Shown here: one piece after another, positions 1 to 64,000 of the stretch | How positions within the stretch are numbered: the stretch's first letter is position 1 | Layout: every line of letters begins with the position of its first letter | NCBI RefSeq assembly: GCF_001192835.1 | Contig: NZ_DF968182.1 | Span: 124,001 to 188,000 of the forward strand | Length of the DNA: 64,000 nt | Direction of reading: 5' to 3' | Source: Lentimicrobium saccharophilum | Lineage (GTDB): Bacteria; Bacteroidota; Bacteroidia; Bacteroidales; Lentimicrobiaceae | Notes under the pieces: generated by a model | Databases searched by the model: none | Told to the model about the DNA's origin: nothing | The model's input: the letters and a program-made list of their open reading frames with translations, nothing else | Made by a program: the position numbers and the translations under genes

Positions 1-168
1 ATCAAGAAATGCCAGTTCAACAGGGTGCGTTTCAAGATATTCAAGCGCTGTAAGGGGACTTTCAAAGCTTCCTGTAAGCTCAAGGAACGGTGTTTTGCTG
101 ATATAGTCCGTGATCAGCTTCAGGGCCAGCGGCTCATCGTCGATGGCAATGGTTTTTAACCTGTTCAT
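1..168 (-). CDS. LytTR-type response regulator, N-terminal fragment (receiver domain, cut by window edge)
   Basis: The reverse strand from 168 reads MNRLKTIAIDDEPLALKLI and continues open to base 1, ending in VELAFLD. This is the start of a CheY-like receiver domain: the DDEP acidic pair sits at residues 10-11 and the LD at the window edge should hold the phospho-acceptor Asp. Its ATG begins 3 bp after the stop of the LytS-type kinase, so the two form a translationally close sensor/regulator pair. LytS kinases are normally paired with LytTR DNA-binding regulators, so a LytTR output domain is expected upstream of base 1 but cannot be seen here. Confidence 0.85.
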   Translation of the reverse strand, partial: MNRLKTIAIDDEPLALKLITDYISKTPFLELTGSFESPLTALEYLETHPVELAFLD

Positions 169-171
169 GAC

Positions 172-1248
172 TTATTTCAGATTGATGATAAGTTGAACAT
201 TGTATGATTCATTGTCTTCTGAGATTTTCAGCGTGTGCCGGCCGGGATAGAGCAGGTTCAAACGTTTCCGGATATTTTCCAGTCCGATGCCCGGACCTGA
301 AACGCTGTTGGTGCCTTTTTCGGGTGAGCGGCTGTTGGTGCACGAAAATTCAATCCGGGTTTCCGTCGATTTCAGGCTGATGTCAATAAATGAAGGAGAT
401 TTATAACTGATTCCATGTTTGAAGGCATTCTCGATAAAAGCGATAAAGATCATGGGCGGAATGGTGAGCTGTTCCGAATGTGGCCTGAAATCTACCGAAA
501 CTTTCACTTTATCGCTCAGCCGCAGGCGCATCAGGTCGATATAGTTGTTCATAAAGGCCAGTTCCTGCTCCAGTGTAATATTGCCGGTTTCCGATTCATA
601 CAGCACATACCGCATCATTTTAGAGAGCTTCAGGACGGCGTTGGAAGCGTCCCTGCTGCCCGATTCGGTAAGGGAATAGATGTTGTTCAGGGTATTGAAA
701 AAAAAATGCGGGCTAATCTGGTTTTTCAGCATACTCAGTTCCGAGGAAAGTTTTTCCTTTTCCAGGTCCCGGTGTTCCTTCTCCTTTAAGTTATAGGCTT
801 CCGTAAGTCTCAATCCCATGGCCAGGCCTGTGATAAGCATGGAAATAAATGCTGTGTTCATCATGTGCATAGCCGGCGGTGGCCCGTGGAAGTCAAATCC
901 TTCAATGGCCAGGCGGTCGCGCAGCATATCCATGCGTTGCCGGAGGAGGTCATCGGGGAAGAGCCAGTGCCCAAGGTTGTCGGTAAGCATAACCGAAAGG
1001 ACAATTGCCAGCGCTGCATAGAGAAAGAATTCAAGTTTTCTCCCTTTCAGATAATAAGAAGGTACCAGCCAGAGATAAGAGATGTAGAACAGCACTCCGC
1101 CAATGGCCACACGCACATAATACCTGCCTTCGAAAAATCCGGGTTGCTCCAGATTGCCCGATATCATAAACCAGGGAAGCAGCAATACCACTGCCCAGAA
1201 GGCGAGATGAATAAAAAAGGTCAGTTTATCGCCTTTCATAGTTTGCAT
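172..1248 (-). CDS. LytS/YehU-type sensor histidine kinase
   Basis: 358-residue membrane sensor kinase. The first ~150 residues hold about four hydrophobic segments (around residues 10-28, 45-65, 72-92 and 130-150), followed by a charged linker (KEKEHRDLEKEK) and the His_kinase domain typical of LytS/YehU proteins with the phospho-acceptor motif QISPHFFFNTLNNIYSL near residue 178 and a C-terminal ATPase region (N-box IENAFKHGI near 270; GIGLENIRKRL near 322). It would autophosphorylate on the PHF histidine and pass the phosphate to the regulator encoded 3 bp downstream. It lies 41 bp after the MacB-like permease on the same strand, so it is probably the last-but-one gene of the export operon and may sense the same envelope cue or exported compound. 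A second ATG three codons in (1239) is an equally possible start. Confidence 0.93.
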   Translation of the reverse strand: MQTMKGDKLTFFIHLAFWAVVLLLPWFMISGNLEQPGFFEGRYYVRVAIGGVLFYISYLWLVPSYYLKGRKLEFFLYAALAIVLSVMLTDNLGHWLFPDDLLRQRMDMLRDRLAIEGFDFHGPPPAMHMMNTAFISMLITGLAMGLRLTEAYNLKEKEHRDLEKEKLSSELSMLKNQISPHFFFNTLNNIYSLTESGSRDASNAVLKLSKMMRYVLYESETGNITLEQELAFMNNYIDLMRLRLSDKVKVSVDFRPHSEQLTIPPMIFIAFIENAFKHGISYKSPSFIDISLKSTETRIEFSCTNSRSPEKGTNSVSGPGIGLENIRKRLNLLYPGRHTLKISEDNESYNVQLIINLK

Positions 1249-1289
1249 TTGACTTCAAATTTAAGGTTTTTTACATACTGTCAGTTCGT

Positions 1290-2519
1290 TTATTCAAACC
1301 TGAGCGCATCGATGGGATTCAGGTTTGATGCCTTTCTGGCAGGGTACCAGCCAAAGAATATGCCGATGGCGGTGCATACCAGAAACGACATGATCACGGC
1401 AACAGGCATTACCGAAACAGGCCATCCCATGATATTCCCGATCACCGAGGATGCGGTAATACCCAGCACAATACCGAAAATACCTCCGATTACACTCAGG
1501 AAGGTGCTTTCGATCAGGAACTGCATCAATATGTCGAGGCCCCTGCCGCCGATACTCATTCTCAGCCCGATTTCACGGGTTCTTTCGGTGACGGAAACGT
1601 ACATGATATTCATGATGCCGATACCGCCGACAAGCAACGAAATGGCTGCTATGGCCCCGAGCAGGGTAGTAAGGATGTCGCTGATGGAGGTGAAGGTACT
1701 TACCAGTTCGGCCTGGGTCCTGATCTGAAAGTCATCGTCATCGCCATCCTGCAGTTTATGTGAATTCCGCAGTGCGGCCGTAATTTCGCTGACGGCCTGC
1801 GTGGTAGCTTCCTCACTGATGGCCGAGGTTTGTATGGAATTGATGTGGGTGATGGCCAGGATGCGCTTCTGCACGGTGGTATAGGGTGCGATCAGCAGGT
1901 CGTCCTGATCCATTCCGAAAGTGTTTTCGCCTTTCTCCGATAACAGTCCGATGATGGTAAACGGGATTCCCCGGAAACGTATGGATTGTCCGACCGGGTC
2001 AACATCTTCTCCAAACAGGTTATCAACCACGGTTTGGCCGATCAGGCAGACTTTTGCCGAGCTATGGACCTCCTGCTCCGTAAAATTCCTCCCGGATGCC
2101 AACGAAAGTTTTTTTATGTCTATATAACCAACTCCTCCGCCATAAACGGAAGTGGGCCAGTTTTTCCCCACCGCCACCGCTTGTCCTGAGCCCCTTACCT
2201 CAGGAGAGACCACGAGTACCGAAGGACAGTTGGCTTCGATGGCCCGGACATCCTTAATACTAAGGGCTTTGGAAGCTGAATTGCCTTGTTGTACCCCACC
2301 CATCGATTGTGTGGCCGGCATGATCATCACCAGGTTTGATCCCATGCTGCTGATCTGCTGCTGAATACTTTGCTTGGAGCCTTCACCGATGGCGAGCATG
2401 GCGATTACCGAAGCAACGCCGATGATGATGCCAAGCATGGTGAGAAAGGCCCTGAATTTATTGCGCATCAGGGCGTTGAGGGCTATTTTTGACAGGTTTG
2501 TAATGTTCATCGTATTCAA
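1290..2519 (-). CDS. MacB-like ABC transporter permease (FtsX family)
   Basis: 409-residue permease of the type VII (MacB/LolC/FtsX) ABC family. The N-terminal helix (residues ~20-42, FRAFLTMLGIIIGVASVIAM) is followed by a periplasmic MacB_PCD core of about 230 residues and then an FtsX domain with three C-terminal membrane helices. The motif TEIGLRM-like (TERTREIGLRMSIGGR) just after the core is the coupling-helix region that contacts the ATPase. Together with the ATPase, adaptor and TolC genes upstream on the same strand it forms a complete MacAB-TolC-like pump that extrudes a substrate (antibiotic, peptide, lipid or siderophore; not decidable from sequence) from the periplasm across the outer membrane. 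A gap of 95 bp separates it from the ATPase gene. Confidence 0.95.
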   Translation of the reverse strand: MNTMNITNLSKIALNALMRNKFRAFLTMLGIIIGVASVIAMLAIGEGSKQSIQQQISSMGSNLVMIMPATQSMGGVQQGNSASKALSIKDVRAIEANCPSVLVVSPEVRGSGQAVAVGKNWPTSVYGGGVGYIDIKKLSLASGRNFTEQEVHSSAKVCLIGQTVVDNLFGEDVDPVGQSIRFRGIPFTIIGLLSEKGENTFGMDQDDLLIAPYTTVQKRILAITHINSIQTSAISEEATTQAVSEITAALRNSHKLQDGDDDDFQIRTQAELVSTFTSISDILTTLLGAIAAISLLVGGIGIMNIMYVSVTERTREIGLRMSIGGRGLDILMQFLIESTFLSVIGGIFGIVLGITASSVIGNIMGWPVSVMPVAVIMSFLVCTAIGIFFGWYPARKASNLNPIDALRFE

Positions 2520-2614
2520 TAATAATCAAAAAATAGTGGTTTAATTCCCGAACCGTTAAAGGAACCGGTGGTCTGGTGCGGGTTCAGGATCAAAATCCGG
2601 CGGCAGCGATCAGC

Positions 2615-3367
2615 TCAGTCATTTTCCGGCGGCAATGCTTTCAGCATTTCCATGGCTGAATTGCGTTTGAGTAACGGGTTCTGTTTCACGATGTTTCCAT
2701 CCCTGAACACCACGTTTCTTCCCATAAATTCCGCAATTTCAGGTTCATGGGTTACGAAAACGATGGTTTTACCTTTTTCATTCAATTCCTGAAAGAGGGC
2801 CATGATTTCATAGGAAGTGCGCGTATCAAGGTTTCCGGTGGCTTCATCGGCAAGGATGAGCACCGGGTCGTTCACCAGGGAGCGTGCAATGGCAACCCTT
2901 TGCTGCTGACCTCCGCTGAGTTGATTGGGCATATGATGCATCCTGTCAGCCAGCCCGACGGCCCCGAGTGCGGCCTCGGCTCTTTCGCGGCGCTCGCGCG
3001 CCCTGATAGCGTGGTTATAGAAAAGTGGCAGTTCCACATTCTCGAGGGCTGAAGTTCTGGGTAACAGGTTATAGGATTGAAATACAAATCCGAGTTTAAG
3101 ATTGCGCAGCCTGGCAAGTTCATTTTTGCTCAGACCGCTTACATCGGTGCCATCAAGAAGATAAGTCCCTTCCGAGGGCTGGTCGAGGCAGCCAAGAATA
3201 TTGAGCATGGTTGACTTTCCGCTTCCGCTGGCCCCCATAATGGCGACAAATTCTCCCTCCTCAATGGAGAGATCTATGCCCCGCAGGGCTTGTACAATTA
3301 CTTCACCAACCCGGAAGTATTTTTTAAGCCCTGTAACGGAAATAATTGTTTTTTTGTGCGCTTTCAT
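2615..3367 (-). CDS. MacB/LolD-like ABC transporter ATP-binding protein
   Basis: 250-residue soluble ATPase with all canonical motifs: Walker [10 protein letters not shown] at about residues 45-53, Q-loop in [14 protein letters not shown] signature [15 protein letters not shown], Walker B LILADEAT and the switch His in VTHEPE. The Q-rich signature and the [11 protein letters not shown] context are typical of the LolD/MacB ATPase group that powers mechanotransmission by FtsX-type permeases. It is encoded separately from the permease, unlike E. coli MacB where both are fused. It starts 9 bp after the stop of the adaptor gene, indicating cotranscription. Confidence 0.95.
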
Positions 3368-3376
3368 GACTCCTGC

Positions 3377-4576
3377 TTATTGTGGTGGTGGTTGCGGCGG
3401 GTTGTTCTTGTTCGCGGATCCAGGTCGTTTGGGAACAAAGGGGCTGGATGCGGTTTTTTCGTTTTTCTGTGACTTCTCCGCGGTTTTGGCGGAAAGAATC
3501 ACTTCTTCTCCCTCCTTCAGGCCGGAGATGATTTCCGTAATGCTGCCGTCGCTCAGGCCCGTTTTTACACTTCGCGGCAGCATTCTGCCCCCTTCGTAAA
3601 CCCATACCATTTCACCCCTCTCGGGCCTTCTGGTCATCATGGTTTTGCCGGATGTATTCTCAGATTCCGGTTTAAATTTCAATGCTTTCGAAGGTATTAT
3701 GAGCACAGTGTCCGCTTCGGAAAGAAAAATATTTACGCTTGCAGTCATGCCCGGCATCAGTTTTTTTTCCGGATTGGGCGCATTGATGATTACGGTGTAG
3801 GTAACCACATTGGAGGTAACTACCGGTTTCAGACGGATTTCGGTCACCGTTCCTTCGAATTCCTCACTTGGGAAGGCATCCACCGTAAATTCAACCCTTT
3901 GTCCTTCGCGTACCTGGCCAATATCGGCTTCATCAACACTTGCCTGCACTTCCATACGGGTGAGGTCGTTGGCTATCGTAAACAGCGTTGGGGTATTGAA
4001 ACTTGCTGCCACTGTTTGTCCTTCGTCCACTGCGCGGTTCAGCACTACTCCGTCGATGGGAGAATAGATGGAAGCATAGGCAAGGTTCACCTGGTTGCGT
4101 TGCAGCGAGGCTTTGGCACTTGCCACACCGGCCAGAGATCTTTTATAGCTGTATTCCGCCTGGTCAAAATCAGCCTGAGCAATCAGGTTTTTATCGTAAA
4201 GACTCTTCATCCGCTGGTAGTTGCCGTTCTGGTAGCTCAGGTCGGCTTCGGCATCCATCAGGGTCGCTTCGCTCTGGTCGAGGGTGGCACGCAGCATGGT
4301 TTCATCGAGCTTCGCCAGTAACTGACCTTTCTTTACCACTGAATTGAAATCAGCATAAAGGCGCTCTATCACGCCTGAAACCTGGGTGCCTACTTCAACG
4401 GTGGTGATGGCCTCGAGGGTGCCGGTAGCAGTGACGGTAATGCTGACATTGCCTTTTTCTACCCCGGCCGTATCAATAGATAAGGCCGCTTTCCCGCCTT
4501 TGCAGGAGTGGACGATGCCTGCACCGGCAGCCAGTGCCAGCAGGGATATCAGGATCAATCTTGTTTTACGTTTCAT
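3377..4576 (-). CDS. HlyD/MacA-type periplasmic adaptor (membrane fusion protein)
   Basis: 399-residue adaptor joining the ABC permease to TolC. Residues 1-25 form an export signal ending in IVHSC, which could be a lipobox (Cys25), so the protein is probably anchored at the inner membrane as a lipoprotein. It then shows a lipoyl-like half motif (VEVGTQVSGVIERL), a long alpha-helical hairpin (about residues 90-175), the second lipoyl half (IYSPIDGVVLNRAVDEGQTV) and beta-barrel/MP domains (VEFTVDAFPSEEFEGTVTEI). The last ~40 residues are a Lys/Pro/Gln-rich tail ending in PPQPPPQ, which is likely disordered. Its neighbours are TolC 53 bp upstream and the ATPase 9 bp downstream. Confidence 0.95.
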   Translation of the reverse strand: MKRKTRLILISLLALAAGAGIVHSCKGGKAALSIDTAGVEKGNVSITVTATGTLEAITTVEVGTQVSGVIERLYADFNSVVKKGQLLAKLDETMLRATLDQSEATLMDAEADLSYQNGNYQRMKSLYDKNLIAQADFDQAEYSYKRSLAGVASAKASLQRNQVNLAYASIYSPIDGVVLNRAVDEGQTVAASFNTPTLFTIANDLTRMEVQASVDEADIGQVREGQRVEFTVDAFPSEEFEGTVTEIRLKPVVTSNVVTYTVIINAPNPEKKLMPGMTASVNIFLSEADTVLIIPSKALKFKPESENTSGKTMMTRRPERGEMVWVYEGGRMLPRSVKTGLSDGSITEIISGLKEGEEVILSAKTAEKSQKNEKTASSPFVPKRPGSANKNNPPQPPPQ

Positions 4577-4629
4577 TGAACTTATTATTAACTTTTTATT
4601 ATTTCAAATCATTGGATTACGGTTGTTTT

Positions 4630-5964
4630 TTACAAAGTCAGCGGTTTCCCCTGGTAAAACTCCAGCTCCTTGTAGCTGAAAATCAGGTTATACCTTGACT
4701 GCAGCAGTTTGCTTTCTGCATTGATCAGGTTGGTCTTTTCGAAGAGGTAATCCACAGGGCTGATAATCCCCTGATTGAATCTTTCCGTGGCTACTTCATA
4801 AGAGGCTGTCATTGCCCTGTGCTGTTCCTCTGAAGCCTGAAATTCCTTTTCGGCGGCAACCACTGTAGCCCAGGCGGTTTCGATGTTCTTGCGCAATTGG
4901 TTCAGGGTAGACTGTTCGTTGATCTCCGCAGACCGGGCGCTGATCCGGGCCAGGGAAATCTGCGATTTTACCTGTTTCTGCTGAAAAATGGGCATGGAAA
5001 GCGTAAGGCCGGCCACAGGGGAGAAGTTATGGTCAAGCTGTGAGGCGAACTTCAGCCCTTCAGCCAAACTGCTGTAACTGGTACTCAGGCCTGCACTCAG
5101 ACTGAGGGTGGGCAGCATGGCGCCTCTGGCTAAATCCGTTTCGTAGCCGGCCATCTTTTTCTGCAGGGAAGCGCTTTTAACCTCAGGTCTGATTTCCAGG
5201 GCTTTTTCGTAAATCAACCCAGCATCGTCCGTGATCGGTCGCAATCCGGCACCTGACAGATCGGGCGTTGCAATGGCAAATGTATCATGAACAGGGATTT
5301 CAAGCAGTTGCATCAGGCTGATCCTGCTCAGCAGCAACTGCTTTTCTGCATTGGCCAGGGTAAGTTTCTCTGCCGATTCCTGTGCCTTTACCTGCAGGTA
5401 GTCCGCCATGGATATAATACGCAGGTTAAGCCGTTCACCGGCCAGCTCCAGTTGCCTGCCCGTGGAAGTGAGCTGATTTCTGCTGTTGTTTACCAGTTCT
5501 CCGGCATATAACACCTGTAGGTAATTGTCGAGCACCTGAAGCGCAATGTCTTGTCGAATGCTTTCAGCGTCAAGTAAGGCGCGCTGATAGTCAAGAGAAG
5601 CCTGTTTGACGGAATTTTGCTTCCTGAAACCGCTAAACAGTGTCAGGCCCGAATTCAGGGAAGCCGTACTTCCGTTACTCCCTTCAAATTCATAGCCGCC
5701 CGTTACATTTTGTTTGTCGGACCACGCGAAATTTTGCCTTACGGATGCATCCAGCGTGGGAAAGCGCGAAGCCGCTGCCTGCTCCCGGTTCACCTGACTG
5801 ATTTCCAAAGAAAGGCCGGCCTGACGCACCTGCAGGTTGTATTCCAGCGCCCTTGAGATGCATTCGTCCAAGGTCCATACTTTATTCTGGGCAGGCAGGT
5901 CAGAACCCGTTAATATCAAGAAAAATGCAGGGATTAATAATCTAATTTTCATTGGTTTATTCAT
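4630..5964 (-). CDS. TolC-family outer membrane efflux protein
   Basis: 444-residue outer-membrane channel protein. A signal peptide covers residues 1-25 (hydrophobic IRLLIPAFFLILTG, cleavage around LPAQ-NK), then WTLDECISRALEYNLQVRQAGL, the opening helix typical of OEP repeats. Two OEP halves follow, with long heptad-like coiled regions and the conserved GISPVDYLFEKTNLINAESKL-type stretch near the C-terminus. It is the first gene of the minus-strand operon TolC-adaptor-ATPase-permease-kinase-regulator and supplies the outer-membrane exit duct. A second ATG at codon 5 (5952) is a possible start; the first fits the signal peptide equally well. Confidence 0.95.
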   Translation of the reverse strand: MNKPMKIRLLIPAFFLILTGSDLPAQNKVWTLDECISRALEYNLQVRQAGLSLEISQVNREQAAASRFPTLDASVRQNFAWSDKQNVTGGYEFEGSNGSTASLNSGLTLFSGFRKQNSVKQASLDYQRALLDAESIRQDIALQVLDNYLQVLYAGELVNNSRNQLTSTGRQLELAGERLNLRIISMADYLQVKAQESAEKLTLANAEKQLLLSRISLMQLLEIPVHDTFAIATPDLSGAGLRPITDDAGLIYEKALEIRPEVKSASLQKKMAGYETDLARGAMLPTLSLSAGLSTSYSSLAEGLKFASQLDHNFSPVAGLTLSMPIFQQKQVKSQISLARISARSAEINEQSTLNQLRKNIETAWATVVAAEKEFQASEEQHRAMTASYEVATERFNQGIISPVDYLFEKTNLINAESKLLQSRYNLIFSYKELEFYQGKPLTL

Positions 5965-6081
5965 TGATGTTGCAAAACTATAGTCACAAGCCGGAGCCGG
6001 AAAATCCTTTAGACCAAAGACGGTTTTTTGCCGACCAATCCGGAGGAGAAGCGGTTTTGGAGAGGAAAAGTGTGGTTAAAA

Positions 6082-6141
6082 AATTTCTAAAATTTAATTT
6101 TTAATTTCTAAACAGTTTGATCTTTAGGTATATAAACGATA
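6082..6141 (+). repeat. Direct repeat, copy 1 of 2 (60 bp)
   Basis: An AT-rich segment beginning AATTTCTAAAATTTAA is repeated at 6249 with the first 47 bases identical and the next 13 nearly so. The start-to-start distance is 167 bp. Both copies are followed by the same type of AC-rich filler, so the duplicated unit may be the whole 167 bp in a decayed form. Confidence 0.85.
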
Positions 6142-6248
6142 TTTCACATAGGAATCATTTGGTTTTTCATTTACCCATTACCACATTTGCATATCGGCAC
6201 TTTGCGAAGCACCTGAACATCAGAATACCTGAACACCTGGCCTTCCGG

Positions 6249-6308
6249 AATTTCTAAAATTTAATTTTTAATTTCTAAACAGTTTGATCTTTAGGAATAT
6301 AAGTGATA
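6249..6308 (+). repeat. Direct repeat, copy 2 of 2 (60 bp)
   Basis: Second copy of the AT-rich repeat at 6082. It ends 142 bp before the promoter of the downstream barrel gene. Confidence 0.85.
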
Positions 6309-6449
6309 ATTCGTATTGAAATTCCCGGATACCATTTCCACGACATGTCCCGCAACAGTCGGGATTCTCACATTTCCACATTGCCAAGCACCTGAGCACC
6401 TGTACACTAAACAACATCAGTTATTAATTTTCATTTATTCCTCATATAA

Positions 6450-6480
6450 TTGCAATAAGAATATAATAGTAGTATATTTG
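6450..6480 (+). promoter_or_regulatory. Bacteroidetes-type promoter for the barrel gene
   Basis: TTG at 6450-6452, then 20 bases, then TATATTTG at 6473-6480, matching the Bacteroidetes sigma-ABfr pattern (-33 TTTG, -7 TAnnTTTG). This leaves an untranslated leader of about 170 bases before the ATG at 6659. Confidence 0.7.
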
Positions 6481-6658
6481 CATCAAAGAGCTTTGACAGA
6501 GAGTTATTTTCATTTGAAAACAGCCGGGAGAAACCATGCATTCCTCTCAGGGCCCGGCGCTGAATTATCGTGGAGAACCACATATCCTCTAACGCGTTGA
6601 TCATGGATTCCGGGAAACCGGATCAGATATACCGTTATTCATTTTAAGCACAAACATT

Positions 6659-7318
6659 ATGAAAAAGTGTATCATCATCGTGTTAATTATTATAGCCGGA
6701 TTTTGCACCATTCAGTCACAGGCGCAGTCTTTTATCCTGAAAGCAGGGATGAGCCTTCCGGATTTCTATGTTAACGAAGGTGAAGATGTGGAGATGACCG
6801 CAGATTATATGATGCGGACCGGATTTCATGCCGGCCTGTCCGCGGACTTTACACTGAATAAAGTGCTGTCTTTTGAACCGGGAATTATGTTCAGTTCAAA
6901 AGGGGCAAAGTCGTCAGACAACGATGCGGGCTATCGCCGCGATGTTGTCGTTGCGCTCTACTACCTGGACATTCCCCTCTTATTGAGAGCAGGCAAAGCA
7001 ATAAGCGATGGTATTCATATTTATGCTGCTGCCGGGCCTTATGCCGGTGTGGGGCTTTCCGGCAAATCCAAAATTACCTCTGAGTTCAGCGGCGTTGAGG
7101 AGTACAATGAAGTGGATGTTGAATGGGGCGATGCGGAAGAAGAAATTAAAAGGCTTGAATTTGGTGCCACTTTTGGCGCCGGTCTTGAAATCGGATCTTT
7201 CTTTATAGGAGCAGGTTATGATCTGGGGATTACAGATATCTCCAATATCCCCGGGGATCATGATGATTTTGATTTTAAAAACAGGGTGCTGCGGATCACG
7301 GCTGGTTACCGTTTCTGA
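6659..7318 (+). CDS. Outer membrane beta-barrel protein (PorT-like family), paralogue 1
   Basis: 219-residue secreted protein with a signal peptide (residues 1-22, ending IQSQAQS) and then an 8-strand-like barrel pattern: SFILKAGMSLPDF, GFHAGLSADFTL, LSFEPGIMFSSKGAK, LYYLDIPLLLRAG, HIYAAAGPYAGVGLSG, GATFGAGLEIGSFFIGAGYDLGI, and a C-terminal strand RVLRITAGYRF that ends in Phe, as outer-membrane barrels do. This matches the outer-membrane beta-barrel family common in Bacteroidetes (often named PorT-like). An acidic extracellular-type loop lies at about 150-175 (EEYNEVDVEWGDAEEE). The paralogue at 15785 has the same layout and length. The substrate or role is unknown; such small barrels often serve in adhesion or envelope structure. 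Confidence 0.88.
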   Translation: MKKCIIIVLIIIAGFCTIQSQAQSFILKAGMSLPDFYVNEGEDVEMTADYMMRTGFHAGLSADFTLNKVLSFEPGIMFSSKGAKSSDNDAGYRRDVVVALYYLDIPLLLRAGKAISDGIHIYAAAGPYAGVGLSGKSKITSEFSGVEEYNEVDVEWGDAEEEIKRLEFGATFGAGLEIGSFFIGAGYDLGITDISNIPGDHDDFDFKNRVLRITAGYRF

Positions 7319-7489
7319 AAAAACTGTCTGCTTTCCCTGCTGAAACAGGATTTCCGTTATCCAGAAAATAGTAGTGTCAAATGCCTGATCCGGGTTAACT
7401 TTGCTGCGTAACCCGGCGCATGAAGGATTCAGATCAGTATGTTCTTTCACAGGGGTTCCCTGATATTTTGGTTGAAAAGAGAAAAAAAG

Positions 7490-7891
7490 ATGAAGGTTAT
7501 TTTCAACACGATTGATGATTATATCCTGGGTTTTAAGGGGGATATTCAACTGATCCTGCACAGGGTAAGGGAGACTATCCGTGCGGCGGCGCCTGAGGCT
7601 ACCGAAAAGATCAGTTATGGGATGCCCGCTTTTTACCTGAAGGGAAATCTGGTACATTTTGCCGCGCACACCCACCATCTGGGATTTTATCCGGCACCAT
7701 CGGGACTGGAGGCTTTCCGGAAAGAGATATCACGGTACAAAAATTCAAAAGGCGCGGTACAATTCCCCTTTGATCAACCGGTCCCTTATGAGCTGATTGC
7801 GGAGATTGTAAGGTTCAGGGTTGCGGAAAATCTGGAACTGGCTGCCATCAAAAAGCAACAGCGGCGCAGGCCGGGGAATGAACCAACCTGA
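7490..7891 (+). CDS. DUF1801 (YdhG-like) domain protein
   Basis: 133-residue cytoplasmic protein beginning MKVIFNTIDDYILGF. It carries the DUF1801/YdhG signature: an amphipathic first helix (IDDYILGFKGDIQLILHRVRETI), the ISYGMPAFYLKGNLVHFAAHTHHLGFYPAPSGLEAF core, and KGAVQFPFDQPVPYELIAEIVRFRV near the C-terminus. B. subtilis relatives have been proposed as frataxin-like iron chaperones, but the general role of the family is unproven. An open frame extends 17 codons upstream (ATG 7439), but that extension is Lys/Arg-rich with no family similarity, so the ATG at 7490, behind an A-rich AAAAGAGAAAAAAAG stretch, is preferred. Confidence 0.82.
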   Translation: MKVIFNTIDDYILGFKGDIQLILHRVRETIRAAAPEATEKISYGMPAFYLKGNLVHFAAHTHHLGFYPAPSGLEAFRKEISRYKNSKGAVQFPFDQPVPYELIAEIVRFRVAENLELAAIKKQQRRRPGNEPT

Positions 7892-8039
7892 CAAGTTTTC
7901 TTCCAAGGGATTACAGGCATAACGTATCCCACGCAAAGACCCCGCCACAGCGGATTTCGGATTTCGGATTTTGGATTTTAGATTACCTTCGGTGAGCTCA
8001 CTTCGTTCGGTTGCGAATTGCGAATTTAGAATTGCTGTC

Positions 8040-8124
8040 CCCGAAATTCCTGACTTCTCCACAGGACCTAACCACAACAATCAACGACCTGACCTAACAA
8101 GTCTTCTTTTCGACTTGTTAAATC
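8040..8124 (+). repeat. Hairpin repeat R2, copy 1
   Basis: About 85 bp starting CCGAAATTCCTGACTTC and ending in an inverted repeat GACCTAACAAGTC - TTCTTTTC - GACTTGTTAAATC. The right arm is slightly decayed compared with copies 2 and 4. The U-rich tract after the stem makes it look like a bidirectional terminator, but there is no adjacent gene end. Confidence 0.8.
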
Positions 8125-8570
8125 TTCTTTCTACTTTGATACAAACATCTGTTGGCCGGGTAGTGGTGGTCTCGGCTTCGCTCGACCACCGGTTGAACCT
8201 TTAGTAAGTCGCGCTCCTCCGCAAAGAGGTGGGACTGGCTCCGGCGCGTACCATGGAGTTTACCAGGTGAATCATTGAACCACAATAGGCACATTAGGAC
8301 ACAACTTGTCCCGGCTACTTTGCCGGGAATAGTTGAACTGCATTTCCACGACTTGTCCCGCAACAGGCGGGATTTCCATATTTTCACATTTTTACATCAT
8401 TATATTCCAAAGCAAACATGAACACATGAGCACCTTAACACCCGAACACATCAAGAGCAAGTCGGCGTTCAAAGATTCCTTTCCTCATTGATCCGCTCAG
8501 GCCGCGGGGCCGCGCATATTATTTTGGCCTGGACAAGAATGTCCGCGTAAGCGGGATCAACAATTAAATA

Positions 8571-9345
8571 GGACCGGCCTTCCAAAAATGGCGTTAAGAA
8601 AACAGGCAGCAAATTAAACGGTAGTTATCAATCAGGAGCCAGAGGCGAACTGGTTGGTTACTAACGTTAATCCCGCTACTGCGGGAAAAATAGAGAAGAA
8701 ACGCCTGCGATGATGGCTGGCGATGCACAGGAGATTTTTGTACATCGGTCTGAAGCAGAGGGAAGATGTAACAACCTTCGTTTCTTCCAGCCAAAACGCT
8801 CGCCTGTTTTCAGCCATTTTTGGGAAGCCTTGACTTTTTGCTACTTTTTGGTCAAGCAAAAAGTAGAAGAAGTAAAAAATGATAATCCGTTGGGAATAAG
8901 TGATTATCCGTGCGGATACGCTTCAACTTGTTAAGTATTCTTTCTACTGATGTTCCAATCAATGTTTAATGATGTCAGCACAAACTGTAGACTTTCAACT
9001 TTTTTATCCGCTCAGGCCGCGGGGCCTCGCTTTCGCAACACGGCTGCCTGTTTTTCTGTAGTACCGAGGTTAGATGTTTTAGTTTCTTTCAGATGCTATA
9101 GTGAACGAAAACCAGAAGGCCGCTTATCCTGTAATAAGCATAAAGAATGCTTATTCGTCTAAGAAAATGTAACTCAGTGATAGAAGAATCACTGAAACAT
9201 TTTCTAAGACGGGATCAGCCCAACTAAATCAGGTAGTACGCACCTGTTCCCAGTTGCTCCTACTGATTAAGTTGGGATGTTGCGAAAGCTGAAAATTTTT
9301 TCTCACTGCTTAGCGGTACTGGGATTACAAAGAAAATGAAATTGA
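8571..9345 (+). repeat. Long interspersed repeat, copy 1
   Basis: Begins AGGACCGGCCTTCCAAAAAT and shares long near-identical stretches with 14256-15091. It contains a perfect 10-bp hairpin CTACTTTTTG - gtcaag - CAAAAAGTAG at 8841-8866, the segment 'ctcaggccgcggggcc' at 9011, and a cluster of three hairpins at 9128-9281. Compared with copy 2 it has an extra ~75 bp after 8610 and loses its right end after about 9345. Short frames on either strand are conserved between copies only as far as the DNA is, so I do not call them genes. Confidence 0.8.
9128..9281 (+). repeat. Hairpin cassette inside the long repeat, copy 1 (154 bp)
   Basis: Three successive inverted repeats. H1: AATAAGCAT (9133-9141) / ATGCTTATT (9147-9155). 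H2: an outer stem 9156-9170 with 9197-9211 enclosing TCAGTGAT (9174-9181) / ATCACTGA (9188-9195). H3: arms starting CCCAACTAAATCAG (9219) and ending CTGATTAAGTTGGG (9276). The whole 154-bp piece is present at 14746-14899 but cleanly absent from the third repeat copy (junction 14103/14104). Function unknown; a structured RNA or a small insertion element are both possible. Confidence 0.75.
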
Positions 9346-9480
9346 GTTTTATTAAGAGTTAATTGCTTCCATTCCGATTTAAGCCTGACCTAACCAACTT
9401 GTTAAGTTTTCTTTTTTTTAGTTAGCGCGCGTCTTCCGATGCGTGCCACGGACCTCAACAGAATAAAACCTGCATAATGT

Positions 9481-9613
9481 GCCCCGCGCAAAGCCGCAAC
9501 GACGCAATGATTATTTTACGGACCCGCAATTCCTGACTTCTCCACAGGGCCTGGCCGCAACTATCAATAACCTGACCTAACAAGTCTTCTTTTCGACTTG
9601 TTAGGTCTTCTTA
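9481..9613 (+). repeat. Hairpin repeat R2, copy 2
   Basis: Contains 'gacgcaatgattatttt', 'ccgcaattcctgacttctcc' and a perfect 13-bp stem GACCTAACAAGTC (9574-9586) / GACTTGTTAGGTC (9595-9607), followed by TTCTTAT. Near-identical to copies 3 and 4. Confidence 0.85.
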
Positions 9614-9630
9614 TCACCATACAACTTTCC

Positions 9631-9753
9631 CCGCGCAATGACGCAACGACGCAATGATTATTTTGCGGACCCGCAATTCCTGACTTCTCCACAGGGCCTG
9701 GCCACAACAATCAATTACCTGACCTAACAAGTTTTCTTCCAACTTGTCAGGTC
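9631..9753 (+). repeat. Hairpin repeat R2, copy 3
   Basis: Directly follows copy 2 with a start-to-start spacing of about 145 bp. The stem is GACCTAACAAGTT (9721) / AACTTGTCAGGTC (ending 9753). Both arms differ from copy 2, and the arm-end change C to T is matched by G to A on the other side, so base pairing is retained. Confidence 0.85.
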
Positions 9754-10150
9754 TTCTGATTATGTTTTGATTTTATAAGGTGCGTCACCGGATGCAGGGG
9801 CGGGACGTCCGCGCTAACCGGTAATCCTTTCGGTAACGGCACCCTGTTAAGCCATTGACGGGAGCGCCATCGACACCTGACCATGAACCCGGCGAATTGG
9901 CCGGACAGGAGGCTTTACTGATAAGTTATGAAGAATCAGGCTTAACATTTTGCAATGACTACAAGAATTCTGTAATAAATTTCATGCAGAGTAAATAAAA
10001 ATATATATGTTTTGAAGGTGACTTTATAGGGGTTCCGGCTATAAACACTTACCGGTCTGAAAATAATAGACCTGAAATCAGTTATCGGAATAATTTTTTT
10101 GTACCGGGAATTTGATGGCCGGCCTTGAAAAAAGATGAACAATCAAATTA

Positions 10151-10156
10151 AGGAGG
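10151..10156 (+). promoter_or_regulatory. Strong Shine-Dalgarno site AGGAGG
   Basis: AGGAGG lies 7 bases before the ATG at 10164. Strong SD sites are uncommon in Bacteroidetes, so this decides the start of the lipoprotein gene and is notable in itself. Confidence 0.8.
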
Positions 10157-10163
10157 AAAGAAA

Positions 10164-10961
10164 ATGAAATCAAAATTATTATTGATTATGATCACCGGCC
10201 TGATGTTTCTGGCGGTTTCCTGCGGTAAGGATAACGAGGGAAATGACAATGACAAATCAGGCGTTTTACGTTTCAAAACCTACAATCCCCTTGCCGGCAA
10301 TCTTAAAATGCATCCTTTAAAGACTGTGGCAACGACAAATCCACCACTCACCGGGCCAACCACCGTTACCGAAACCACCAGCTTTATGCTCTGCGTGGGT
10401 GATGTGTGGGTTTCGCAAGGTGAAGTAAAAGCCGGACAGCCCGATAACCTGGTCTGGGAAAGGCTGACCACCGTGACCAACAAAGAACATATGCTCTTTG
10501 AGGATTACGCATTTTCGGATATTGAATTGCCGGCCGGCAGTTATAAAAGCATTAAACTGACATTCAGGAATGTTTTTTACCGGTATGCCAGGCTCGTGGC
10601 TGATCCTGCTGTGGCCTATGAGCTTCTTGAAACCATGGGCAGCTGGACATCTCCCTGCGACGAGAACGATACAACCTGGGCCATGACGAATTATTTCGGG
10701 CCGGACGGGAATCATATCCTGGGCAATGGGGGGACATTTGAACTGGTTTCGGAAGGAGAAAAACTCGGTGGGTTTACTATTGAAGAAGGCCGGGTGGCAA
10801 ATGTTACCTGGCGGCTGGGCGCCGGAGTTACTGAGCCCTGCACCACCTACCTGATAGATGAAAACAACAACCTTCAGTGGGACTGCGGCGTTGACCGCAT
10901 GGAATTTGAGTGCCCGCCGGATGCGGAGTATATGTGGGATTTTGTGATAGAATATCAATAA
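10164..10961 (+). CDS. Predicted lipoprotein of unknown function
   Basis: 265 residues. The N-terminus MKSKLLLIMITGLMFLAVSC is a lipoprotein signal with lipobox LAVSC (Cys20), followed by a low-complexity Asp/Asn/Gly linker (GKDNEGNDNDKSG), as in surface or periplasmic lipoproteins. The mature part is beta-rich and has an LPAGSYKSIKLTF segment (about residue 130), reminiscent of Ig-like domains such as DUF4382 that carry 'LPAGxY' turns, and several Cys residues. I do not recognise the family with certainty. It is a single gene with its own strong ribosome binding site and a clear terminator 66 bp after the stop. Confidence 0.82.
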   Translation: MKSKLLLIMITGLMFLAVSCGKDNEGNDNDKSGVLRFKTYNPLAGNLKMHPLKTVATTNPPLTGPTTVTETTSFMLCVGDVWVSQGEVKAGQPDNLVWERLTTVTNKEHMLFEDYAFSDIELPAGSYKSIKLTFRNVFYRYARLVADPAVAYELLETMGSWTSPCDENDTTWAMTNYFGPDGNHILGNGGTFELVSEGEKLGGFTIEEGRVANVTWRLGAGVTEPCTTYLIDENNNLQWDCGVDRMEFECPPDAEYMWDFVIEYQ

Positions 10962-11026
10962 AACCGACACATTCAGTTATTATCAGACTGATACCGTTAC
11001 AGACTGATAACCGATGATTTCTTACA

Positions 11027-11064
11027 GGCTTTCCGGTTTTTAAAGTATCCGGAAGGCCTTTTTT
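11027..11064 (+). terminator. Rho-independent terminator after the lipoprotein gene
   Basis: Stem GGCTTTCCGG (11027-11036) / CCGGAAGGCC (11049-11058), with one G-U pair and a 12-base loop, followed by TTTTTT (11059-11064). Confidence 0.85.
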
Positions 11065-11586
11065 ATGATTCTGGGGCGATTTGCCGGGAGATGTGTGTTT
11101 TTTCACACCAAACCACAAGCTGTTCCGGTTTACCGGGAAATACTCCGGACTTTGCCGGTTACCTTATAATTAAACCGATAGTTAAAGCTCAGATCCCCGC
11201 ATCTTTAAGGCTTTTTTGTGTTTTTTAACTTCATTGGATTTTTTATCAGCCGAAAGTCAGAAATCAAATCCCGGCATTTCAGATAACGAAACAGGCAGCC
11301 CAGGCGTTACATCCGCTATAAAAGACGCGCATATAATTTTGAAATTTCGCTGAAAATGCGTATCTTACGCTTTAATACATCTGCCCGTTCAGTGCGTCAG
11401 TTTGCAGGTGATTTATATGTTTCATTCTGCTGTTATTGAGGAATTGCAGACTCCCTGAATCCGTTTACCCGGTTTACTATCCGATCATCATAATTTCCGG
11501 CCTTTTCTTAAGGCAAACCCTTCCGTGTTACTCCTCCTTCATGATTCACCTGCGGCAGATGCAGTTGTTTCGTAAATCAGAAAAAT
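11065..11586. other. Intergenic region, nothing recognised
   Basis: About 520 bp with no supported gene. A short piece 'gaaacaggcagcccaggcg' near 11289 resembles the end of the long interspersed repeat. The promoter of the T9SS protein gene must lie here, but no convincing TAnnTTTG box was found. Confidence 0.5.
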
Positions 11587-11596
11587 GGAGGTAATC

Positions 11597-13489
11597 ATGA
11601 AAAAAGCAATTCCGATCCTGCTGTTTGTCATGGGCCTGATCCACCCGGCTTATTCCCAGCAATGGGAGTGCAACGATTGCCCCCGCCGGTCCGTTGCGCT
11701 TTTCGACATTGATAACCAGGTTCCCAGACCTGTATGGGGAGAGAACAACAACCTTACCTTCGGGGACTGGATCGAATTCTTTTTTATTGCAGGGGGCATC
11801 AACGATGCCCTGATGTATCAGGATCCCAGCCAGGTGTGTATTGCTTTTGATGACGGGCAGATGATCCTTGCCCTGGAAGCGTTGAATCTTCCCGAAGACA
11901 GTCTTGTGTATCAAAGTGGTGTTGGTTATGGCGTGATTCCGCCGCCGGGACCTGTTTTGTCGAATTATCTGGTATATTCCCAGATTACAGGAACCGACCC
12001 GGGATATCTTGTCACCGTCTGTCTCGAGACCGGTAAGACGCGCGAACCGGTGCAATCGGCTTCGGTCGTTTTTGATCCGGACAAATCAGCCCTTGAAAAC
12101 GGCATGGCTGCGGCACAGACCCTGATCCCGCTGATGGGAACCATCAGGGATTTTGAACGGATGAAAAGGAATACCACCGACAATATGGCCATGCGTGCTT
12201 CGCTCGAAATACATCCGGAGCGCTCTTCCCTGAGCGCGAACAGTTCCACTGCCCTGAATATCAAACTGACCGATTGTGACGGTCAGCCCCTGCCCGGACG
12301 GACGGTTAAGCTGGATGTCAACACGGGGAGCCTTTCTCAAAGCAGCGCGGTGACCGATGAAGCGGGAGAGGCAACGGTAATGTATACTGCAGGCGGCACG
12401 GCCGGATGGGCCGAAATTGAAGTCAGGCACGAGTACCTGCTGCCTTTCGGGGTGGAAGCCCTGGATGCGGTTTCAAAGACTCTGATTCCCATTGATTATG
12501 ACTATTCCGGACTGTGGGAGTTCAGTGCCACCTGCCGTTCGTCCCTGACCCGTCAGGCCGACACCCTGTGGTCGTACAGCATCGAAGGGTATCATTTCGA
12601 CCGGGAGCGGTCATTCTACAGCGCATCCGATGGCTCGGCCGAAATCAGGGCGGTTTTCAGGAGTGAATACAGCAACGGGGAACTTTGCTATTTCTGGGAG
12701 GAGCCTCCCGAAGTGCTGTTTTCGTATGGCGATTGCTGGGGAATGGAGAAGTTGCGGAACATCAATTACGTATCCGGTGAAATTCCTATTTTCGGCGGCT
12801 ACCTTGTGGGGCAGGTGGAAGCAGGCAGCGAAAAGCGGACGGATAATTACAGTTTCCCCGTTGAAGGCGGATACTTTGAATTCCAGTATACCGGCGAACT
12901 CAGCGGCTTCATTGTGGGTGCAGGAGGAAACGGGCTGGCAAGGTATAATATCATGCGGTATGTCATTGACCAATGGGTTACATTTTCAGGGGATTATGAT
13001 ACCGATTGCAGCGTGGGCGGAAGCTGGTTTGAGGGGGACGTGGGCGGTATTTTCACTGAAACGGATTCTGTATTTAACTTTTCCTATCTGTATGAGGATT
13101 TCTCAGCCAGATCGGAGTACATCCTCGGCACCTGGATGATGATGCATACCATGGAAGTTGCGGGCATTGACGGCATGATACGCCCCTTGTCACGCAGCAT
13201 TAACGCCGTTGACCCTGAAATCCAGCCGCCGGGATGCAGGATTTCGGCTTATCCCAACCCGGTGAAGCACCACGCGGTAATCGGCTATGAAGTACCTGCA
13301 CATCAGCTTACGGAGGTGCTTATTACCGACCTTTGCGGCAAGCAGCTTTGTTCATTGGTGCATAGTGTTCATGGACCCGGAAAGTATTCCCTGCCTTTTT
13401 CAACGGAAACCCTGGAGGCCGGCGTTTACCTCTGTTTGCTGAAATCCGGAACATCCACAGCGGTGAATAAGCTGGTGGTGATAAAATAG
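11597..13489 (+). CDS. Secreted protein with Big-1-like domain and T9SS C-terminal sorting domain
   Basis: 630 residues from ATG 11597. An upstream in-frame ATG at 11585 is rejected because a Shine-Dalgarno site GGAGGT (11587-11592) overlaps it and lies 4 bases ahead of 11597. Signal peptide of about 20 residues (MKKAIPILLFVMGLIHPAYSQ). Residues ~200-285 form a Big-1/invasin-like Ig domain (SLEIHPERSSLSANSS ... GQPLPGRTVKLDVNTGSLS ... TDEAGEATVMYTAGG). The last ~80 residues (ISAYPNPVKHHAVIGYEV ... LEAGVYLCLLKSG ... NKLVVIK) are a type A T9SS sorting domain, so the protein is exported by the type IX system and attached to or released from the surface. The N-terminal 200 residues and the middle part are unassigned. 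It stands alone between a terminator and a repeat block. Confidence 0.88.
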   Translation: MKKAIPILLFVMGLIHPAYSQQWECNDCPRRSVALFDIDNQVPRPVWGENNNLTFGDWIEFFFIAGGINDALMYQDPSQVCIAFDDGQMILALEALNLPEDSLVYQSGVGYGVIPPPGPVLSNYLVYSQITGTDPGYLVTVCLETGKTREPVQSASVVFDPDKSALENGMAAAQTLIPLMGTIRDFERMKRNTTDNMAMRASLEIHPERSSLSANSSTALNIKLTDCDGQPLPGRTVKLDVNTGSLSQSSAVTDEAGEATVMYTAGGTAGWAEIEVRHEYLLPFGVEALDAVSKTLIPIDYDYSGLWEFSATCRSSLTRQADTLWSYSIEGYHFDRERSFYSASDGSAEIRAVFRSEYSNGELCYFWEEPPEVLFSYGDCWGMEKLRNINYVSGEIPIFGGYLVGQVEAGSEKRTDNYSFPVEGGYFEFQYTGELSGFIVGAGGNGLARYNIMRYVIDQWVTFSGDYDTDCSVGGSWFEGDVGGIFTETDSVFNFSYLYEDFSARSEYILGTWMMMHTMEVAGIDGMIRPLSRSINAVDPEIQPPGCRISAYPNPVKHHAVIGYEVPAHQLTEVLITDLCGKQLCSLVHSVHGPGKYSLPFSTETLEAGVYLCLLKSGTSTAVNKLVVIK

Positions 13490-13788
13490 CGCTGACGGTA
13501 TTCTTCTGGTAAGTTGGCTTTTTAAGCGCGGAAGGTTTTGCCTCAGCGGGAGCGTTTTTGAACCACACCAGGCACGACCAGGCCCGGCCATTTTGTAAGG
13601 ATTGCGCATGCTTTCCGGACGAATGCCAGAGGCATCCCTCACCTCATCTGTCCTTAGTATATCTACTCCTGACTTCGGCTACGCTCAGCCACCAAAAGGA
13701 GAAGAACCAACCCGGTCAGTACGCGTCTTCCGACCGGCTCCGGCGCATCCTACGGACATCAAAAGAATCAAACCTGCATTAAGTAACC

Positions 13789-13917
13789 CACGCAAAGCCG
13801 CAACGACGCAATGATTATTTTGTAAACCCGAAATTCCTGACTTCCCTGCAAGGCCCGGCCACAACAATCAACGAACCGACCTAACAAGTCTTCTTTTCGA
13901 CTTGTTAGGTCTTCTTT
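13789..13917 (+). repeat. Hairpin repeat R2, copy 4
   Basis: Same order of pieces as copies 2 and 3 ('cgcaaagccgcaacgacgca', 'gaaattcctgacttc'), ending with the perfect stem GACCTAACAAGTC / GACTTGTTAGGTC at 13878-13911 and a T-rich tract. Confidence 0.85.
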
Positions 13918-13974
13918 TTCAACCTGATAACCCAATTATTGGGGAGGCATGTCAGCGCAAGCAGTTAACTTTCA

Positions 13975-14295
13975 ACTTTTTATCCGCTCAGGCCGCGGGG
14001 CCGCGCATTCGCAACGCGACTGCCTGTTTTTCTGTTGTACCAAGGTTAGGAAATGTAGTTTCTTTTAGATGAATTAGCGTACGAAAACCAGAAGGTCGCT
14101 TATGCGAATACTGAAAATTTTTGGCACTGCCTTGCGCTACTGGGATTGCAAGAAAATAAAAATTGAATTTCATTATGGTGGGCTTGTTTCCATTTCTATT
14201 GGTGATACTGTCAGGGAGAGGTGTTTAACATTACCATTGAATATATATTGAGATAAGACCGGCCTTCCAAAAATGGCGTTAAGAAAGCAGGCAGC
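13975..14295 (+). repeat. Interspersed repeat, copy 3: short MITE-like form
   Basis: From 14019 (CTGCCTGTTTTTCT) to 14295 the segment is bounded by inverted ends: the right end AAGAAAGCAGGCAG is the near-complement of the left. The interior matches copies 1 and 2 but lacks the 154-bp hairpin cassette; the sequence runs from 'ggtcgcttat' straight to 'gcgaatactg' at 14103/14104. The 5' flank 'atccgctcaggccgcggggcc' also occurs before the other copies. Confidence 0.7.
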
Positions 14296-15091
14296 GCGTA
14301 ATAAAGAAGAAACGCCTGCGATGGTGTTAGGTGATGCACGGGAGATTTTTGTACATCGGAATTCAGCAGCGGGAGGAAGTAACAACCTTCGTTTCTTCCA
14401 GCCAAAACGCTCGCCTGTTTTCAGCCATTTTTGGGAAGCCTTGACTTTTTGCTACTTTTTGGTCAAGCAAAAAGTAGAAGAAGTAAAAAATGATAATCCG
14501 TTGGGAATAAGTGATTATACGTGCGGACACGCTTCAACTTGTTAAGTCTTTTTTCTACTGATGTTCCATTCAATGGTTAGTGATGTCAGCACAAACTGTT
14601 GGCTTTCTTCTTTTTTTCCGCTCAGGCCGCGGGGCCTCGCATTCGCAACACGGCTGCCTAAACTTGACCATTGTTCATTTTTTAAGCTGGCCATTCATTC
14701 CTTTAAGTTTAAGTCTTTGAAGGTCAACTATAGAAGGCCGCTTTTCCTGTAATAAGCATAAAGAATGCTTATTCGTCTAAGAAAATTTAATTCAGTGATG
14801 GAAGTATCACTGAAACATTTTCTTAGACGGGATCAGCCCAACTAAATCAGGTAGTTCGCACCTGTTCCCAGTTGCTCCTACTGATTAAGTTGGGGTGTTG
14901 CGAAAGCTGAAATTTTTTCGCACTGCCTTACACTACTGGGATTACAAAGAAAAAGAAATTGAGTTTCATTATAGTGGGCTTCTTTCCATTTCTATTGTTG
15001 AAACTGTAAGGGAGAGGTGTTTAACAATACCACTGAATATAAATTGAGATAAGACCGGCCATCCAAAAATGGCGTAAAGAAAACAGGCAGC
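14256..15091 (+). repeat. Long interspersed repeat, copy 2
   Basis: The left part (14256-14659) matches 8571-9055, including the perfect hairpin CTACTTTTTG / CAAAAAGTAG (14452-14477). Bases 14660-14732 are replaced by unrelated sequence. The right part (14733-15091) matches 9115-9345 and then runs on to a terminal 'ggcgtaaagaaaacaggcag', giving the right end that copy 1 has lost. The segment 14653-15091 is again bounded by GGCTGCCT / AGGCAGCC. Confidence 0.75.
14746..14899 (+). repeat. Hairpin cassette inside the long repeat, copy 2 (154 bp)
   Basis: Same three hairpins as 9128-9281 at a constant offset of 5618 bp. H1 is identical (14751-14773). In the right arm of the outer H2 stem the central bases TA of copy 1 are AT here, which restores full complementarity there. 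The stems look better preserved than the loops. Confidence 0.75.
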
Positions 15092-15442
15092 CAGGGACCT
15101 CTCCGCGACCTTTGCGACTTCTCTGCGCCCTTTCCGTTGAAACTAAAACCGCAGAGTGCGCTGAGGTTATTCGCAGAGGGCCGCAGCGGAAATTCCGGGC
15201 CAATATTATCCTTGAATTTTTTATCACGATCCCGAAAGCGATCGCGACACAAAAGACCACAAAAAATTTTTAAATCCTGGCAATAGGCAGACAAAAACAA
15301 ACAACAATTTAAATAGGGAATTAGAAGTAACCAGTAGTAATATAACCCTTAACTATATAATACTTTCTACCTACTTCTTAATCCTTGAATCTTTGAACCG
15401 ACCGAAGGGAGTTCAGCGGAGCTAATTTTTGAATTAAACTTA

Positions 15443-15490
15443 AACACCTGAACACCTGAACACCTGAACACCAGAACACCAGAACACCTG
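15443..15490 (+). repeat. Tandem array, 6 x 8 bp (AACACCTG / AACACCAG)
   Basis: Units AACACCTG x3, AACACCAG x2, AACACCTG x1. Single or degenerate units of the same word occur at 6210-6240 and 6390-6405, so this is a recurring filler of this genome. Confidence 0.9.
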
Positions 15491-15564
15491 ACATTTCCAT
15501 ATTTTCACATCATCACATCGCGATTTAACCGGTAAAAATGAATAATTCTGATATTTTTCCTTGA

Positions 15565-15593
15565 TTGATAAAAATATTTTCTCTTTATATTTG
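15565..15593 (+). promoter_or_regulatory. Bacteroidetes-type promoter for barrel paralogue 2
   Basis: TTG at 15565-15567, 18 bases, TATATTTG at 15586-15593. The -7 box is identical to that of paralogue 1 and lies at a similar distance (about 190 bp) from the ATG at 15785. Confidence 0.65.
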
Positions 15594-15784
15594 CCGTACA
15601 AAATCATTGATAGCTATATGTTTTTGAGATTTTCCTGAATGAATCATAGTAAAATATCTGAATAACAGTCCCGGAACCAGTCACCATTAAATCGGAGAAT
15701 TCTGAAAATCCATTGAAAAGAGTAAGAGGCGGAATTCGAAAAGCCTTATGAGTAGAATCTTTATTCACTTAATATCAGTATTAT

Positions 15785-16441
15785 ATGAAAAAATCAATCA
15801 GGATTGTTTTAATCGTTATGGGTAGTTTTTTTTACCTTCAGTCCAATGCGCAGTCGGTAGCCCTTAAAGCCGGCTTTAACCTTTCAAACATGCTTGAAAA
15901 AGATGATGAGGATACCTACAGCAATGATTACGAAATGCTTCCCGGTTTCCATGCCGGACTGTCGGTAGATGTGCCTTTCAATGACGCCCTTTCATTTGAA
16001 CCGGGCATTATGTTCACCACCAAGGGAATGAAGTATTCCGACACCTTTATGGGAGCCAGTTTGGAAGCAAAAGCAACGCTGTACTACATTGACATTCCCC
16101 TTACCCTGAAAGCCGCTGCTGAAATTGCCGATGGCGTAAAACTGTATGGTGTTGCCGGTCCTTACCTCGGTTTGGGCATCAGTGGCAAGATGAAAGCAAC
16201 TGCAGAATTTATGGGCGAGGAAGAAACGGAAGAAGAAGATATTGAATGGGGCAGCGATGAAGATGAGGATGATCTGAAACGGCTGGAGATGGGTGCAACC
16301 TTCGGCGCCGGCCTTGAGTTCGGGTCCTTCCTGATCGGTGCCAATTATGACCTGGGGCTTTCCAATATTTCAAGCTACCAGGATGGAGGTGCAACCTCAA
16401 AGAACAGGGTACTCAGGTTCTCTGTAGGTTACCGTTTCTGA
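15785..16441 (+). CDS. Outer membrane beta-barrel protein (PorT-like family), paralogue 2
   Basis: 218 residues with a signal peptide (1-22, ending LQSNAQS), then the same barrel strands as the protein at 6659: SVALKAGFNLSNM, GFHAGLSVDVPF, LSFEPGIMFTTKGMK, LYYIDIPLTLKAA, KLYGVAGPYLGLGISGK, MGATFGAGLEFGSFLIGANYDLGL and a terminal RVLRFSVGYRF. The acidic loop (about 142-165, EEETEEEDIEWGSDEDEDD) is even more acidic than in paralogue 1, which suggests a cation- or surface-binding role, though none is proven. It is a single gene with its own promoter and terminator, and clearly arose by duplication with the gene at 6659. Confidence 0.88.
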   Translation: MKKSIRIVLIVMGSFFYLQSNAQSVALKAGFNLSNMLEKDDEDTYSNDYEMLPGFHAGLSVDVPFNDALSFEPGIMFTTKGMKYSDTFMGASLEAKATLYYIDIPLTLKAAAEIADGVKLYGVAGPYLGLGISGKMKATAEFMGEEETEEEDIEWGSDEDEDDLKRLEMGATFGAGLEFGSFLIGANYDLGLSNISSYQDGGATSKNRVLRFSVGYRF

Positions 16442-16527
16442 GGTTAATGCCAGGGACCATCCGCTCCCGAAGGCCGGCCTTTCCCGGGACTGACTAAGGC
16501 CAGCCAAAACACCGGCAAAATAAAAAT

Positions 16528-16554
16528 GCTCCGCATAGGCGGGGCTTTTTTTTT
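16528..16554 (+). terminator. Rho-independent terminator after barrel paralogue 2
   Basis: Stem GCTCCGC (16528-16534) / GCGGGGC (16539-16545), tetraloop ATAG, then nine T residues. It lies 87 bp after the stop codon. Confidence 0.9.
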
Positions 16555-16714
16555 GACGGAAGGGTGTTTGCATTGAAATTATTGGTTATCCATTTCCACA
16601 TTTGCATATTTGTACATTTTCACATCTTTACTTTGCGAAGCAAACGTGAATACTAAAATTCAGATGCTTAACGGATACATTTTCCTCTTCTGTAAATGTG
16701 GAAACGCGTTTCAT

Positions 16715-16845
16715 AAAAACATCAGGTCATTTTGGAAAAACATCAAGTCGTTTTCGGAAAAACGTCAAGTCGTTTTTTGAAAAACATCAGGTTGTTTTTA
16801 TAAAAACGTAAGCAAGTTTCCGGACAAACGTAAGCATGTTTTGAA
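16715..16845 (+). repeat. Tandem array of six ~22-bp units with internal dyad
   Basis: Units start at 16715 (21 bp), 16736, 16758, 16780, 16802 and 16824 (22 bp each). Each opens with AAAAAC(A/G)TCA or a variant (last: ACAAACGTAAG) and ends with a G/C-T4 block such as CGTTTTCGG, so each unit is itself a weak palindrome (AAAAACG ... CGTTTT). The period equals about two turns of DNA. The array ends 198 bp before the IS4-like element. It is not CRISPR-like because there are no unique spacers. Confidence 0.85.
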
Positions 16846-17043
16846 TATGAAATAAATTATCTAATAAAAATGGGTAGGCAATAATTGAAAAACAATGTTT
16901 AAAAGAATGCTGCATGAGCTTTAAACAAATCAGAAAAGGGATGGGTTTCCTCTAGCCTCCTTGTTTTCAATAATAATAAATATATTTGTTTGAAATTATG
17001 TCCAAAGAGCTTAGATAATTTTATTAAGAGCTCAAAATTTAAG
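16846..17043. other. AT-rich gap before the IS element
   Basis: No gene or structured element recognised. It joins with the sequence after 18534 to make the pre-insertion locus. Confidence 0.5.
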
Positions 17044-17052
17044 TTTAATAAT

Positions 17053-18525
17053 TAGGAGTGTTCAAAACATCAAACGACATTTCAAAAAGTTCTTTGGCAT
17101 CATGAAAATCAAAGGTTTTTAACAAAACAAGGTATTGTAATTAACAGTGATGTCTTTGTTTGTCTGAAAATAGCTGGTTATCAACAAAATATGTTTGCCA
17201 CTGTTGGCAAAAACTCTCTATAATCAAGACAATCAACTTGTTAAGGACTTATATTTGTTCCTGCAATGGGAACAGATTGTAAGCAGGGTATAAAAGTCCA
17301 AGACTTACTCAAGCTTATACCTGATGACTTGTTGGCTGATTTGAGTTCAGAAACCAACGTTGATTATCAGGTAAAAAAGCTTTATGGCAGGAATGTCTTT
17401 AGCCTTTTACTGTTTGGACTGATAGAAAGCGATCGTCTTGGTCTCAGGTCGCTAGAGGATTTTTATAACTCCACCCATTACAAGGTGCTGTTTAATATTC
17501 CAAATAAAAACACAACCAAATATAACTCTCTATCTGCTCGTCTTGCAACTATGAATGTTGACTTTTTTCGAAAGGCCTATGAAGCTATATACGAGCAATG
17601 TTCTCAACTCTACGATGAAAACGATCTGGCTTTGAATTACAAATTATCCAGAGTTGATTCAACAATGGTTTGTCAGACAGCTGCTAAACTGGAAAATGGG
17701 ATCCATGTTGGCTGTAAGAAAGATGGTAAAAAGCAGATTAAATATACTGTTTGTCTGACCGATATGTTTCCTAGTAGTGTTGAGGTTTTTAATCAGCAAT
17801 GCCATATCAGCGAAAACCTCACCATTCCTAAGGCGATATTCAGGGTGATTGACAAGAACAAAGACAATGTCTTTGTTTTTGATCGGGGAGTATCTGACCG
17901 ACAAACTTTCTGTAAGTTGGACCAGGAAGAATACACTTTTGTTACAAGACTGAAATCAGATGCAAGATTTATTGCTCTGGAAGATTTTGAGATAAGTCAA
18001 GACCAAAAAGTAAGAAATCTTACAATCCTTAAAGATCAACGTGTTTACTTATATAAGAGTGGAACATCAGTAGTTGAGCATTCTTTTAGACTTGTACAGG
18101 CAATAAATGATAAGGGATATCCTTACTTCTTTCTTACCAATATGTTCTCTATCCCAGCCAAAGACATAATAACAATTTATAAATCAAGGTGGGATATTGA
18201 GGTCTTTTTCAGATTCATTAAGCAGGAATTGAACTTTTCCCACTTCATCAGTGTGAATGAAAACGGAATTAAGATCCTCTTGTACATGACCCTTATTCTC
18301 TCCATGCTGATTCTGATCTATAAAAAGATTAATGGATTGGGGTATAAAACAGCTAAAAGAAGGTTCATGATCGAAATGTGGGATATCATCGCCATAATTA
18401 TGATCAAACATAGTGGAGGTGATCCAAGTCTCGTCTTCAGGTGAAAAGCTATACCTTTGATTTTCAATACGTCAATGAACTCGTGATTCTTTTGTTCTTT
18501 TTATTTGTGGTTTTGAACACTCCTA
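17053..18525 (+). mobile_element. Intact IS4-family-like insertion sequence (1473 bp)
   Basis: Perfect 16-bp terminal inverted repeats: TAGGAGTGTTCAAAAC at 17053-17068 and its complement at 18510-18525. It is flanked by a perfect 9-bp target duplication TTTAATAAT (17044-17052 and 18526-18534). It carries one transposase gene reading left to right. The undamaged ends, duplication and gene point to a recent insertion. Base composition is more AT-rich than in neighbouring genes. Confidence 0.95.
17266..18444 (+). CDS. IS4-family DDE transposase
   Basis: 392 residues. The DDE triad is visible: first Asp in SRVDSTMV (about residue 130), second Asp in VFVFDRGVSDRQTF (about 205), and Glu in the YREK-like signature YKSRWDIEVFFRFIKQEL (about 305-322), as in IS4-family enzymes. 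An N-terminal helical domain (1-120) would bind the 16-bp ends. The reading frame is uninterrupted and lies wholly between the inverted repeats, so the element is probably active. The ATG at 17266 is preceded by a short AT-rich leader without a clear SD. Confidence 0.95.
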   Translation: MGTDCKQGIKVQDLLKLIPDDLLADLSSETNVDYQVKKLYGRNVFSLLLFGLIESDRLGLRSLEDFYNSTHYKVLFNIPNKNTTKYNSLSARLATMNVDFFRKAYEAIYEQCSQLYDENDLALNYKLSRVDSTMVCQTAAKLENGIHVGCKKDGKKQIKYTVCLTDMFPSSVEVFNQQCHISENLTIPKAIFRVIDKNKDNVFVFDRGVSDRQTFCKLDQEEYTFVTRLKSDARFIALEDFEISQDQKVRNLTILKDQRVYLYKSGTSVVEHSFRLVQAINDKGYPYFFLTNMFSIPAKDIITIYKSRWDIEVFFRFIKQELNFSHFISVNENGIKILLYMTLILSMLILIYKKINGLGYKTAKRRFMIEMWDIIAIIMIKHSGGDPSLVFR

Positions 18526-18616
18526 TTTAATAATCACAAATACAACACAAATCTTACAAATAGAGCTTTAAATTTTCTCTGGTCCATTAAATGCCATCAC
18601 ATGTAAAACCACTAGT

Positions 18617-19444
18617 ATGCACCCAACTGACAACCCAATGGAAGAATCACAAAAATTATTCTCACAAAGAGCCATTACCATAGCTACCTTTTTTGGCGGG
18701 CCTGCAGCGGCGGGTTACCTGGTAAAAAAGAATTATGAAGCATATGATCAGGCAGATAACGGAAAGAAGGCATTGTTCATTGGCATTGTCGCTACCTTTT
18801 TGTTGTTTGCGGGGATCTTTTCCCTGCCTGAAAATATTTTGGATAAAATTCCAAATCCCCTGATCCCCGCAGTGTATACCGGTATTATTTATCTGATTGT
18901 AGAAAAACTACAGGGGAACCGGCTCAAAGCACATAAAGAATCGGGCGGTGAATTTTTCAGCGCCTGGAAGGCTACGGGAATCGGCGCCGTATTTATGGTC
19001 ATGTTGCTAGCAGTCATAGCCGGCGCAGCATTTATTTCCGGTGATTTTTCCAAACCCGGTTTTGATGCTACCACTTATGATCAGGGGGTGGCAGCGTTTT
19101 CCGAAAACGAACGCAGATCACTGGCCGTATATGAGGTGGCAGATTCGGCTGAACCTCAATACTTAATCAGGAAGTTCAGTGAAGGCATTGTTTTATGGAA
19201 ACAAAACAAGGAAATCATAAACAAACTGAACGCCATTGAAAACCTGCCGGCGGAATTACAGGTTCAGAACCAAAGGCTGCTGAAGTATTGTGATTTAAGG
19301 ATGGCACACAATGAGGTAATCGTAAAGGCAATCTCTGAAGATACCGACAGATATGTTTCAGAAATTGACAGGATAGGGATGGAGATCAATAAGGTGCTGG
19401 AAGAGCTGGATAATTCCGGAGGAAACCAGGCCGGTTTTAATTGA
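18617..19444 (+). CDS. Hypothetical membrane protein
   Basis: 275 residues. After a short N-terminal part come hydrophobic segments at about 19-36 (ITIATFFGGPAAAGYLV), 52-70 (ALFIGIVATFLLFAGIFSL), 80-95 (NPLIPAVYTGIIYLIV) and 120-142 (GIGAVFMVMLLAVIAGAAF). A soluble, charged, mainly helical C-terminal half (150-275) follows and may be coiled coil. I do not recognise the family. It starts 83 bp after the IS target duplication, so the IS may have displaced its promoter. The alternative start ATG 18638 (MEESQKLF) is possible. Confidence 0.75.
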   Translation: MHPTDNPMEESQKLFSQRAITIATFFGGPAAAGYLVKKNYEAYDQADNGKKALFIGIVATFLLFAGIFSLPENILDKIPNPLIPAVYTGIIYLIVEKLQGNRLKAHKESGGEFFSAWKATGIGAVFMVMLLAVIAGAAFISGDFSKPGFDATTYDQGVAAFSENERRSLAVYEVADSAEPQYLIRKFSEGIVLWKQNKEIINKLNAIENLPAELQVQNQRLLKYCDLRMAHNEVIVKAISEDTDRYVSEIDRIGMEINKVLEELDNSGGNQAGFN

Positions 19445-19715
19445 GAATACAGCCTGAAATATTGTATTGAAGGTTGATTTTATCTGGATAAGATTATACC
19501 TCAGATAATGGCTGATTTAATAAAGATTATGATAATGGCTTAATAATCAAATGCTAAGGTTTAATTCAGGAAGTGTCAACAGAAAATTTCTCAGATGATT
19601 TTCAAAATAGATTGAGTATCCCGGCGCTGCAACTATTGCATCTATCGGTTAAAAGCAGGGTGCAGGTTATTTTTCGTGCAGATGGTTTCCTGTAAATTTG
19701 TTCATAAGCAGTCAT
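19445..19715. other. Gap between the membrane protein and the nuclease-gene remnant
   Basis: AT-rich with no gene or clear structure recognised. Confidence 0.4.
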
Positions 19716-19945
19716 TCGCTAAATTTACATCTGTTAACAACCTCGTATGATGTCAGACAAGTTTTAGCTTAATTCCCTCAAAGGCCCGCCTGGCAGGGCG
19801 CCTGGTGCAGGGGTTGTCTAAAAACAAAGAACTTAATGTTAAATTAAAACAAGATGGAACCAGGCAGGAAAAGTGTTATAAAAGAGAAACGCTCCTTGCG
19901 GAGCGCCGGGCCGGGGATGCTATCACCGGTGATGTTATGCGTGCG
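19716..19945 (+). pseudogene. Internally deleted relative of the nuclease unit at 21176-21825
   Basis: 19718-19820 aligns with 21177-21278: the shared leader GCTAAATTTACATCTGTTAAC, the start region ATGTCAGACAA...CTCAAAGGC and CCTGGTGCAGG, i.e. the first ~25 codons of the nuclease gene, with frameshifts. After a short unrelated AT stretch, 19886-19939 aligns with 21765-21818, the GC-rich dyad region downstream of the nuclease stop. The copy therefore keeps both ends of the unit but has lost almost all of the coding sequence, like a MITE derived from a parent element. Confidence 0.7.
19886..19939 (+). repeat. GC-rich dyad repeat, copy 1 (54 bp, upstream of rhuM)
   Basis: GAAACGCTCCTTGCGGAGCG followed by 'ccgggccggggatgctatc' and 'atgttatg'. 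It contains the hairpin CGCTCC-TTGC-GGAGCG and the palindrome ATCACCGGTGAT. A second copy lies at 21765-21818 just before the NYN gene. Confidence 0.75.
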
Positions 19946-20051
19946 GATTTACATAATAATAACCTGATATTTTAATGGTTATTACAGAGGGTCGGGCAAA
20001 GCCGATGATTATATCGATATGTACGACTTGAAAAATTTAAGCGGAACAAAC

Positions 20052-21035
20052 ATGAAACCAAGAGATTTGTTGCTCTATAACACGGCAGATAAAAAAGTAA
20101 ACGTATCGGTCTATTTTCAAAATGGCACTTTTTGGCTCACCCAAAAAGCTATGGCAGAATTATTTGGAGTAAATGTACCTGCTGTAAACAAACACCTGAA
20201 GAACATATTTGAAACGGGTGAGCTCGAACAGGCTTCAGTTATTTCCAAAATGGAAACAACTGCAGCAGACGGGAAAAGATACACTACAAATTTCTATCGC
20301 CTGGAAGTCATATTGGCTGTTGGTTACCGCGTAAATTCAACACAAGCTGCCGATTTTCGCCGATGGGCAACCCAAACCCTGAACGAGTTTATTATTAAAG
20401 GTTTTGTAATTGACGATGAACGCCTGAAGCAAGGTAAAAACTTCGGACAGGATTATTTTGATGAACTCCTCGAACGAATCCGCGAAATCAGGGCAAGTGA
20501 GCGCAGATTCTACCAGAAAATTACCGATTTGTATGCCCTGAGTACTGATTACGACCGCGAAAGTCAGCAAACAAAAGATTTTTTTTCTGCGGTACAAAAC
20601 AAACTCCATTGGGCCATCACCGGAAAAACTGCGGCAGAAATCATATATACCGCAGCCGATGCCACTAAACTTTACATGGGTTTAAAAACATGGAAAGCTG
20701 CCCCTGATGGAAAAATTCTGAAAAGCGATACTACAGTAGCAAAAAATTATATAGCGCATCAGCATTTAACAGAGTTAAACCGGATTGTCTCTGCCTATTT
20801 GGATTTGGCAGAAAACAATGCTCAACGAGGAATTGCTTTTAGTATGCAGGAATGGGCAAAATTCCTCGATAGCTTTTTAGAACTCTCAAACTACCCGATT
20901 TTGAAGGATAAAGGAAAAATTTCGATGCTTGAAGCAAAGTTAAAAGCCGTTAGCGAATATGAAAAATTCAGGGTAATTCAGGACCAAACCTATGAGAGCG
21001 ACTTCGACAGGGAAATAAAAGACCTGAAACCATGA
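20052..21035 (+). CDS. RhuM-family protein
   Basis: 327 residues from ATG 20052, which is the start that fits the family (short lead into LLLYNTADKKVNVSVYFQNGTFWLTQKAMAELFGV). An in-frame ATG at 20019 would add 11 residues. Visible: an N-terminal KilA-N/BRO-like DNA-binding-type segment (QKAMAELFGVNVPAVNKHLKNIFETGEL), the conserved YRLEVILAVGYRVNSTQAADFRRWATQTL stretch, and the long C-terminal region (LHWAITGKTAAEIIYTAADATKLYMGL) typical of virulence protein RhuM. RhuM homologues are scattered on mobile and restriction/defence islands and their molecular role is unknown. Here it sits between the two dyad repeats, next to nuclease-type genes. Confidence 0.9.
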   Translation: MKPRDLLLYNTADKKVNVSVYFQNGTFWLTQKAMAELFGVNVPAVNKHLKNIFETGELEQASVISKMETTAADGKRYTTNFYRLEVILAVGYRVNSTQAADFRRWATQTLNEFIIKGFVIDDERLKQGKNFGQDYFDELLERIREIRASERRFYQKITDLYALSTDYDRESQQTKDFFSAVQNKLHWAITGKTAAEIIYTAADATKLYMGLKTWKAAPDGKILKSDTTVAKNYIAHQHLTELNRIVSAYLDLAENNAQRGIAFSMQEWAKFLDSFLELSNYPILKDKGKISMLEAKLKAVSEYEKFRVIQDQTYESDFDREIKDLKP

Positions 21036-21209
21036 TATACTGGCTGGTGTAAGCAACTGAACAGGGTAATAACTCAAAAAAGTATGCAGCTTAAATTCCA
21101 TTCCGGGGACAGACTTGTTTCATTGGCAACTCTTTTATTCAATTCAGCGCGCATATAAGTCTGAATAAAAACCATTGGCTAAATTTACATTTGTTAACGA
21201 ATACATATT

Positions 21210-21698
21210 ATGTCAGATAATTTTCAGCTCAATTGCCTCAAAGGCCGCCTGGCGGAACACCTGGTGCAGGATTTGTTTGCGCAGAATGGCTACAATGTTT
21301 TCAACTATGGTCTGGAGAGGACCCATCCTTTCCTGAGCAGGGAGCTGCGGAATAACTACCATACCACCAGCAAGGCACTTCGCTTTATGCCCGATTTTGT
21401 AGTGCAAAGCTCACTCACCGGCGACTTGTTTTATATGGAAGTGAAATACAGATCAAACGGCTGCTTCGGGTTTGAAGATAAATTCAAGGACTTCCCTTAC
21501 AAAAACGCCTGGTTTGTGATTGTGTCCCCGGAGAAGATACAGTGCATGCATTACAAGCGGCTGGCGGCAGGGTTCAGCATTACTGCCGATACCAACTACC
21601 GTCTCGGCAGGGTGCGTTCATTTCACCTGAGTAAGGAATCCATAGCGGAATACGAGGGTTATGCAAGGCAGGTGTTTGCGGGATTCAGAAGTGAATAA
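21210..21698 (+). CDS. Single-domain PD-(D/E)XK nuclease-like protein
   Basis: 162 residues, unrecognised by name, but with the PD-(D/E)XK fold signature in the right order and spacing: Glu16 in the first helix (LKGRLAEHLVQDLFAQNGYNV), Asp62 in FMPDFVVQ, then Glu77-x-Lys79 in FYMEVKYRS. The hydrophobic strands around each motif fit the nuclease core. No DNA-binding domain is evident. The role could be a restriction-type, repair or homing-like endonuclease; sequence alone does not decide. Its upstream leader is shared with a deleted copy at 19716 and an internal piece with a broken copy at 25658. A frame check shows the gene itself is intact. Confidence 0.78.
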   Translation: MSDNFQLNCLKGRLAEHLVQDLFAQNGYNVFNYGLERTHPFLSRELRNNYHTTSKALRFMPDFVVQSSLTGDLFYMEVKYRSNGCFGFEDKFKDFPYKNAWFVIVSPEKIQCMHYKRLAAGFSITADTNYRLGRVRSFHLSKESIAEYEGYARQVFAGFRSE

Positions 21699-21764
21699 AT
21701 AAACTTTGTACAAACGCACAGCTGAAATACGAAAAGAATGAGCAGTGCAAAAAGGTAAAAATAA

Positions 21765-21818
21765 GAAACGCCCCTTGCGGAGCGTCGGACCGGGGATGCT
21801 ATCCCTGGCGATGTTATA
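21765..21818 (+). repeat. GC-rich dyad repeat, copy 2 (54 bp, upstream of the NYN gene)
   Basis: GAAACGCCCCTTGCGGAGCG followed by 'tcggaccggggatgctatc' and 'gcgatgttat'. It lies 67 bp after the nuclease stop and 40 bp before the NYN start. The substitutions relative to copy 1 are not compensatory in the stem, so it reads more like a decaying DNA end than a conserved RNA. Confidence 0.75.
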
Positions 21819-21858
21819 AGTGCAAATATACAAAATACAAACCACATTGCAAGAATAA

Positions 21859-22479
21859 ATGGACAAAAATGAACGCATCATCGTCTATATTGATGGATTT
21901 AACCTCTATTTCGGCATGAAGCAAGCGGGCTTTGATAATTTTAAATGGTTAAACATCAGGGATTTGTCCGAAAGTTTGTTAAAGCTAGGGAAGGAAATAG
22001 TTGGAATAAAGTACTTTACAAGCCGGGTAAGTAATAATCCTGACAAGCAAAAACGGCAATCGACCTATATTGAAGCATTGGAAACCGTTGGCATTAAAAT
22101 TTATTACGGGCACTATCAGCGTGATGCAATAGAATGCCGGCGATGCAATAATGTCTGGGCTAATTACAACGAAAAGATGACCGATGTTAATATTGCAACT
22201 CAAATGCTGGTGGATGCTTATCAGGATAATTATGATATGGCTATGTTGATATCAGGCGATAGTGATCTGGTTCCGCCGATTAAAGCAATCCATGACCTTT
22301 TTAAACAAAAACGGGTGTTTGTAGCTTTCCCGCCAAAGAGATATAATAATTCTGTCGCATTGGTAGCAAAAGGGTCTATGACAATTGGCAGAAAGAAACT
22401 AATGGATCATCAGTTCCCTCCGGAGGTGATTAAACCCGATGGATTTGTACTCGTTAAACCTGTTGATTGGAATTATTAA
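21859..22479 (+). CDS. NYN-domain (LabA/DUF88-like) predicted ribonuclease
   Basis: 206 residues with the PIN-like NYN fold: YIDGFNLY (Asp12, Asn15), KMTDVNIATQMLVDAY (Asp109, Asp119) and ISGDSDLVPPI (Asp134, Asp136), the acidic residues that bind metal in PIN/NYN nucleases. A CRRC motif (Cys93, Cys96) near the middle may be half of a metal site. It is a cytoplasmic single-domain protein. NYN proteins cut RNA in maturation, turnover or phage defence, and its company (RhuM, PD-(D/E)XK, HicBA) suggests a stress or defence role, which is inference only. It starts 40 bp after a dyad repeat. Confidence 0.9.
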   Translation: MDKNERIIVYIDGFNLYFGMKQAGFDNFKWLNIRDLSESLLKLGKEIVGIKYFTSRVSNNPDKQKRQSTYIEALETVGIKIYYGHYQRDAIECRRCNNVWANYNEKMTDVNIATQMLVDAYQDNYDMAMLISGDSDLVPPIKAIHDLFKQKRVFVAFPPKRYNNSVALVAKGSMTIGRKKLMDHQFPPEVIKPDGFVLVKPVDWNY

Positions 22480-23168
22480 ATATTGAAGCCAATGGCCGAA
22501 CCCAAATTCAAAGATCACAGTTGTCCGGCACAAGTAAAAAAAACGCGTTTTAATTATAGTTATAGGTTCATGATTGTATGAACTTTGATTTCTCCTATTC
22601 TCCTGCAGTTTTGTGGTTTTCGGCCAACCAATTCAATATCTCCTGAAACAAGCTGATCGTTGTGGTGTAAAGTATCTCTATCTGCTTCTTAATAACAACC
22701 TTAATCCGGTTGTCCGGAATATAAAGGCCATTCTTGAGCACCAATTGAATGTAAATATACCCGAATACTTCTGATTAAGGTAGCAGATTTACATCTGAAA
22801 GTATGATTTGCCTGGATCTATGCTCTGGCTGAGAATGCCCCGTCATACCTGATAATCCTGGCATTGCACCGGACACCTCCTGTTATGAGCTTCATCTGGC
22901 AAAAACACAAAACAGCAAAATTATCAAGAGATCTTTTGTTTTGTACTTTTTTACAGATCAGTCAGCGCTATAATGATTGGTTACCCTGGGAAAAATTTAT
23001 CCATTAATTAATGAAATCAGCTGTCCGAAAACCGGGGTACCGGAAGAATGTTTACTTTTATCCGTGTAGTATTAAGTTTGGCGACTCAACACTACTTAAA
23101 GGGTTGGTTAGTTTTAATAAAACTTTCTGACTCTTCCTTTTTATCGGACAACAGTGAACCTGAATTAT
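22480..23168. other. Mostly gene-free gap with a decayed minus-strand frame
   Basis: About 690 bp. Apart from the possible pseudogene fragment at 22595-22774 I see no gene. AT-rich with no clear repeats; a single 'gttgtccgg' word near 22519 recurs near 22709 and 50398. Confidence 0.5.
22595..22774 (-). pseudogene. Possible gene remnant (59 codons, no start)
   Basis: On the minus strand an open stretch without a start codon reads like a real protein tail: SEVFGYIYIQLVLKNGLYI then DNRIKVVIKKQIEILYTTTI ... LNWLAENHKTAGE and stop. It is preceded by a stop, and the adjoining upstream sequence holds other short coding-like pieces in shifted frames. I do not recognise the parent family. Convergent with the NYN gene. 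Confidence 0.35.
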
Positions 23169-23717
23169 ATGTCAAACCGCAGAACTGAATTAAAGGAACA
23201 GCTAAGTGCGCTGCCTAAAAACGTATTGGTTGGTATAATAGTTAAATTAGCGGCCAAAAAGGCAAATTACGACTTTCTGCTTGCCAATTATCTTGATAAG
23301 GACAGTGGTGAAAAAGACTTGTATGAAGAAGCCAGGCGTGATCTGGATAGCCTGTTCATCAAAAGATACAAGGGTTTCTCCGAAGAACTTCAACTTGCCA
23401 ATATGCTGAGCGCCTGTGTTAAAAGGATTAATGAATTTACAGCAGTTTCAAAAAATAGGAAGCTTGAGGCCGACTTGTTGCTTTATGTTCTGGAAGTCCC
23501 TTTCTCGCTTCCAACCATAATGTTTGGAACCTGTTTTACTCAATACGACTATAGAGTCGGTTTGCTGGTCAGGAGGTTGATCAACCTTGTCGTTAAAAAA
23601 CTGCACCCGGATTACCTGATTGAATATAAGGACAAACTGAACGGGTATCTTACCATCTTGCACCGCACATCTGAATTTCATGACTTTATTTATAAATTAC
23701 CCCAAAAGATCGATTGA
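23169..23717 (+). CDS. Hypothetical protein
   Basis: 182 residues from ATG 23169 (MSNRRTELKEQL). An in-frame GTG at 23154 is less likely. It is all-alpha in appearance with no signal peptide: SALPKNVLVGIIVKLAAKK, a linker DKDSGEKDLYEEARRDLDS, FSEELQLANMLSACVKRINEF and TILHRTSEFHDFIYKLP. The length and helical pattern suggest a small soluble protein; I do not recognise the family. Its C-terminal neighbour, the SWIM gene, is 186 bp away on the same strand, and both open with helical, substrate-binding-like segments, so cotranscription is possible. Confidence 0.7.
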   Translation: MSNRRTELKEQLSALPKNVLVGIIVKLAAKKANYDFLLANYLDKDSGEKDLYEEARRDLDSLFIKRYKGFSEELQLANMLSACVKRINEFTAVSKNRKLEADLLLYVLEVPFSLPTIMFGTCFTQYDYRVGLLVRRLINLVVKKLHPDYLIEYKDKLNGYLTILHRTSEFHDFIYKLPQKID

Positions 23718-23903
23718 AACGGACCTCTCAAAGCCTGACAAAAAACAGCGCGCTGCATCCTTCGCACGGATTTCTGAATACATCGCCGTATAACTTTCCA
23801 ACGCGGCTAATGATAAATTTTCAGATAATTGAGTACAAGATACTCCCTGACATTCATAATTTTAATCCCGAATTCAAATAACCCCCCAAACCTGTAACAA
23901 ACG

Positions 23904-25613
23904 ATGAATATACCTCTTCAGGAATTCGAACAATACATTGATGAAACCATTTTAAATCGCGGTTATAAGTATTTTAAGAAGGGTCTTGTTGCCGAGCCCG
24001 AACTAATGGCACATGGGGAATACGAAGCAATTGTGGAGGGTACTGAAGATTATACGGTTCGCATCAGAATTGAAAATGATACAATCACTGAGCATAGTTG
24101 CACCTGTCCTTACGATATGGGACCTGTGTGTAAACATGTGGCAGCGGTTATATTTGAACTTCAGCAAAATGAGTTAAGCCTTGTAAAGAAAGCAAAGAAG
24201 AGCAGTACAACGGCTAAAACTGTGGCAAAAAGGAAAACCATTGCCGAACAGGTAGATGAGATCCTCGAACACCTGACGTCTGACGATATGAAAGAAATCC
24301 TTCGGGGACAATGTGACCGTGACAGGAAATTCCGTCAGTTGTTTCTGGCTGGTTATGCCCACCTGGTGATGCCGGAGACAAAGGCATTGTATGTAAAACA
24401 GGTGAAAGCCATACTTAAATCATCGAGCGACAGGCATGGTTTTATTGATTATTCCGGTGCGCGTGCGGTGGGAATTGCCATTGATGAGTACATTCAAACG
24501 GCCGGAAAACATCTTGAAAAAGCCAACTACAAATCTGCCATGCTCATTGCCTTTGCCGTAATGGAAGAGATGACAGGGGCACTTCAGTATGCCGACGATA
24601 GCAATGGAGATGTTGGAGGGAGCATTTATTCCGCGATTGAGATCCTGTATTCGGTTGCAAATGCGCAGGTTTCAGAAAAGTTGCGCGTTGAGTTGCTGAA
24701 CTATTGCTTGACAGCGTACTCAAAAGGCTTGTATAAAGGATGGGACTGGCATTTTACAATGCTTGACCTTGCCTCCAAACTGGTTAACAACACTTCCGAA
24801 GCAAAGCAGATTCACCAACTGTTAGACTCTATAAAATCATCAGGCAAAAGCTGGGATTGGGATTATACAAATGCCCAGCAGATCAGGGCTTTACTAATCA
24901 GAAGAACCGAAGGGGAAGAGAAAGCAACACAGTATCTCGAGCAAAATTTATCAAATGCAGAGTTCAGGAAGGAAATAATCGAAAAGGCAATTTCAGCAAA
25001 AGACTACAGAAAAGCCATGGCCCTGGCTGAAGAAGGGATAAAACTTAACAGTAAAGAAAGTCCGGGCCTGCTCGACTATTGGTGTGATTATTTACTGCAG
25101 ATTGCACAGCTTCAAAACGACAGGGTGAATATCCTGAAATATGCGCGTATTCAGCTTATTTCTGCTAACCGCGATAAAAAACCCTATTTTGACATTCTTA
25201 AAAAACATATTGAACCCCACCAATGGGAGGCAACACTGAAGATGATTATTCAGGATATTCTCTCTAAAAACAGGTGGAATGGCAAACCATTGGTAGCAAT
25301 GATCTACATCTGGGAGGAAAATTGGAATGAGCTTCTGCAGATTGTTAAAAGTGACATAAGTCTCAATACCCTTGATACTTATGAGAAATATCTTGTCAAG
25401 GATTTTTCTGATGAGATTTCGGACATGTATCAGAAGGCTGTTTTAGAATATTTAGAAAAGAATGTTAGCAGGGATCATTATCAGATAGCTTGTCGCTACA
25501 TTCGTAGAATGATAAAAATGGGTGCACGTGAAAAGGCAGATTATGTGGTTCAGATGCTAAGGAAATTATATCCTCAGCGAAGGGCACTCATGGAAGAGTT
25601 GAAAAAGGTTTGA
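23904..25613 (+). CDS. SWIM zinc-finger protein with helical-repeat C-terminus
   Basis: 569 residues. The N-terminal SWIM finger is CTCPYDMGPVCKH: Cys66, Cys68, Cys76 and His78 give the CxCx(n)CxH pattern that binds zinc and contacts DNA or proteins. Residues ~95-115 are a basic linker (KKAKKSSTTAKTVAKRKT). From ~120 to the end the protein is helical with TPR-like units (for example YRKAMALAEEGIKLNSKE, DYLLQIAQLQNDRVNILKYAR). In Bacteroidetes and other bacteria such SWIM proteins are often near helicases or chromatin-like remodelers, but no partner helicase is seen here. No SD is evident before the ATG. Confidence 0.88.
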   Translation: MNIPLQEFEQYIDETILNRGYKYFKKGLVAEPELMAHGEYEAIVEGTEDYTVRIRIENDTITEHSCTCPYDMGPVCKHVAAVIFELQQNELSLVKKAKKSSTTAKTVAKRKTIAEQVDEILEHLTSDDMKEILRGQCDRDRKFRQLFLAGYAHLVMPETKALYVKQVKAILKSSSDRHGFIDYSGARAVGIAIDEYIQTAGKHLEKANYKSAMLIAFAVMEEMTGALQYADDSNGDVGGSIYSAIEILYSVANAQVSEKLRVELLNYCLTAYSKGLYKGWDWHFTMLDLASKLVNNTSEAKQIHQLLDSIKSSGKSWDWDYTNAQQIRALLIRRTEGEEKATQYLEQNLSNAEFRKEIIEKAISAKDYRKAMALAEEGIKLNSKESPGLLDYWCDYLLQIAQLQNDRVNILKYARIQLISANRDKKPYFDILKKHIEPHQWEATLKMIIQDILSKNRWNGKPLVAMIYIWEENWNELLQIVKSDISLNTLDTYEKYLVKDFSDEISDMYQKAVLEYLEKNVSRDHYQIACRYIRRMIKMGAREKADYVVQMLRKLYPQRRALMEELKKV

Positions 25614-25657
25614 AATCGGAAATGTTAGCGTAACAATGAATAGCGACACAATACAAA

Positions 25658-25797
25658 TGGTTTGGGAAAACTTGCCATTTTCTGAGCAGGGAGCTACGGA
25701 ACAACTACCATACCACCAGTAAAGCCCTGCGGTTTATGCCTGATTTTGTGGTGCAGAGCGCACAAACCGGAGATCTCTTTTACCTTGAAGTGTAGTT
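25658..25797 (+). pseudogene. Broken internal fragment of the PD-(D/E)XK nuclease gene
   Basis: Aligns with about 21305-21440 of the intact gene and still translates in frame from 25679 as FLSRELRNNYHTTSKALRF, then MPDFVVQSAQTGDLFYLEV and stop. The active-site Asp and Glu are kept, but the Lys codon of ExK is replaced by a TAG stop, after which similarity ends. The start is missing too. It is a remnant of a second family member, not a duplicate of the 19716 copy, which covers different parts. Confidence 0.8.
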
Positions 25798-26089
25798 CAG
25801 GGTAATAAACAGTCACACAGAACTCACCGGGGTTTCACTGTGAAGATTAGTTAACTCATTGTACCTCTGTGAAACAAATAATTACACAGAGCACACAGAG
25901 GTTTCGCGGAGCATCACAGAGAAGATTTAAATCTCTGTGGCCCCTTTAATTAAAAACATTCGTGATTACGCTACGGATTACAAGGTTCATTCTTTAACTC
26001 CTGCACATCTAATAATGAATTACCAGGTAGGACTGCAGAAGAGGTAACAATTTATGACAACTATTGTATTAATCAGTTGTTTATATCAT
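25798..26089. other. Gap with hairpin-like AC/AG-rich repeat
   Basis: 25855-25940 holds words such as 'cctctgtgaaac', 'cacagagcacacagagg' and 'aatctctgtggcc' arranged as a loose inverted repeat, similar in style to 48955-49036. No gene seen. Confidence 0.5.
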
Positions 26090-26123
26090 TACCTTTGTTG
26101 ATCAAACGGCCGGTACACCGGCC
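26090..26123 (+). promoter_or_regulatory. hicBA promoter and operator-like palindrome
   Basis: -7 box TACCTTTG at 26090-26097, followed 10 bases later by the perfect palindrome GGCCGGT-AC-ACCGGCC at 26108-26123. This lies at the expected start of transcription and 21 bp before hicB. HicB antitoxins repress their own operon by binding inverted repeats at the promoter, so this is the likely operator; a -33 box is not clear. Confidence 0.6.
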
Positions 26124-26144
26124 ATTTAGAATTTGTTAATTTTT

Positions 26145-26534
26145 ATGGGTGAAAAGCTGAAGCTTGCCGGGAATTGGTCTTCCGGCAGGAATAAAATAAC
26201 GGTCAATCTTTCTGTTATTCTTTTTAAGGAAGAGGGAACAGTGATAGTATTTTGTCCCGCACTGGATATATATGGCTACGGAATGAATGAGGAGGAAGCG
26301 AAAAACTCATTTGATACCGCTTTAGACGAGTATTTCAGATATACCATCAATAAAAATACCTTACATGACGATTTGACAAGCAGAGGATGGAAGGTGCATG
26401 GTTCAAAAACCAAAAAGAGCCGGCTGGATCCACCCACCATGTCAGAATTACTTAATTCAAATGCAGACTTCGGTGATATTTTTAATACACACGAGTTTCA
26501 AAAATTAAACCGTATGGTAGAAATACCCTGCTGA
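26145..26534 (+). CDS. hicB: HicB-like antitoxin
   Basis: 129 residues from ATG 26145 (MGEKLKLAGNW); an in-frame TTG at 26133 is less likely. The centre has the HicB pattern: a beta-strand pair VNLSVILFKEEGTVIVFCPALDIYGYG followed by MNEEEAKNSFDTALDEYFRYTI, which resembles the partially degraded RNase H fold of HicB. A C-terminal part (LDPPTMSELLNSN) may hold the DNA-binding region. It precedes hicA, and the stop TGA overlaps the next ATG by one base, so the two are translationally coupled. It neutralises the HicA toxin and, with the palindrome upstream, probably autoregulates. Antitoxin-first order differs from the classical hicA-hicB. Confidence 0.82.
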   Translation: MGEKLKLAGNWSSGRNKITVNLSVILFKEEGTVIVFCPALDIYGYGMNEEEAKNSFDTALDEYFRYTINKNTLHDDLTSRGWKVHGSKTKKSRLDPPTMSELLNSNADFGDIFNTHEFQKLNRMVEIPC

Positions 26535-26770
26535 TGTCCAATCCGCTTAAAAATATACCGCTAAAGACTTTCAGACAATTTTTAACTCATCAGGGATTAA
26601 AGTGCATCCGGCATTCCGGCGGCCATGAGATCTGGTCACGTCATGATTTAACAAGACCGGTTCCGCTTCAATCACATATTGATCCGGTGCCTGAGTTTAT
26701 TGTAAAAACCATTCTGAAAACCATAAAAGCCTCAAAAGAAGACTATATTGATTTCCTAGAGAATGGTTGA
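26534..26770 (+). CDS. hicA: HicA-like mRNA interferase toxin
   Basis: 78 residues with the dsRBD-like HicA fold: LKTFRQFLTHQGLKCIRHSGGHEIWSR, in which His31 (GGHEIW) is the catalytic His of the family, and the downstream RPVPLQSH...PEFIVKTILKTIKASKEDYIDF that closes the domain. It cuts mRNA when free of HicB. The length is normal for the family and the frame is intact. The start ATG lies inside the hicB stop. Confidence 0.88.
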   Translation: MSNPLKNIPLKTFRQFLTHQGLKCIRHSGGHEIWSRHDLTRPVPLQSHIDPVPEFIVKTILKTIKASKEDYIDFLENG

Positions 26771-27193
26771 TTTAAAAGCAGTTTTGATTGCTATCGGGGG
26801 TTAGCACGATAACTTATCGCGGATGATCTTTTCCGGCAAACTCTTCGAAATGGTCACTTAATTATCATTCCGAACCATTATTGTAAGGTAAATTTTTAGA
26901 AGGAGTTATGAGATTACCTTCGGTGAGCTCTCCTGATAGTATCGGGATCGGTTCTTCACTTCACTACGTTACGTTCAGAATGACAATACATTAACGATAA
27001 TCAAAGGGGGCTTGGTAGCGGCCATGCCGCCACCAAGCCCCCTCCCCATCAAACCCATGTAAGTCAAAGTCATTCTGAGCGTAAGCGAAGAATCTCATAA
27101 ATTAACCGGACAGCAATGATTCCGAACAAATAATACCTGAATGTGCCGATTATAAAGAAACATTTTTTTACCCGGTAACTGCAAAACAATTTA
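26771..27193. other. Gap between hicA and the metK promoter
   Basis: Contains the MITE-like palindrome 26908-27098, nothing else recognised. No terminator was found after hicA, apart from the strong hairpin within this palindrome. Confidence 0.5.
26908..27098. repeat. MITE-like palindromic element (191 bp)
   Basis: Ends are an 8-bp perfect inverted repeat ATGAGATT (26908-26915) / AATCTCAT (27091-27098), with further inward similarity 'ttcagaatgaca' / 'gtcattctgagc'. The right half has a strong hairpin: GGGGGCTTGGT (27006-27016) / ACCAAGCCCCC (27032-27042) with inner GCGGC / GCCGC (27018-27030). Fragments of the same family appear at 45601-45690 and 7979-8000. No coding capacity. Confidence 0.7.
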
Positions 27194-27201
27194 TATTTTT
27201 G
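27194..27201 (+). promoter_or_regulatory. metK promoter -7 box TATTTTTG
   Basis: Matches TAnnTTTG exactly. It would start transcription at about 27208, right at the first base of the closing stem of the structured leader. The -33 element is less clear (AT-rich). Confidence 0.6.
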
Positions 27202-27210
27202 CCCTACAAT

Positions 27211-27326
27211 CATCAAGACGCCCTACATGGGCCCCAACCGAGCGGGAACGCCGCGGTGGTAAAGCGATGAGGGCATTCAGGCCAAAACAGTTCCGTTATT
27301 CCCCTGAAATTCTCTTCTTCTTGATG
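27211..27326 (+). promoter_or_regulatory. Structured 5' leader of metK (riboswitch candidate)
   Basis: Three stems form a three-way junction. P1: CATCAAGA (27211-27218) with TCTTGATG (27319-27326), 8 perfect pairs. P2: GCCCT (27220-27224) with AGGGC (27270-27274), enclosing ACCG / CGGT (27237-27240 / 27254-27257) and GCG-GGAA-CGC (27242-27251, a GNRA tetraloop). P3: TTCAGG (27276-27281) with CCTGAA (27303-27308). It lies between the promoter and the ATG (39 bases from P1 end to the start). The gene makes S-adenosylmethionine, so SAM sensing is the natural guess. The conserved words of SAM-I are not seen; I do not assign an Rfam class. Confidence 0.55.
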
Positions 27327-27365
27327 GTTTAAGGCGCTGTTTATTAACCTGAAACCATTATTATC

Positions 27366-28505
27366 ATGAACTACCTTTTTACCTCAGAATCGGTTTCCGA
27401 AGGTCATCCCGACAAAGTCGCCGACCAGATTTCCGATGCCATACTCGATGCTTATCTTTTGCACGATCCGGATGCAAAAGTCGCTTGTGAATGCCTGATT
27501 ACCACCAACCACCTGGTGATCGCCGGCGAGGCGAAGGCAAACCATGCGGAACAGGTCAATCCGGTTGAGATCGCGAAGAAGGTGATCCGTGATATCGGAT
27601 ACGATTCTATTCAAACCGGATTTGACTATAAACTTGCTGATTACACCCTGCTGCTTCATGAGCAGAGTCCTGAGATCAACGAGAGCGTGAGCACGGGCGG
27701 TGCCGGCGACCAGGGGCTGATGTTCGGTTATGCCTGCAACGAAACCCCTGAACTGATGCCCATGCCGCTGATGCTGGCCCACAAGCTGATGCGCGGTCTG
27801 GCGGATTTGCGCAAAAGCGGGAAGATCTCCTGGCTGCTGCCAGACGCGAAGTCGCAGGTTTCGGTCAGGTACGAAAACGGCAGACCGGTGGGTGTGGAAA
27901 AAGTGGTGATCTCAACCCAGCACCGGGAAGGCATTGGGCAGAAACAGATCGCAGAAACGCTGATGGAAGCGCTGATTCTGCCGGTAACCAGGGCTTATTT
28001 CCCCGGTGCACACCCTGAATGTTTTGTCAATCCGTCGGGCAGCTTTACCATTGGCGGCCCGCATGGCGACACCGGCCTTACCGGGAGAAAGATCATCGTG
28101 GATACCTACGGTGGAAGCTGTCCGCACGGTGGCGGCGCTTTCAGCGGAAAAGACCCGAGCAAGGTTGACCGCTCCGCCGCCTATGCGGCCCGCTATGTTG
28201 CCAGACACATTGTCGCGGCAGGCATTGCTGACCGCTGCACCCTGCAGGTTTCCTATGCCATCGGCAAAGAGGATCCTACCTCTTTGTATGTGGACCTGCA
28301 TGATACCGGCAAAGTGGATGAGGCAAAGTTGTTGGCCGCTATCCGCGAATTGTTCGACCTCAGGCCCAACGGCATTATCCGCATGCTTGACCTTAAGCGC
28401 CCCATCTACCTGCCCACTGCGGCATACGGTCATTTCGGCAAGACAAACCTGCCCTGGGAAATAAACGATCCCCGGATTATACAGCAGCTTCGGTCGTTGC
28501 TGTAG
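27366..28505 (+). CDS. metK: S-adenosylmethionine synthetase (methionine adenosyltransferase)
   Basis: 379 residues, the usual length of the compact bacterial enzyme. Makes S-adenosylmethionine from ATP and methionine. The three-domain signatures are all present: [22 protein letters not shown] near the N-terminus (His and Asp for ATP/Mg binding), [50 protein letters not shown] and [23 protein letters not shown] (Lys and Asp of the active site). The last stretch ends [18 protein letters not shown] single-gene unit with a structured leader and its own -7 box; housekeeping. Confidence 0.98.
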
Positions 28506-28645
28506 AATGTTAACAGAATGCAGCTATGAAGTTGCACCCAGCCCCGCCCTGCAGCAATCAGGTACATCGCCCCTGGAATGTACCCTTCGACTCCCCTTCG
28601 ACTCCGCTCAGGGTAAACGTTCAGGGTACACGCTCAGGGTACGTA

Positions 28646-28675
28646 CAGGTCGTTGAGCGGAGCCGAAACGACCTG
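28646..28675. repeat. Inverted repeat CAGGTCGTT / AACGACCTG
   Basis: 9-bp stem with a 12-base loop between convergent metK and ppc. The preceding 'cgctcagggta' words occur three times (28596-28640), a common interspersed-repeat style. It may act as a shared terminator region; no T tract is visible. Confidence 0.7.
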
Positions 28676-28710
28676 CTGTAGGAAACAACCTATTGCAATG
28701 CCTGCACCTC

Positions 28711-31257
28711 CTAAGCCGAGTTTCTGCCCGCGTTGATGTTCCCGTAAAGTGAGCGGGTTACCAGTTTTTCATAGGCTTCCCTGTATTCTTCGCTTCCGCT
28801 GATTTTTTGCAGGGCATATTGCTGAATCACCAGCAACGGCAAGGCAATCTGCTCGCGCATTTTGATGGATTCCCTTGAAACCGGCTCTTCTTCCATCAGT
28901 TCTTTTGAATCGGAGATCAACAGCAGCATTTTTACCGACAATACGTATTCATCATTTAAAATCTGCCAGATGTCTTTAAACTCCGCTTCTTCGCGCATAT
29001 AGGAAGTCAGGTTGAAGTTGGTTTTCGACAGTGACATCATGCTATTCTGCACCAGGGCCTTAAAGAACGGCACTTCGCGGTACAATCGTTTGAGCGCATC
29101 CAGCTTTCCGTCATCCACCAGGCGTTGAATGGCTGTGCCGGTGCCGAAATAACCGGGCACGTTCTGTTTCAGCTGGCTCCATGATCCCACAAATGAAATC
29201 GCCCTCAGGTCGGTGAATTCCAGTTTTTTAGTCGCGTTCCGTTTTCCGGGGCGGCTGCCAATATTGGTTTTATCATAAAACCGCAGGGTGCTTTTTTGCT
29301 CGAGATAAGGGATAAATTTATCGTGTGCTTTCAGGGCACTGTATTTTTCAAAACTGAGTTGCGCGAGTTCTTCCATCAGTTGCCTGAATTCAGCACTTAT
29401 CGTGTGTACTTTCCCCGAAATGCTGTTGGCCAGACCGGCAGTCAGCAGCTGTTCACAGTTGTGGATAAATTTTTCATGAGTAGCGTAGGTGCTGGTGATG
29501 GTCTGTCCCTGTATGGTCAGCTGAATTTCATGATTTGCGATTTTATCACTTTGTGCCGCGTAAAAACGATGCGTTTTACCGCCGCCGCGGGCCGGAGGAC
29601 CTCCTCGGCCATCAAAAAAGATGGCTTTAATATTATGCTGATCGCAGACCGAAGTCAGGGTTTCCTTGGTTTTGAAAATGGACCAGTTGGCCATAAGGTA
29701 GCCGCCATCTTTCGTTCCATCGGAAAAACCAAGCATAATGGTTTGCTTTTCACCCCTTTGGGCGATGTGATCGCGGTAAGCCGGTATGCTGAATAATTTC
29801 TGCATGGTGGCTTCGGCGCTTTTCATGCCTTCCATGGTCTCGAAGAGCGGCACAATATCAAAGGTAAGCCGTTGCCCGCTCCATCCGCACCACCTGAAAA
29901 GCCCGTAAACAAACAGAACGCTCAGCTCATCCACGGCATTGCTGATGATGTACCGGTTACACCCTTCTTCGCCATTTTTCTCCTGTATCCTTTTCAGCCG
30001 GGAAATATTCCGGATGGTATCCTGAATCAAAGGGTCATCAAAATCAGCTGCATCCGCATGAATATCGCCCGAAAGCAGCAATTCAACCAACTGACCGCGT
30101 TGCAGTTCGTCCGGATCGGAAGAAATAATCCCGGCTTTTGCCAGGATGGCTGCCACCGTTTTTCGGTGAATGCTGTTGTCCTGCCGGATATCGAGGGCCG
30201 CAAAATGGGTTTTGAAGATCATTACTTTATCAATCAGGTAATCAAGTTCTTTGAGATATAAGGAGTGATACCGGGTAATCAGCTGTTCTTTAACGTCAAG
30301 CAAAGGATGAATGATTTCCTCAAGGGTAAGGTTCTCATCCGGGTTAAACATGGCATTGTAAAGTTTATCACGCAATACATTAAGTGGATCTTCTACATCC
30401 TTAAAGGTTAACTTCAGCTGAAGGTCTTTCAGATCCTGATAATAGCACTTGAACAGGCTCATGCGCAGTTCGTCGGCAACCTGTTGCGTGATTTCTGCAG
30501 TAACAAAGGGATTACCATCCCTGTCGCCCCCGGGCCAGAAACCAAGCTGAACAATGTTGTGGTTCTGAAACTCACGGCTGCCGGCGTGTTCCTTAATATA
30601 TCCGTAAAGTTCCCCAACGGCGTTGTAATAAACGTTTCGCAAAAAGTAAATGATGTTTTTGGCTTCATCCAGCGGTGTGGGCTTTTTTGAATTGATAAGG
30701 GAGGTCAGGCCGAGTTGCTGCAGGGTCATGTCAATTTCATCAATCCGGTTTGCCATAATCAATGACCTCAGCGTACCGATGATGTCGAGTACCGGGGGAG
30801 AATAAAACTGCGTGGGATGCGCGGTAAGCACGATGCGCGCGCTGAAGCCGGACAACTTTTCAAGAATCCTGTCCCAGCTTTTGCGGTTATCCACCATGTT
30901 GAAGAAATCTTTAATCAGCAGGTAGTTGCCCAGGCTTTTAAGTTCCATAAAAGCAGCATCTTCCACACTGTCGTACAAAACAACCTGACGTTCAACGTAT
31001 TGTATAATGCGGAACATCAGATCAATTTTTTCGGGCTCGTTTTCGATGCCTGTAAAATTGTTAAAGAAGGATTCAAGAATCTCCCGGGGGTGCTTGCCAG
31101 ACTCAAGCCCTTCGCGGCATGATTGGTACAAAACCGGTATAAGGATGCCTATATTGCTGTCCTGCCGGTAAGGCAGGTTGAGAAAAATCCCGTTGTAAAT
31201 ATTGAATTTGTTCTTTACCTGCTTTTCAAATACCTGTAAGCGTTTTGACTGGTACAT
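28711..31257 (-). CDS. ppc: Phosphoenolpyruvate carboxylase
   Basis: 848 residues, typical length. Catalyses PEP + bicarbonate to oxaloacetate, the anaplerotic feed of the TCA cycle. Motifs seen: VLTAHPTQ (His147), WPGGDRDGNPFVT, the active-site DGRGGPPARGGG glycine-rich loop with the flanking FSDGTKDGGYLMANW, and GSRPGKR in the C-terminal third. Cytoplasmic. It is alone on the minus strand, convergent with metK. The start ATG 31257 (MYQSKRLQVFEKQ) is the only sensible one. Confidence 0.97.
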   Translation of the reverse strand: MYQSKRLQVFEKQVKNKFNIYNGIFLNLPYRQDSNIGILIPVLYQSCREGLESGKHPREILESFFNNFTGIENEPEKIDLMFRIIQYVERQVVLYDSVEDAAFMELKSLGNYLLIKDFFNMVDNRKSWDRILEKLSGFSARIVLTAHPTQFYSPPVLDIIGTLRSLIMANRIDEIDMTLQQLGLTSLINSKKPTPLDEAKNIIYFLRNVYYNAVGELYGYIKEHAGSREFQNHNIVQLGFWPGGDRDGNPFVTAEITQQVADELRMSLFKCYYQDLKDLQLKLTFKDVEDPLNVLRDKLYNAMFNPDENLTLEEIIHPLLDVKEQLITRYHSLYLKELDYLIDKVMIFKTHFAALDIRQDNSIHRKTVAAILAKAGIISSDPDELQRGQLVELLLSGDIHADAADFDDPLIQDTIRNISRLKRIQEKNGEEGCNRYIISNAVDELSVLFVYGLFRWCGWSGQRLTFDIVPLFETMEGMKSAEATMQKLFSIPAYRDHIAQRGEKQTIMLGFSDGTKDGGYLMANWSIFKTKETLTSVCDQHNIKAIFFDGRGGPPARGGGKTHRFYAAQSDKIANHEIQLTIQGQTITSTYATHEKFIHNCEQLLTAGLANSISGKVHTISAEFRQLMEELAQLSFEKYSALKAHDKFIPYLEQKSTLRFYDKTNIGSRPGKRNATKKLEFTDLRAISFVGSWSQLKQNVPGYFGTGTAIQRLVDDGKLDALKRLYREVPFFKALVQNSMMSLSKTNFNLTSYMREEAEFKDIWQILNDEYVLSVKMLLLISDSKELMEEEPVSRESIKMREQIALPLLVIQQYALQKISGSEEYREAYEKLVTRSLYGNINAGRNSA

Positions 31258-31432
31258 GTTTGGTTGGTGTTAATTCGGTAATTCTGGAAAAGGTTGTTCC
31301 CCTCCTGAATATACATAACAAAAATCAAAGCAATAAGTGCGATTGACCGGGATTAATCAATGGGAAATCCCTGTTCTGAAAATACACGTTTTCATAGGCA
31401 TATTAAGGCCCGATCGGCACCTGTCCATTACC

Positions 31433-31482
31433 AGGTGCATCGCACCGTGACATTATCAGGTGCAGCGCACCGCAATATTTTA
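31433..31482 (+). repeat. Dyad repeat, two 25-bp units (GGTGC...GCACC), locus 1
   Basis: Units at 31433-31457 and 31458-31482, each AGGTGC-NNC/NGC-GCACCG...ATTATC-like, with the GGTGC / GCACC dyad. The second unit ends on the stop codon of the phospholipase-like gene. A second pair lies at 38836-38885. Confidence 0.85.
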
Positions 31483-33594
31483 TCGGTTATTGTTATAGCT
31501 GATGCTCACATCAATAAACGACCTGGGTATCCACATGTTTTTCCAGTCCTTGCAGCCCTGAACCTCCGATTTTCCGTAGTCAATATAATCGAATGACACT
31601 TCGCGGCCCGAGGGATAGAATTTTATGCGGTGTTTGATTTTGACAATGCTTTTTTCAAATTCAGGATCGGGGCGCAGGTTGTCGCAATCCCATCCGTCGC
31701 GGTGAAACCGGATGCCATAATCGCTTGTGCCGATCTCGTCGACGGGAATATTGCGCAATTCCACGTCAATCCATTGCTCTCTTGATTTACCGCCACCCTG
31801 CTTGTACCAGGTCAGGTGCATGTGTGACTTCAGCCAGCTGAGCCGCTGATTGCTGTATGCGCCTTCAACCCAACCGTCCTGATGCCGGCCCTCAAACAGT
31901 TTTCCGCTGAAATTGCCGCCTTTCGAAATCTTAAAGCCGGGGAAGCTGCCGCCGGTACCAGGACTTTCAATCGCCCTGAAGTCGCTTTTGCTAAACTGCT
32001 GATCATCCATATCGTGGCCATTGGTATAGTGCATGTAGGCATGGATAACGAAGTCAAGCTCATAATCCTGTGCTACCACCGGTTCGCGTTTCGGGGGTGG
32101 GGCAAACATTTTCTTTTGTTCTGATTTTACTGTCACGCCCCCGAATTCAATCTCCGCATGAATCCAGGCATTGTCCACCGGGGTGATTTTACCCGAAAAC
32201 CGGCCATTGCGGGCTTCTAACCTTCCGGCCACATCGAGTGTGGCTGTTTTGATTTCCACAGGTCCGTTGTAACTGATGGCTTTGGTGTATTCCTGATCGG
32301 TTTTATGGATAATTTCACCGGTGATGTTTCCGTCATCGGTGAGTGAAGTGATTTTCACACTCAGCCCGGGAATAAAAAGCCGGATGGCATGGAGCCCGGC
32401 TTCCCTGATGGCGGGGACCAGCGCGGAAGCCTGCGATTTAACGCAAGCCTCGTCGAGGTATGGATAGGTTTTTGAAACGGGGTATTTGTTGAAAAACCAG
32501 GTATCGGTGCATAGCAGCACTTCCCGGTTTCCCACCTGACGCCGGTAGTAATTTCCTGAATAATTGGAAGCGCTCAGCTTTGGAGAGTTGTACACATATT
32601 CAGGGTGCGTGATGGGTTTCACCACATTGCCTTTCCAGTCGGTGCCCGAGATGGTTTCGGTGGTAAAAAAGTTTTCGTTGGTAAAGGTTGCCAGTGTGTG
32701 CGCCACATCCCTTATGGTGTTTGACTTTTCGAATTTCAGCGCCAGGTCAGGGTCGGCTTTCCCCGCCTGAAATTCATCCAGTCCGCCATCATTGCCGGTC
32801 TGGAATTTGGCCATCATTTCTTCGTAGGTATCGGGGTTTCCGAAGTACGACATCATGCGGAACGGGATAGAAGGGTGGGCATCGTTGCGCACATGCGAAG
32901 GGCATCCGTTGTCGGCAATCATGTGCAGGGTTTCTCCCAGCGACCGCCATGCTTTGGCCATCAGGGCGTTGCGCTTTTCCTGATTTTTTTCTTCCAGGGC
33001 TCCTTTTATAAAAACCTTGCCGTTCTCCCAGGTATAGTTATGCTCCAGCGCTCCGAAATTACCCGCCTTGCCGATTGCCCATGTAACACCATCGGTATTG
33101 GGATTGGTGAACTTTTTCTGAATCCAGTTCATCAGTTTGCTGTTTACATCGTCGGTGAGGTGCCGGGCACCATCGGGCCGGGTAGGATCGTAAAAATGGC
33201 GGAAACTGGCCGGCACTTCGGGCACATCGGCTGAGTATCCGCCATGCGCAATCCATTCGAGGGGTGTTTTTTCTCCTGTCTCTTCGCTGAAGGTGGTTTC
33301 GCCGTACAGCCAGTTGGCCATATCCTCATGGAAACGGTCAACCTCGGAAGGATTGAACAGCCCGGGTTTACTGATATAGTTTCCCTTCAGTTTTACCTTG
33401 TCCAGTTTAAATTCATACAGTTTGAATTTCTTTATCGAAAAGCCGCCCTTGTTGTTCTTTTCGAGAAAAGCCTTTACCATAAATTTATTGAGGGTGGGAT
33501 GGTTTTTCTGATTACCATACCCGACAAACAAGGCCCACAATGCCAGCAGGGTAACGATCAGTGCGGCTGGGGCAAATATCTTGATATTCTTCAT
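31480..33594 (-). CDS. Zinc-dependent phospholipase C-like protein, membrane-anchored or secreted
   Basis: 704 residues. An N-terminal hydrophobic helix (APAALIVTLLALWALFVGY, residues 8-27) serves as an anchor or signal. Residues ~85-245 match the zinc-dependent phospholipase C/P1 nuclease fold: WIAHGGYSADVPEVPASFRHFYDP (His117, Asp123) and LHMIADNGCPSHVRNDAHP (His224, Asp228, His235, Asp238, His240), which would bind the three zinc ions. The remaining ~450 residues contain beta-rich, carrier-like domains (for example ITGEIIHKTD, VKSEQKKMF) of unknown type and a C-terminal beta-sandwich-like stretch. A phosphodiester/phospholipid hydrolase on the outer side is the likely role. It follows the zinc-ribbon gene by 12 bp, so they form an operon. 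Confidence 0.78.
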   Translation of the reverse strand: MKNIKIFAPAALIVTLLALWALFVGYGNQKNHPTLNKFMVKAFLEKNNKGGFSIKKFKLYEFKLDKVKLKGNYISKPGLFNPSEVDRFHEDMANWLYGETTFSEETGEKTPLEWIAHGGYSADVPEVPASFRHFYDPTRPDGARHLTDDVNSKLMNWIQKKFTNPNTDGVTWAIGKAGNFGALEHNYTWENGKVFIKGALEEKNQEKRNALMAKAWRSLGETLHMIADNGCPSHVRNDAHPSIPFRMMSYFGNPDTYEEMMAKFQTGNDGGLDEFQAGKADPDLALKFEKSNTIRDVAHTLATFTNENFFTTETISGTDWKGNVVKPITHPEYVYNSPKLSASNYSGNYYRRQVGNREVLLCTDTWFFNKYPVSKTYPYLDEACVKSQASALVPAIREAGLHAIRLFIPGLSVKITSLTDDGNITGEIIHKTDQEYTKAISYNGPVEIKTATLDVAGRLEARNGRFSGKITPVDNAWIHAEIEFGGVTVKSEQKKMFAPPPKREPVVAQDYELDFVIHAYMHYTNGHDMDDQQFSKSDFRAIESPGTGGSFPGFKISKGGNFSGKLFEGRHQDGWVEGAYSNQRLSWLKSHMHLTWYKQGGGKSREQWIDVELRNIPVDEIGTSDYGIRFHRDGWDCDNLRPDPEFEKSIVKIKHRIKFYPSGREVSFDYIDYGKSEVQGCKDWKNMWIPRSFIDVSISYNNNR

Positions 33595-33606
33595 AATTAC
33601 GGGTTT

Positions 33607-34392
33607 TCAGAATCTTACCAGTTTCCATTGGCCGTCATCGCTCAGGGCGAATTCGGCCGTGTATTTTTGCCCGTCATCACCGGTAAACTCATACAATGAG
33701 TAAATGGGTGTGGATATTTTGAGTTTCCTGTTTTTGAACGCTTTGGAATATTCACTCATGTAAGGTTTGATTTCTCTGAAAGCGTCCTTGTAGATTTCCT
33801 GACTGTGGGGTGTAAGCATTTGTTTCAGCAGGATGGTATCGCCCCGGGCAAAGGCCTCTTGTACCGTTTCAGCAGCCTGTTGCGGATCGCCCGTTTCTGC
33901 CGCGATTTCCGTGATGGCTTCTTCGGGAATTGAATCGTCAACCGAAACAATTCCCGGGATATCGGTACCCGTCAGCCCGCCCTCATCCTGGCCGGGGATG
34001 GGGGGATCATCGCCCAGAAAATACAGGGCGGTTAACCCGGCAACGGCCAGCAACACGATCAGCAGCAAGGTTTTCCGGAAACATCCGCCTTTCTTTTTGC
34101 GCTTTACCGGAGGAGCAGCCGGCGGGGCATTACAGGCAGGGGGTGCAGGGGGAATGGTGTTTTGTGGGTATCCGGCTGTCGGCGCTGCCGGCGGGGGAGG
34201 GGCGGACGCGGGGCCGTTCTCGGTGCTGCCGATGGAAGCGCCGCAATGGACGCAGAACTTTTCGTTTCCGGAAACCGGCTTTTGGCAGACCGGGCAGGCG
34301 CCTGAACCAGGTGCACTGAGTTGGGTGCCGCATTTACTGCAGAACTTTGAACCTGTCTTTAACGTGTTGCCGCACTTGCTGCAGAATGGCAT
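33607..34392 (-). CDS. Double zinc-ribbon membrane protein
   Basis: 261 residues. Two zinc ribbons of the CxxC...CxxC kind open the protein: CSKCGNTLKTGSKFCSKC (residues 4-21) and CPVCQKPVSGNEKFCVHC (33-50). A Pro/Ala-rich linker (60-95) follows, then a basic stop-transfer KRKKKGGCFRK and a transmembrane helix TLLLIVLLAVAGLTALYFL (around 107-125). The last ~130 residues are extra-cytoplasmic, with the conserved-looking AEFALSDDGQWKLVRF end and a DUF4878/NTF2-like feel. Such proteins may be regulators or envelope sensors; the function is unknown. First gene of the two-gene operon with the phospholipase-like gene. Confidence 0.82.
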   Translation of the reverse strand: MPFCSKCGNTLKTGSKFCSKCGTQLSAPGSGACPVCQKPVSGNEKFCVHCGASIGSTENGPASAPPPPAAPTAGYPQNTIPPAPPACNAPPAAPPVKRKKKGGCFRKTLLLIVLLAVAGLTALYFLGDDPPIPGQDEGGLTGTDIPGIVSVDDSIPEEAITEIAAETGDPQQAAETVQEAFARGDTILLKQMLTPHSQEIYKDAFREIKPYMSEYSKAFKNRKLKISTPIYSLYEFTGDDGQKYTAEFALSDDGQWKLVRF

Positions 34393-34627
34393 ATCTGTAT
34401 GGTGTTGATCTTACTGAACCTGTTGACTTACCGGGAGCAATTTATAAAAAATACTCAGATTTTTCAGAAAATAATATGATAATATCCGGAAAACCGGCAG
34501 AGGGGATTTTCATTATTTGATGTACCTGAGTGTATTCAAAATTGTTAATTCCTTGACCTGCTTCCGTTCAACCTTAAACTCAATTTTTTTTTAAATCCTG
34601 TAGTTTCTGAAGATGCTCAATTCTGGT

Positions 34628-34659
34628 TTATTACCCCCGGCTTGAGCCGGGGGTAATAA
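34628..34659. repeat. Perfect 14-bp hairpin, loop TTGA
   Basis: TTATTACCCCCGGC (34628-34641), loop TTGA, GCCGGGGGTAATAA (34646-34659). No U-tract on either side, so terminator function is unclear; it more resembles an interspersed palindrome. Confidence 0.9.
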
Positions 34660-34813
34660 GTTGCATACAAACACAGGGGCTTCAGCCCAAACGGCGGCGA
34701 AAGTTTATTCGTTGCCCGGCAAAAGTAAAAGCCGGCTAGCCCGGAAATTCTCCTGGTCAGGCTTCTCCCGGCTTTTCTGCTAAAGCCTGTTGGTTCGGGG
34801 CTCTGCTTTTTCC

Positions 34814-34829
34814 CCGGGCTTCAGCCCGG
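34814..34829. repeat. Palindrome CCGGGCT-TC-AGCCCGG
   Basis: 7-bp stem with a 2-base loop in 'ttccccgggcttcagcccgg', one of the 'GGGCTTCAGCCC' dyads that recur in this genome type. A partial relative is at 34679-34690. Confidence 0.75.
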
Positions 34830-35362
34830 AGTAAAGCAAACAAAATTATCTTACTATTTATCTGAATTCTGACGTCTGAATCCGGACTTCGGGTCAATCA
34901 ACACAAGCATTAGGAGATTCAATTAATCACTAACGGGATTTTGTTTTTTTCTTTTTCAAACACATTAAATAACGAATTCCCCGGCAAAGGAAATCCAGCA
35001 AAGAATTTTTCCTTAACCACCATTTTATGCCATCAATGGATCAGATCCAACAGGTACATACAGCCCCTCCGGAGCAAGTGGTGCAACTTTCCGGTATATC
35101 AAACGATCAGTTACCCCACGTTCCGAATAATTTCTGTCGTTTTCCGGATTTCGAAGGGAAAAATCAGCAATCGCGTTGCTGCTTTCGGGAAAATCTCTTA
35201 TTATTGTTATGCGTTTACCTGATAATCTTTGAATGGAAATGCTGTTTAAAACACATTTCAAACTGTTTTTAACCACCCGGAGCTGCCCGGCAACCCCGGC
35301 TGTTCCGGCATTCAGGCCCTGTATTGACCTGAAGGTGCTAATAGACAAATAATTATGTGACC

Positions 35363-35755
35363 ATGCCCATAGCACTTGAATTCCTGAATTTTATCATACC
35401 TATCGAAAAAATCGGGTCTCATTATCCCGGTGGATTTTCAGCATTTAAAACCCATTACACCCACCTGATCGGTGGGCGGGGGTGGTTCGACAATTACCTT
35501 GTCAGGGACGGGGCCGTGAACCCCATGGATATGGAGTTGCTGGTCGGAGAGTGGGAAAGTTATGGTTTGAAGGGCGCCACGGAAGAAAACGGGGAGATGG
35601 TGTGGATGGATTTCTGTGTGACTGATACCTTCGGCAGCCCCACGCTGCGCTGTAACTGGCTGATTGTTGAGAACCAATCGGCACGGCACACCGCTGATGC
35701 TTCTGAGCTGTTGGTTCACCGTGACAATGTTGCAGATATGTTTCAGCCGGAATAG
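35363..35755 (+). CDS. Hypothetical small protein
   Basis: 130 residues from ATG 35363 (a GTG two codons upstream at 35357 also opens the frame but is less likely). No signal peptide. Visible features: MPIALEFLNFIIPIEKIGSHYPGGF, GGRGWFDNYLVRDGAVNPMDMELLV, and a Trp-rich middle (EMVWMDFCVTDTFGSPTLRCNWLIVE). The amino acid pattern looks protein-like and the frame has no stop over its length, but no family was recognised. It is a single gene with no close neighbours on its strand. Confidence 0.72.
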   Translation: MPIALEFLNFIIPIEKIGSHYPGGFSAFKTHYTHLIGGRGWFDNYLVRDGAVNPMDMELLVGEWESYGLKGATEENGEMVWMDFCVTDTFGSPTLRCNWLIVENQSARHTADASELLVHRDNVADMFQPE

Positions 35756-35966
35756 CAACAGGTCCTTCCTGTAAATTTCCGGAGGGCTAAAACGGATTGG
35801 GCTCAACAGAAACGATCAGGCGGAGCCCTCAGCATAATTATCAGGTCAATGGTGACAAATCTTTTCTGCCCGGGTCTTTGCAGGCAGTTAAAATAACCGG
35901 CAGCAGTCAGTTATAATGAAAGCCATCGCCGTTCATTATTTTTGTTTTGAATGCGTGGGGTAATTC
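35756..35966. other. Gap before the SEC-C gene
   Basis: No gene or structured element recognised up to the promoter at 35967. Confidence 0.4.
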
Positions 35967-35997
35967 TTGAGGTTTTCCGGTTGAATTATTATGTTTG
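35967..35997 (+). promoter_or_regulatory. Bacteroidetes-type promoter for the SEC-C/TPR gene
   Basis: TTG at 35967-35969, 20 bases, TATGTTTG at 35990-35997. The distance to the ATG at 36151 is about 150 bp. Confidence 0.65.
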
Positions 35998-36150
35998 TGA
36001 AACGAAATGAAATCTTTGCGGAACAGATCTGGTTCAAGGGAAGATATTGATTGTGAGTATTGTAAAAGGTCTGTTTCCGCATGGGTGGCTAACCTACGGG
36101 TACGCAGGCATTAAACAATATTATTAATAATCCACATTAGGAAACAGGAG

Positions 36151-37707
36151 ATGGAAGAAGCATATAACTTTCATGGGTACAGAATAACAGAAGATTCACA
36201 ATTTGTATTCCGGCTTCGCGGGATTGGTGCTGAGTTAGCCGGCGAACTCGAAAAAGCAGCCATGGAGTGTCAGGATGAGAGGAACAGGCTTATTCTATCC
36301 CGCCTTAACCGGCTGGTAGAAGAACATCCTGAAATACCGATGTTTAAAAACTACCTTTCGATCGCTTATCATGTCAGGGGAGAACACCGGAAGGCTGCTG
36401 AAATCAACAAACAGCTTTTCAGGGAACATCCCGATTATCTCTTTGCACGCATTAACCAGGCAAATTATCTGATCGAAAATGATGAAACGGAAAAGGTACC
36501 CGGAGTGCTGGGAGAAACGCTTGAACTCAAATCCCTTTATCCTGAGCGGGAGGTTTTTCACCATGCCGAGTTAAAGAGTTTTTTGAATGTGGTTATCCGG
36601 TATCATGCTGCTTTAGGTGACCTTGAGCCTGCTGAAGAAAAGCTTGATTTGCTGAAGGAGCTTGCTCCCGATGATTATGTTACAGAGCAGGCAGAGACTT
36701 TCCTTTACGGACTCAGGTTAAATAAGGCATTTCTTCGTATACAGGAGCAGCAAAAGTTAAAAATAGAGCCTGAAATCACGAAGAAAATTCCTCATTTGGA
36801 GAATCAGGCCCCGCCTGTTTTTAAGCATGACGAAATAAATAATCTCTACCAGTTTGGAATACGGATACCCGGCGAAAAACTGGATGAAATACTTGCATTG
36901 CCGCGCTTGTCGCTTATTTCCGATCTGGAGGCAGTGTTGCAGGATGCGGTTGACCGTTATGGTTTCTTTCATGAACTGGATTATAATGAGGAAACCCAGA
37001 GTTTTGCCCTGCACGCGCTTTTTTTGCTTGGTGAATTGAAAGCAACAGAGAGTTTACCCCGGATACTGGATTTTATTGACGCAGACGGGTATTTTCTTGA
37101 TTTCTGGCTGGACGATCATAAAACCGAAACACTATGGCAAGTGATATATTTACTTGGTTTGAACAATATCAGTGCTTTACAGCAATTTCTGGTCAAGCCG
37201 GGCGTGTACACCTACAGCAAAATGATCGTTGCGGATGCGTTGAGTCAGATCACGCTGAGCCATCCGGAAATGCGCGACGAAATGCTCCGTGTTTTTACAG
37301 CTGTCTTTGAAACATTTGCGGAGGCTTCCATTGAAGATAACCTTGTGGATACGGAGTTTATGGGTCTGGCCATTTGCAATGTAATTGACTGCTGCTTGAT
37401 AGAATTGCTTCCCCTTATTGAAACGCTTTTTGAACGGAAATATGTCGCAGAAGGTATTTGTGGAGACTTTCAGGATGTGCAGCAAGCTTTTGATGATCCT
37501 AACAGGATTAACGTCAGAAACATTCTGCCTGTCAAGGAATTATATCAGCACATCCTCAGCACCTGGAGTGGTTATACTGACAAAGTAAAGCAATATACAA
37601 ATGATTTCGCGGAACCCGCTCAGCCTGCCGTTAAGGTGAAAATCGGCCGTAATGACCCCTGCCCCTGCGGAAGCGGAAAGAAGTACAAGAAATGCTGCAT
37701 GGAGTAG
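36151..37707 (+). CDS. TPR- and SEC-C-containing protein with DUF1186-like middle
   Basis: 518 residues, cytoplasmic. Residues ~35-200 are TPR-like helices (LVEEHPEIPMFKNYLSIAYHVRGEHRKAAEINKQLFREHPD). Residues ~240-440 resemble the DUF1186 helical-repeat region (LPRILDFIDADGYFLDFWLDDHKTETLWQVIYLLGL). The last 22 residues end in a SEC-C motif RNDPCPCGSGKKYKKCC, which binds zinc and in SecA contacts SecB. The function is unknown, probably a zinc-binding scaffold linked to protein handling. The stop is followed 28 bp later by the glycosylase start, so the two are likely cotranscribed. Confidence 0.9.
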   Translation: MEEAYNFHGYRITEDSQFVFRLRGIGAELAGELEKAAMECQDERNRLILSRLNRLVEEHPEIPMFKNYLSIAYHVRGEHRKAAEINKQLFREHPDYLFARINQANYLIENDETEKVPGVLGETLELKSLYPEREVFHHAELKSFLNVVIRYHAALGDLEPAEEKLDLLKELAPDDYVTEQAETFLYGLRLNKAFLRIQEQQKLKIEPEITKKIPHLENQAPPVFKHDEINNLYQFGIRIPGEKLDEILALPRLSLISDLEAVLQDAVDRYGFFHELDYNEETQSFALHALFLLGELKATESLPRILDFIDADGYFLDFWLDDHKTETLWQVIYLLGLNNISALQQFLVKPGVYTYSKMIVADALSQITLSHPEMRDEMLRVFTAVFETFAEASIEDNLVDTEFMGLAICNVIDCCLIELLPLIETLFERKYVAEGICGDFQDVQQAFDDPNRINVRNILPVKELYQHILSTWSGYTDKVKQYTNDFAEPAQPAVKVKIGRNDPCPCGSGKKYKKCCME

Positions 37708-37735
37708 TTACTTTACAGATACTCATAACCTGAAA

Positions 37736-38428
37736 ATGACTTTTGCCGACCGGATCATCGCAATGAACAAGTCTCTGGATTTTAAGGGAAAACTTCCCGA
37801 AGGAATCAGCGTGATGAACCCCTTCGGCGGGAACAGTGAATCCCTGGCTGTTTCCTCTTTATTCTACAAAACATTTTACAACGACAACCGGAAACGACGC
37901 CTGATCCTTGGGATAAATCCGGGCAGGTTTGGGGCAGGGGTAACGGGTATTCCTTTCACCGATACAAAACGGCTTAAAAATGAGTGCGGCTTATCTTATT
38001 CCGGTAATGAAACCCATGAGCCTTCCTCTGTATTTGTTTATGACGTGATTGCCGGTTATGGCGGGGTATATAAATTTTACGCGGATTTTTACATCAATTC
38101 GGTTTGTCCGCTCGGATTTACCATCCGTGACTGGAAAGGCAGGGAGAAAAACTATAATTATTACGATAGCAGGGAGTTAACGGAAGCGGTTTACGAATTC
38201 ATCGTTGATAATATCAGAAAGCAGATCACAACCGGCATAGAAACTGACAGGTGTTTTTGTTTCGGAACAGGTAAAAATGAGCAGTTTCTCCGGGAGCTGA
38301 ATGAAGAATATGGATTTTTCGGCAACATCATTGCCCTTGAGCACCCCAGGTATATCATGCAATACAAGGCAAAACGGAAACAGTATTACATCGAAAAGTA
38401 TTTAAACGCATTTGGCCTGACCGGCTAA
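37736..38428 (+). CDS. SMUG2-like uracil-DNA glycosylase
   Basis: 230 residues from ATG 37736; an open frame extends upstream to 37652 but overlaps the SEC-C tail in another frame and is not family-like. It removes uracil (and perhaps other deaminated bases) from DNA in base excision repair. Motif 1 GINPGRFGAGVTGIPFTD (residues 59-76) and motif 2 HPRYIMQY (about 213-220) are those of the SMUG branch; the ending matches the DUF4918/SMUG2 group known from Bacteroidetes such as Pedobacter. The N-x-G-x-F pocket and the C-terminal His-Pro loop are intact. No frameshift; follows the SEC-C gene by 28 bp. Confidence 0.88.
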   Translation: MTFADRIIAMNKSLDFKGKLPEGISVMNPFGGNSESLAVSSLFYKTFYNDNRKRRLILGINPGRFGAGVTGIPFTDTKRLKNECGLSYSGNETHEPSSVFVYDVIAGYGGVYKFYADFYINSVCPLGFTIRDWKGREKNYNYYDSRELTEAVYEFIVDNIRKQITTGIETDRCFCFGTGKNEQFLRELNEEYGFFGNIIALEHPRYIMQYKAKRKQYYIEKYLNAFGLTG

Positions 38429-38576
38429 GCGATGAAAATTCTTTATCATAGGCCAGGGCAAATCCCGGATCATAAAATTGTTAAAACCCGCCTTAAAAAC
38501 AACCAAGCAATGCAAATGTCGCTTAATAAATTTGAACAGATTTGTGTTTAAATTGGGGTAATAAATGCATGGATTT

Positions 38577-38777
38577 ATGCGTAAGACCTATAAAAAGCCT
38601 GCACCGGCCCCCAAATATATCAGTCCGGCTCGGCTGCCCCCCGAAGGATTTGAGACACCATTCGAGCGTTCACTTAACCCGGAAAACCGATGGGTGTTGT
38701 TGGCTTGATTGATTCCATGGGATGGGGCATACAATACTTCTCTGGATATTATGTTTGCAGAGAAAGGCTCCATTTGA
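38577..38777 (+). pseudogene. Decayed IS transposase N-terminal fragment (IS5/IS1182-like)
   Basis: From ATG 38577 the frame reads MRKTYKKPAPAPKYISPARL, then PPEGFETPFERSLNPENRWV LLA and a TGA at 38706; the same frame resumes with LIPWDGAYNTSLDIMFAEKG before a second TGA at 38775. The 'FERSLNPENRWVxLAxLIPWD' pattern is the N-terminal start of IS5/IS1182-type transposases common in Bacteroidetes. The downstream part is lost. The fragment is a footprint of a past insertion. Confidence 0.72.
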
Positions 38778-38835
38778 CTCATCAATTTTGACAAGCTTTC
38801 ACAAGAGGCTGGGCATGGATCAGGTAAATATCATT

Positions 38836-38885
38836 AGGTGCAACGCACCGCAACATCATCAGGTGCAGCGCACCGCGACATTCTG
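38836..38885 (+). repeat. Dyad repeat, two 25-bp units (GGTGC...GCACC), locus 2
   Basis: Units at 38836-38860 and 38861-38885, with the same GGTGC / GCACC dyad and period as the pair at 31433-31482, 7.4 kb away. Confidence 0.85.
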
Positions 38886-38967
38886 GCCGTTACAATCGGT
38901 TTGCGAAAGAGCCATAAAGCGGTTTGCGGGAAATAAATATCCTGAAAACCGGCCATGCCACCCTGAT

Positions 38968-38998
38968 TTGGCATTCTCCCATTCAGTTTGTATTTTTA
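38968..38998 (+). promoter_or_regulatory. Promoter for the dihaem peroxidase gene
   Basis: TTG at 38968-38970, 20 bases, TATTTTTA at 38991-38998 (one mismatch to TAnnTTTG). It gives a transcript start just before the ATG at 39018 and rules out the upstream in-frame TTG at 38988. Confidence 0.6.
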
Positions 38999-39017
38999 CG
39001 GTAACAAAACCCGGATT

Positions 39018-40049
39018 ATGAAAAGAACTGTGATTTTTGTGTGCGCGGCGATGCTGCTGGCCGTATCCGCCTGTAAACAAAGGCAAAGTAATCAGGCAGC
39101 AGATCTTGAAAGGAAGGCAGACAGCCTGATAACCCTGGCAAATAACTTTTTTAAACCTTTACCGGCTGAGGCCCTGAATCCTGAGAATCCGCTTACCCCG
39201 GAGAAGGTAGCCCTGGGCAAGGCGCTCTATTACGACAACCGCCTTTCGCTGAACCAGACGCAAAGTTGCAACACCTGTCACGACCTGAAGACCTTTGGGG
39301 TGGACAACCTGCCCACCAGTCCCGGCGACAACGGCATGCCGGGCACCCGCAACTCCCCCACGGTGCTGAATGCCGCCCTGCATTTTCTGCAGTTCTGGGA
39401 TGGCCGTAACAAGGATGTGGAAGAACAGGCCGGAGGTCCCGTGATGAACCCCGCCGAAATGAATATGCCCAGCGAGGCCGTGGTGATGGACCGCCTTGCC
39501 GCTGACGGCAGATATGTTGAGATGTTTGCCGCCGCTTTCCCTGAAGAGAAGAATCCCGTCACCTTCACCAATATGCGCAATGCCATCGGTGCCTTCGAAA
39601 GGACCCTGCTGACCCCGGCGCGTTTCGACAAGTTTCTGGCGGGCGACCGGCAGGCGCTTACGGAAGCGGAACTGAACGGGCTGGGCGCTTTTATCGGGAC
39701 AGGATGTACCGCCTGCCACAACGGTGCTTTGCTGGGCGGCAATATGTTCCAGAAGTATCCGCTTTTTGGCACACACAAGGAATACACCGGCAGCGATGTG
39801 GACGATACCGGCAGGATGCAGGTAACCAAAAACGAAGCCGACCGCGACCTGTATAAAGTCCCTTCCATGCGCAACATCGCCGAAACCTGGCCTTACCTGC
39901 ACGACGGCAGTGTGAAGGAGCTGGATAAAACCATTGACATCATGGCCAGGGCCGAACTCAACAAAACCCTCACCCCTCAGCAGATCATCGATATTGAGGC
40001 TTTTCTGAAGACCCTTACCGGTAAAGTGCCGGCGGAAGCATTGAATTAG
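39018..40049 (+). CDS. Dihaem cytochrome c peroxidase (MauG/CcpA family) lipoprotein
   Basis: 343 residues. Signal with lipobox LAVSAC (Cys19), so a lipoprotein exposed to the periplasm. Two haem c sites: CNTCH (residues 84-88) and CTACH (230-234), the pattern of bacterial dihaem peroxidases that reduce hydrogen peroxide with electrons from small cytochromes. Other family marks: NSPTVLNAALHFLQFWDGR and KVPSMRNIAETWPYLHDGSV. The C-terminal part (TLTPQQIIDIEAFLKTL) is the usual end. It stands alone with its own promoter, suggesting a general oxidative-stress role. Confidence 0.93.
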   Translation: MKRTVIFVCAAMLLAVSACKQRQSNQAADLERKADSLITLANNFFKPLPAEALNPENPLTPEKVALGKALYYDNRLSLNQTQSCNTCHDLKTFGVDNLPTSPGDNGMPGTRNSPTVLNAALHFLQFWDGRNKDVEEQAGGPVMNPAEMNMPSEAVVMDRLAADGRYVEMFAAAFPEEKNPVTFTNMRNAIGAFERTLLTPARFDKFLAGDRQALTEAELNGLGAFIGTGCTACHNGALLGGNMFQKYPLFGTHKEYTGSDVDDTGRMQVTKNEADRDLYKVPSMRNIAETWPYLHDGSVKELDKTIDIMARAELNKTLTPQQIIDIEAFLKTLTGKVPAEALN

Positions 40050-40213
40050 AAAATAATTGACAATTCTGCTGTCGGGTGAAGAATGGATAGTCCGGATTTG
40101 TTTCGGGTTAACCCTGTATAGTCAATAGTTCAGCTTAACGGGGTTCTGTAAAGATAAATCCGGTTATACTGTTGCTAATCTGAAGGCGCTGTTTCCACCG
40201 GGTCCGTCTTCAA

Positions 40214-40987
40214 TTACTTCGTTTCCGTAAAGGTGATGGCCCCCCTGAAGGCGGTGATTTCGCGGCAAAGGTTAAACCCTTCAAAACAATAACTGTTGGC
40301 TCCCGTTTGGTTGCGGACTATCCTGATGGTTTCCCCGGGTTTGATTTCTTTGATAAAATTGGCCGAAACGGCTTGCGGGTATTTGTCCCTGTGAAATTCA
40401 TGGCCGAAGGTGTCCATCATCCAGTCGAAATAACGGGTGGTGGTGACATGCCGGTTGATGTCAAGGTCGAAATACGAAACCTTTATTTCCGCAACCGTTT
40501 CGCCATGCACGGGGCCCAGTTTCTCCGGCCTGTGCATCAGTCCGTGCCGGTCTTTCAGCCTGAAGAACATTGATGGGTCTTCCAGTTCGATCAGTTTGCC
40601 GCGTTTCGTTTCCATATCCACCGTCAGCCAGCCCGAGGTAGCCCGTGCAAGAACGTGTTCATGGCTGTCGCGCGCGATAAAGTCACGGATATACAGCAAC
40701 TTGTCGATGTCCTTTGGCCACGTCTCCATCACCCCGGTCTGCGTCCATCTTAACGGGTGGGCGATCTCAACCGAAATACGGCTGAGCACCCAGAAGAGCT
40801 TTTGCGGCATGAAATCACGGTAACCGAATCCAAGCCGGTCGGCCGACTGAATGGATGACTGTATCAGCAGGTTGATAAGTGCGCTCAGTTTTGCCCGGCC
40901 ATACATATCGGTTTCGGCCGATGTAACGGTAAAAGGCATGGAAAGGATCAGGTCGCCGGCTTCTGAAGGATGGTGTTGGTTCGGCAT
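40214..40987 (-). CDS. Acyl-ACP thioesterase
   Basis: 257 residues with two hot-dog domains. The N-terminal half reads PFTVTSAETDMYGRAKLSALINLLIQSS (compare FatA/FatB entry) and LGFGYRDFMPQKLFWVLSRISVEI; the second half has the catalytic stretch FDLDINRHVTTTRYFDWMMDTF, in which Asp/Asn and His supply the catalytic set. It releases fatty acids from acyl carrier protein in fatty acid synthesis. It lies 96 bp after the end of the BNR-repeat gene on the same strand, so coexpression is possible but not shown. No membrane or signal segment. Confidence 0.92.
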   Translation of the reverse strand: MPNQHHPSEAGDLILSMPFTVTSAETDMYGRAKLSALINLLIQSSIQSADRLGFGYRDFMPQKLFWVLSRISVEIAHPLRWTQTGVMETWPKDIDKLLYIRDFIARDSHEHVLARATSGWLTVDMETKRGKLIELEDPSMFFRLKDRHGLMHRPEKLGPVHGETVAEIKVSYFDLDINRHVTTTRYFDWMMDTFGHEFHRDKYPQAVSANFIKEIKPGETIRIVRNQTGANSYCFEGFNLCREITAFRGAITFTETK

Positions 40988-41082
40988 AATGCAGCGGATT
41001 CGGTGGATTCAGGGAGAAACCAAAGCCCGGCCTTTATGGGGACCGGACTTTGATTTTTCAGCGATTTGGGTTTATTCATCAA

Positions 41083-44000
41083 CTATTCCCATTCGGGCAG
41101 CCGGCCCGGTGTCCAGGGAACACCGGCTTTTTCCATCTCGGCTTCAAGCGCCGGAATATCAATAGTTCCGATTTGTTTCAACTGTGCATGCAGGGGAGGA
41201 AACTCTTCGCGGATGATTTCGTAACTGCGGCGCATGGTGGACGTCGGGGCAGATGTTGTCCCGTAGAAGGCGTAAATAAGGCTGCCCATCCGTTCGTTCA
41301 GGGCTACCGGTGCCGGCGGGTTCTCCTCACGGCTGGCTTTGGGTGTTTTTCCGGTAAACGCATACTGAATCTCATCCACTTTAAGTGAAAGCTGGTATAT
41401 CCTGGCTTTCAGTTCCGGGGAGGCTTCAGGTGTCTGATGTACGGCCTGCATCATGGTGGTGAGTTTGTCGGCCAGTTCGTTCATATAGCGTTGGGTTCCC
41501 TGAACCACGCGGGTAAGGCCGGCCACTTCGCGCTGGAAAGCGACCAGTGCCCCGCGGTCGGGAGCCGGAAGGGTGGTGTTGTTGAGCGGAACGGCTTTGA
41601 ATTCAACCGGTCCGGCCAGCTCACGGGTTTCCCCTCCGGCAACCATGGCCATGGAAACCTTATAATTCCCGGGCATCACAAACAAGCCGGAACCCCCGCT
41701 GCTGAACGGATCAAACTTGCCGTCACTCTTTCTTACGGGGGAAGTGCCTGCATACCTGAGGTCCCAGGTGAGGCGGTTCATCCCTTTCGAAGGACGGGAA
41801 TAGAGCCTCCGGATTACATTGCCTTCATCGTCGGTAATGGTAAACTTCAGGTAAGGCGCGATTTCCAGCTCTTCAGCCCTCAGTTCGGCCTCGGTGGGCT
41901 GTGGAATGCGCTCGCCTTTTTTGAACAATTCTTTTTCTTTTTCCCTGCGGATTTCTTTCAGGGTTTTGGGAACCTCCTTCAGCCAGTAGCTGAATGTGGC
42001 GCCGAACTCCGGATTTTTTGCCGCGTAATAGGATGAGCCCTGCCCGTATTTTCCGCCGGTTTCAATAAACATCAGCGCGTCTTTAACCGGGAAAATATGG
42101 GCTTCGCCTTCCATTACCGTTTTATTCACGGTGCGCAGGGGCGCATAGTTGTCGAGGATGTAGAATCCGCGTCCGAAGGTGGCGAGCACCAGGTCGCATT
42201 CTTTCTCCTGAATGGCCATGTCGTAAACTGCTATGGTCGGGATGCCGCTCTTCAGTTGTACCCATTGTTTTCCGCCATCAATGGTGAAGAAGATGCCAAA
42301 CTCGGTTCCTGCAAAAAGCAGGTCGGGATTTACCGCATCCTGGGCAATGGCATGTACCGGGCCGTTGGCCGGAAGGTTTGAAGCGATGGATGTCCAGGTA
42401 CGTCCTTTGTCGGCGCTCCGGAGCAGGTAAGGTTTGAAGTCGTCGCGCTTCAGGTTGCTGAATGCGGCAAACACGGTATTTTCATCGAAGCGGGAAGCGA
42501 GAATATCTGAAACATAGGTGTATTCCGGCACGCCCGGGAAACTCCCGGCTTTGCGCCAGGTTTGCGCATCCTCGCTGATCTGTATCAGGCCGTCGTCGGT
42601 GCCGGCGTACAGCAGGTTTTCCTTTACGGGCGATTCGTCGAAGGATACAATGGTTCCGAACAGGGAAGTGGAAACATCTTTGGCAACGGCGTCAATGCTC
42701 CAGAATTTGTCCATCACAGGCCAGGTGTTGCGGTCGGTGCCGGTGGTAAGATCATCCGAGATTACCGTCCAGGTATCGCCCCGGTCGTCGCTTCGGAAAA
42801 CCTTGTTGGCCGCTGTATAAAGGCGGGTGGGGGAGTGCCGGCTGATCATCAGGGGCGTATTCCAGTTCCATTTATAGGTATCTTCGCCCTTGCGCGGCTC
42901 CGGCCGGATGTCGATGGCTTCCCCGCTCTTGCGGTCGTAACGCACCATATTGCCGTACTGGGCTTCGGCATAAACAATATCGGGATTGGTGGGATCGGAA
43001 GCCGTCCAGAAGCCATCGCCCCCGTTGGTAACAAACCACTCATCGTTGATTACCCCGTAGCTGCTGATGTTGCGTGAAGGGCCGCCCATGCTGTTGTTAT
43101 CCTGGGTGCCTCCGTAAACATAATAGAATGGTTCGGTATTGTCGACATTTACCCGGTAGAACTGGGTAACCGGCAGGTTGTTCTTGAAGTGGTATTCTTT
43201 ACCACCGTCCCAGGTTTCATAGATGCCGCCGTCGCCACCGATCAGGAAGTGACTGGTATTTGCCGGATCGATCCAGAGGGCGTGGTCATCTACATGGCGG
43301 AATTTCACGCTCAGGTTATTCCAGTTCCTGCCACCGTCGGTGGTAACTTTTGAATAGGTGTCCATGGAGTAGATTTTATCCACATCTTTCGGATCGCAGT
43401 AGATTTCGTTGTAATACTGTCCGCTGGCATGGTAGCCGTTCATTTTATTCCAGGAAGCGCCGCGGTCGGTGGAGCGGAAAAAGCCGCCCGATTCACCGGA
43501 AGCTTCAATGATGGCAAAGATATAATCCGGGTTTGCCGGAGAAATGGCGATGCCGATACCGCCCACATCGCCCGAAGGCAGTCCGGAAGTGAGTTTTTCC
43601 CAGTTTGCCCCTGCATCCGTTGATTTCCAGATGGCCGATTCGGGCCCTCCGCCGATCTTGGTAAACACATGCCTGCGCCGCTGCTCCGAGGTGGCGTAGA
43701 GCACATCTGGATTCCGGGGGTCCATAATTACGTTATTGACACCGGTATGCTCACTGATATTCAGTACTTTATTCCATGTTTTTCCGCCGTCGGTGGTTTT
43801 ATAGAGTCCGCGCTCACCGCCGGGCCCCCACACCGATCCTTCGGCAGCCACATACACCACTTCGGTGTTGCGGGGATCGATGGCAATCATGCCGATCTGC
43901 CGCGATTCCTTTAACCCCATATTTTTCCATGACTTTCCTCCGTCAATGGTTTTATAAACGCCGTCGCCGTAGCCAAGCGCCCGTTGGTGATTGTTTTCAC

Positions 44001-44436
44001 CGGTTCCGGCCCAGATTACGTTCGGATTTCCGGGGTCCATAGCCAGACAGCCGATGGAGTAAGAGCCGTAGTTGTCGAATACAGGCTCCCAGGTAGTGCC
44101 GGCATTCACGGTTTTCCAGATATGGCCCGAGGCTACTGCCACATAGTATTCGGCGTTATTGCCGGGGTTAACGGCAAAATCTGCAATCCTTCCGGAGCTG
44201 AAGGCCGGACCTATTGATCTGAATTTCAGCCCACTGAAACTCCCTGACTTGAGCGTATCCGGTTCCGGCGTTATGTTTTTTTTCTGTGAGAATCCTTCAG
44301 GTAAAGCAAAAATGCTGAAAAAGAGAAAAAACAAAGCAATCAGAGATGCCGAAGGCATGATAATTGCTTTAATTTCGCGCGGTGAACCGGAAACGATGGT
44401 TTTAGCCACCGGATGAGGTAATGTACTAATGTTCAT
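41083..44436 (-). CDS. Large secreted BNR/Asp-box (Sortilin/VPS10-like) beta-propeller protein
   Basis: 1117 residues. Residues 27-51 (MPSASLIALFFLFFSIFALPEGFS) look like the real signal peptide, so translation may start at 44358 instead, with the first 26 residues then belonging to the leader. From ~75 to ~750 the chain repeats Asp-box motifs S/T-x-D-x-G-x-T-W (KTIDGGKSW, KTTDGGKTWNKV, KSTDAGANWEKL, RSTDRGASWNKM, RSDDRGDTWTVI, RSADKGRTWTSI, FTIDGGKQWVQL), the propeller blades of Sortilin/VPS10 or glycosidase-like proteins. The C-terminal ~300 residues have Ig-like and helical pieces. Many Bacteroidetes homologues are annotated as glycosyl hydrolases with no assay; the function is unproven. 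No T9SS tail. Confidence 0.85.
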   Translation of the reverse strand: MNISTLPHPVAKTIVSGSPREIKAIIMPSASLIALFFLFFSIFALPEGFSQKKNITPEPDTLKSGSFSGLKFRSIGPAFSSGRIADFAVNPGNNAEYYVAVASGHIWKTVNAGTTWEPVFDNYGSYSIGCLAMDPGNPNVIWAGTGENNHQRALGYGDGVYKTIDGGKSWKNMGLKESRQIGMIAIDPRNTEVVYVAAEGSVWGPGGERGLYKTTDGGKTWNKVLNISEHTGVNNVIMDPRNPDVLYATSEQRRRHVFTKIGGGPESAIWKSTDAGANWEKLTSGLPSGDVGGIGIAISPANPDYIFAIIEASGESGGFFRSTDRGASWNKMNGYHASGQYYNEIYCDPKDVDKIYSMDTYSKVTTDGGRNWNNLSVKFRHVDDHALWIDPANTSHFLIGGDGGIYETWDGGKEYHFKNNLPVTQFYRVNVDNTEPFYYVYGGTQDNNSMGGPSRNISSYGVINDEWFVTNGGDGFWTASDPTNPDIVYAEAQYGNMVRYDRKSGEAIDIRPEPRKGEDTYKWNWNTPLMISRHSPTRLYTAANKVFRSDDRGDTWTVISDDLTTGTDRNTWPVMDKFWSIDAVAKDVSTSLFGTIVSFDESPVKENLLYAGTDDGLIQISEDAQTWRKAGSFPGVPEYTYVSDILASRFDENTVFAAFSNLKRDDFKPYLLRSADKGRTWTSIASNLPANGPVHAIAQDAVNPDLLFAGTEFGIFFTIDGGKQWVQLKSGIPTIAVYDMAIQEKECDLVLATFGRGFYILDNYAPLRTVNKTVMEGEAHIFPVKDALMFIETGGKYGQGSSYYAAKNPEFGATFSYWLKEVPKTLKEIRREKEKELFKKGERIPQPTEAELRAEELEIAPYLKFTITDDEGNVIRRLYSRPSKGMNRLTWDLRYAGTSPVRKSDGKFDPFSSGGSGLFVMPGNYKVSMAMVAGGETRELAGPVEFKAVPLNNTTLPAPDRGALVAFQREVAGLTRVVQGTQRYMNELADKLTTMMQAVHQTPEASPELKARIYQLSLKVDEIQYAFTGKTPKASREENPPAPVALNERMGSLIYAFYGTTSAPTSTMRRSYEIIREEFPPLHAQLKQIGTIDIPALEAEMEKAGVPWTPGRLPEWE

Positions 44437-44549
44437 AATAAAATCGGGTTTTTAAAAGCCTGGTTTTGCAAAGGTGCAGCCTCAGAAGCCAGCTGTGTTT
44501 GACTGCCAAAGCTAAACAGAATAATCGATTTTAATAATTTCAAAACCTA

Positions 44550-45515
44550 ATGAAATCAGTTTATTTACCATTTTTTTTATGCCTGCTCATCAGCGGGTTC
44601 TCCGCTGCCCAGGAGAGCAGAAGGGTTGATTTAGTGCGTGCGGGAAATCCTAAAACTACAGAATCCGGTCAATTTCCGGGTCAGATCCTGCGCGGAACGG
44701 AGTGCGACACCGTTCGTTTTCCGCTTTCGGGAGAGATCACCTATTATTACCTGATGCAGCCGGAGTCGGGCTATGTAACCGGGAACAACAGTTATAAGGA
44801 CAAGGTAAAGGCCGAATATTTCGGTACTTTTGAAACAGGCAGTTTTATCACCGGCATTGTGGCTGAATTTGCCGTTGCTAAAAGTCACAGCAATCCTGAT
44901 GTTGTATTCGGAATATGGGACAATACCGGTACAAACGGCAAGCCCGGCGTAATGGTTGCTTCGGCTTCCAAACCGCTGAATTCAATAGTGTCCGATGTGC
45001 AGTATGAAAGGATTACCACGGTTACTTTTCAGGAACCTTATCCGGTAAACGGCCCTTATTATGTGGGCGTTGTTTTGCCTGAAAATCTGGCTGATACGGT
45101 TGCTTTGTGGTGCCGTAAACATGTTGAGGGTTACAGCGGTACCGCCTGGGATCAGTGGTCCGACGGCAGGTGGTTTGCATTCAGCGACCCTTCCAACTGG
45201 GGCAATACCATGCTTACCACCATGACCCTGCATCCCATTGTTTGTAAAACAACAGGAATCTCTGAACCCTCGGATGCCGGTGTGGCCATCAGCCCCAATC
45301 CTTCCACGGGGGTTATCAATATAAAACGGTGGAAAAGCAGCGAAATGGTGAGCATGAATATCTATTCTGCGGAAGGAAAAATGGTCTATTCCAGAGCATT
45401 TCCCGGCGCTGTTACGGATTACAATATTGATCTCGGATTTCTGCCCCGCGGCATATATTACATGGCCCTGCGCGACAGCCGGCACAACCATCTGAGTAAG
45501 CTGATCCTTCAATAG
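44550..45515 (+). CDS. Secreted protein with T9SS C-terminal sorting domain
   Basis: 321 residues. Signal peptide residues 1-20 (MKSVYLPFFLCLLISGFSAA, then QES). The middle part is beta-rich (GNNSYKDKVKAEYFGTFETG, VVFGIWDNTGTNGKPG, VNGPYYVGVVLPENLADTVALWC) and resembles no named domain I know. The last ~75 residues (VAISPNPSTGVINIKRW ... LGFLPRGIYYMALRDSRHNHLSKLILQ) are a type A T9SS sorting domain, so export through the outer membrane by the type IX system is expected. It is divergent from the BNR-repeat gene, which starts 113 bp to the left. Confidence 0.85.
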   Translation: MKSVYLPFFLCLLISGFSAAQESRRVDLVRAGNPKTTESGQFPGQILRGTECDTVRFPLSGEITYYYLMQPESGYVTGNNSYKDKVKAEYFGTFETGSFITGIVAEFAVAKSHSNPDVVFGIWDNTGTNGKPGVMVASASKPLNSIVSDVQYERITTVTFQEPYPVNGPYYVGVVLPENLADTVALWCRKHVEGYSGTAWDQWSDGRWFAFSDPSNWGNTMLTTMTLHPIVCKTTGISEPSDAGVAISPNPSTGVINIKRWKSSEMVSMNIYSAEGKMVYSRAFPGAVTDYNIDLGFLPRGIYYMALRDSRHNHLSKLILQ

Positions 45516-46368
45516 GAATGATCTTCAGATTTCTGGCAATCACATTATTCGATTTGCGGGAGTTAACTTTTATTTTCATTGTTGTCTGGTTGAATAATAA
45601 GATTACCTTCGGTGAGCTATCCGTCCCTGGCGGATAGATTCTTCGCTAACGCTCAGGATGACTTTGACATACATGGGTTTGAAAGAGCGGGGCCTGGTGG
45701 CGACATGGCAGAAACAAAACAGCACATCAAATAACAAATTACCCTTCTTCAGGGGTAGTTCATTATAGGATGTGCTTTTTATTTTTTTGCCACAGAATCA
45801 CGGAAGCACTGATTTATTTCAGGAAAAGAGATCCCGGATTTTTATAAAAAGTTTGATAACTAACTTAAGTATACCTGTGCAAATATTCTTAAAACTAATA
45901 CCGATCAGATTCAGCCCGCCACAAATTTATGTAAATGACTGTATAACAATATGATAAATCTGATTTTTTACTTGCATTTATCTCACAGATAGCTTCATTC
46001 TCAAATAGTACATTCAGTCATTATTCATGCTGATAACAGGATTAATATTTGCTATTGAAATTTTAGCCTGAAAATGTGATTTATATTCTTCCTTTCTCCG
46101 ATACTACATTTTATGATTGAAGCAAATCATAAAAGCGTTTACTTGCAAGCCGGGTCCGGTTTCTTTAAAACACGGTGCAGTAACTGCAATCAGCTATTCA
46201 GTTTTTCAGGTTTTGTATAAACTGTGATAAATTCTTTTGTGTGTTTTTGTGCTTCCGCGCTTTGGTGGCTTCTTTTAATTGCCAAAGCCTCCATAGTATA
46301 TCCAACACATCAAATAAGGATTTGCCCTTCTTCAGCTGGCTTTTACAGTGGACTGTTCTCCTGAACTG
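45516..46368. other. Long gene-free region with a MITE fragment
   Basis: 45601-45690 carries 'gattaccttcggtgagcta...cttcgctaacgctcaggatg', one end of the palindromic element seen complete at 26908. The rest (45700-46368) is AT-rich, including a short repeat-like piece 'gcttccgcgctttggtggct' near 46251; no gene was recognised. Confidence 0.55.
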
Positions 46369-46399
46369 TTGCTTTCGGCAGGGTTCTTTTGTATCTTTG
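46369..46399 (+). promoter_or_regulatory. Bacteroidetes-type promoter for the UspA gene
   Basis: TTG at 46369-46371, 20 bases, TATCTTTG at 46392-46399, 21 bp before the ATG at 46421. A near-consensus short-leader promoter. Confidence 0.75.
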
Positions 46400-46420
46400 T
46401 AATTATCAGACAAAGTATAT

Positions 46421-46855
46421 ATGAAAAAGATACTGGTTCCGGTTGATTTTTCCGATTTATCTACGGATGTCATTGATAAAGCCGGCGAAATCGCGAAAGC
46501 TTTCGGGAGTGAGGTTTATATACTGCATGTATCCCTGCCCGGTCCTGTTTTTACGGATGATCCCTCACAGATTATGGCGGTAAATAATCCCGGGCTGGAA
46601 GAGTTGGTGCGGGAGGACCACGACCTCAAGGCCATGGTTCATTACCTGCACGAGAGGGGGGTGGATGCCCGTTCAGCCTTGGTGCATGGCCCTGTAGTCA
46701 ACACTATTCTGGATGAGGCTGAGAAATTTGAGGCGGACCTGATTGTCATCGGTACGCAAAGCCACGGGTTTCTGTACCGGACATTTATCGGAAGTGTCAG
46801 CGACGGGGTGATGCGCAACAGCCCCTGTCCGGTGATGATTGTGCCTCAGCCCTGA
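46421..46855 (+). CDS. Universal stress protein (UspA family)
   Basis: 144 residues, one USP domain. Starts KKILVPVDFSDLSTDVIDKA, the strand-helix opening of the family, and ends with GTQSHGFLYRTFIGSVSDGVMRNSPCPVMIV, which carries the G-x2-G-x(9)-G-S/T nucleotide-binding signature of ATP-binding Usp proteins. Likely a stress-induced ATP-binding protein. Its last 10 bases overlap tail to tail with the radical SAM gene on the other strand. A strong promoter stands just upstream. Confidence 0.93.
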   Translation: MKKILVPVDFSDLSTDVIDKAGEIAKAFGSEVYILHVSLPGPVFTDDPSQIMAVNNPGLEELVREDHDLKAMVHYLHERGVDARSALVHGPVVNTILDEAEKFEADLIVIGTQSHGFLYRTFIGSVSDGVMRNSPCPVMIVPQP

Positions 46856-48696
46856 GGCCGTTTGCCAAATTTTGGCAGCAGGTCGGCACGGCCTGCTTTT
46901 TTCAATGTTTCAGCAAGCCAGCGTTTATTTTCGGGTTTATACCAGAAAAAGAACCGCTGCTGGTTGAGTTTTTCCTGCTTATCGCGGGCTACATAAACGG
47001 TTTTCAGCGTGTACGGATCGAAGCCGGTGTAGTACATGGCCGTGGCCAGGGTCATGGGGGTGGGGGTAAAGTCCTGCACCTGTTCCAGCCTGAAACCCTG
47101 CTGCGAGGTTTCACAGGCCAGTTCGGCCATATCTTCGGGGCGGCTGCCCGGATGGCTTGAAATAAAGTAGGGGATCAGCTGCTGCCTCAGACCGTTTCTG
47201 CGGTTAATCTCGTTAAATTTCTGTTGAAACTGCACAAAGGTGCAGTAATGCGGCTTGCGCATAATCTGCAGCACATGCGCCGAACTATGCTCGGGAGCCA
47301 CTTTCAGTCTTCCCGAAACGTGCCGGGTGATCAACTGCTCCAGGTACTCATTCAGCCCGTTGGCCTTTGATTCTGCTTCGCTGCGGCCAATCAGCATGTC
47401 GTAACGGATGCCGCTGCCGATGGTGATGCGTTTTACATTAGGTACCCGCAAAGCCTTATTGTACAGAGCAGTCATCGGGCGGTGGTCGGTGTTCAGGTTG
47501 CGGCAGATGGTCGGGAAAATGCACGAGGGACGTTTGCATTTTTTGCATTTGTCCGTGTCGATCCCTTTCATCCGGTACATATTGGCCGAAGGGCCGCCCA
47601 GATCGGTGATATGCCCTTTAAAATCCGGGGCAGCGGCGATTTGTTCCACCTCTTTCAGGATGGATTTCTCAGAACGGCTCACCACAAACTTTCCCTGATG
47701 GGCCGAAATGGCGCAGAAAGCGCATCCGCCGAAGCATCCCCGGTGCATGTTTACCGAATTGCGGATCATCTCAAATGCGGGAATGGCGCCTCTTTTATGG
47801 TAGCGCGGGTGTGGCTCGCGCGTGTAGGGCAGGTCGAAGGAGGCATCTATTTCCGCCTCGTTCATGGGCGGATTGGGGGGATTCACTACAATGGTGGAAT
47901 CTCCGTTTCTTTCCAGCAGCCTTGCTCCCTGCCAGCGGTTCGATTCCTCTTCGAAGATGCGGAAATGCCGGGCAAAGGCCTTTTTATCGGCCAGGCATTC
48001 AGTGTGTGAAGGCATTTCACGGGTATCAACACCCGGCAGTTCCGGTAAGGCTTCCCCATAAGGAATCCGGAAGGCAGTCTGCTCCACATCGCGGATTTGC
48101 TCAATGTTTTCACCGGTTGCCAGGCGACGGAGCAGCGAAACCAGTCCCATTTCCCCCATCCCGAAGACAAGCATATCGGCGCCGCTCCAGGTAAGGATGT
48201 CGGGCTTCAGGCTGTCGCTCCAGTAATCATAGTGGGTGAGGCGGCGCATGGAGGCTTCGATTCCACCCAGGATAACTGGTACATCCGGGTAGAGCTTTTT
48301 CAGGATTTGCGTATAAACCACCGAAGCATAATCGGGCCGGAAGCCGGCCACGCCGCCCGGGGTATAGGCGTCGTCGCTGCGCAGGCGCTTATTGGCGGTG
48401 TAATGGTTTACCATGCTGTCCATATTGCCGGCAGTTACCCCGAAAAAAAACCTGGGTTTACCCAGTTTCTTAAAGTCGCGCAGGTCGTCGCGCCAGTTGG
48501 GCTGCGGCAGTATGGCCACCCGGAACCCCGCATGTTCGGTCAGTCGCCCGATTACAGCGGCGCCGAAAGCGGGATGATCGACATAGGCATCGCCCGAAAC
48601 TATGATTACGTCCACCTCATCCCAGCCGCGGCGTTCAAGCTCTTCGCGCGAAACGGGCAGCCAGTCGGTAAGGGGGCGTTTATCAGGGATTTGCAT
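46846..48696 (-). CDS. YgiQ-family radical SAM protein
   Basis: 616 residues. The radical SAM cluster CFGGCAFC (CxxxCxxC) lies at about residue 317-324 in HRGCFGGCAFCAISAHQGKFVVSRSE, after a long N-terminal cobalamin-binding-like domain (LSMEAS-like VILGGIEASMRRLTHYDYWSD). A CKKC...C cluster (DKCKKCKRPSC) about 60 residues later may bind a second iron-sulfur cluster. The C-terminal DUF3362-like tail (FTPTPMTLATAMYYTGFDPYTL...) is typical of YgiQ. The reaction is not known. The start ATG at 48696 lies before a conserved N-terminus RPLTDWLPVS, standard for the family. Confidence 0.93.
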   Translation of the reverse strand: MQIPDKRPLTDWLPVSREELERRGWDEVDVIIVSGDAYVDHPAFGAAVIGRLTEHAGFRVAILPQPNWRDDLRDFKKLGKPRFFFGVTAGNMDSMVNHYTANKRLRSDDAYTPGGVAGFRPDYASVVYTQILKKLYPDVPVILGGIEASMRRLTHYDYWSDSLKPDILTWSGADMLVFGMGEMGLVSLLRRLATGENIEQIRDVEQTAFRIPYGEALPELPGVDTREMPSHTECLADKKAFARHFRIFEEESNRWQGARLLERNGDSTIVVNPPNPPMNEAEIDASFDLPYTREPHPRYHKRGAIPAFEMIRNSVNMHRGCFGGCAFCAISAHQGKFVVSRSEKSILKEVEQIAAAPDFKGHITDLGGPSANMYRMKGIDTDKCKKCKRPSCIFPTICRNLNTDHRPMTALYNKALRVPNVKRITIGSGIRYDMLIGRSEAESKANGLNEYLEQLITRHVSGRLKVAPEHSSAHVLQIMRKPHYCTFVQFQQKFNEINRRNGLRQQLIPYFISSHPGSRPEDMAELACETSQQGFRLEQVQDFTPTPMTLATAMYYTGFDPYTLKTVYVARDKQEKLNQQRFFFWYKPENKRWLAETLKKAGRADLLPKFGKRPQG

Positions 48697-49215
48697 GGGG
48701 CAAAGGTAGGTGATATTTTGGCTCGGGGCGCATAGCCGGGTAAGGGGAGTTTTTGATTTCTCTCGTTATCCCTTAGCTCTTCCAGGTCAGGGAATTTCCG
48801 GTTTCTGATATTGTGTAATGGATTACATAAAAAATATAGAAAGAATGTAATGGGATCATTGTTGTCCGGGAAAAATAATAAAATTTGACCAGAATGCTTA
48901 GTAGCTATGGGTTTCAGAAAAATGTAACAAGTTACAGCTTACTTTCACTTTTTCGCCACAAAGGCTCAAAGGCACCAAGTTGCACGAATTTATTTTTCTC
49001 ATTTAGTGGTACTTAGTGTCTCCGTGTCTTTGTGGCAGGTTCTTTTCATATTTTAACCGGACAATAGTGTAATGGGATACAAAAAATGCCTGAATAAGAA
49101 TAATTTTTACAAACACTTTAAACTATTGTATGGCTATTATCCACCGGCTCCGGAATCCGGAGGAGGCTCCGGATTGTGTGACAATGGCACGGGTAAAAGG
49201 AGCATAACAAGTTTC
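48697..49215. other. Gap with one inverted repeat, otherwise nothing seen
   Basis: About 520 bp before the IS1595 element. Besides the dyad repeat 48955-49036 no gene or structure was recognised. A short frame 49072-49260 crosses the IS end and is rejected. Confidence 0.5.
48955..49036. repeat. Inverted repeat GCCACAAAG ... CTTTGTGGC
   Basis: 9-bp perfect terminal arms at 48955-48963 and 49028-49036, with further inward complementarity (AAGGCACCAAG / CTTAGTGTCTCC). A classical interspersed 'cacaaagg...ctttgtgg' REP-like dyad. Confidence 0.8.
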
Positions 49216-49223
49216 ATTAAAAA

Positions 49224-50317
49224 GGCTGTAGTTTATAAGTGCGTTGCTTTTAACGTTTGATATTTCTCTCCAATTGTTCGGTATCTCGTAAGACTTAAAA
49301 GGTCAAGTGTTGTGTACTTTACGACTTCTTCTGTAGGTCTAAGCGAGCTCTTGACTGCTTGCTGTACTCTGTACCAGTTTAAATAGTTCTGAAGATATTT
49401 TGTGGAGACGCCCCAAAACGTTGAGTCAATCCACTTCTTCACTCGATTATGCAAAGAGTTTACGGTTTGTATGTGATAGATGCCATTCTTAACATATTGC
49501 TTAAGGTCTGCGCGTAGCACCACCAATGAAAGCTGGTTATCCTTGGCAAAGCCCTTATAGCTTACGTGCCCATCAGCGCATAGGATGGAGTCCTTTTCAA
49601 TTCGGTTCCCAATGGCGTTCTCGATGTCAGCTTTGCTGATGCGCCCGAGGGTGACCACCTTCATATCCATCGCCCCCTTACGGTCAGACGTCACGATTAC
49701 AGCCACCTAGTCTTTGGAAACACCTCTTGAAGAGGAGCTACCCCCTCGCTTGCGACCTTTCCTTGTTTGCTGTTCTTTCCCTTTTTCTGACAGCAAAAAG
49801 AATGTTTCGTCACTCTCAACAATCCCGTTGAAATCATCCTTCCTTACCTCTTCGAGAGAGGAAAGCACTTTATGACGCCAATCAAAGGCGGTTTTCTTGT
49901 TAATGCTCAGAGCAAACTTTATTTTATCCAATGACATGGACTTATGCATCAGTTCAAGGTAATCATTAACAAGCTCTTTCTTATGCAGACCAGCTAGCCA
50001 TGTGCCCGTGTACTCCGTAAATGTTCGACTGCAAGCTCTGCATTTAAAGCGTTGGCTGCCCTTATCCTTGCCAAATCTGTAAAACCTTAGGCTTCCGCAA
50101 TGAGGACAGCCAACCTGCTTGTTTATCAGTTGGTTTCTGCGTAATGATAGGTAGTCGGGGGCACTTTCGTTCCCCGTTAATTCTGCAATCAGGTTCGCCT
50201 GTTGGTGCGAGGGTAAGGCGCGAATGGCTGATAATATTTCTTGATAGTCCATTAGCAAGTAGTTTGAGCAAAGATAAACAATATTTTCATAATACAACGC
50301 TATTCTAAACTACAGCC
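49224..50317 (-). mobile_element. IS1595-family insertion sequence (1094 bp) with 8-bp target duplication
   Basis: Terminal inverted repeats of 23 bp with 20 matches: left starts GGCTGTAGTTTATAAG (49224), right end is its complement (50295-50317). The flanking target duplication is ATTAAAAA on both sides (49216-49223 and 50318-50325), the 8-bp size typical of IS1595. The single transposase gene runs on the minus strand and has an internal stop. Confidence 0.93.
49233..50252 (-). pseudogene. IS1595 (ISXO2-like) transposase broken by an amber stop
   Basis: Frame from ATG 50252 (MDYQEILSAIRAL). Zinc ribbon: CPHCGSLRFYRFGKDKGSQRFKCRAC, with both Cys pairs. The DDE part starts with VESDETFFLLSEKG. 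At 49707-49709 the codon after GVSKD is TAG, followed in the same frame by VAVIVTSDRKGAMDM, which suits a CAG (Gln) to TAG change. The rest (second Asp in ILCADGHVSYKGF, later NSLHNRVKKWIDSTFWGV) is intact. It is inactive unless the stop is suppressed. The opening hydrophobic stretch upstream of 50252 is probably not translated. Confidence 0.9.
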
Positions 50318-50732
50318 ATTAAAAACTCTATTTTGTTGAATAGTAATAGATTGATTATGAATTATGATTGTCCGGTAAACGATTTGCAGGTTCCTAACCC
50401 GGTTGTCCGGGTTCGGAATGACATGGCTTTTAGGTGGATGGATTAGGGAAGAGGGTTGCGGGCGCCACCATCTGTTCTGGTATGTTAACTATCTGTCATA
50501 TAATTCGGAGTAAGAAATCCCTGTTACATTTTTTTTGACGAACCAGCCGTGGACAGGACACTGATGTTTTCGGGAAAATTTGTATATACAGGGCGTGCAG
50601 GAGGTAGTAAGTGGTGTCAAGGCTGGATCGGCAGGTTAATATATTGAATAAGAATATTATACAACGAATTAAAAATTAGTTAAAGGCCTCTTTTCCTCCT
50701 TTTGTATATGTAATTTATAGGTAGGTTTTGAT
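50318..50732. other. Leader region upstream of the beta-glucan operon
   Basis: No gene seen. A weak -7 box follows at 50733. A short word 'ggttgtccgg' occurs near 50401. No regulator gene for the operon is present in the window. Confidence 0.5.
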
Positions 50733-50740
50733 TATATTTG
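50733..50740 (+). promoter_or_regulatory. -7 box TATATTTG upstream of the beta-glucan operon
   Basis: Exact TAnnTTTG, 69 bp before the ATG at 50810. The -33 box is not clear at the normal spacing. Confidence 0.5.
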
Positions 50741-50809
50741 ATCTAGGTTTAAGAAAAATTTCAGGCAAAAAATCCCTGTCTAAGAAACGTTATAACAAAT
50801 TATCCAAAG

Positions 50810-53800
50810 ATGAAACAAAAATTACTTGCGCTGATTTTGCTGAGTTTCTCTATTTCTCTGTTTGCACAGCCTCAGAAGGTTGCAATAGAAAATACGGAGA
50901 AGGGGATGAAACTTATGGTCAACAACCAGGGTTTCATGGTCAACGGCATCAACTGGGATTATTTCCCCATCGGGACCAACTATTCCTACAGTTTATGGAC
51001 CCAGTCCGACGACTTCATCAAACAGGCACTGGATGATGAAATGTCGCTGCTTAAAAACATGAATGTGAATGCCATTCGTGTTTACACGGGTATCCAGCCC
51101 AGGTGGATCACATACATTTATGAAAAGTATGGTATCTATACCATGCTTAACCATTCTTTTGGAAGATACGGGCTTACGCTCGACGGGGCCTGGGAAGGCA
51201 ATACCGATTATTCAGACCCCCGGGTAAAGGAACTTCTGCTAAAGGAAGTAACCGGACTGGTGCAGGAATATAAAGATACACCCGGCTTGTTACTTTACCT
51301 GCTGGGGAATGAAAATAACTACGGATTGTTCTGGCGCGGTGCCGAAACCGAAGATATCCCGATGGAAGACCGGGAATCTACCAGGATGGCCCGGTACCTT
51401 TATAAATTATTCAACGATGCTTCCGTGGCCATGAAGGCCATCGACCCACATCATCCCGTATCCATCTGCAACGGCGACCTCCTGTTTCTGGATATCATCG
51501 CGGAAGAATGTAAAGATGTGGATATATTCGGCATAAACGTTTACCGCGGCATTTCATTTACCGATCTTTTTGACAGGGTGAAGAAGGAATACGGGAAACC
51601 CGTTTTATTGACTGAATTTGGTTCTGATGCCTTTAACGCCATCACCATGGAGGAGGCGCAAAACGAACAGGCAATTTACAATGTTGCCAACTGGAAAGAG
51701 GTATATGAAAATGCGGCCGGAATGGGAAAAGCAGGCAATTCGCTGGGCGGGTTTACCTTTCAGTTCAGCGATGGCTGGTGGAAGTACGGGCAGACTGAAT
51801 ACCTTGATGTGCACGATTCCCATGCCTCATGGAGCAACGGTGGTTATTTGTTTGATTACAGGGCCGGCCAGAATAATATGAATGAAGAGTGGTTCGGAAT
51901 ATGTGCCAAAGGCCCGACCAATTCCAAAGGATTTTACCAGTTATATCCCAGGGCCTCCTATTATGCCCTCAAAGAAGCCCACCAATTGAATCCCTATGCC
52001 GAAGGCGTGAATTTACAAACCATACAGCAGCACTTTAACGGCATCCAGGTGGTGGAATCCCTCCTGAAGGCCAGGGGTGACAAGGCCGCGCTGGAAGGGG
52101 AAAAACTTAAAAAAATCAGCCTGAGCCGCTTAAGTGCGCAAAACACTACGTTTAACACCGGCGGCAGCCTGATTTCAACGCCCGATGTTGCCGATCCGAA
52201 TAACCCGGTCTTCCCGAATCAGCTGGGATTCGACCATATGCAGTCATTCTATGTTGGCGTAGCGGCGAATCCGTCAAGCAATTTCAGTGCCGATGTGGAA
52301 TTTAATGTGCTGGGCAATGTGGCGCTGAACCCGATTGATCAGATATTTTATGAAAACCGCGGACGTCCGGTAGAAGTAGGCGGGAGCAACGGAAATGTAA
52401 CCCTGGGTTCTGTCAACCGGGTTCAGGTTTACAAAGCCAGTTATCATTGGGATCACAAATTGTTCGATCTTAAGGGATTTTATCGCACGGGTCATTATCA
52501 CTGGGGGTATGAAGGCGACTTCTTTGGCCTTTATCCCGAAGCCAACTACGGACCCAATATCGACATTTACAATGGTATTGCGCCATTTGGATTTGAAATG
52601 GAAGGCAAGCAGATGTTCAGTGATTTTAAACTGGCATTCGGCCCGCAGCTCTGGTGGGGGGCCAACCCGGCTGTATTGCTGAAATACAGTAAAAGTGTTG
52701 CACATTTCAATTTTACCGGGATTTTTCATGAGGACCTTGCTCAGCTTGGGATGACGGAAAGTTCGTTTGCCATTCCGCAACCTAAAACCAGGCGGCTTAC
52801 CTTGTTTGTGAACAGGGAGTTCGGCAAATTCGGGGTCAATGCAGGAGGAATCTGGGCCGGTCAACCGCTTCAGGGCAGGGAATTCCAGGTAGTAAGGGGA
52901 GAAGAGGGGAATTACTCGGTTTATAAAGATGAAATCAAGGCACAGGATAATTTCGGAGGAAAGATAAAATTAACCTACAAGGGTGGAAGGTTTAACTGGT
53001 ATGCACAATCCGCGGTCATGGGCCTGGTGGCGCAGGGCGGTGCCGACCAGACACTGACATTCACCGGCTGGAGGTTAAAGGACAGCGGCAGCGGAAACCA
53101 GTATAATTTCCTGACCGGAGCTACCTATCTGATCGGAGATTTCCAGGTGGCGCCCAACTTCCTGTGGCAAAAGCCCATCGAAGGCCCGATCCCCGGAGAT
53201 GTACCGGCCCCGGGAAGGCCGAGAAACATCCTCGATGATCCTTTTGTGGTAAGGGCTAACAGGGAGCAGATTGCCGGTGAGATTTTATTCACTTACGATC
53301 CGACACCCGGTACCTGGATGTACAACTGGGACAGCGACCGTTCGGAAGATGCTGAACTTGCCGTGAGCTTAGGCTTTGTTTACAGGCATTTGCCAACCAC
53401 CCAGGACGCTGCCATCGGAATTCTGCCCGATGGGCGTACCACATTTGCGTTTCCGGGAGCCGCACCTGCCAATGATTTATGGGAGATCCACTCCAGACTG
53501 GTTTCGAAGGTAAGCAGCGATTTTGGCTTTATTGCAAACATATATGCCGGGGATGCCCAGGCCAACGGCAGCGATGCCAGGTTGATCAGGCGCTACGGGA
53601 TTGATTTGCGGATGATTTTCAAGGAAGTAAAACTCACTTCATTTGCCAGAATCAACGACTGGGGCCCTTACGACTATCACCGCGATTACAACCTGACCTT
53701 CCCGCTTCAGCTGATGGCCGATATTTCTACCTCTCTGAAAAAACCTGACTGGTTTGAGCTTCCGAACACTGAAATCGGACTGCGGGCAACTTACCGTACA

Positions 53801-53944
53801 CTCGACCGGTATTCTCCCCGTTACGCGCCAACTTACAAGCCTGATGCAAGCGGAGCCCTGGTGCCCGATCCCGAAGCCGTCGGTTTTGACAATGGCAATG
53901 AATGGGAGATCAGAACCTATGTACGCATTAATATTGGTAAATAA
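50810..53944 (+). CDS. Clan GH-A glycosidase with C-terminal beta-barrel-like domain
   Basis: 1044 residues. Signal peptide 1-19 (LFAQ end). Residues ~40-400 are a (beta/alpha)8 glycosidase of the GH2/GH5 kind: acid/base Glu168 in LLYLLGNENN and nucleophile Glu269 in KPVLLTEFGSDAF, with aromatic substrate residues in FQFSDGWWKYG. No GH2 jelly-roll is seen. From ~450 to the end the chain is beta-rich with alternating aromatic strands (KLAFGPQLWWGANPAVLLKYS, VKLTSFARINDWGPYDYHRD, EWEIRTYVRINIGK), as in outer-membrane barrels. No family name can be given with confidence. It heads the operon, 15 bp before the lipoprotein gene. The likely substrate is a beta-glucan (inference from neighbours). Confidence 0.75.
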   Translation: MKQKLLALILLSFSISLFAQPQKVAIENTEKGMKLMVNNQGFMVNGINWDYFPIGTNYSYSLWTQSDDFIKQALDDEMSLLKNMNVNAIRVYTGIQPRWITYIYEKYGIYTMLNHSFGRYGLTLDGAWEGNTDYSDPRVKELLLKEVTGLVQEYKDTPGLLLYLLGNENNYGLFWRGAETEDIPMEDRESTRMARYLYKLFNDASVAMKAIDPHHPVSICNGDLLFLDIIAEECKDVDIFGINVYRGISFTDLFDRVKKEYGKPVLLTEFGSDAFNAITMEEAQNEQAIYNVANWKEVYENAAGMGKAGNSLGGFTFQFSDGWWKYGQTEYLDVHDSHASWSNGGYLFDYRAGQNNMNEEWFGICAKGPTNSKGFYQLYPRASYYALKEAHQLNPYAEGVNLQTIQQHFNGIQVVESLLKARGDKAALEGEKLKKISLSRLSAQNTTFNTGGSLISTPDVADPNNPVFPNQLGFDHMQSFYVGVAANPSSNFSADVEFNVLGNVALNPIDQIFYENRGRPVEVGGSNGNVTLGSVNRVQVYKASYHWDHKLFDLKGFYRTGHYHWGYEGDFFGLYPEANYGPNIDIYNGIAPFGFEMEGKQMFSDFKLAFGPQLWWGANPAVLLKYSKSVAHFNFTGIFHEDLAQLGMTESSFAIPQPKTRRLTLFVNREFGKFGVNAGGIWAGQPLQGREFQVVRGEEGNYSVYKDEIKAQDNFGGKIKLTYKGGRFNWYAQSAVMGLVAQGGADQTLTFTGWRLKDSGSGNQYNFLTGATYLIGDFQVAPNFLWQKPIEGPIPGDVPAPGRPRNILDDPFVVRANREQIAGEILFTYDPTPGTWMYNWDSDRSEDAELAVSLGFVYRHLPTTQDAAIGILPDGRTTFAFPGAAPANDLWEIHSRLVSKVSSDFGFIANIYAGDAQANGSDARLIRRYGIDLRMIFKEVKLTSFARINDWGPYDYHRDYNLTFPLQLMADISTSLKKPDWFELPNTEIGLRATYRTLDRYSPRYAPTYKPDASGALVPDPEAVGFDNGNEWEIRTYVRINIGK

Positions 53945-53959
53945 TAAAAACACCCTGCG

Positions 53960-55816
53960 ATGAAAACGAACATACTCATCAGTTTGAAGAATTATATCCC
54001 CATAATTTTTCTTGCAGCACTTTTTATGGGGTGCGAACGCGATCTGCCCGACCTGAAACCCGTCACATTCCCGGATAATCCCGAGGTTTTTATTGACGGA
54101 TTCACTGCGGGGCTGAACTATGCGGCTTTCGGGGGTTCTGTGCCTACCGCTTTTGATGTGGATAAAAAAGAAACGTACAACAATTCAGCAGCTTCCATGC
54201 GGTTTGATGTCCCCAATGCAGGCGATCCCCGTGGCGCTTATGCGGGTGGCGTATTCTTTACCGGAACAGGCAGAAACCTGACAGGCTATAATGCTTTGAC
54301 GTTCTGGGCAAAAGCTTCTCAATCTGCGGTGATTGATGTGGTTGGTTTTGGTAACGACCTTGGAGCCTCAAAGTACCAGGTGACTATACCAGGATTGCAG
54401 ATAAGTACCAACTGGCAGAAATACATCATTCCGCTGCCCAATGCTTCTGTGCTCACCGCTGAACGCGGGATGTTTTATTACTCAACAGGGCCTGTCGATG
54501 GCAAAGGATATTCTTTCTGGGTGGATGAACTGAAGTTTGAAAACCTGGGAACCATCGCCCATCCGCAGTTCAGCATCCTCAACGGTCAGAATCAGGATGA
54601 AACATCATTTGTTGGAGTGGAGAAAACAATAACGGGGCTTAGCGCTGTATTTAACCTGCCTACCGGTATCAACCAGGCGGTAAATATTGCGCCTGCATAT
54701 TTTGAATTCACATCATCAAATCCTTCAATTGCAACCGTCGATGAATCAGGTAAGGTACTGGTTAACGGTGGTCCGGGCGTGGCCCTTATCACTGCAAAAG
54801 TCGGGGATGCCGAGGTTAACGGTTCTTTAACCATCAGGTCACAGGGGGTATTTCAGCTTGCTCCGGTTCCCACCCGGCCGGCTGAGAATGTAATTTCTGT
54901 TTTCAGCAATGCTTATCCCAATGTACCGGTGAATTATTACAACGGTTACTGGGAGCCATATCAGACGACGCTTTCAGCCGATTTTGAAGTGGATGGGGAT
55001 CAGGTACTGAATTATACCAACTTTAATTTTGTTGGGATTGAATTCAGTTCTCCTACCATTAATGCTTCTGCGATGACGCATCTGCATGCAGACATATTTA
55101 TTCCGAATGCCTTAACAGGAAATGCCCAGATGCGTTTTGAACTGGTTGATCTTGGAACAACCGTCAGCGGTACTTTCACCACAACCATCACGCCGGGCCA
55201 ATCGCAGCAATGGATCAGCCTGGATATTCCCTTGTCGGGCTTTGCAGGTCTGAGCGCAAGAAACAATCTCGGACAACTTATTTTTGTGGATGGCAATGAA
55301 AACATATCAAGCTTCTATGCCGACAATATTTATTTTTACAAGGATGGCTCCCAGCCATCATCACCGGCAACAGCAGCTCCGGTACCCACTCACCCGGCTG
55401 CCAATGTAACCAGCGTTTTCAGCGATTCATACACGGCAATTCCCGGCACCGACCTCAATCCGTTCTGGGGACAGGCAACGGTTGTTACAACGGTACAAAT
55501 TCAGGGGAATAACACCCTGAAATTTGCCGGCCTCAACTATCAGGGGATACAATTAGGTGCCAGCCAGAATGTCTCTTCTATGGGATTTCTGCACCTGGAT
55601 TTCTGGACCGCGAATTCATCGGTACTGAGTGTCTTTCTGATTAGTCCGGGCCCCGTTGAAACCCCTTATACATTAACGGTTCCCACTTCCGGCTGGAGCA
55701 GCATCGACATTCCGCTCTCATCCTTTGCCCCGGTGGATTTGAACGATGTTATCCAACTCAAATTTGAAGGTAATGGAGATATCTACCTGGATAACATTTA
55801 TTTCCGGAAAAACTAA
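53960..55816 (+). CDS. Surface lipoprotein with carbohydrate-binding and Big-2-like domains
   Basis: 618 residues. Lipobox ALFMGC (Cys25) followed by ERD, an acidic context often seen with surface lipoproteins. Residues ~45-200 form a CBM-like beta-sandwich (FIDGFTAGLNYAAFGGS ... SFWVDELKFENLG). A Big-2 Ig domain spans ~205-295 (ILNGQNQ ... PSIATVDESGKVLVNGGPGVALITAKVG). Two further repeats follow, each opening APVPTRPAENVISVFSNAY or APVPTHPAANVTSVFSDSY and ending with YADNIYFYKDG / YLDNIYFRKN, i.e. two tandem sandwich units. Probable glycan-binding protein of the system, taking the place a SusE/SusF-like or SGBP protein would have. It follows the fusion gene by 15 bp. Confidence 0.82.
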   Translation: MKTNILISLKNYIPIIFLAALFMGCERDLPDLKPVTFPDNPEVFIDGFTAGLNYAAFGGSVPTAFDVDKKETYNNSAASMRFDVPNAGDPRGAYAGGVFFTGTGRNLTGYNALTFWAKASQSAVIDVVGFGNDLGASKYQVTIPGLQISTNWQKYIIPLPNASVLTAERGMFYYSTGPVDGKGYSFWVDELKFENLGTIAHPQFSILNGQNQDETSFVGVEKTITGLSAVFNLPTGINQAVNIAPAYFEFTSSNPSIATVDESGKVLVNGGPGVALITAKVGDAEVNGSLTIRSQGVFQLAPVPTRPAENVISVFSNAYPNVPVNYYNGYWEPYQTTLSADFEVDGDQVLNYTNFNFVGIEFSSPTINASAMTHLHADIFIPNALTGNAQMRFELVDLGTTVSGTFTTTITPGQSQQWISLDIPLSGFAGLSARNNLGQLIFVDGNENISSFYADNIYFYKDGSQPSSPATAAPVPTHPAANVTSVFSDSYTAIPGTDLNPFWGQATVVTTVQIQGNNTLKFAGLNYQGIQLGASQNVSSMGFLHLDFWTANSSVLSVFLISPGPVETPYTLTVPTSGWSSIDIPLSSFAPVDLNDVIQLKFEGNGDIYLDNIYFRKN

Positions 55817-55857
55817 TCGTGGCCGGGCTTGTCTTGTAAACATAAAACGCAAAGAAA

Positions 55858-56691
55858 ATGAATAAAATCAATAAATTCAGGAGAATACGCATTCATTCCG
55901 CACTGCTGCTGTTTGCGGTTATTTTATGGGGATGCGAACGCGACAACTTCCAGAAACTGGATGAGCGCAACTGGCAGATAACCTGGAGCGACGAATTTAA
56001 TGGCCAGGCCGGGCAGTCGCCGGATGCAGCAAAATGGACCTTTGATCTGGGCACCGGTCAGGACGGCTGGGGCAACAGCGAATTGCAGAGTTATACCAAC
56101 AGTCCTGCTAACATCTCGCTTGATGATCAGGGGAATCTGGTAATTACTGCCATTAACGAAGGCAACCGATTTACCTCAGCGAGGATTAAGACGCAGGGTT
56201 TGTTTGCCCAGCAGTACGGGCGTTTTGAGGCTCGTATAAAAACACCTTACGGGCCCGGTATATGGCCCGCCTTCTGGATGCTGGGCGAAAATATTGAAAC
56301 GGTTCCCTGGCCCGGATGCGGTGAAATTGATATCATGGAACTCCGCGGACAGGAGCCTCACATCATCCACGGTACCATTCATGGCCCGGGATATTCGGGC
56401 GGAAACCCGGTAACCGGAAGTTATGCACTCCTTAACGACAGGTTTGATGCCGATTTTCACCTTTATGCCATTGAGTGGGATAAAGACAAGATTGACTTTT
56501 TTGTGGATGATTATCTCTATCAGCGCATCGAACGCGGTGATGTGCCCGGTGAATGGGTTTACGATCAGCCGTTTTTTATCCTGCTCAATGTAGCGGTCGG
56601 TGGTAATTATGTGGGATTTCCCACTGCCCAGACCCCCTTCCCTCAGAAAATGTACATTGATTATGTAAGGGTTTACCAGGAGGTTAAATAG
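55858..56691 (+). CDS. GH16 endo-beta-1,3-glucanase (laminarinase-like) lipoprotein
   Basis: 277 residues. Lipobox LWGC (Cys26), again followed by ERD. The rest is one GH16 domain: the catalytic motif GEIDIMELRG has nucleophile Glu156, Asp158 and acid/base Glu161 (ExDxxE), the four-residue signature with the extra Met of laminarinase-type GH16. Other markers: WGNSELQSYTN, GPGIWPAFWMLGE and HLYAIEWDKDKIDFFVDD. It cuts internal beta-1,3 (or mixed) glucan bonds, probably on the cell surface or in the periplasm. It starts 41 bp after the lipoprotein gene. Confidence 0.95.
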   Translation: MNKINKFRRIRIHSALLLFAVILWGCERDNFQKLDERNWQITWSDEFNGQAGQSPDAAKWTFDLGTGQDGWGNSELQSYTNSPANISLDDQGNLVITAINEGNRFTSARIKTQGLFAQQYGRFEARIKTPYGPGIWPAFWMLGENIETVPWPGCGEIDIMELRGQEPHIIHGTIHGPGYSGGNPVTGSYALLNDRFDADFHLYAIEWDKDKIDFFVDDYLYQRIERGDVPGEWVYDQPFFILLNVAVGGNYVGFPTAQTPFPQKMYIDYVRVYQEVK

Positions 56692-56736
56692 AAAAAGAAG
56701 AGCAGGGTTAATCATCACCAACATTTTTTACAGTCA

Positions 56737-59700
56737 ATGAATAAAGCTTATCCTGAAAACCCAATGAATTTTACCGGTAAGTCAATTGAAATGCAGGTAG
56801 TTGAACATGAAAATGAAAGCTACTTTAAAATTTCAGATCATGATCTGATGCGGCCGTTCTTTATGAGCATCGTCAGTGACTCCAACCACTGGATGTTTAT
56901 AGCAAGCAACGGAGGACTCACTGCCGGGCGGAAGAACCCTGAACTTTCCTTGTTCCCTTATTATACCGATGACAAAATAATAGAATCGGCTGATATTACC
57001 GGAAGCAAATCCGTGTTTCAAATACGGGCAGACGATCAGATTTATGTATGGGAGCCTTTTTCCGAAAGGTTTACCGGTAAGTATTCCATCAGCCGTAACC
57101 TTTACAAAAACATCTATGGCAATAAAATCATCTTCGAAGAAATCAACCATGATTTCGGGCTGATATTCAGGGTTCAGTGGAATTCGTCGAAGGTGTATGG
57201 TTTTGTAAAAAAGTCGGCACTGGTCAACACTTCGGACAATGATTACAAAATCACCCTGCTGGATGGTTTGCAGAATATCATGCCTTACGGGGTTCCCAGC
57301 GACCTGCAGCGATCAACCAGCAACCTGGTAGATGCCTACAAGAGAAGTGAACTGGAGCCGGAATCAGGAACCGGTATTTTTGCCCTCAGCGCCATTATTG
57401 TTGATAAAGCCGAACCCAGCGAAGCGCTGAAAGCGAACATTGCCTGGTCGCTGGGGCTGGATCATCCCAAACACCTGCTCTCATCCCTTCAGCTGGATCA
57501 TTTCAGGCAGGGCGGAGCGATCTCGGAAGAAACGGATATTAAAGGGGAGAAGGGAGCATATTTTGTTTGTGAGGGAATTCTGCTGCCTGCCCGAAATGAG
57601 AAAAACTGGAAACTCATCGCCAACGTCAATCAGAATCACGCGCAGATCATCAGCCTGTGTCAGGAAATTAAAAACGTTGCGGATCTTGAATTAAAGATTC
57701 AGGAAGATATCGATTCCGGAACGCAAAAAGTGATTGAACTGGTTGCAAGTGCCGACGGGTTACAGTTTACTGCTGACAAACTCACCGATTCCCGCCATTT
57801 TTCCAATGTCCTGTTCAACATTATGCGTGGGGGCATCTTTGATAATGGTTATCTGATTAAAAAAGAGGATTTTGTCAGTTACCTTTTGAAGGCCAACCGG
57901 GAGGTTGTGAGCCGGAATCAGGAAACAATCGATGAACTTCCTTATAATTTCAGCCGGTCGGCGTTGCAAAACAGTGTGTCCGGTATTGATGATGCTGACC
58001 TGATAAGGCTTTCTTCGGAATATCTTCCGTTGAAGTTCAGCCGCAGGCATGGCGATCCCAGCCGCCCGTGGAATTATTTTACCATCAATATTCAGCATGA
58101 AACTGACGGATCAGAAATTCTGGATTATGAGGGGAACTGGAGGGATATTTTCCAGAACTGGGAAGCGCTGGCGCTTTCATATCCTGAATTTGTTACCGGT
58201 ATGATCTTCAAGTTTCTGAACGCTTCAACATTCGACGGTTACAATCCCTACAGGATTACAAAAGACGGTTTCGACTGGGAAACCATCGAACCCGATAATC
58301 CATGGTCTTATATCGGATACTGGGGTGATCATCAGATTATTTACCTGCAGAAATTCTTTGAAATCGCTGAAAAATTCCGCCCCGGCACATTGCAGTCACT
58401 TCTTGACAAAGAATGGTTTGTTTATGCCGCAGTCCCATACAGGATCAAGCCTTACGACCAGATTCTGAAGAATCCGAAAGATACCATTGAGTTTGATCAT
58501 AAATGGGACGATGCGATCAGAAAAAACCGTGAATCACTTGGAGCCGACGGCGCATTGCTTTCCGACAGTAACCGGAATATCTGTCATGTGAATTTCACCG
58601 AAAAGGTACTGGCCACCGTGCTGGCTAAAATGTCAAACTTTATACCTGAGGCCGGAATCTGGATGAACACCCAGCGCCCGGAGTGGAACGATGCCAACAA
58701 CGCCCTGGTCGGCAATGGCGTTTCAATGGTTACGCTTTACTATCTGCACCGCTTCTTAGAGTTTTTCCGGAATATTCTGGATAAGACCGGAACAGAAAGC
58801 GTGAAGATTTCGGAGGAATTGACTGATTTTTATCATTCGCTGAATAATACCCTTCTGGAATTCAGCCCATTGCTGACAAACGGCATCACTGACCAGGACA
58901 GAAAAGTGATGCTTGACCGTCTTGGATGGGCTGCATCCGGCTACCGTCAGCGTATTTATAACAACGGTTTTAAAGGCACCAGGCAAAGCATCTCCCTTGA
59001 AGGGCTGAAGAAGTTTACCATTGTTTGCCTTGATTTCATTGAACAATCCATCCGTGTTAACAAAAGGTCAGACAATCTGTATCATGCTTACAATCTGATG
59101 CATGCCACCGAAACCTCGGTTTCCTGTTCTCATCTTTCTGAAATGCTCGAAGGCCAGACGGCGGTGTTAAGTTCGGGTTATTTAACTTCTGAGCAGGCGC
59201 TGGAAGTATTGGATGCACTCAAAAGCAGTGCCCTGTTCCGCGATGATCAGTACAGTTACATTTTGTACCCTAATAAAAAGCTGCCCGGATTTTTAGAGAA
59301 GAACAATATTCCACCCCTCAGGGCGCGGGAATCAGCGCTGATTAAGCGACTGATTGCCGATGGAAATACGGAGATTGTTGAGCGTGACGTGCTGGGAGGC
59401 TTGCATTTCAACGGTAATTTCAAAAATGCCGCTGACGTGAATGCAGCGCTGAACAGGCTGTCTGAAGGTGTTTACCGTGAGTTGGCCGAGCGGGAGCGTA
59501 AGCTGGTTCTTGACATCTTTGAAGAAGTATTCAATCACAAAGCTTTTACAGGCAGGTCGGGCACTTTTTATTCCTATGAAGGGCTGGGATCAATCTACTG
59601 GCATATGGTTTCGAAACTGCACCTGGCCGTGCAGGAATGTTGCCTGAAAGCCATTGAAACCGGCGCTGATAAAAAAGTTATTGGCAGATTACTGGATCAC

Positions 59701-60189
59701 TATTACGAGATCGAAGCGGGCATCGGCGTGCATAAATCTCCCGGGCTTTACGGGGCCTTTCCAACTGATCCCTATTCGCACACCCCGAGACACAGGGGGG
59801 CGCAGCAACCCGGTATGACCGGGCAGGTTAAGGAAGATATTCTGGTCAGATTTGGCGAATTGGGGGTGTTCGTCAATGAAGGAAGACTTTCATTCAAACC
59901 CCGTCTGCTCAGGAAGGATGAGTTTCTCCAACAGGAGGGCATATTTAAATACAGAAAATGTAACGGCGGCACCGGAGAAATAAAACTTGCTCCCGGGCAG
60001 CTGGCCTTTACCTGTTGTCAGACCCCTGTAATCTATTTTCTTTCAGCAAACGATGCGATTACTGTCTTTTACGCCAACGGTGACAAAACAGAAACTGAAG
60101 GCAATGTCCTGAGTCAGGAAATCAGCAGCCTGATATTCAGAAGAACCGGTGAAATAGAAAAGGTTGAAGTATCAATAAATAATAAGTGA
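56737..60189 (+). CDS. Cytoplasmic beta-1,3-glucan phosphorylase-like enzyme (GH94/GH149/GH161 type)
   Basis: 1150 residues, no signal peptide, so cytoplasmic. The N-terminal ~300 residues are a beta-sandwich (for example SNHWMFIASNGGLTAGRKNPELSLFPYYTDD), followed by a linker and an (alpha/alpha)6-like catalytic domain; this order is the GH94-type phosphorylase plan. The general acid is likely Asp652 in RPEWNDANNAL, the equivalent of the DWND Asp of cellobiose phosphorylase. The length fits the GH149/GH161 oligo-beta-1,3-glucan phosphorylases. It would convert imported beta-1,3-oligosaccharides and phosphate to glucose 1-phosphate. It is coupled to the transporter gene by a one-base stop/start overlap (TGATG). 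I cannot tell which of the three families it belongs to. Confidence 0.75.
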   Translation: MNKAYPENPMNFTGKSIEMQVVEHENESYFKISDHDLMRPFFMSIVSDSNHWMFIASNGGLTAGRKNPELSLFPYYTDDKIIESADITGSKSVFQIRADDQIYVWEPFSERFTGKYSISRNLYKNIYGNKIIFEEINHDFGLIFRVQWNSSKVYGFVKKSALVNTSDNDYKITLLDGLQNIMPYGVPSDLQRSTSNLVDAYKRSELEPESGTGIFALSAIIVDKAEPSEALKANIAWSLGLDHPKHLLSSLQLDHFRQGGAISEETDIKGEKGAYFVCEGILLPARNEKNWKLIANVNQNHAQIISLCQEIKNVADLELKIQEDIDSGTQKVIELVASADGLQFTADKLTDSRHFSNVLFNIMRGGIFDNGYLIKKEDFVSYLLKANREVVSRNQETIDELPYNFSRSALQNSVSGIDDADLIRLSSEYLPLKFSRRHGDPSRPWNYFTINIQHETDGSEILDYEGNWRDIFQNWEALALSYPEFVTGMIFKFLNASTFDGYNPYRITKDGFDWETIEPDNPWSYIGYWGDHQIIYLQKFFEIAEKFRPGTLQSLLDKEWFVYAAVPYRIKPYDQILKNPKDTIEFDHKWDDAIRKNRESLGADGALLSDSNRNICHVNFTEKVLATVLAKMSNFIPEAGIWMNTQRPEWNDANNALVGNGVSMVTLYYLHRFLEFFRNILDKTGTESVKISEELTDFYHSLNNTLLEFSPLLTNGITDQDRKVMLDRLGWAASGYRQRIYNNGFKGTRQSISLEGLKKFTIVCLDFIEQSIRVNKRSDNLYHAYNLMHATETSVSCSHLSEMLEGQTAVLSSGYLTSEQALEVLDALKSSALFRDDQYSYILYPNKKLPGFLEKNNIPPLRARESALIKRLIADGNTEIVERDVLGGLHFNGNFKNAADVNAALNRLSEGVYRELAERERKLVLDIFEEVFNHKAFTGRSGTFYSYEGLGSIYWHMVSKLHLAVQECCLKAIETGADKKVIGRLLDHYYEIEAGIGVHKSPGLYGAFPTDPYSHTPRHRGAQQPGMTGQVKEDILVRFGELGVFVNEGRLSFKPRLLRKDEFLQQEGIFKYRKCNGGTGEIKLAPGQLAFTCCQTPVIYFLSANDAITVFYANGDKTETEGNVLSQEISSLIFRRTGEIEKVEVSINNK

Positions 60190-61541
60190 TGAGCGACAAC
60201 GCCGCGAAATTGTCCATTAAGGAAAAAATCGGTTATGGTCTGGGTGATACAGCCTCCCACTTTGTGTGGGACATGGTTGGCTTCTGGATTTTGATTTTTT
60301 ACACCGATACCTTTGGAATATCCGCGGCTGCCGCCGGAACGATTATGCTCATTGCGCGTTTCTGGGATATGGTCAGCGATCCTATTATGGGTGTAATCGC
60401 TGACAGGACCAGCACCCGATGGGGGAAGTTTCGTCCCTATCTGCTTTGGATGGCGCTCCCATACAGTGTGCTGGCTGTGCTGACTTTTTCCACCCCCGAT
60501 TTAGGAGATACCGGAAAAGTTATTTATGCCGGGGTTACCTACTTGCTGCTGATGACCGTTTTTACGGCCATCAACCTGCCTTATTCGTCGCTGGGCGCTG
60601 TCATGACGTCCGACTCTTATGAAAGGGCCGGGTTAAATTCGTACCGTTTTATTTTTGCCTTTGTGGGTCAGTTTATCGTTACCGGAACTGCGCTTTACCT
60701 GGCCAGCTACTTTGGCAAGGGCGATAATGCCAAGGGATATCAATACACCCTGATGCTGTTTGCAGCCATCAGTTTTGTGCTGTTTATCATCACCTTCAAA
60801 ACCACAAAAGAAAGGGTAAAACCTCCGGCTGAACAACAAAAAAATCTCAGGCAGGACCTTAAGAATCTTTTCAGGAACCGGCCCTGGGTGGTTCTTTTCT
60901 TTGTAGGCATTGTTTCGTTTGTCATGTTTGCCCTGCAGAACCTATCGATTGCTTATTACTTCAAGTATTACATCGGGCAGGAACAAAACGTGCAGATGTT
61001 TAATGTAATCGGCACCGTTGCGCTGATACTCGGAATTCCCTTTTCAAAACCACTGGCACAGAAGTTTGGGAAGCGCAATGTTTACATAGCCAGTTCACTG
61101 ATCTCCGGCCTGTTTTTCATTCTGCTGTATCTTCCGGGCAGCCAGAATATCTATGGGATTTATATTCTGAACATTCTGGCCAAATTCACCTATGCCCCTG
61201 CCGTGCCGCTGCTTTGGACCATGCTTGCCGATACTGCCGATTATTCCGAATGGAAATTCGGACGGCGTGCGACCGGTCTGGTGTTTTCGGCAGCCACTTT
61301 TGCACAAAAGGCAGGATGGGGAATCGGCGGCGCGCTGGCAGGCTGGTTACTGGTGCTGTTTCAATTTGTCCCCAATATAGAGCAGTCGGCCACCTCCCTG
61401 AACGGGATCAAGCTGATGATTTCTGTGTTTCCCGGAGTGCTCTATATGTCGGTTGCCATTCTTCTGTATTTCTATGCCATTGACCATAAAACCTGCCTGC
61501 TGATGCAGCAGGATCTGGAACAGCGGAGAAAAGAATCGTAA
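60189..61541 (+). CDS. GPH-family (MelB-like) sugar:cation symporter
   Basis: 450 residues from ATG 60189; the upstream in-frame GTG at 60186 is an alternative. Twelve hydrophobic helices can be traced. Near the N-terminus the GPH signature KIGYGLGDTASHFVWDMVGFWILIFYTDTFG, and the loop DPIMGVIADRTSTRWGKFRPYLLW (between helices 2 and 3) with Asp/Arg/Lys residues of the cation-coupling site. The second half opens LKNLFRNRPWVVLFFVGIVSF. It imports oligo-glucosides with Na+ or H+ across the inner membrane and sits between the phosphorylase and a GH17 gene, so laminari-oligosaccharides are the expected substrate. Confidence 0.93.
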   Translation: MSDNAAKLSIKEKIGYGLGDTASHFVWDMVGFWILIFYTDTFGISAAAAGTIMLIARFWDMVSDPIMGVIADRTSTRWGKFRPYLLWMALPYSVLAVLTFSTPDLGDTGKVIYAGVTYLLLMTVFTAINLPYSSLGAVMTSDSYERAGLNSYRFIFAFVGQFIVTGTALYLASYFGKGDNAKGYQYTLMLFAAISFVLFIITFKTTKERVKPPAEQQKNLRQDLKNLFRNRPWVVLFFVGIVSFVMFALQNLSIAYYFKYYIGQEQNVQMFNVIGTVALILGIPFSKPLAQKFGKRNVYIASSLISGLFFILLYLPGSQNIYGIYILNILAKFTYAPAVPLLWTMLADTADYSEWKFGRRATGLVFSAATFAQKAGWGIGGALAGWLLVLFQFVPNIEQSATSLNGIKLMISVFPGVLYMSVAILLYFYAIDHKTCLLMQQDLEQRRKES

Positions 61542-61576
61542 AACCATTGAAACCATCTGTTATGCAATCCGGAAAA

Positions 61577-62866
61577 ATGAAAAAAAATTATAATGTAGTC
61601 GGGAATTTGCTGCATTTCCTGATTTTAGGTGTGTCGGTTCTCCTGTTTGCTTCATGCTCGCAAAAAATCGTAAGCACCGGCAAAACTGCCGCTGAGATAT
61701 TGGGAGATCCAAATTATCAGGCCATCTCCTATGGAGGGTATCGCGAATTATCGAGAGATATACAGCCAACCATTCCCCAGCTGAAGGAAGACATGAAAAT
61801 TCTGTCTGCCATGGGAATCAAGCTTGTTCGAACCTATAATGTTTACTACGACGAAGCAGCCAATCTGCTGGAAGCCATCAGTCAGTTAAAAAAAGACGAT
61901 CCGGAATTTGAAATGTACATTATGCTTGGTGCGTGGATAGACTGTAAAAATGCCTTTACCAAACTGCCCGACCGGATCAGAAACGAAGAGAGTCCCGAAA
62001 ATAAGAAGGAAATCAGCCGCGCTGTTGAGTTGACACAACAATATCCTGATATCGTTAAGATTATTGCAGTCGGTAATGAAGCCATGGTACACTGGGCGTG
62101 GGAATATTACGTTGAGCCCGGTATCATCCTTAAATGGGTAAAGTATTTGCAAAAACTGAAGAAAGTCGGGGATTTACCTGAGAATTTATGGATTACAAGT
62201 TCCGACAATTTTGCATCCTGGGGCGGCGGCGGGAGCGAGTACCACCTGGAGGAACTGAACGAACTCATCCGTTCGGTTGATTATATTTCAATGCACACCT
62301 ACCCCATGCACGACACCCATTACAATCCTGATTTCTGGGGAGTGCCCGAAGAGGAAGAAGGATTGTCAGATATGGAAAAAACAGATGCAGCGATGATCAG
62401 GGCAAGGGATTATGCCATTGCTCAATACGAAAGTGTTGTCGCCTATATGCAACGTCTGGGTGTAGATAAGCCCGTTCACATCGGCGAAACCGGCTGGGCA
62501 ACCCAATCCGACGGCTTTTACGGCCATGACGGTTCCCGGGCGTGCGACGAATATAAATCAGCGGTTTATCACGATCTGATGCGCACCTGGACAGACTCAA
62601 AAGGGATAACCTGTTTTTATTTCGAGGCGTTTGACGAACAATGGAAAGATGCGGCAAATCCGCGGGGTTCAGAAAACCACTTCGGGCTGATTAACCTGCA
62701 ATCTCAGGCTAAGTATACCTTGTGGGATATGGTGGATGCCGGTGTTTTTGATGGGTTAACCCGCGACGGCAAACCCATCACCAAAACATTTGATGGCGAT
62801 AAAGCTGCAATGATGCAGGAAGTGAAAGTGCCGCCAACCGCAAAAGAAATCAGTGAGCGCAAGTAA
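61577..62866 (+). CDS. GH17 beta-1,3-glucanase-like lipoprotein
   Basis: 429 residues from ATG 61577; other in-frame ATGs at 61547 and 61562 are possible, but MKKNYN... gives the best lipoprotein n-region. Lipobox LFASC (Cys27). The GH17 fold is clear: YGGYRELSRDIQPTIPQLKEDM, MGIKLVRTYNVYYD, acid/base Glu168 in IIAVGNEAMVHW, nucleophile Glu304 in VHIGETGWATQSDG, and a CFYFEAFDEQWKD strand near the end. It probably acts on beta-1,3-glucan chains outside the inner membrane, as exo- or endo-enzyme; the mode cannot be fixed. Confidence 0.92.
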   Translation: MKKNYNVVGNLLHFLILGVSVLLFASCSQKIVSTGKTAAEILGDPNYQAISYGGYRELSRDIQPTIPQLKEDMKILSAMGIKLVRTYNVYYDEAANLLEAISQLKKDDPEFEMYIMLGAWIDCKNAFTKLPDRIRNEESPENKKEISRAVELTQQYPDIVKIIAVGNEAMVHWAWEYYVEPGIILKWVKYLQKLKKVGDLPENLWITSSDNFASWGGGGSEYHLEELNELIRSVDYISMHTYPMHDTHYNPDFWGVPEEEEGLSDMEKTDAAMIRARDYAIAQYESVVAYMQRLGVDKPVHIGETGWATQSDGFYGHDGSRACDEYKSAVYHDLMRTWTDSKGITCFYFEAFDEQWKDAANPRGSENHFGLINLQSQAKYTLWDMVDAGVFDGLTRDGKPITKTFDGDKAAMMQEVKVPPTAKEISERK

Positions 62867-62881
62867 TTAAAAACCAGCAAC

Positions 62882-64000
62882 ATGAAGGCAGCTGCAAAAC
62901 ATTTGTTCTTTTACTTTCTCATAATCATCCTGATGAGTAGTTGTAATAATCCGAAACCATTGGAAGTTGAAATTTTTGAGACATCGGCAAACGGAAATCA
63001 ACTCACCAGATTGACTGAATTCCCGGATTCTGAGATAAAAGCGGAAATTTCCATATTGCCTGAGCAGGAATTTCAGTCAATCGTGGGTTTCGGGGGTTCC
63101 TTTACCGAAGCTTCTGCCCACTTGCTCAACCGGGTAAGCAAGGAAAACCGGAACAGAGTCCTGGAAGCCTATTTTGGTGAATCCGGGGCCCGCTATTCCC
63201 TCACGCGCACCCACATGAACTCCTGCGATTTTTCACTGGGCAACTACTCTTATGCCCCTGTGGATGGAGATATGGAACTGCTTCATTTTTCCGTAAAGGA
63301 AGATATGGATGACATCATTCCCATGATCAAAGATGCCCAGGCCATTTCGAAGGAGGGTTTTAATATTATCTCGTCTCCCTGGACCGCGCCGCCCTGGATG
63401 AAAGACAACAAGGACTGGCGCGGCGGAAAACTGTTGCCGGAATATTATAACACCTGGGCGTTGTTCTTTTCAAAATATCTGGACGCTTATCGAGCTGAAG
63501 ACATAGATATATGGGGAGTTACGGTTGAAAACGAACCATTGGGCAACGACAGCAACTGGGAAAGCATGCACTACACGCCTCATGAAATGACGGAATTTGT
63601 TAAAAATCATCTGGGACCAAGATTGAAATCTGAGGGGCGTAATGTAAAAATTCTGGGATTTGACCAGAATCGTGATGAACAGTTAAAAATTTGGGTGGAT
63701 GTTATGTTCGGTGACGAAATTGCCGGGGATTATTTCGATGGAACTGCAGTGCACTGGTATGCCAGCACCTTTGAGTATTTCCCCGAAGCTTTGCAGTATG
63801 TTGTAAATAAAGCTCCCGGTAAGCATTTGATTAACACGGAAGCCTGCGTTGATGCACAGGTGCCGAGGTGGAAAGATGATGCCTGGTACTGGTCGGAGGA
63901 AGCCACCGACTGGGGTTGGACCTGGGCCCCCGAAGACCAGAAATACCTGCACCCGAAATATGTTCCTGTATACCGGTACGCACGCGATATCATCGGATGC
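62882..64000 (+). CDS. GH30 glucosidase-like lipoprotein, 3' end beyond window
   Basis: 373 codons are seen from ATG 62882, open to the last base. Lipobox LMSSC (Cys21). The GH30 barrel starts FQSIVGFGGSFTEASAHLL; acid/base Glu218 is in WGVTVENEP and nucleophile Glu320 in HLINTEACVDA. Bacterial GH30_3 enzymes cleave beta-1,6-glucan bonds, others are glucosylceramidases; with GH16 and GH17 next to it the beta-1,6 side chain of laminarin is a likely target, but the subfamily cannot be told without the C-terminus. It lies 15 bp after the GH17 gene. It was missed by simple frame calls only because it has no stop in the window. Confidence 0.9.
   Translation, partial: MKAAAKHLFFYFLIIILMSSCNNPKPLEVEIFETSANGNQLTRLTEFPDSEIKAEISILPEQEFQSIVGFGGSFTEASAHLLNRVSKENRNRVLEAYFGESGARYSLTRTHMNSCDFSLGNYSYAPVDGDMELLHFSVKEDMDDIIPMIKDAQAISKEGFNIISSPWTAPPWMKDNKDWRGGKLLPEYYNTWALFFSKYLDAYRAEDIDIWGVTVENEPLGNDSNWESMHYTPHEMTEFVKNHLGPRLKSEGRNVKILGFDQNRDEQLKIWVDVMFGDEIAGDYFDGTAVHWYASTFEYFPEALQYVVNKAPGKHLINTEACVDAQVPRWKDDAWYWSEEATDWGWTWAPEDQKYLHPKYVPVYRYARDIIGC

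Follow-up and report, generated by a model that had tools for sequence, protein, structure and literature searches.

To our knowledge, the uptake of large glycans through the outer membrane of Bacteroidota has been explained almost entirely by SusCD. Loci encoding the beta-1,3-glucan phosphorylase GH149 are already known in Bacteroidetes both with and without susCD pairs (PMC5827456). Other described systems share features with the locus analysed here. In Formosa, a glucanase and a transporter are joined in one protein for laminarin, the MFS-GH17 fusion FbGH17b (PMC6246565). The atypical cellulose locus CHU_1276-1280 of Cytophaga hutchinsonii has no SusCD and encodes a predicted beta-barrel, CHU_1276, together with an SGBP-B-like protein carrying a CBM11-like domain, CHU_1279 (PMC12016534).

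The window, by which we mean the whole stretch of 64,000 nucleotides analysed (C1:124001-188000), contains an open reading frame of 1044 aa with an ATG start, located where an earlier note on this DNA had placed it. It encodes a clan GH-A glycosidase followed by a predicted outer-membrane beta-barrel (Table 1), and the fusion appears to stand in for the usual SusCD sugar-import machinery. Among relatives, 368 encoding stretches were found, of which the best 80 were kept and read (hereafter, the kept loci).

Table 1. Features of the fusion gene and of the genes downstream, in window positions.
Feature	Position	Strand	Evidence
Fusion gene, GH-A glycosidase and predicted 24-strand outer-membrane beta-barrel, 1044 aa	50810..53944	+	ORF, Pfam, AlphaFold2, VIA-align
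Signal peptide, residues 1-20, ends LFAQ, no lipobox	50810..50869	+	read from sequence
Clan GH-A TIM-barrel catalytic domain, residues 22-400	50873..52009	+	Pfam, profile match, fold searches
N167-E168, putative acid/base pair	51308..51313	+	invariant 59/59; aligned with GNE of BuGH158
E269, putative nucleophile (TEFG)	51614..51616	+	invariant 59/59; aligned with TEWG of BuGH158
Linker with two predicted helices, residues 401-435	52010..52114	+	AlphaFold2 full-length model
Predicted 24-strand beta-barrel, residues 436-1042, about 607 residues	52115..53935	+	AlphaFold2, loop statistics, VIA-align, Foldseek
Last barrel strand, residues 1029-1042, candidate BAM recognition strand	53894..53935	+	models, strand analysis; BAM role assumed
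Predicted surface lipoprotein, CBM11-like and Big_2-like domains, SGBP-B-like	53960..55816	+	family alignment, adjacency 80/80
GH16 beta-glucanase lipoprotein, predicted surface	55858..56691	+	profile matches, lipobox residues
GH149 beta-1,3-glucan phosphorylase	56737..60189	+	NF058639, 1758.6 bits (cut-off 1150)
GPH/MFS_2 sugar:cation symporter, inner membrane	60186..61541	+	profile match
GH17 family enzyme	61547..62866	+	profile match
GH30 enzyme, past window end, completed in L135	62882..64000	+	profile match

A glycosidase joined to a predicted outer-membrane barrel

The enzyme half matched Glyco_hydro_2_C in Pfam (4.6e-7). Its match to GH158 by sequence was weak (E 0.0059), and with the family profile it reached BuGH158 (6pal) at E 5.7e-5. 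GH158 beta-1,3-glucanases were the top Foldseek matches (best E 1.3e-12), and in VIA-align the GH157, GH158, GH5 and GH2 structures tied, within about 2 Z units, near 26. With the full-length model, the 50 VIA-align matches listed were all enzyme structures, because one domain fills the list. The 59 proteins in which N167, E168 and E269 are invariant are that of the window and those of 58 of the 80 kept loci (a second alignment used 73), the rest being cut, near-identical or missed by the pattern; the E168 and E269 codons were read from the sequence at 51311-51313 and 51614-51616. The catalytic residues of BuGH158 are N136, E137 and E220 (PMC7157763). A TIM-barrel fold with the NE acid/base and E nucleophile residues of clan GH-A was thus found in this half, which is predicted to cut beta-1,3-glucan. 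The earlier note had read it as a TIM-barrel hydrolase with E168 and E269, and the Pfam and 6pal profile matches and the invariance of both residues bear this out.

No Pfam family matched the C-terminal half even at E 10, and our searches retrieved no sequence relative of known function for it. AlphaFold2 was run on the full length (59 sequences; pLDDT 70.6, pTM 0.51) and on residues 411-1044 alone (74 sequences; pLDDT 75.2, pTM 0.73). Both runs gave the same 24 main strands, 5-18 residues long, as counted from DSSP with short extra hairpins inside loops excluded. Many loops of the full-length model had pLDDT below 50 and, given its pTM of 0.51, the relative placing of enzyme and barrel is not fixed by the model. 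For the model of residues 411-1044, all 50 VIA-align matches listed (994 chains aligned) were membrane beta-barrels, including OprD-type porins, MOMP, Wzi, FimD, LamB, chitoporin, BtuB, the mitochondrial SAM barrel and others, and the single best structural match was the alginate exporter AlgE. Foldseek agreed on a membrane barrel at TM-scores of only 0.2-0.4, with BtuB and other TonB-dependent transporters among its best matches.

The loops of the barrel are alternately long, averaging 23.4 aa, and short, averaging 5.4 aa, a pattern that none of 20,000 permutations equalled. With strand ends taken from the model (three hand-adjusted) and faces assigned by hydrophobicity, the presumed lumen face of the strands was better conserved than the lipid face (p 1.7e-6). 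Strands 4 and 5 are exceptions, with the presumed lipid face more conserved, and strands 1, 4 and 19 hardly alternate at all, the face assignment being ambiguous there. The long loops were also better conserved than the turns; in outer-membrane barrels, long loops are usually the most variable part. Conserved lumen and conserved long loops together are more in keeping with a selective pore than with a mere anchor. The signal peptide and the closed, membrane-width barrel expected of an outer-membrane barrel are both present by prediction, and the C-terminal half is a predicted outer-membrane beta-barrel. Its last strand is, presumably, the candidate for BAM recognition. The models and fold searches thus support the earlier proposal of some 600 residues of beta-strand sequence behind the hydrolase, and of a catalytic domain fused to what is now a predicted pore.

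No barrel without the enzyme was found among the 36 barrel matches of the phylum sample; 33 lay in open frames of 1028-1084 aa and three were fragments (G431, G401 C23 and G316). A looser search for distant kin of the barrel added only weak matches. The best of these (E 0.011, chance level for 395 genomes) sits in an 885-aa ORF that by eye resembles a TonB-dependent receptor.

Conservation of the fusion and its exchange with SusCD

Of the 198 genomes of the order, 17 gave a match to the full protein at E 1e-5, the window genome among them. Besides that genome, three matches were full-length (73-81% identity), one was a contig-end fragment and the rest covered the enzyme half only. In the phylum sample the barrel was matched in 35 of 395 genomes, fragments included. 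The kept loci belong to Lentimicrobium, Flavobacterium, Chryseobacterium, Cloacibacterium, Halpernia, Saprospiraceae, Lewinella, Balneolaceae and others, with many metagenome bins among them, and the fusion is kept in many environmental bacteria. A fusion by chance or assembly error was ruled out, since the same arrangement occurs in many genomes and the relatives in the alignment share 64-94% identity with the protein of the window across the whole length. Some contigs, being of equal length, appear to be identical across searches (L168/L087, L170/L095, L003/L025 and L005/L038), and counts were not summed. One contig (L155, genome G316, 2223-3617) encodes the enzyme with an ordinary signal peptide and about the first tenth of the barrel, followed by GH149.

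The lipoprotein gene lies within 500 bases after the fusion in 80/80 kept loci. Across 19 aligned members of its family, Big_2 was matched in 15 and CBM_11 in nine, the window's own copy giving sub-threshold matches only, and a PDB search with the family profile retrieved only partial Ig-like matches. GH16 was found in 76/80 kept loci, the other four (L063, L075, L083 and L097) being contigs that end before GH16. Further downstream partners were GH149 (59 loci), GH17 (50), GH30 (43) and an MFS relative (52, only 11 of them close to the window's symporter).

Just upstream of the fusion, on the minus strand at 49233-50297, two adjoining ORFs make up an IS1595-type transposase (zinc ribbon, 49707-50297; DDE domain, 49233-49706). 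The locus continues past the window (L135), where 2422-5742 and 14781-17477 hold a second symporter-like gene, a GH17-like gene (with another adjoining, by eye) and a large gene that looks like a sensor-regulator, its end weakly of LuxR type. Between them, L135 8358-14693 (genome C1:194357-200692) encodes a 2111-aa protein with about six near-identical CBM-like repeats, which are related to the lipoprotein's domains, and an end that by eye resembles a type IX sorting tail; the ORF ahead of it has a stretch reading N.

As the earlier note had stated, the window holds no SusCD: none of the 34 Plug and 10 SusD matches of the genome falls within it, nor do adjacent susC and susD genes, the mark of a SusCD polysaccharide utilisation locus. 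SusCD pairs elsewhere in the genome could serve the locus from a distance. At C1:626908 (L134) of the same genome, a SusD gene adjoins an apparent GH30 gene, which may mark a second glucan locus, one with SusCD. Three SusD queries from the window's genome matched 0/80 kept loci, of which 58 have at least 4 kb of flank on both sides. SusC queries from the same genome matched one of the 80 (L021) and other receptor queries two more (L061 and L076), all three being weak or partial matches to TonB-dependent receptors near the fused gene. From the search with the other receptor queries, the many matches of the L134 query were set aside, the longest ORF of L134 being GH30 and not SusD.

A search with the enzyme half retrieved close relatives standing alone, in frames of about 450 aa, in two families (f140 and f148). 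The enzyme is present in 9/11 genomes of f140, alone in five and fused in four. SusD was found in 4/5 stand-alone loci, three of which also have SusC. SusC, SusD, GH16 and GH149 accompany the enzyme in L153 and L166, and in L154/L157 they lie about 12 kb from it on one contig; L164, whose contig begins within the locus, has SusD, GH16 and GH149, and L165, a 6-kb contig, has no SusD. The close CBM11-like lipoprotein was not matched in these stand-alone loci, partial matches of 31-35% in L158 belonging to another protein. All four fused f140 loci have the lipoprotein and no SusCD. The lipobox pattern was found in 0/59 fused proteins, which have ordinary signal peptides, and the signal of stand-alone enzymes with a complete start ends at a cysteine in 11/11 by eye (7/11 by the strict pattern; G527, on L176, was excluded because the contig cuts the start). 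In f140, a lipid anchor and SusCD stand where the barrel is missing.

The strongest evidence for the barrel acting in the role of SusC comes from this exchange, and with SusD in 0/80 fused loci versus 4/5 f140 stand-alone loci, the idea of the earlier note that the barrel stands in for SusCD gains comparative support. In f148 the enzyme stands alone in 7/7, with no SusCD seen in the three contexts of 15-20 kb, so a lost barrel does not in every case have SusCD close by. In the tree, the stand-alone enzymes fall inside a fused Balneolota clade, which suggests that the split of enzyme from barrel is secondary; the rooting is uncertain, however, and both the outgroups and S152 sit on long branches.

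A proposed route of glucan uptake and its alternatives

Both ends of the barrel are on the short-turn side, a strand topology that would place the enzyme on the periplasmic side. Counts of acidic residues at +2 to +4 (the lipid cysteine being +1) favour the same side. Leaving out 47 of 248 rows without a lipobox by pattern, such residues occur in 131/139 of the lipoproteins and GH16 enzymes and in 6/62 of the GH17 and GH30 enzymes. The stand-alone enzymes have them in 4/11 by eye (p 6e-6 versus the surface set, p 0.04 versus the periplasmic set), and those of f140 in 1/5 (p 1e-4 and p 0.43, respectively). In the 80 kept loci, acidic residues sharply separate predicted surface from predicted periplasmic lipoproteins within one locus type, and they resemble the lipoprotein export signal of PMC5080379. 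BuGH158, described as a predicted cell-surface enzyme (PMC7157763), speaks for the opposite side.

Computation shows the domain content, the barrel fold by prediction, the conservation, the partners in the operon and, in one family, the swap with SusCD. We infer that the fusion provides the entry step at the outer membrane for a locus that uses beta-1,3-glucan of the laminarin type without SusCD, combining a selective pore with a periplasmic glucanase that acts as a ratchet; we give this reading a probability of roughly 0.6. With the enzyme on the periplasmic side, the barrel would likely be a pore specific for glucan, with its own glucanase standing guard at the exit. The surface lipoprotein would bind glucan and the surface GH16 would cut it to pieces, which would enter the 24-strand barrel as a substrate-selective pore. 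The GH158-like glucanase, hanging from the periplasmic side of the barrel, would cut the pieces as they emerge. This exit cut would block slipping back (a hydrolytic ratchet) and could pull the chain in, or the enzyme may hand the pieces to GH17 and GH30. The products would then be imported by the symporter and phosphorolysed by GH149.

The strongest competitor, which we consider unlikely, is that the enzyme is displayed on the surface in the way of EstA-like autotransporters, threaded through or across the mouth of a barrel that serves chiefly as an anchor. It would agree with the helix (residues 414-432) ahead of the first strand in the full-length model, with the predicted location of BuGH158 in Bacteroides uniformis and with the four of 11 stand-alone relatives that have acidic residues beside the lipid cysteine. 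However, known autotransporter (type V) barrels have 12 strands and this one is predicted to have 24, both its ends are on the short-turn side, and the conservation of lumen and long loops is what a selective pore would show. Moreover, barrel loss in f140 goes with SusCD, a transport function, and not with a lipid anchor alone.

It is improbable that the protein is a TonB-energised transporter with the enzyme half in place of the plug. SusC, which it apparently replaces, is TonB-dependent, and the Foldseek matches to such transporters would fit. The plug and 22-strand barrel of SusC and TonB-dependent transporters are nevertheless both missing, as Pfam finds no plug domain and the strands number 24, and the TIM barrel looks too wide for such a lumen. 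Even less credible is glucan export in the manner of AlgE or PgaA with their hydrolases. AlgE is the best single structural match, yet the partners (GH16, GH149 phosphorylase, symporter, GH17, GH30 and the CBM-like lipoprotein) are catabolic, related loci without the barrel carry SusCD, and there is no glycosyltransferase among the matches of 13 window ORFs scanned. Lastly, the string of soluble beta-sandwich domains without a closed barrel that the earlier note had weighed against its own reading is compatible with the sequence alone, in that no Pfam family matches, but can hardly be maintained against two models that agree on 24 strands, membrane barrels in all 50 matches listed, and the loop-length and face-conservation tests.

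Comparison with known systems

Clan GH-A enzymes, outer-membrane barrels and beta-glucan loci are already known, and what appears to be new is the fusion of enzyme and barrel in apparent replacement of SusCD. No description of a glycosidase-outer-membrane-pore fusion replacing SusCD was found among the titles and starts of abstracts listed from the open-licence literature, and the accessible part of the GH149 locus paper makes no mention of an enzyme-barrel fusion (PMC5827456). There is a fair chance that the fusion deserves a class of its own. More tentatively, that class might be an importer of Bacteroidota and Balneolota in which a 24-strand plug-less pore and a covalent periplasmic glucanase, cutting at the exit, drive one-way uptake without SusCD and perhaps without TonB. 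An enzyme-bearing pore that replaces SusCD would be a second solution to glycan import, beside SusCD, in bacteria living on the beta-1,3-glucan of algae and fungi, through which much carbon flows. The fusion also raises the testable question of whether hydrolysis at the pore exit can take the place of TonB energy, for which natural relatives with the fused and the split arrangement are ready comparison pairs.

GH158 (BuGH158, 6pal; GH158(Pro), 9oro) shares with the enzyme half the TIM barrel, the positions of the GNE acid/base and TE(F/W)G nucleophile motifs and a beta-1,3-glucan locus, but the sequence match is weak even by profile, and GH157, GH5 and GH2 structures tie with it. The C-terminus of BuGH158 is an Ig-like domain, where the fusion has its predicted outer-membrane barrel. 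The 24-strand usher FimD and the porins AlgE, OprD and LamB have the closed outer-membrane barrel fold that is predicted here; however, identity is 6-11% among the matches listed, and no pilus or alginate genes are among the neighbours scanned. FbGH17b of Formosa is an inner-membrane protein (PMC6246565), whereas the present fusion is predicted in the outer membrane and has other folds in another domain order. The CHU_1276-1280 locus differs in its cellulose substrate and in that no enzyme-barrel fusion is reported for it in the accessible part of the source, the two barrels being likened by description only (PMC12016534). SusC/SusD, also a barrel with a partner lipoprotein, occurs in related GH16/GH149 loci without the fusion barrel. 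The fusion differs from it in that no plug was found, the strands number 24, there is no SusD, the partner lipoprotein has CBM11-like and Big_2-like domains, and the enzyme is part of the pore protein itself.
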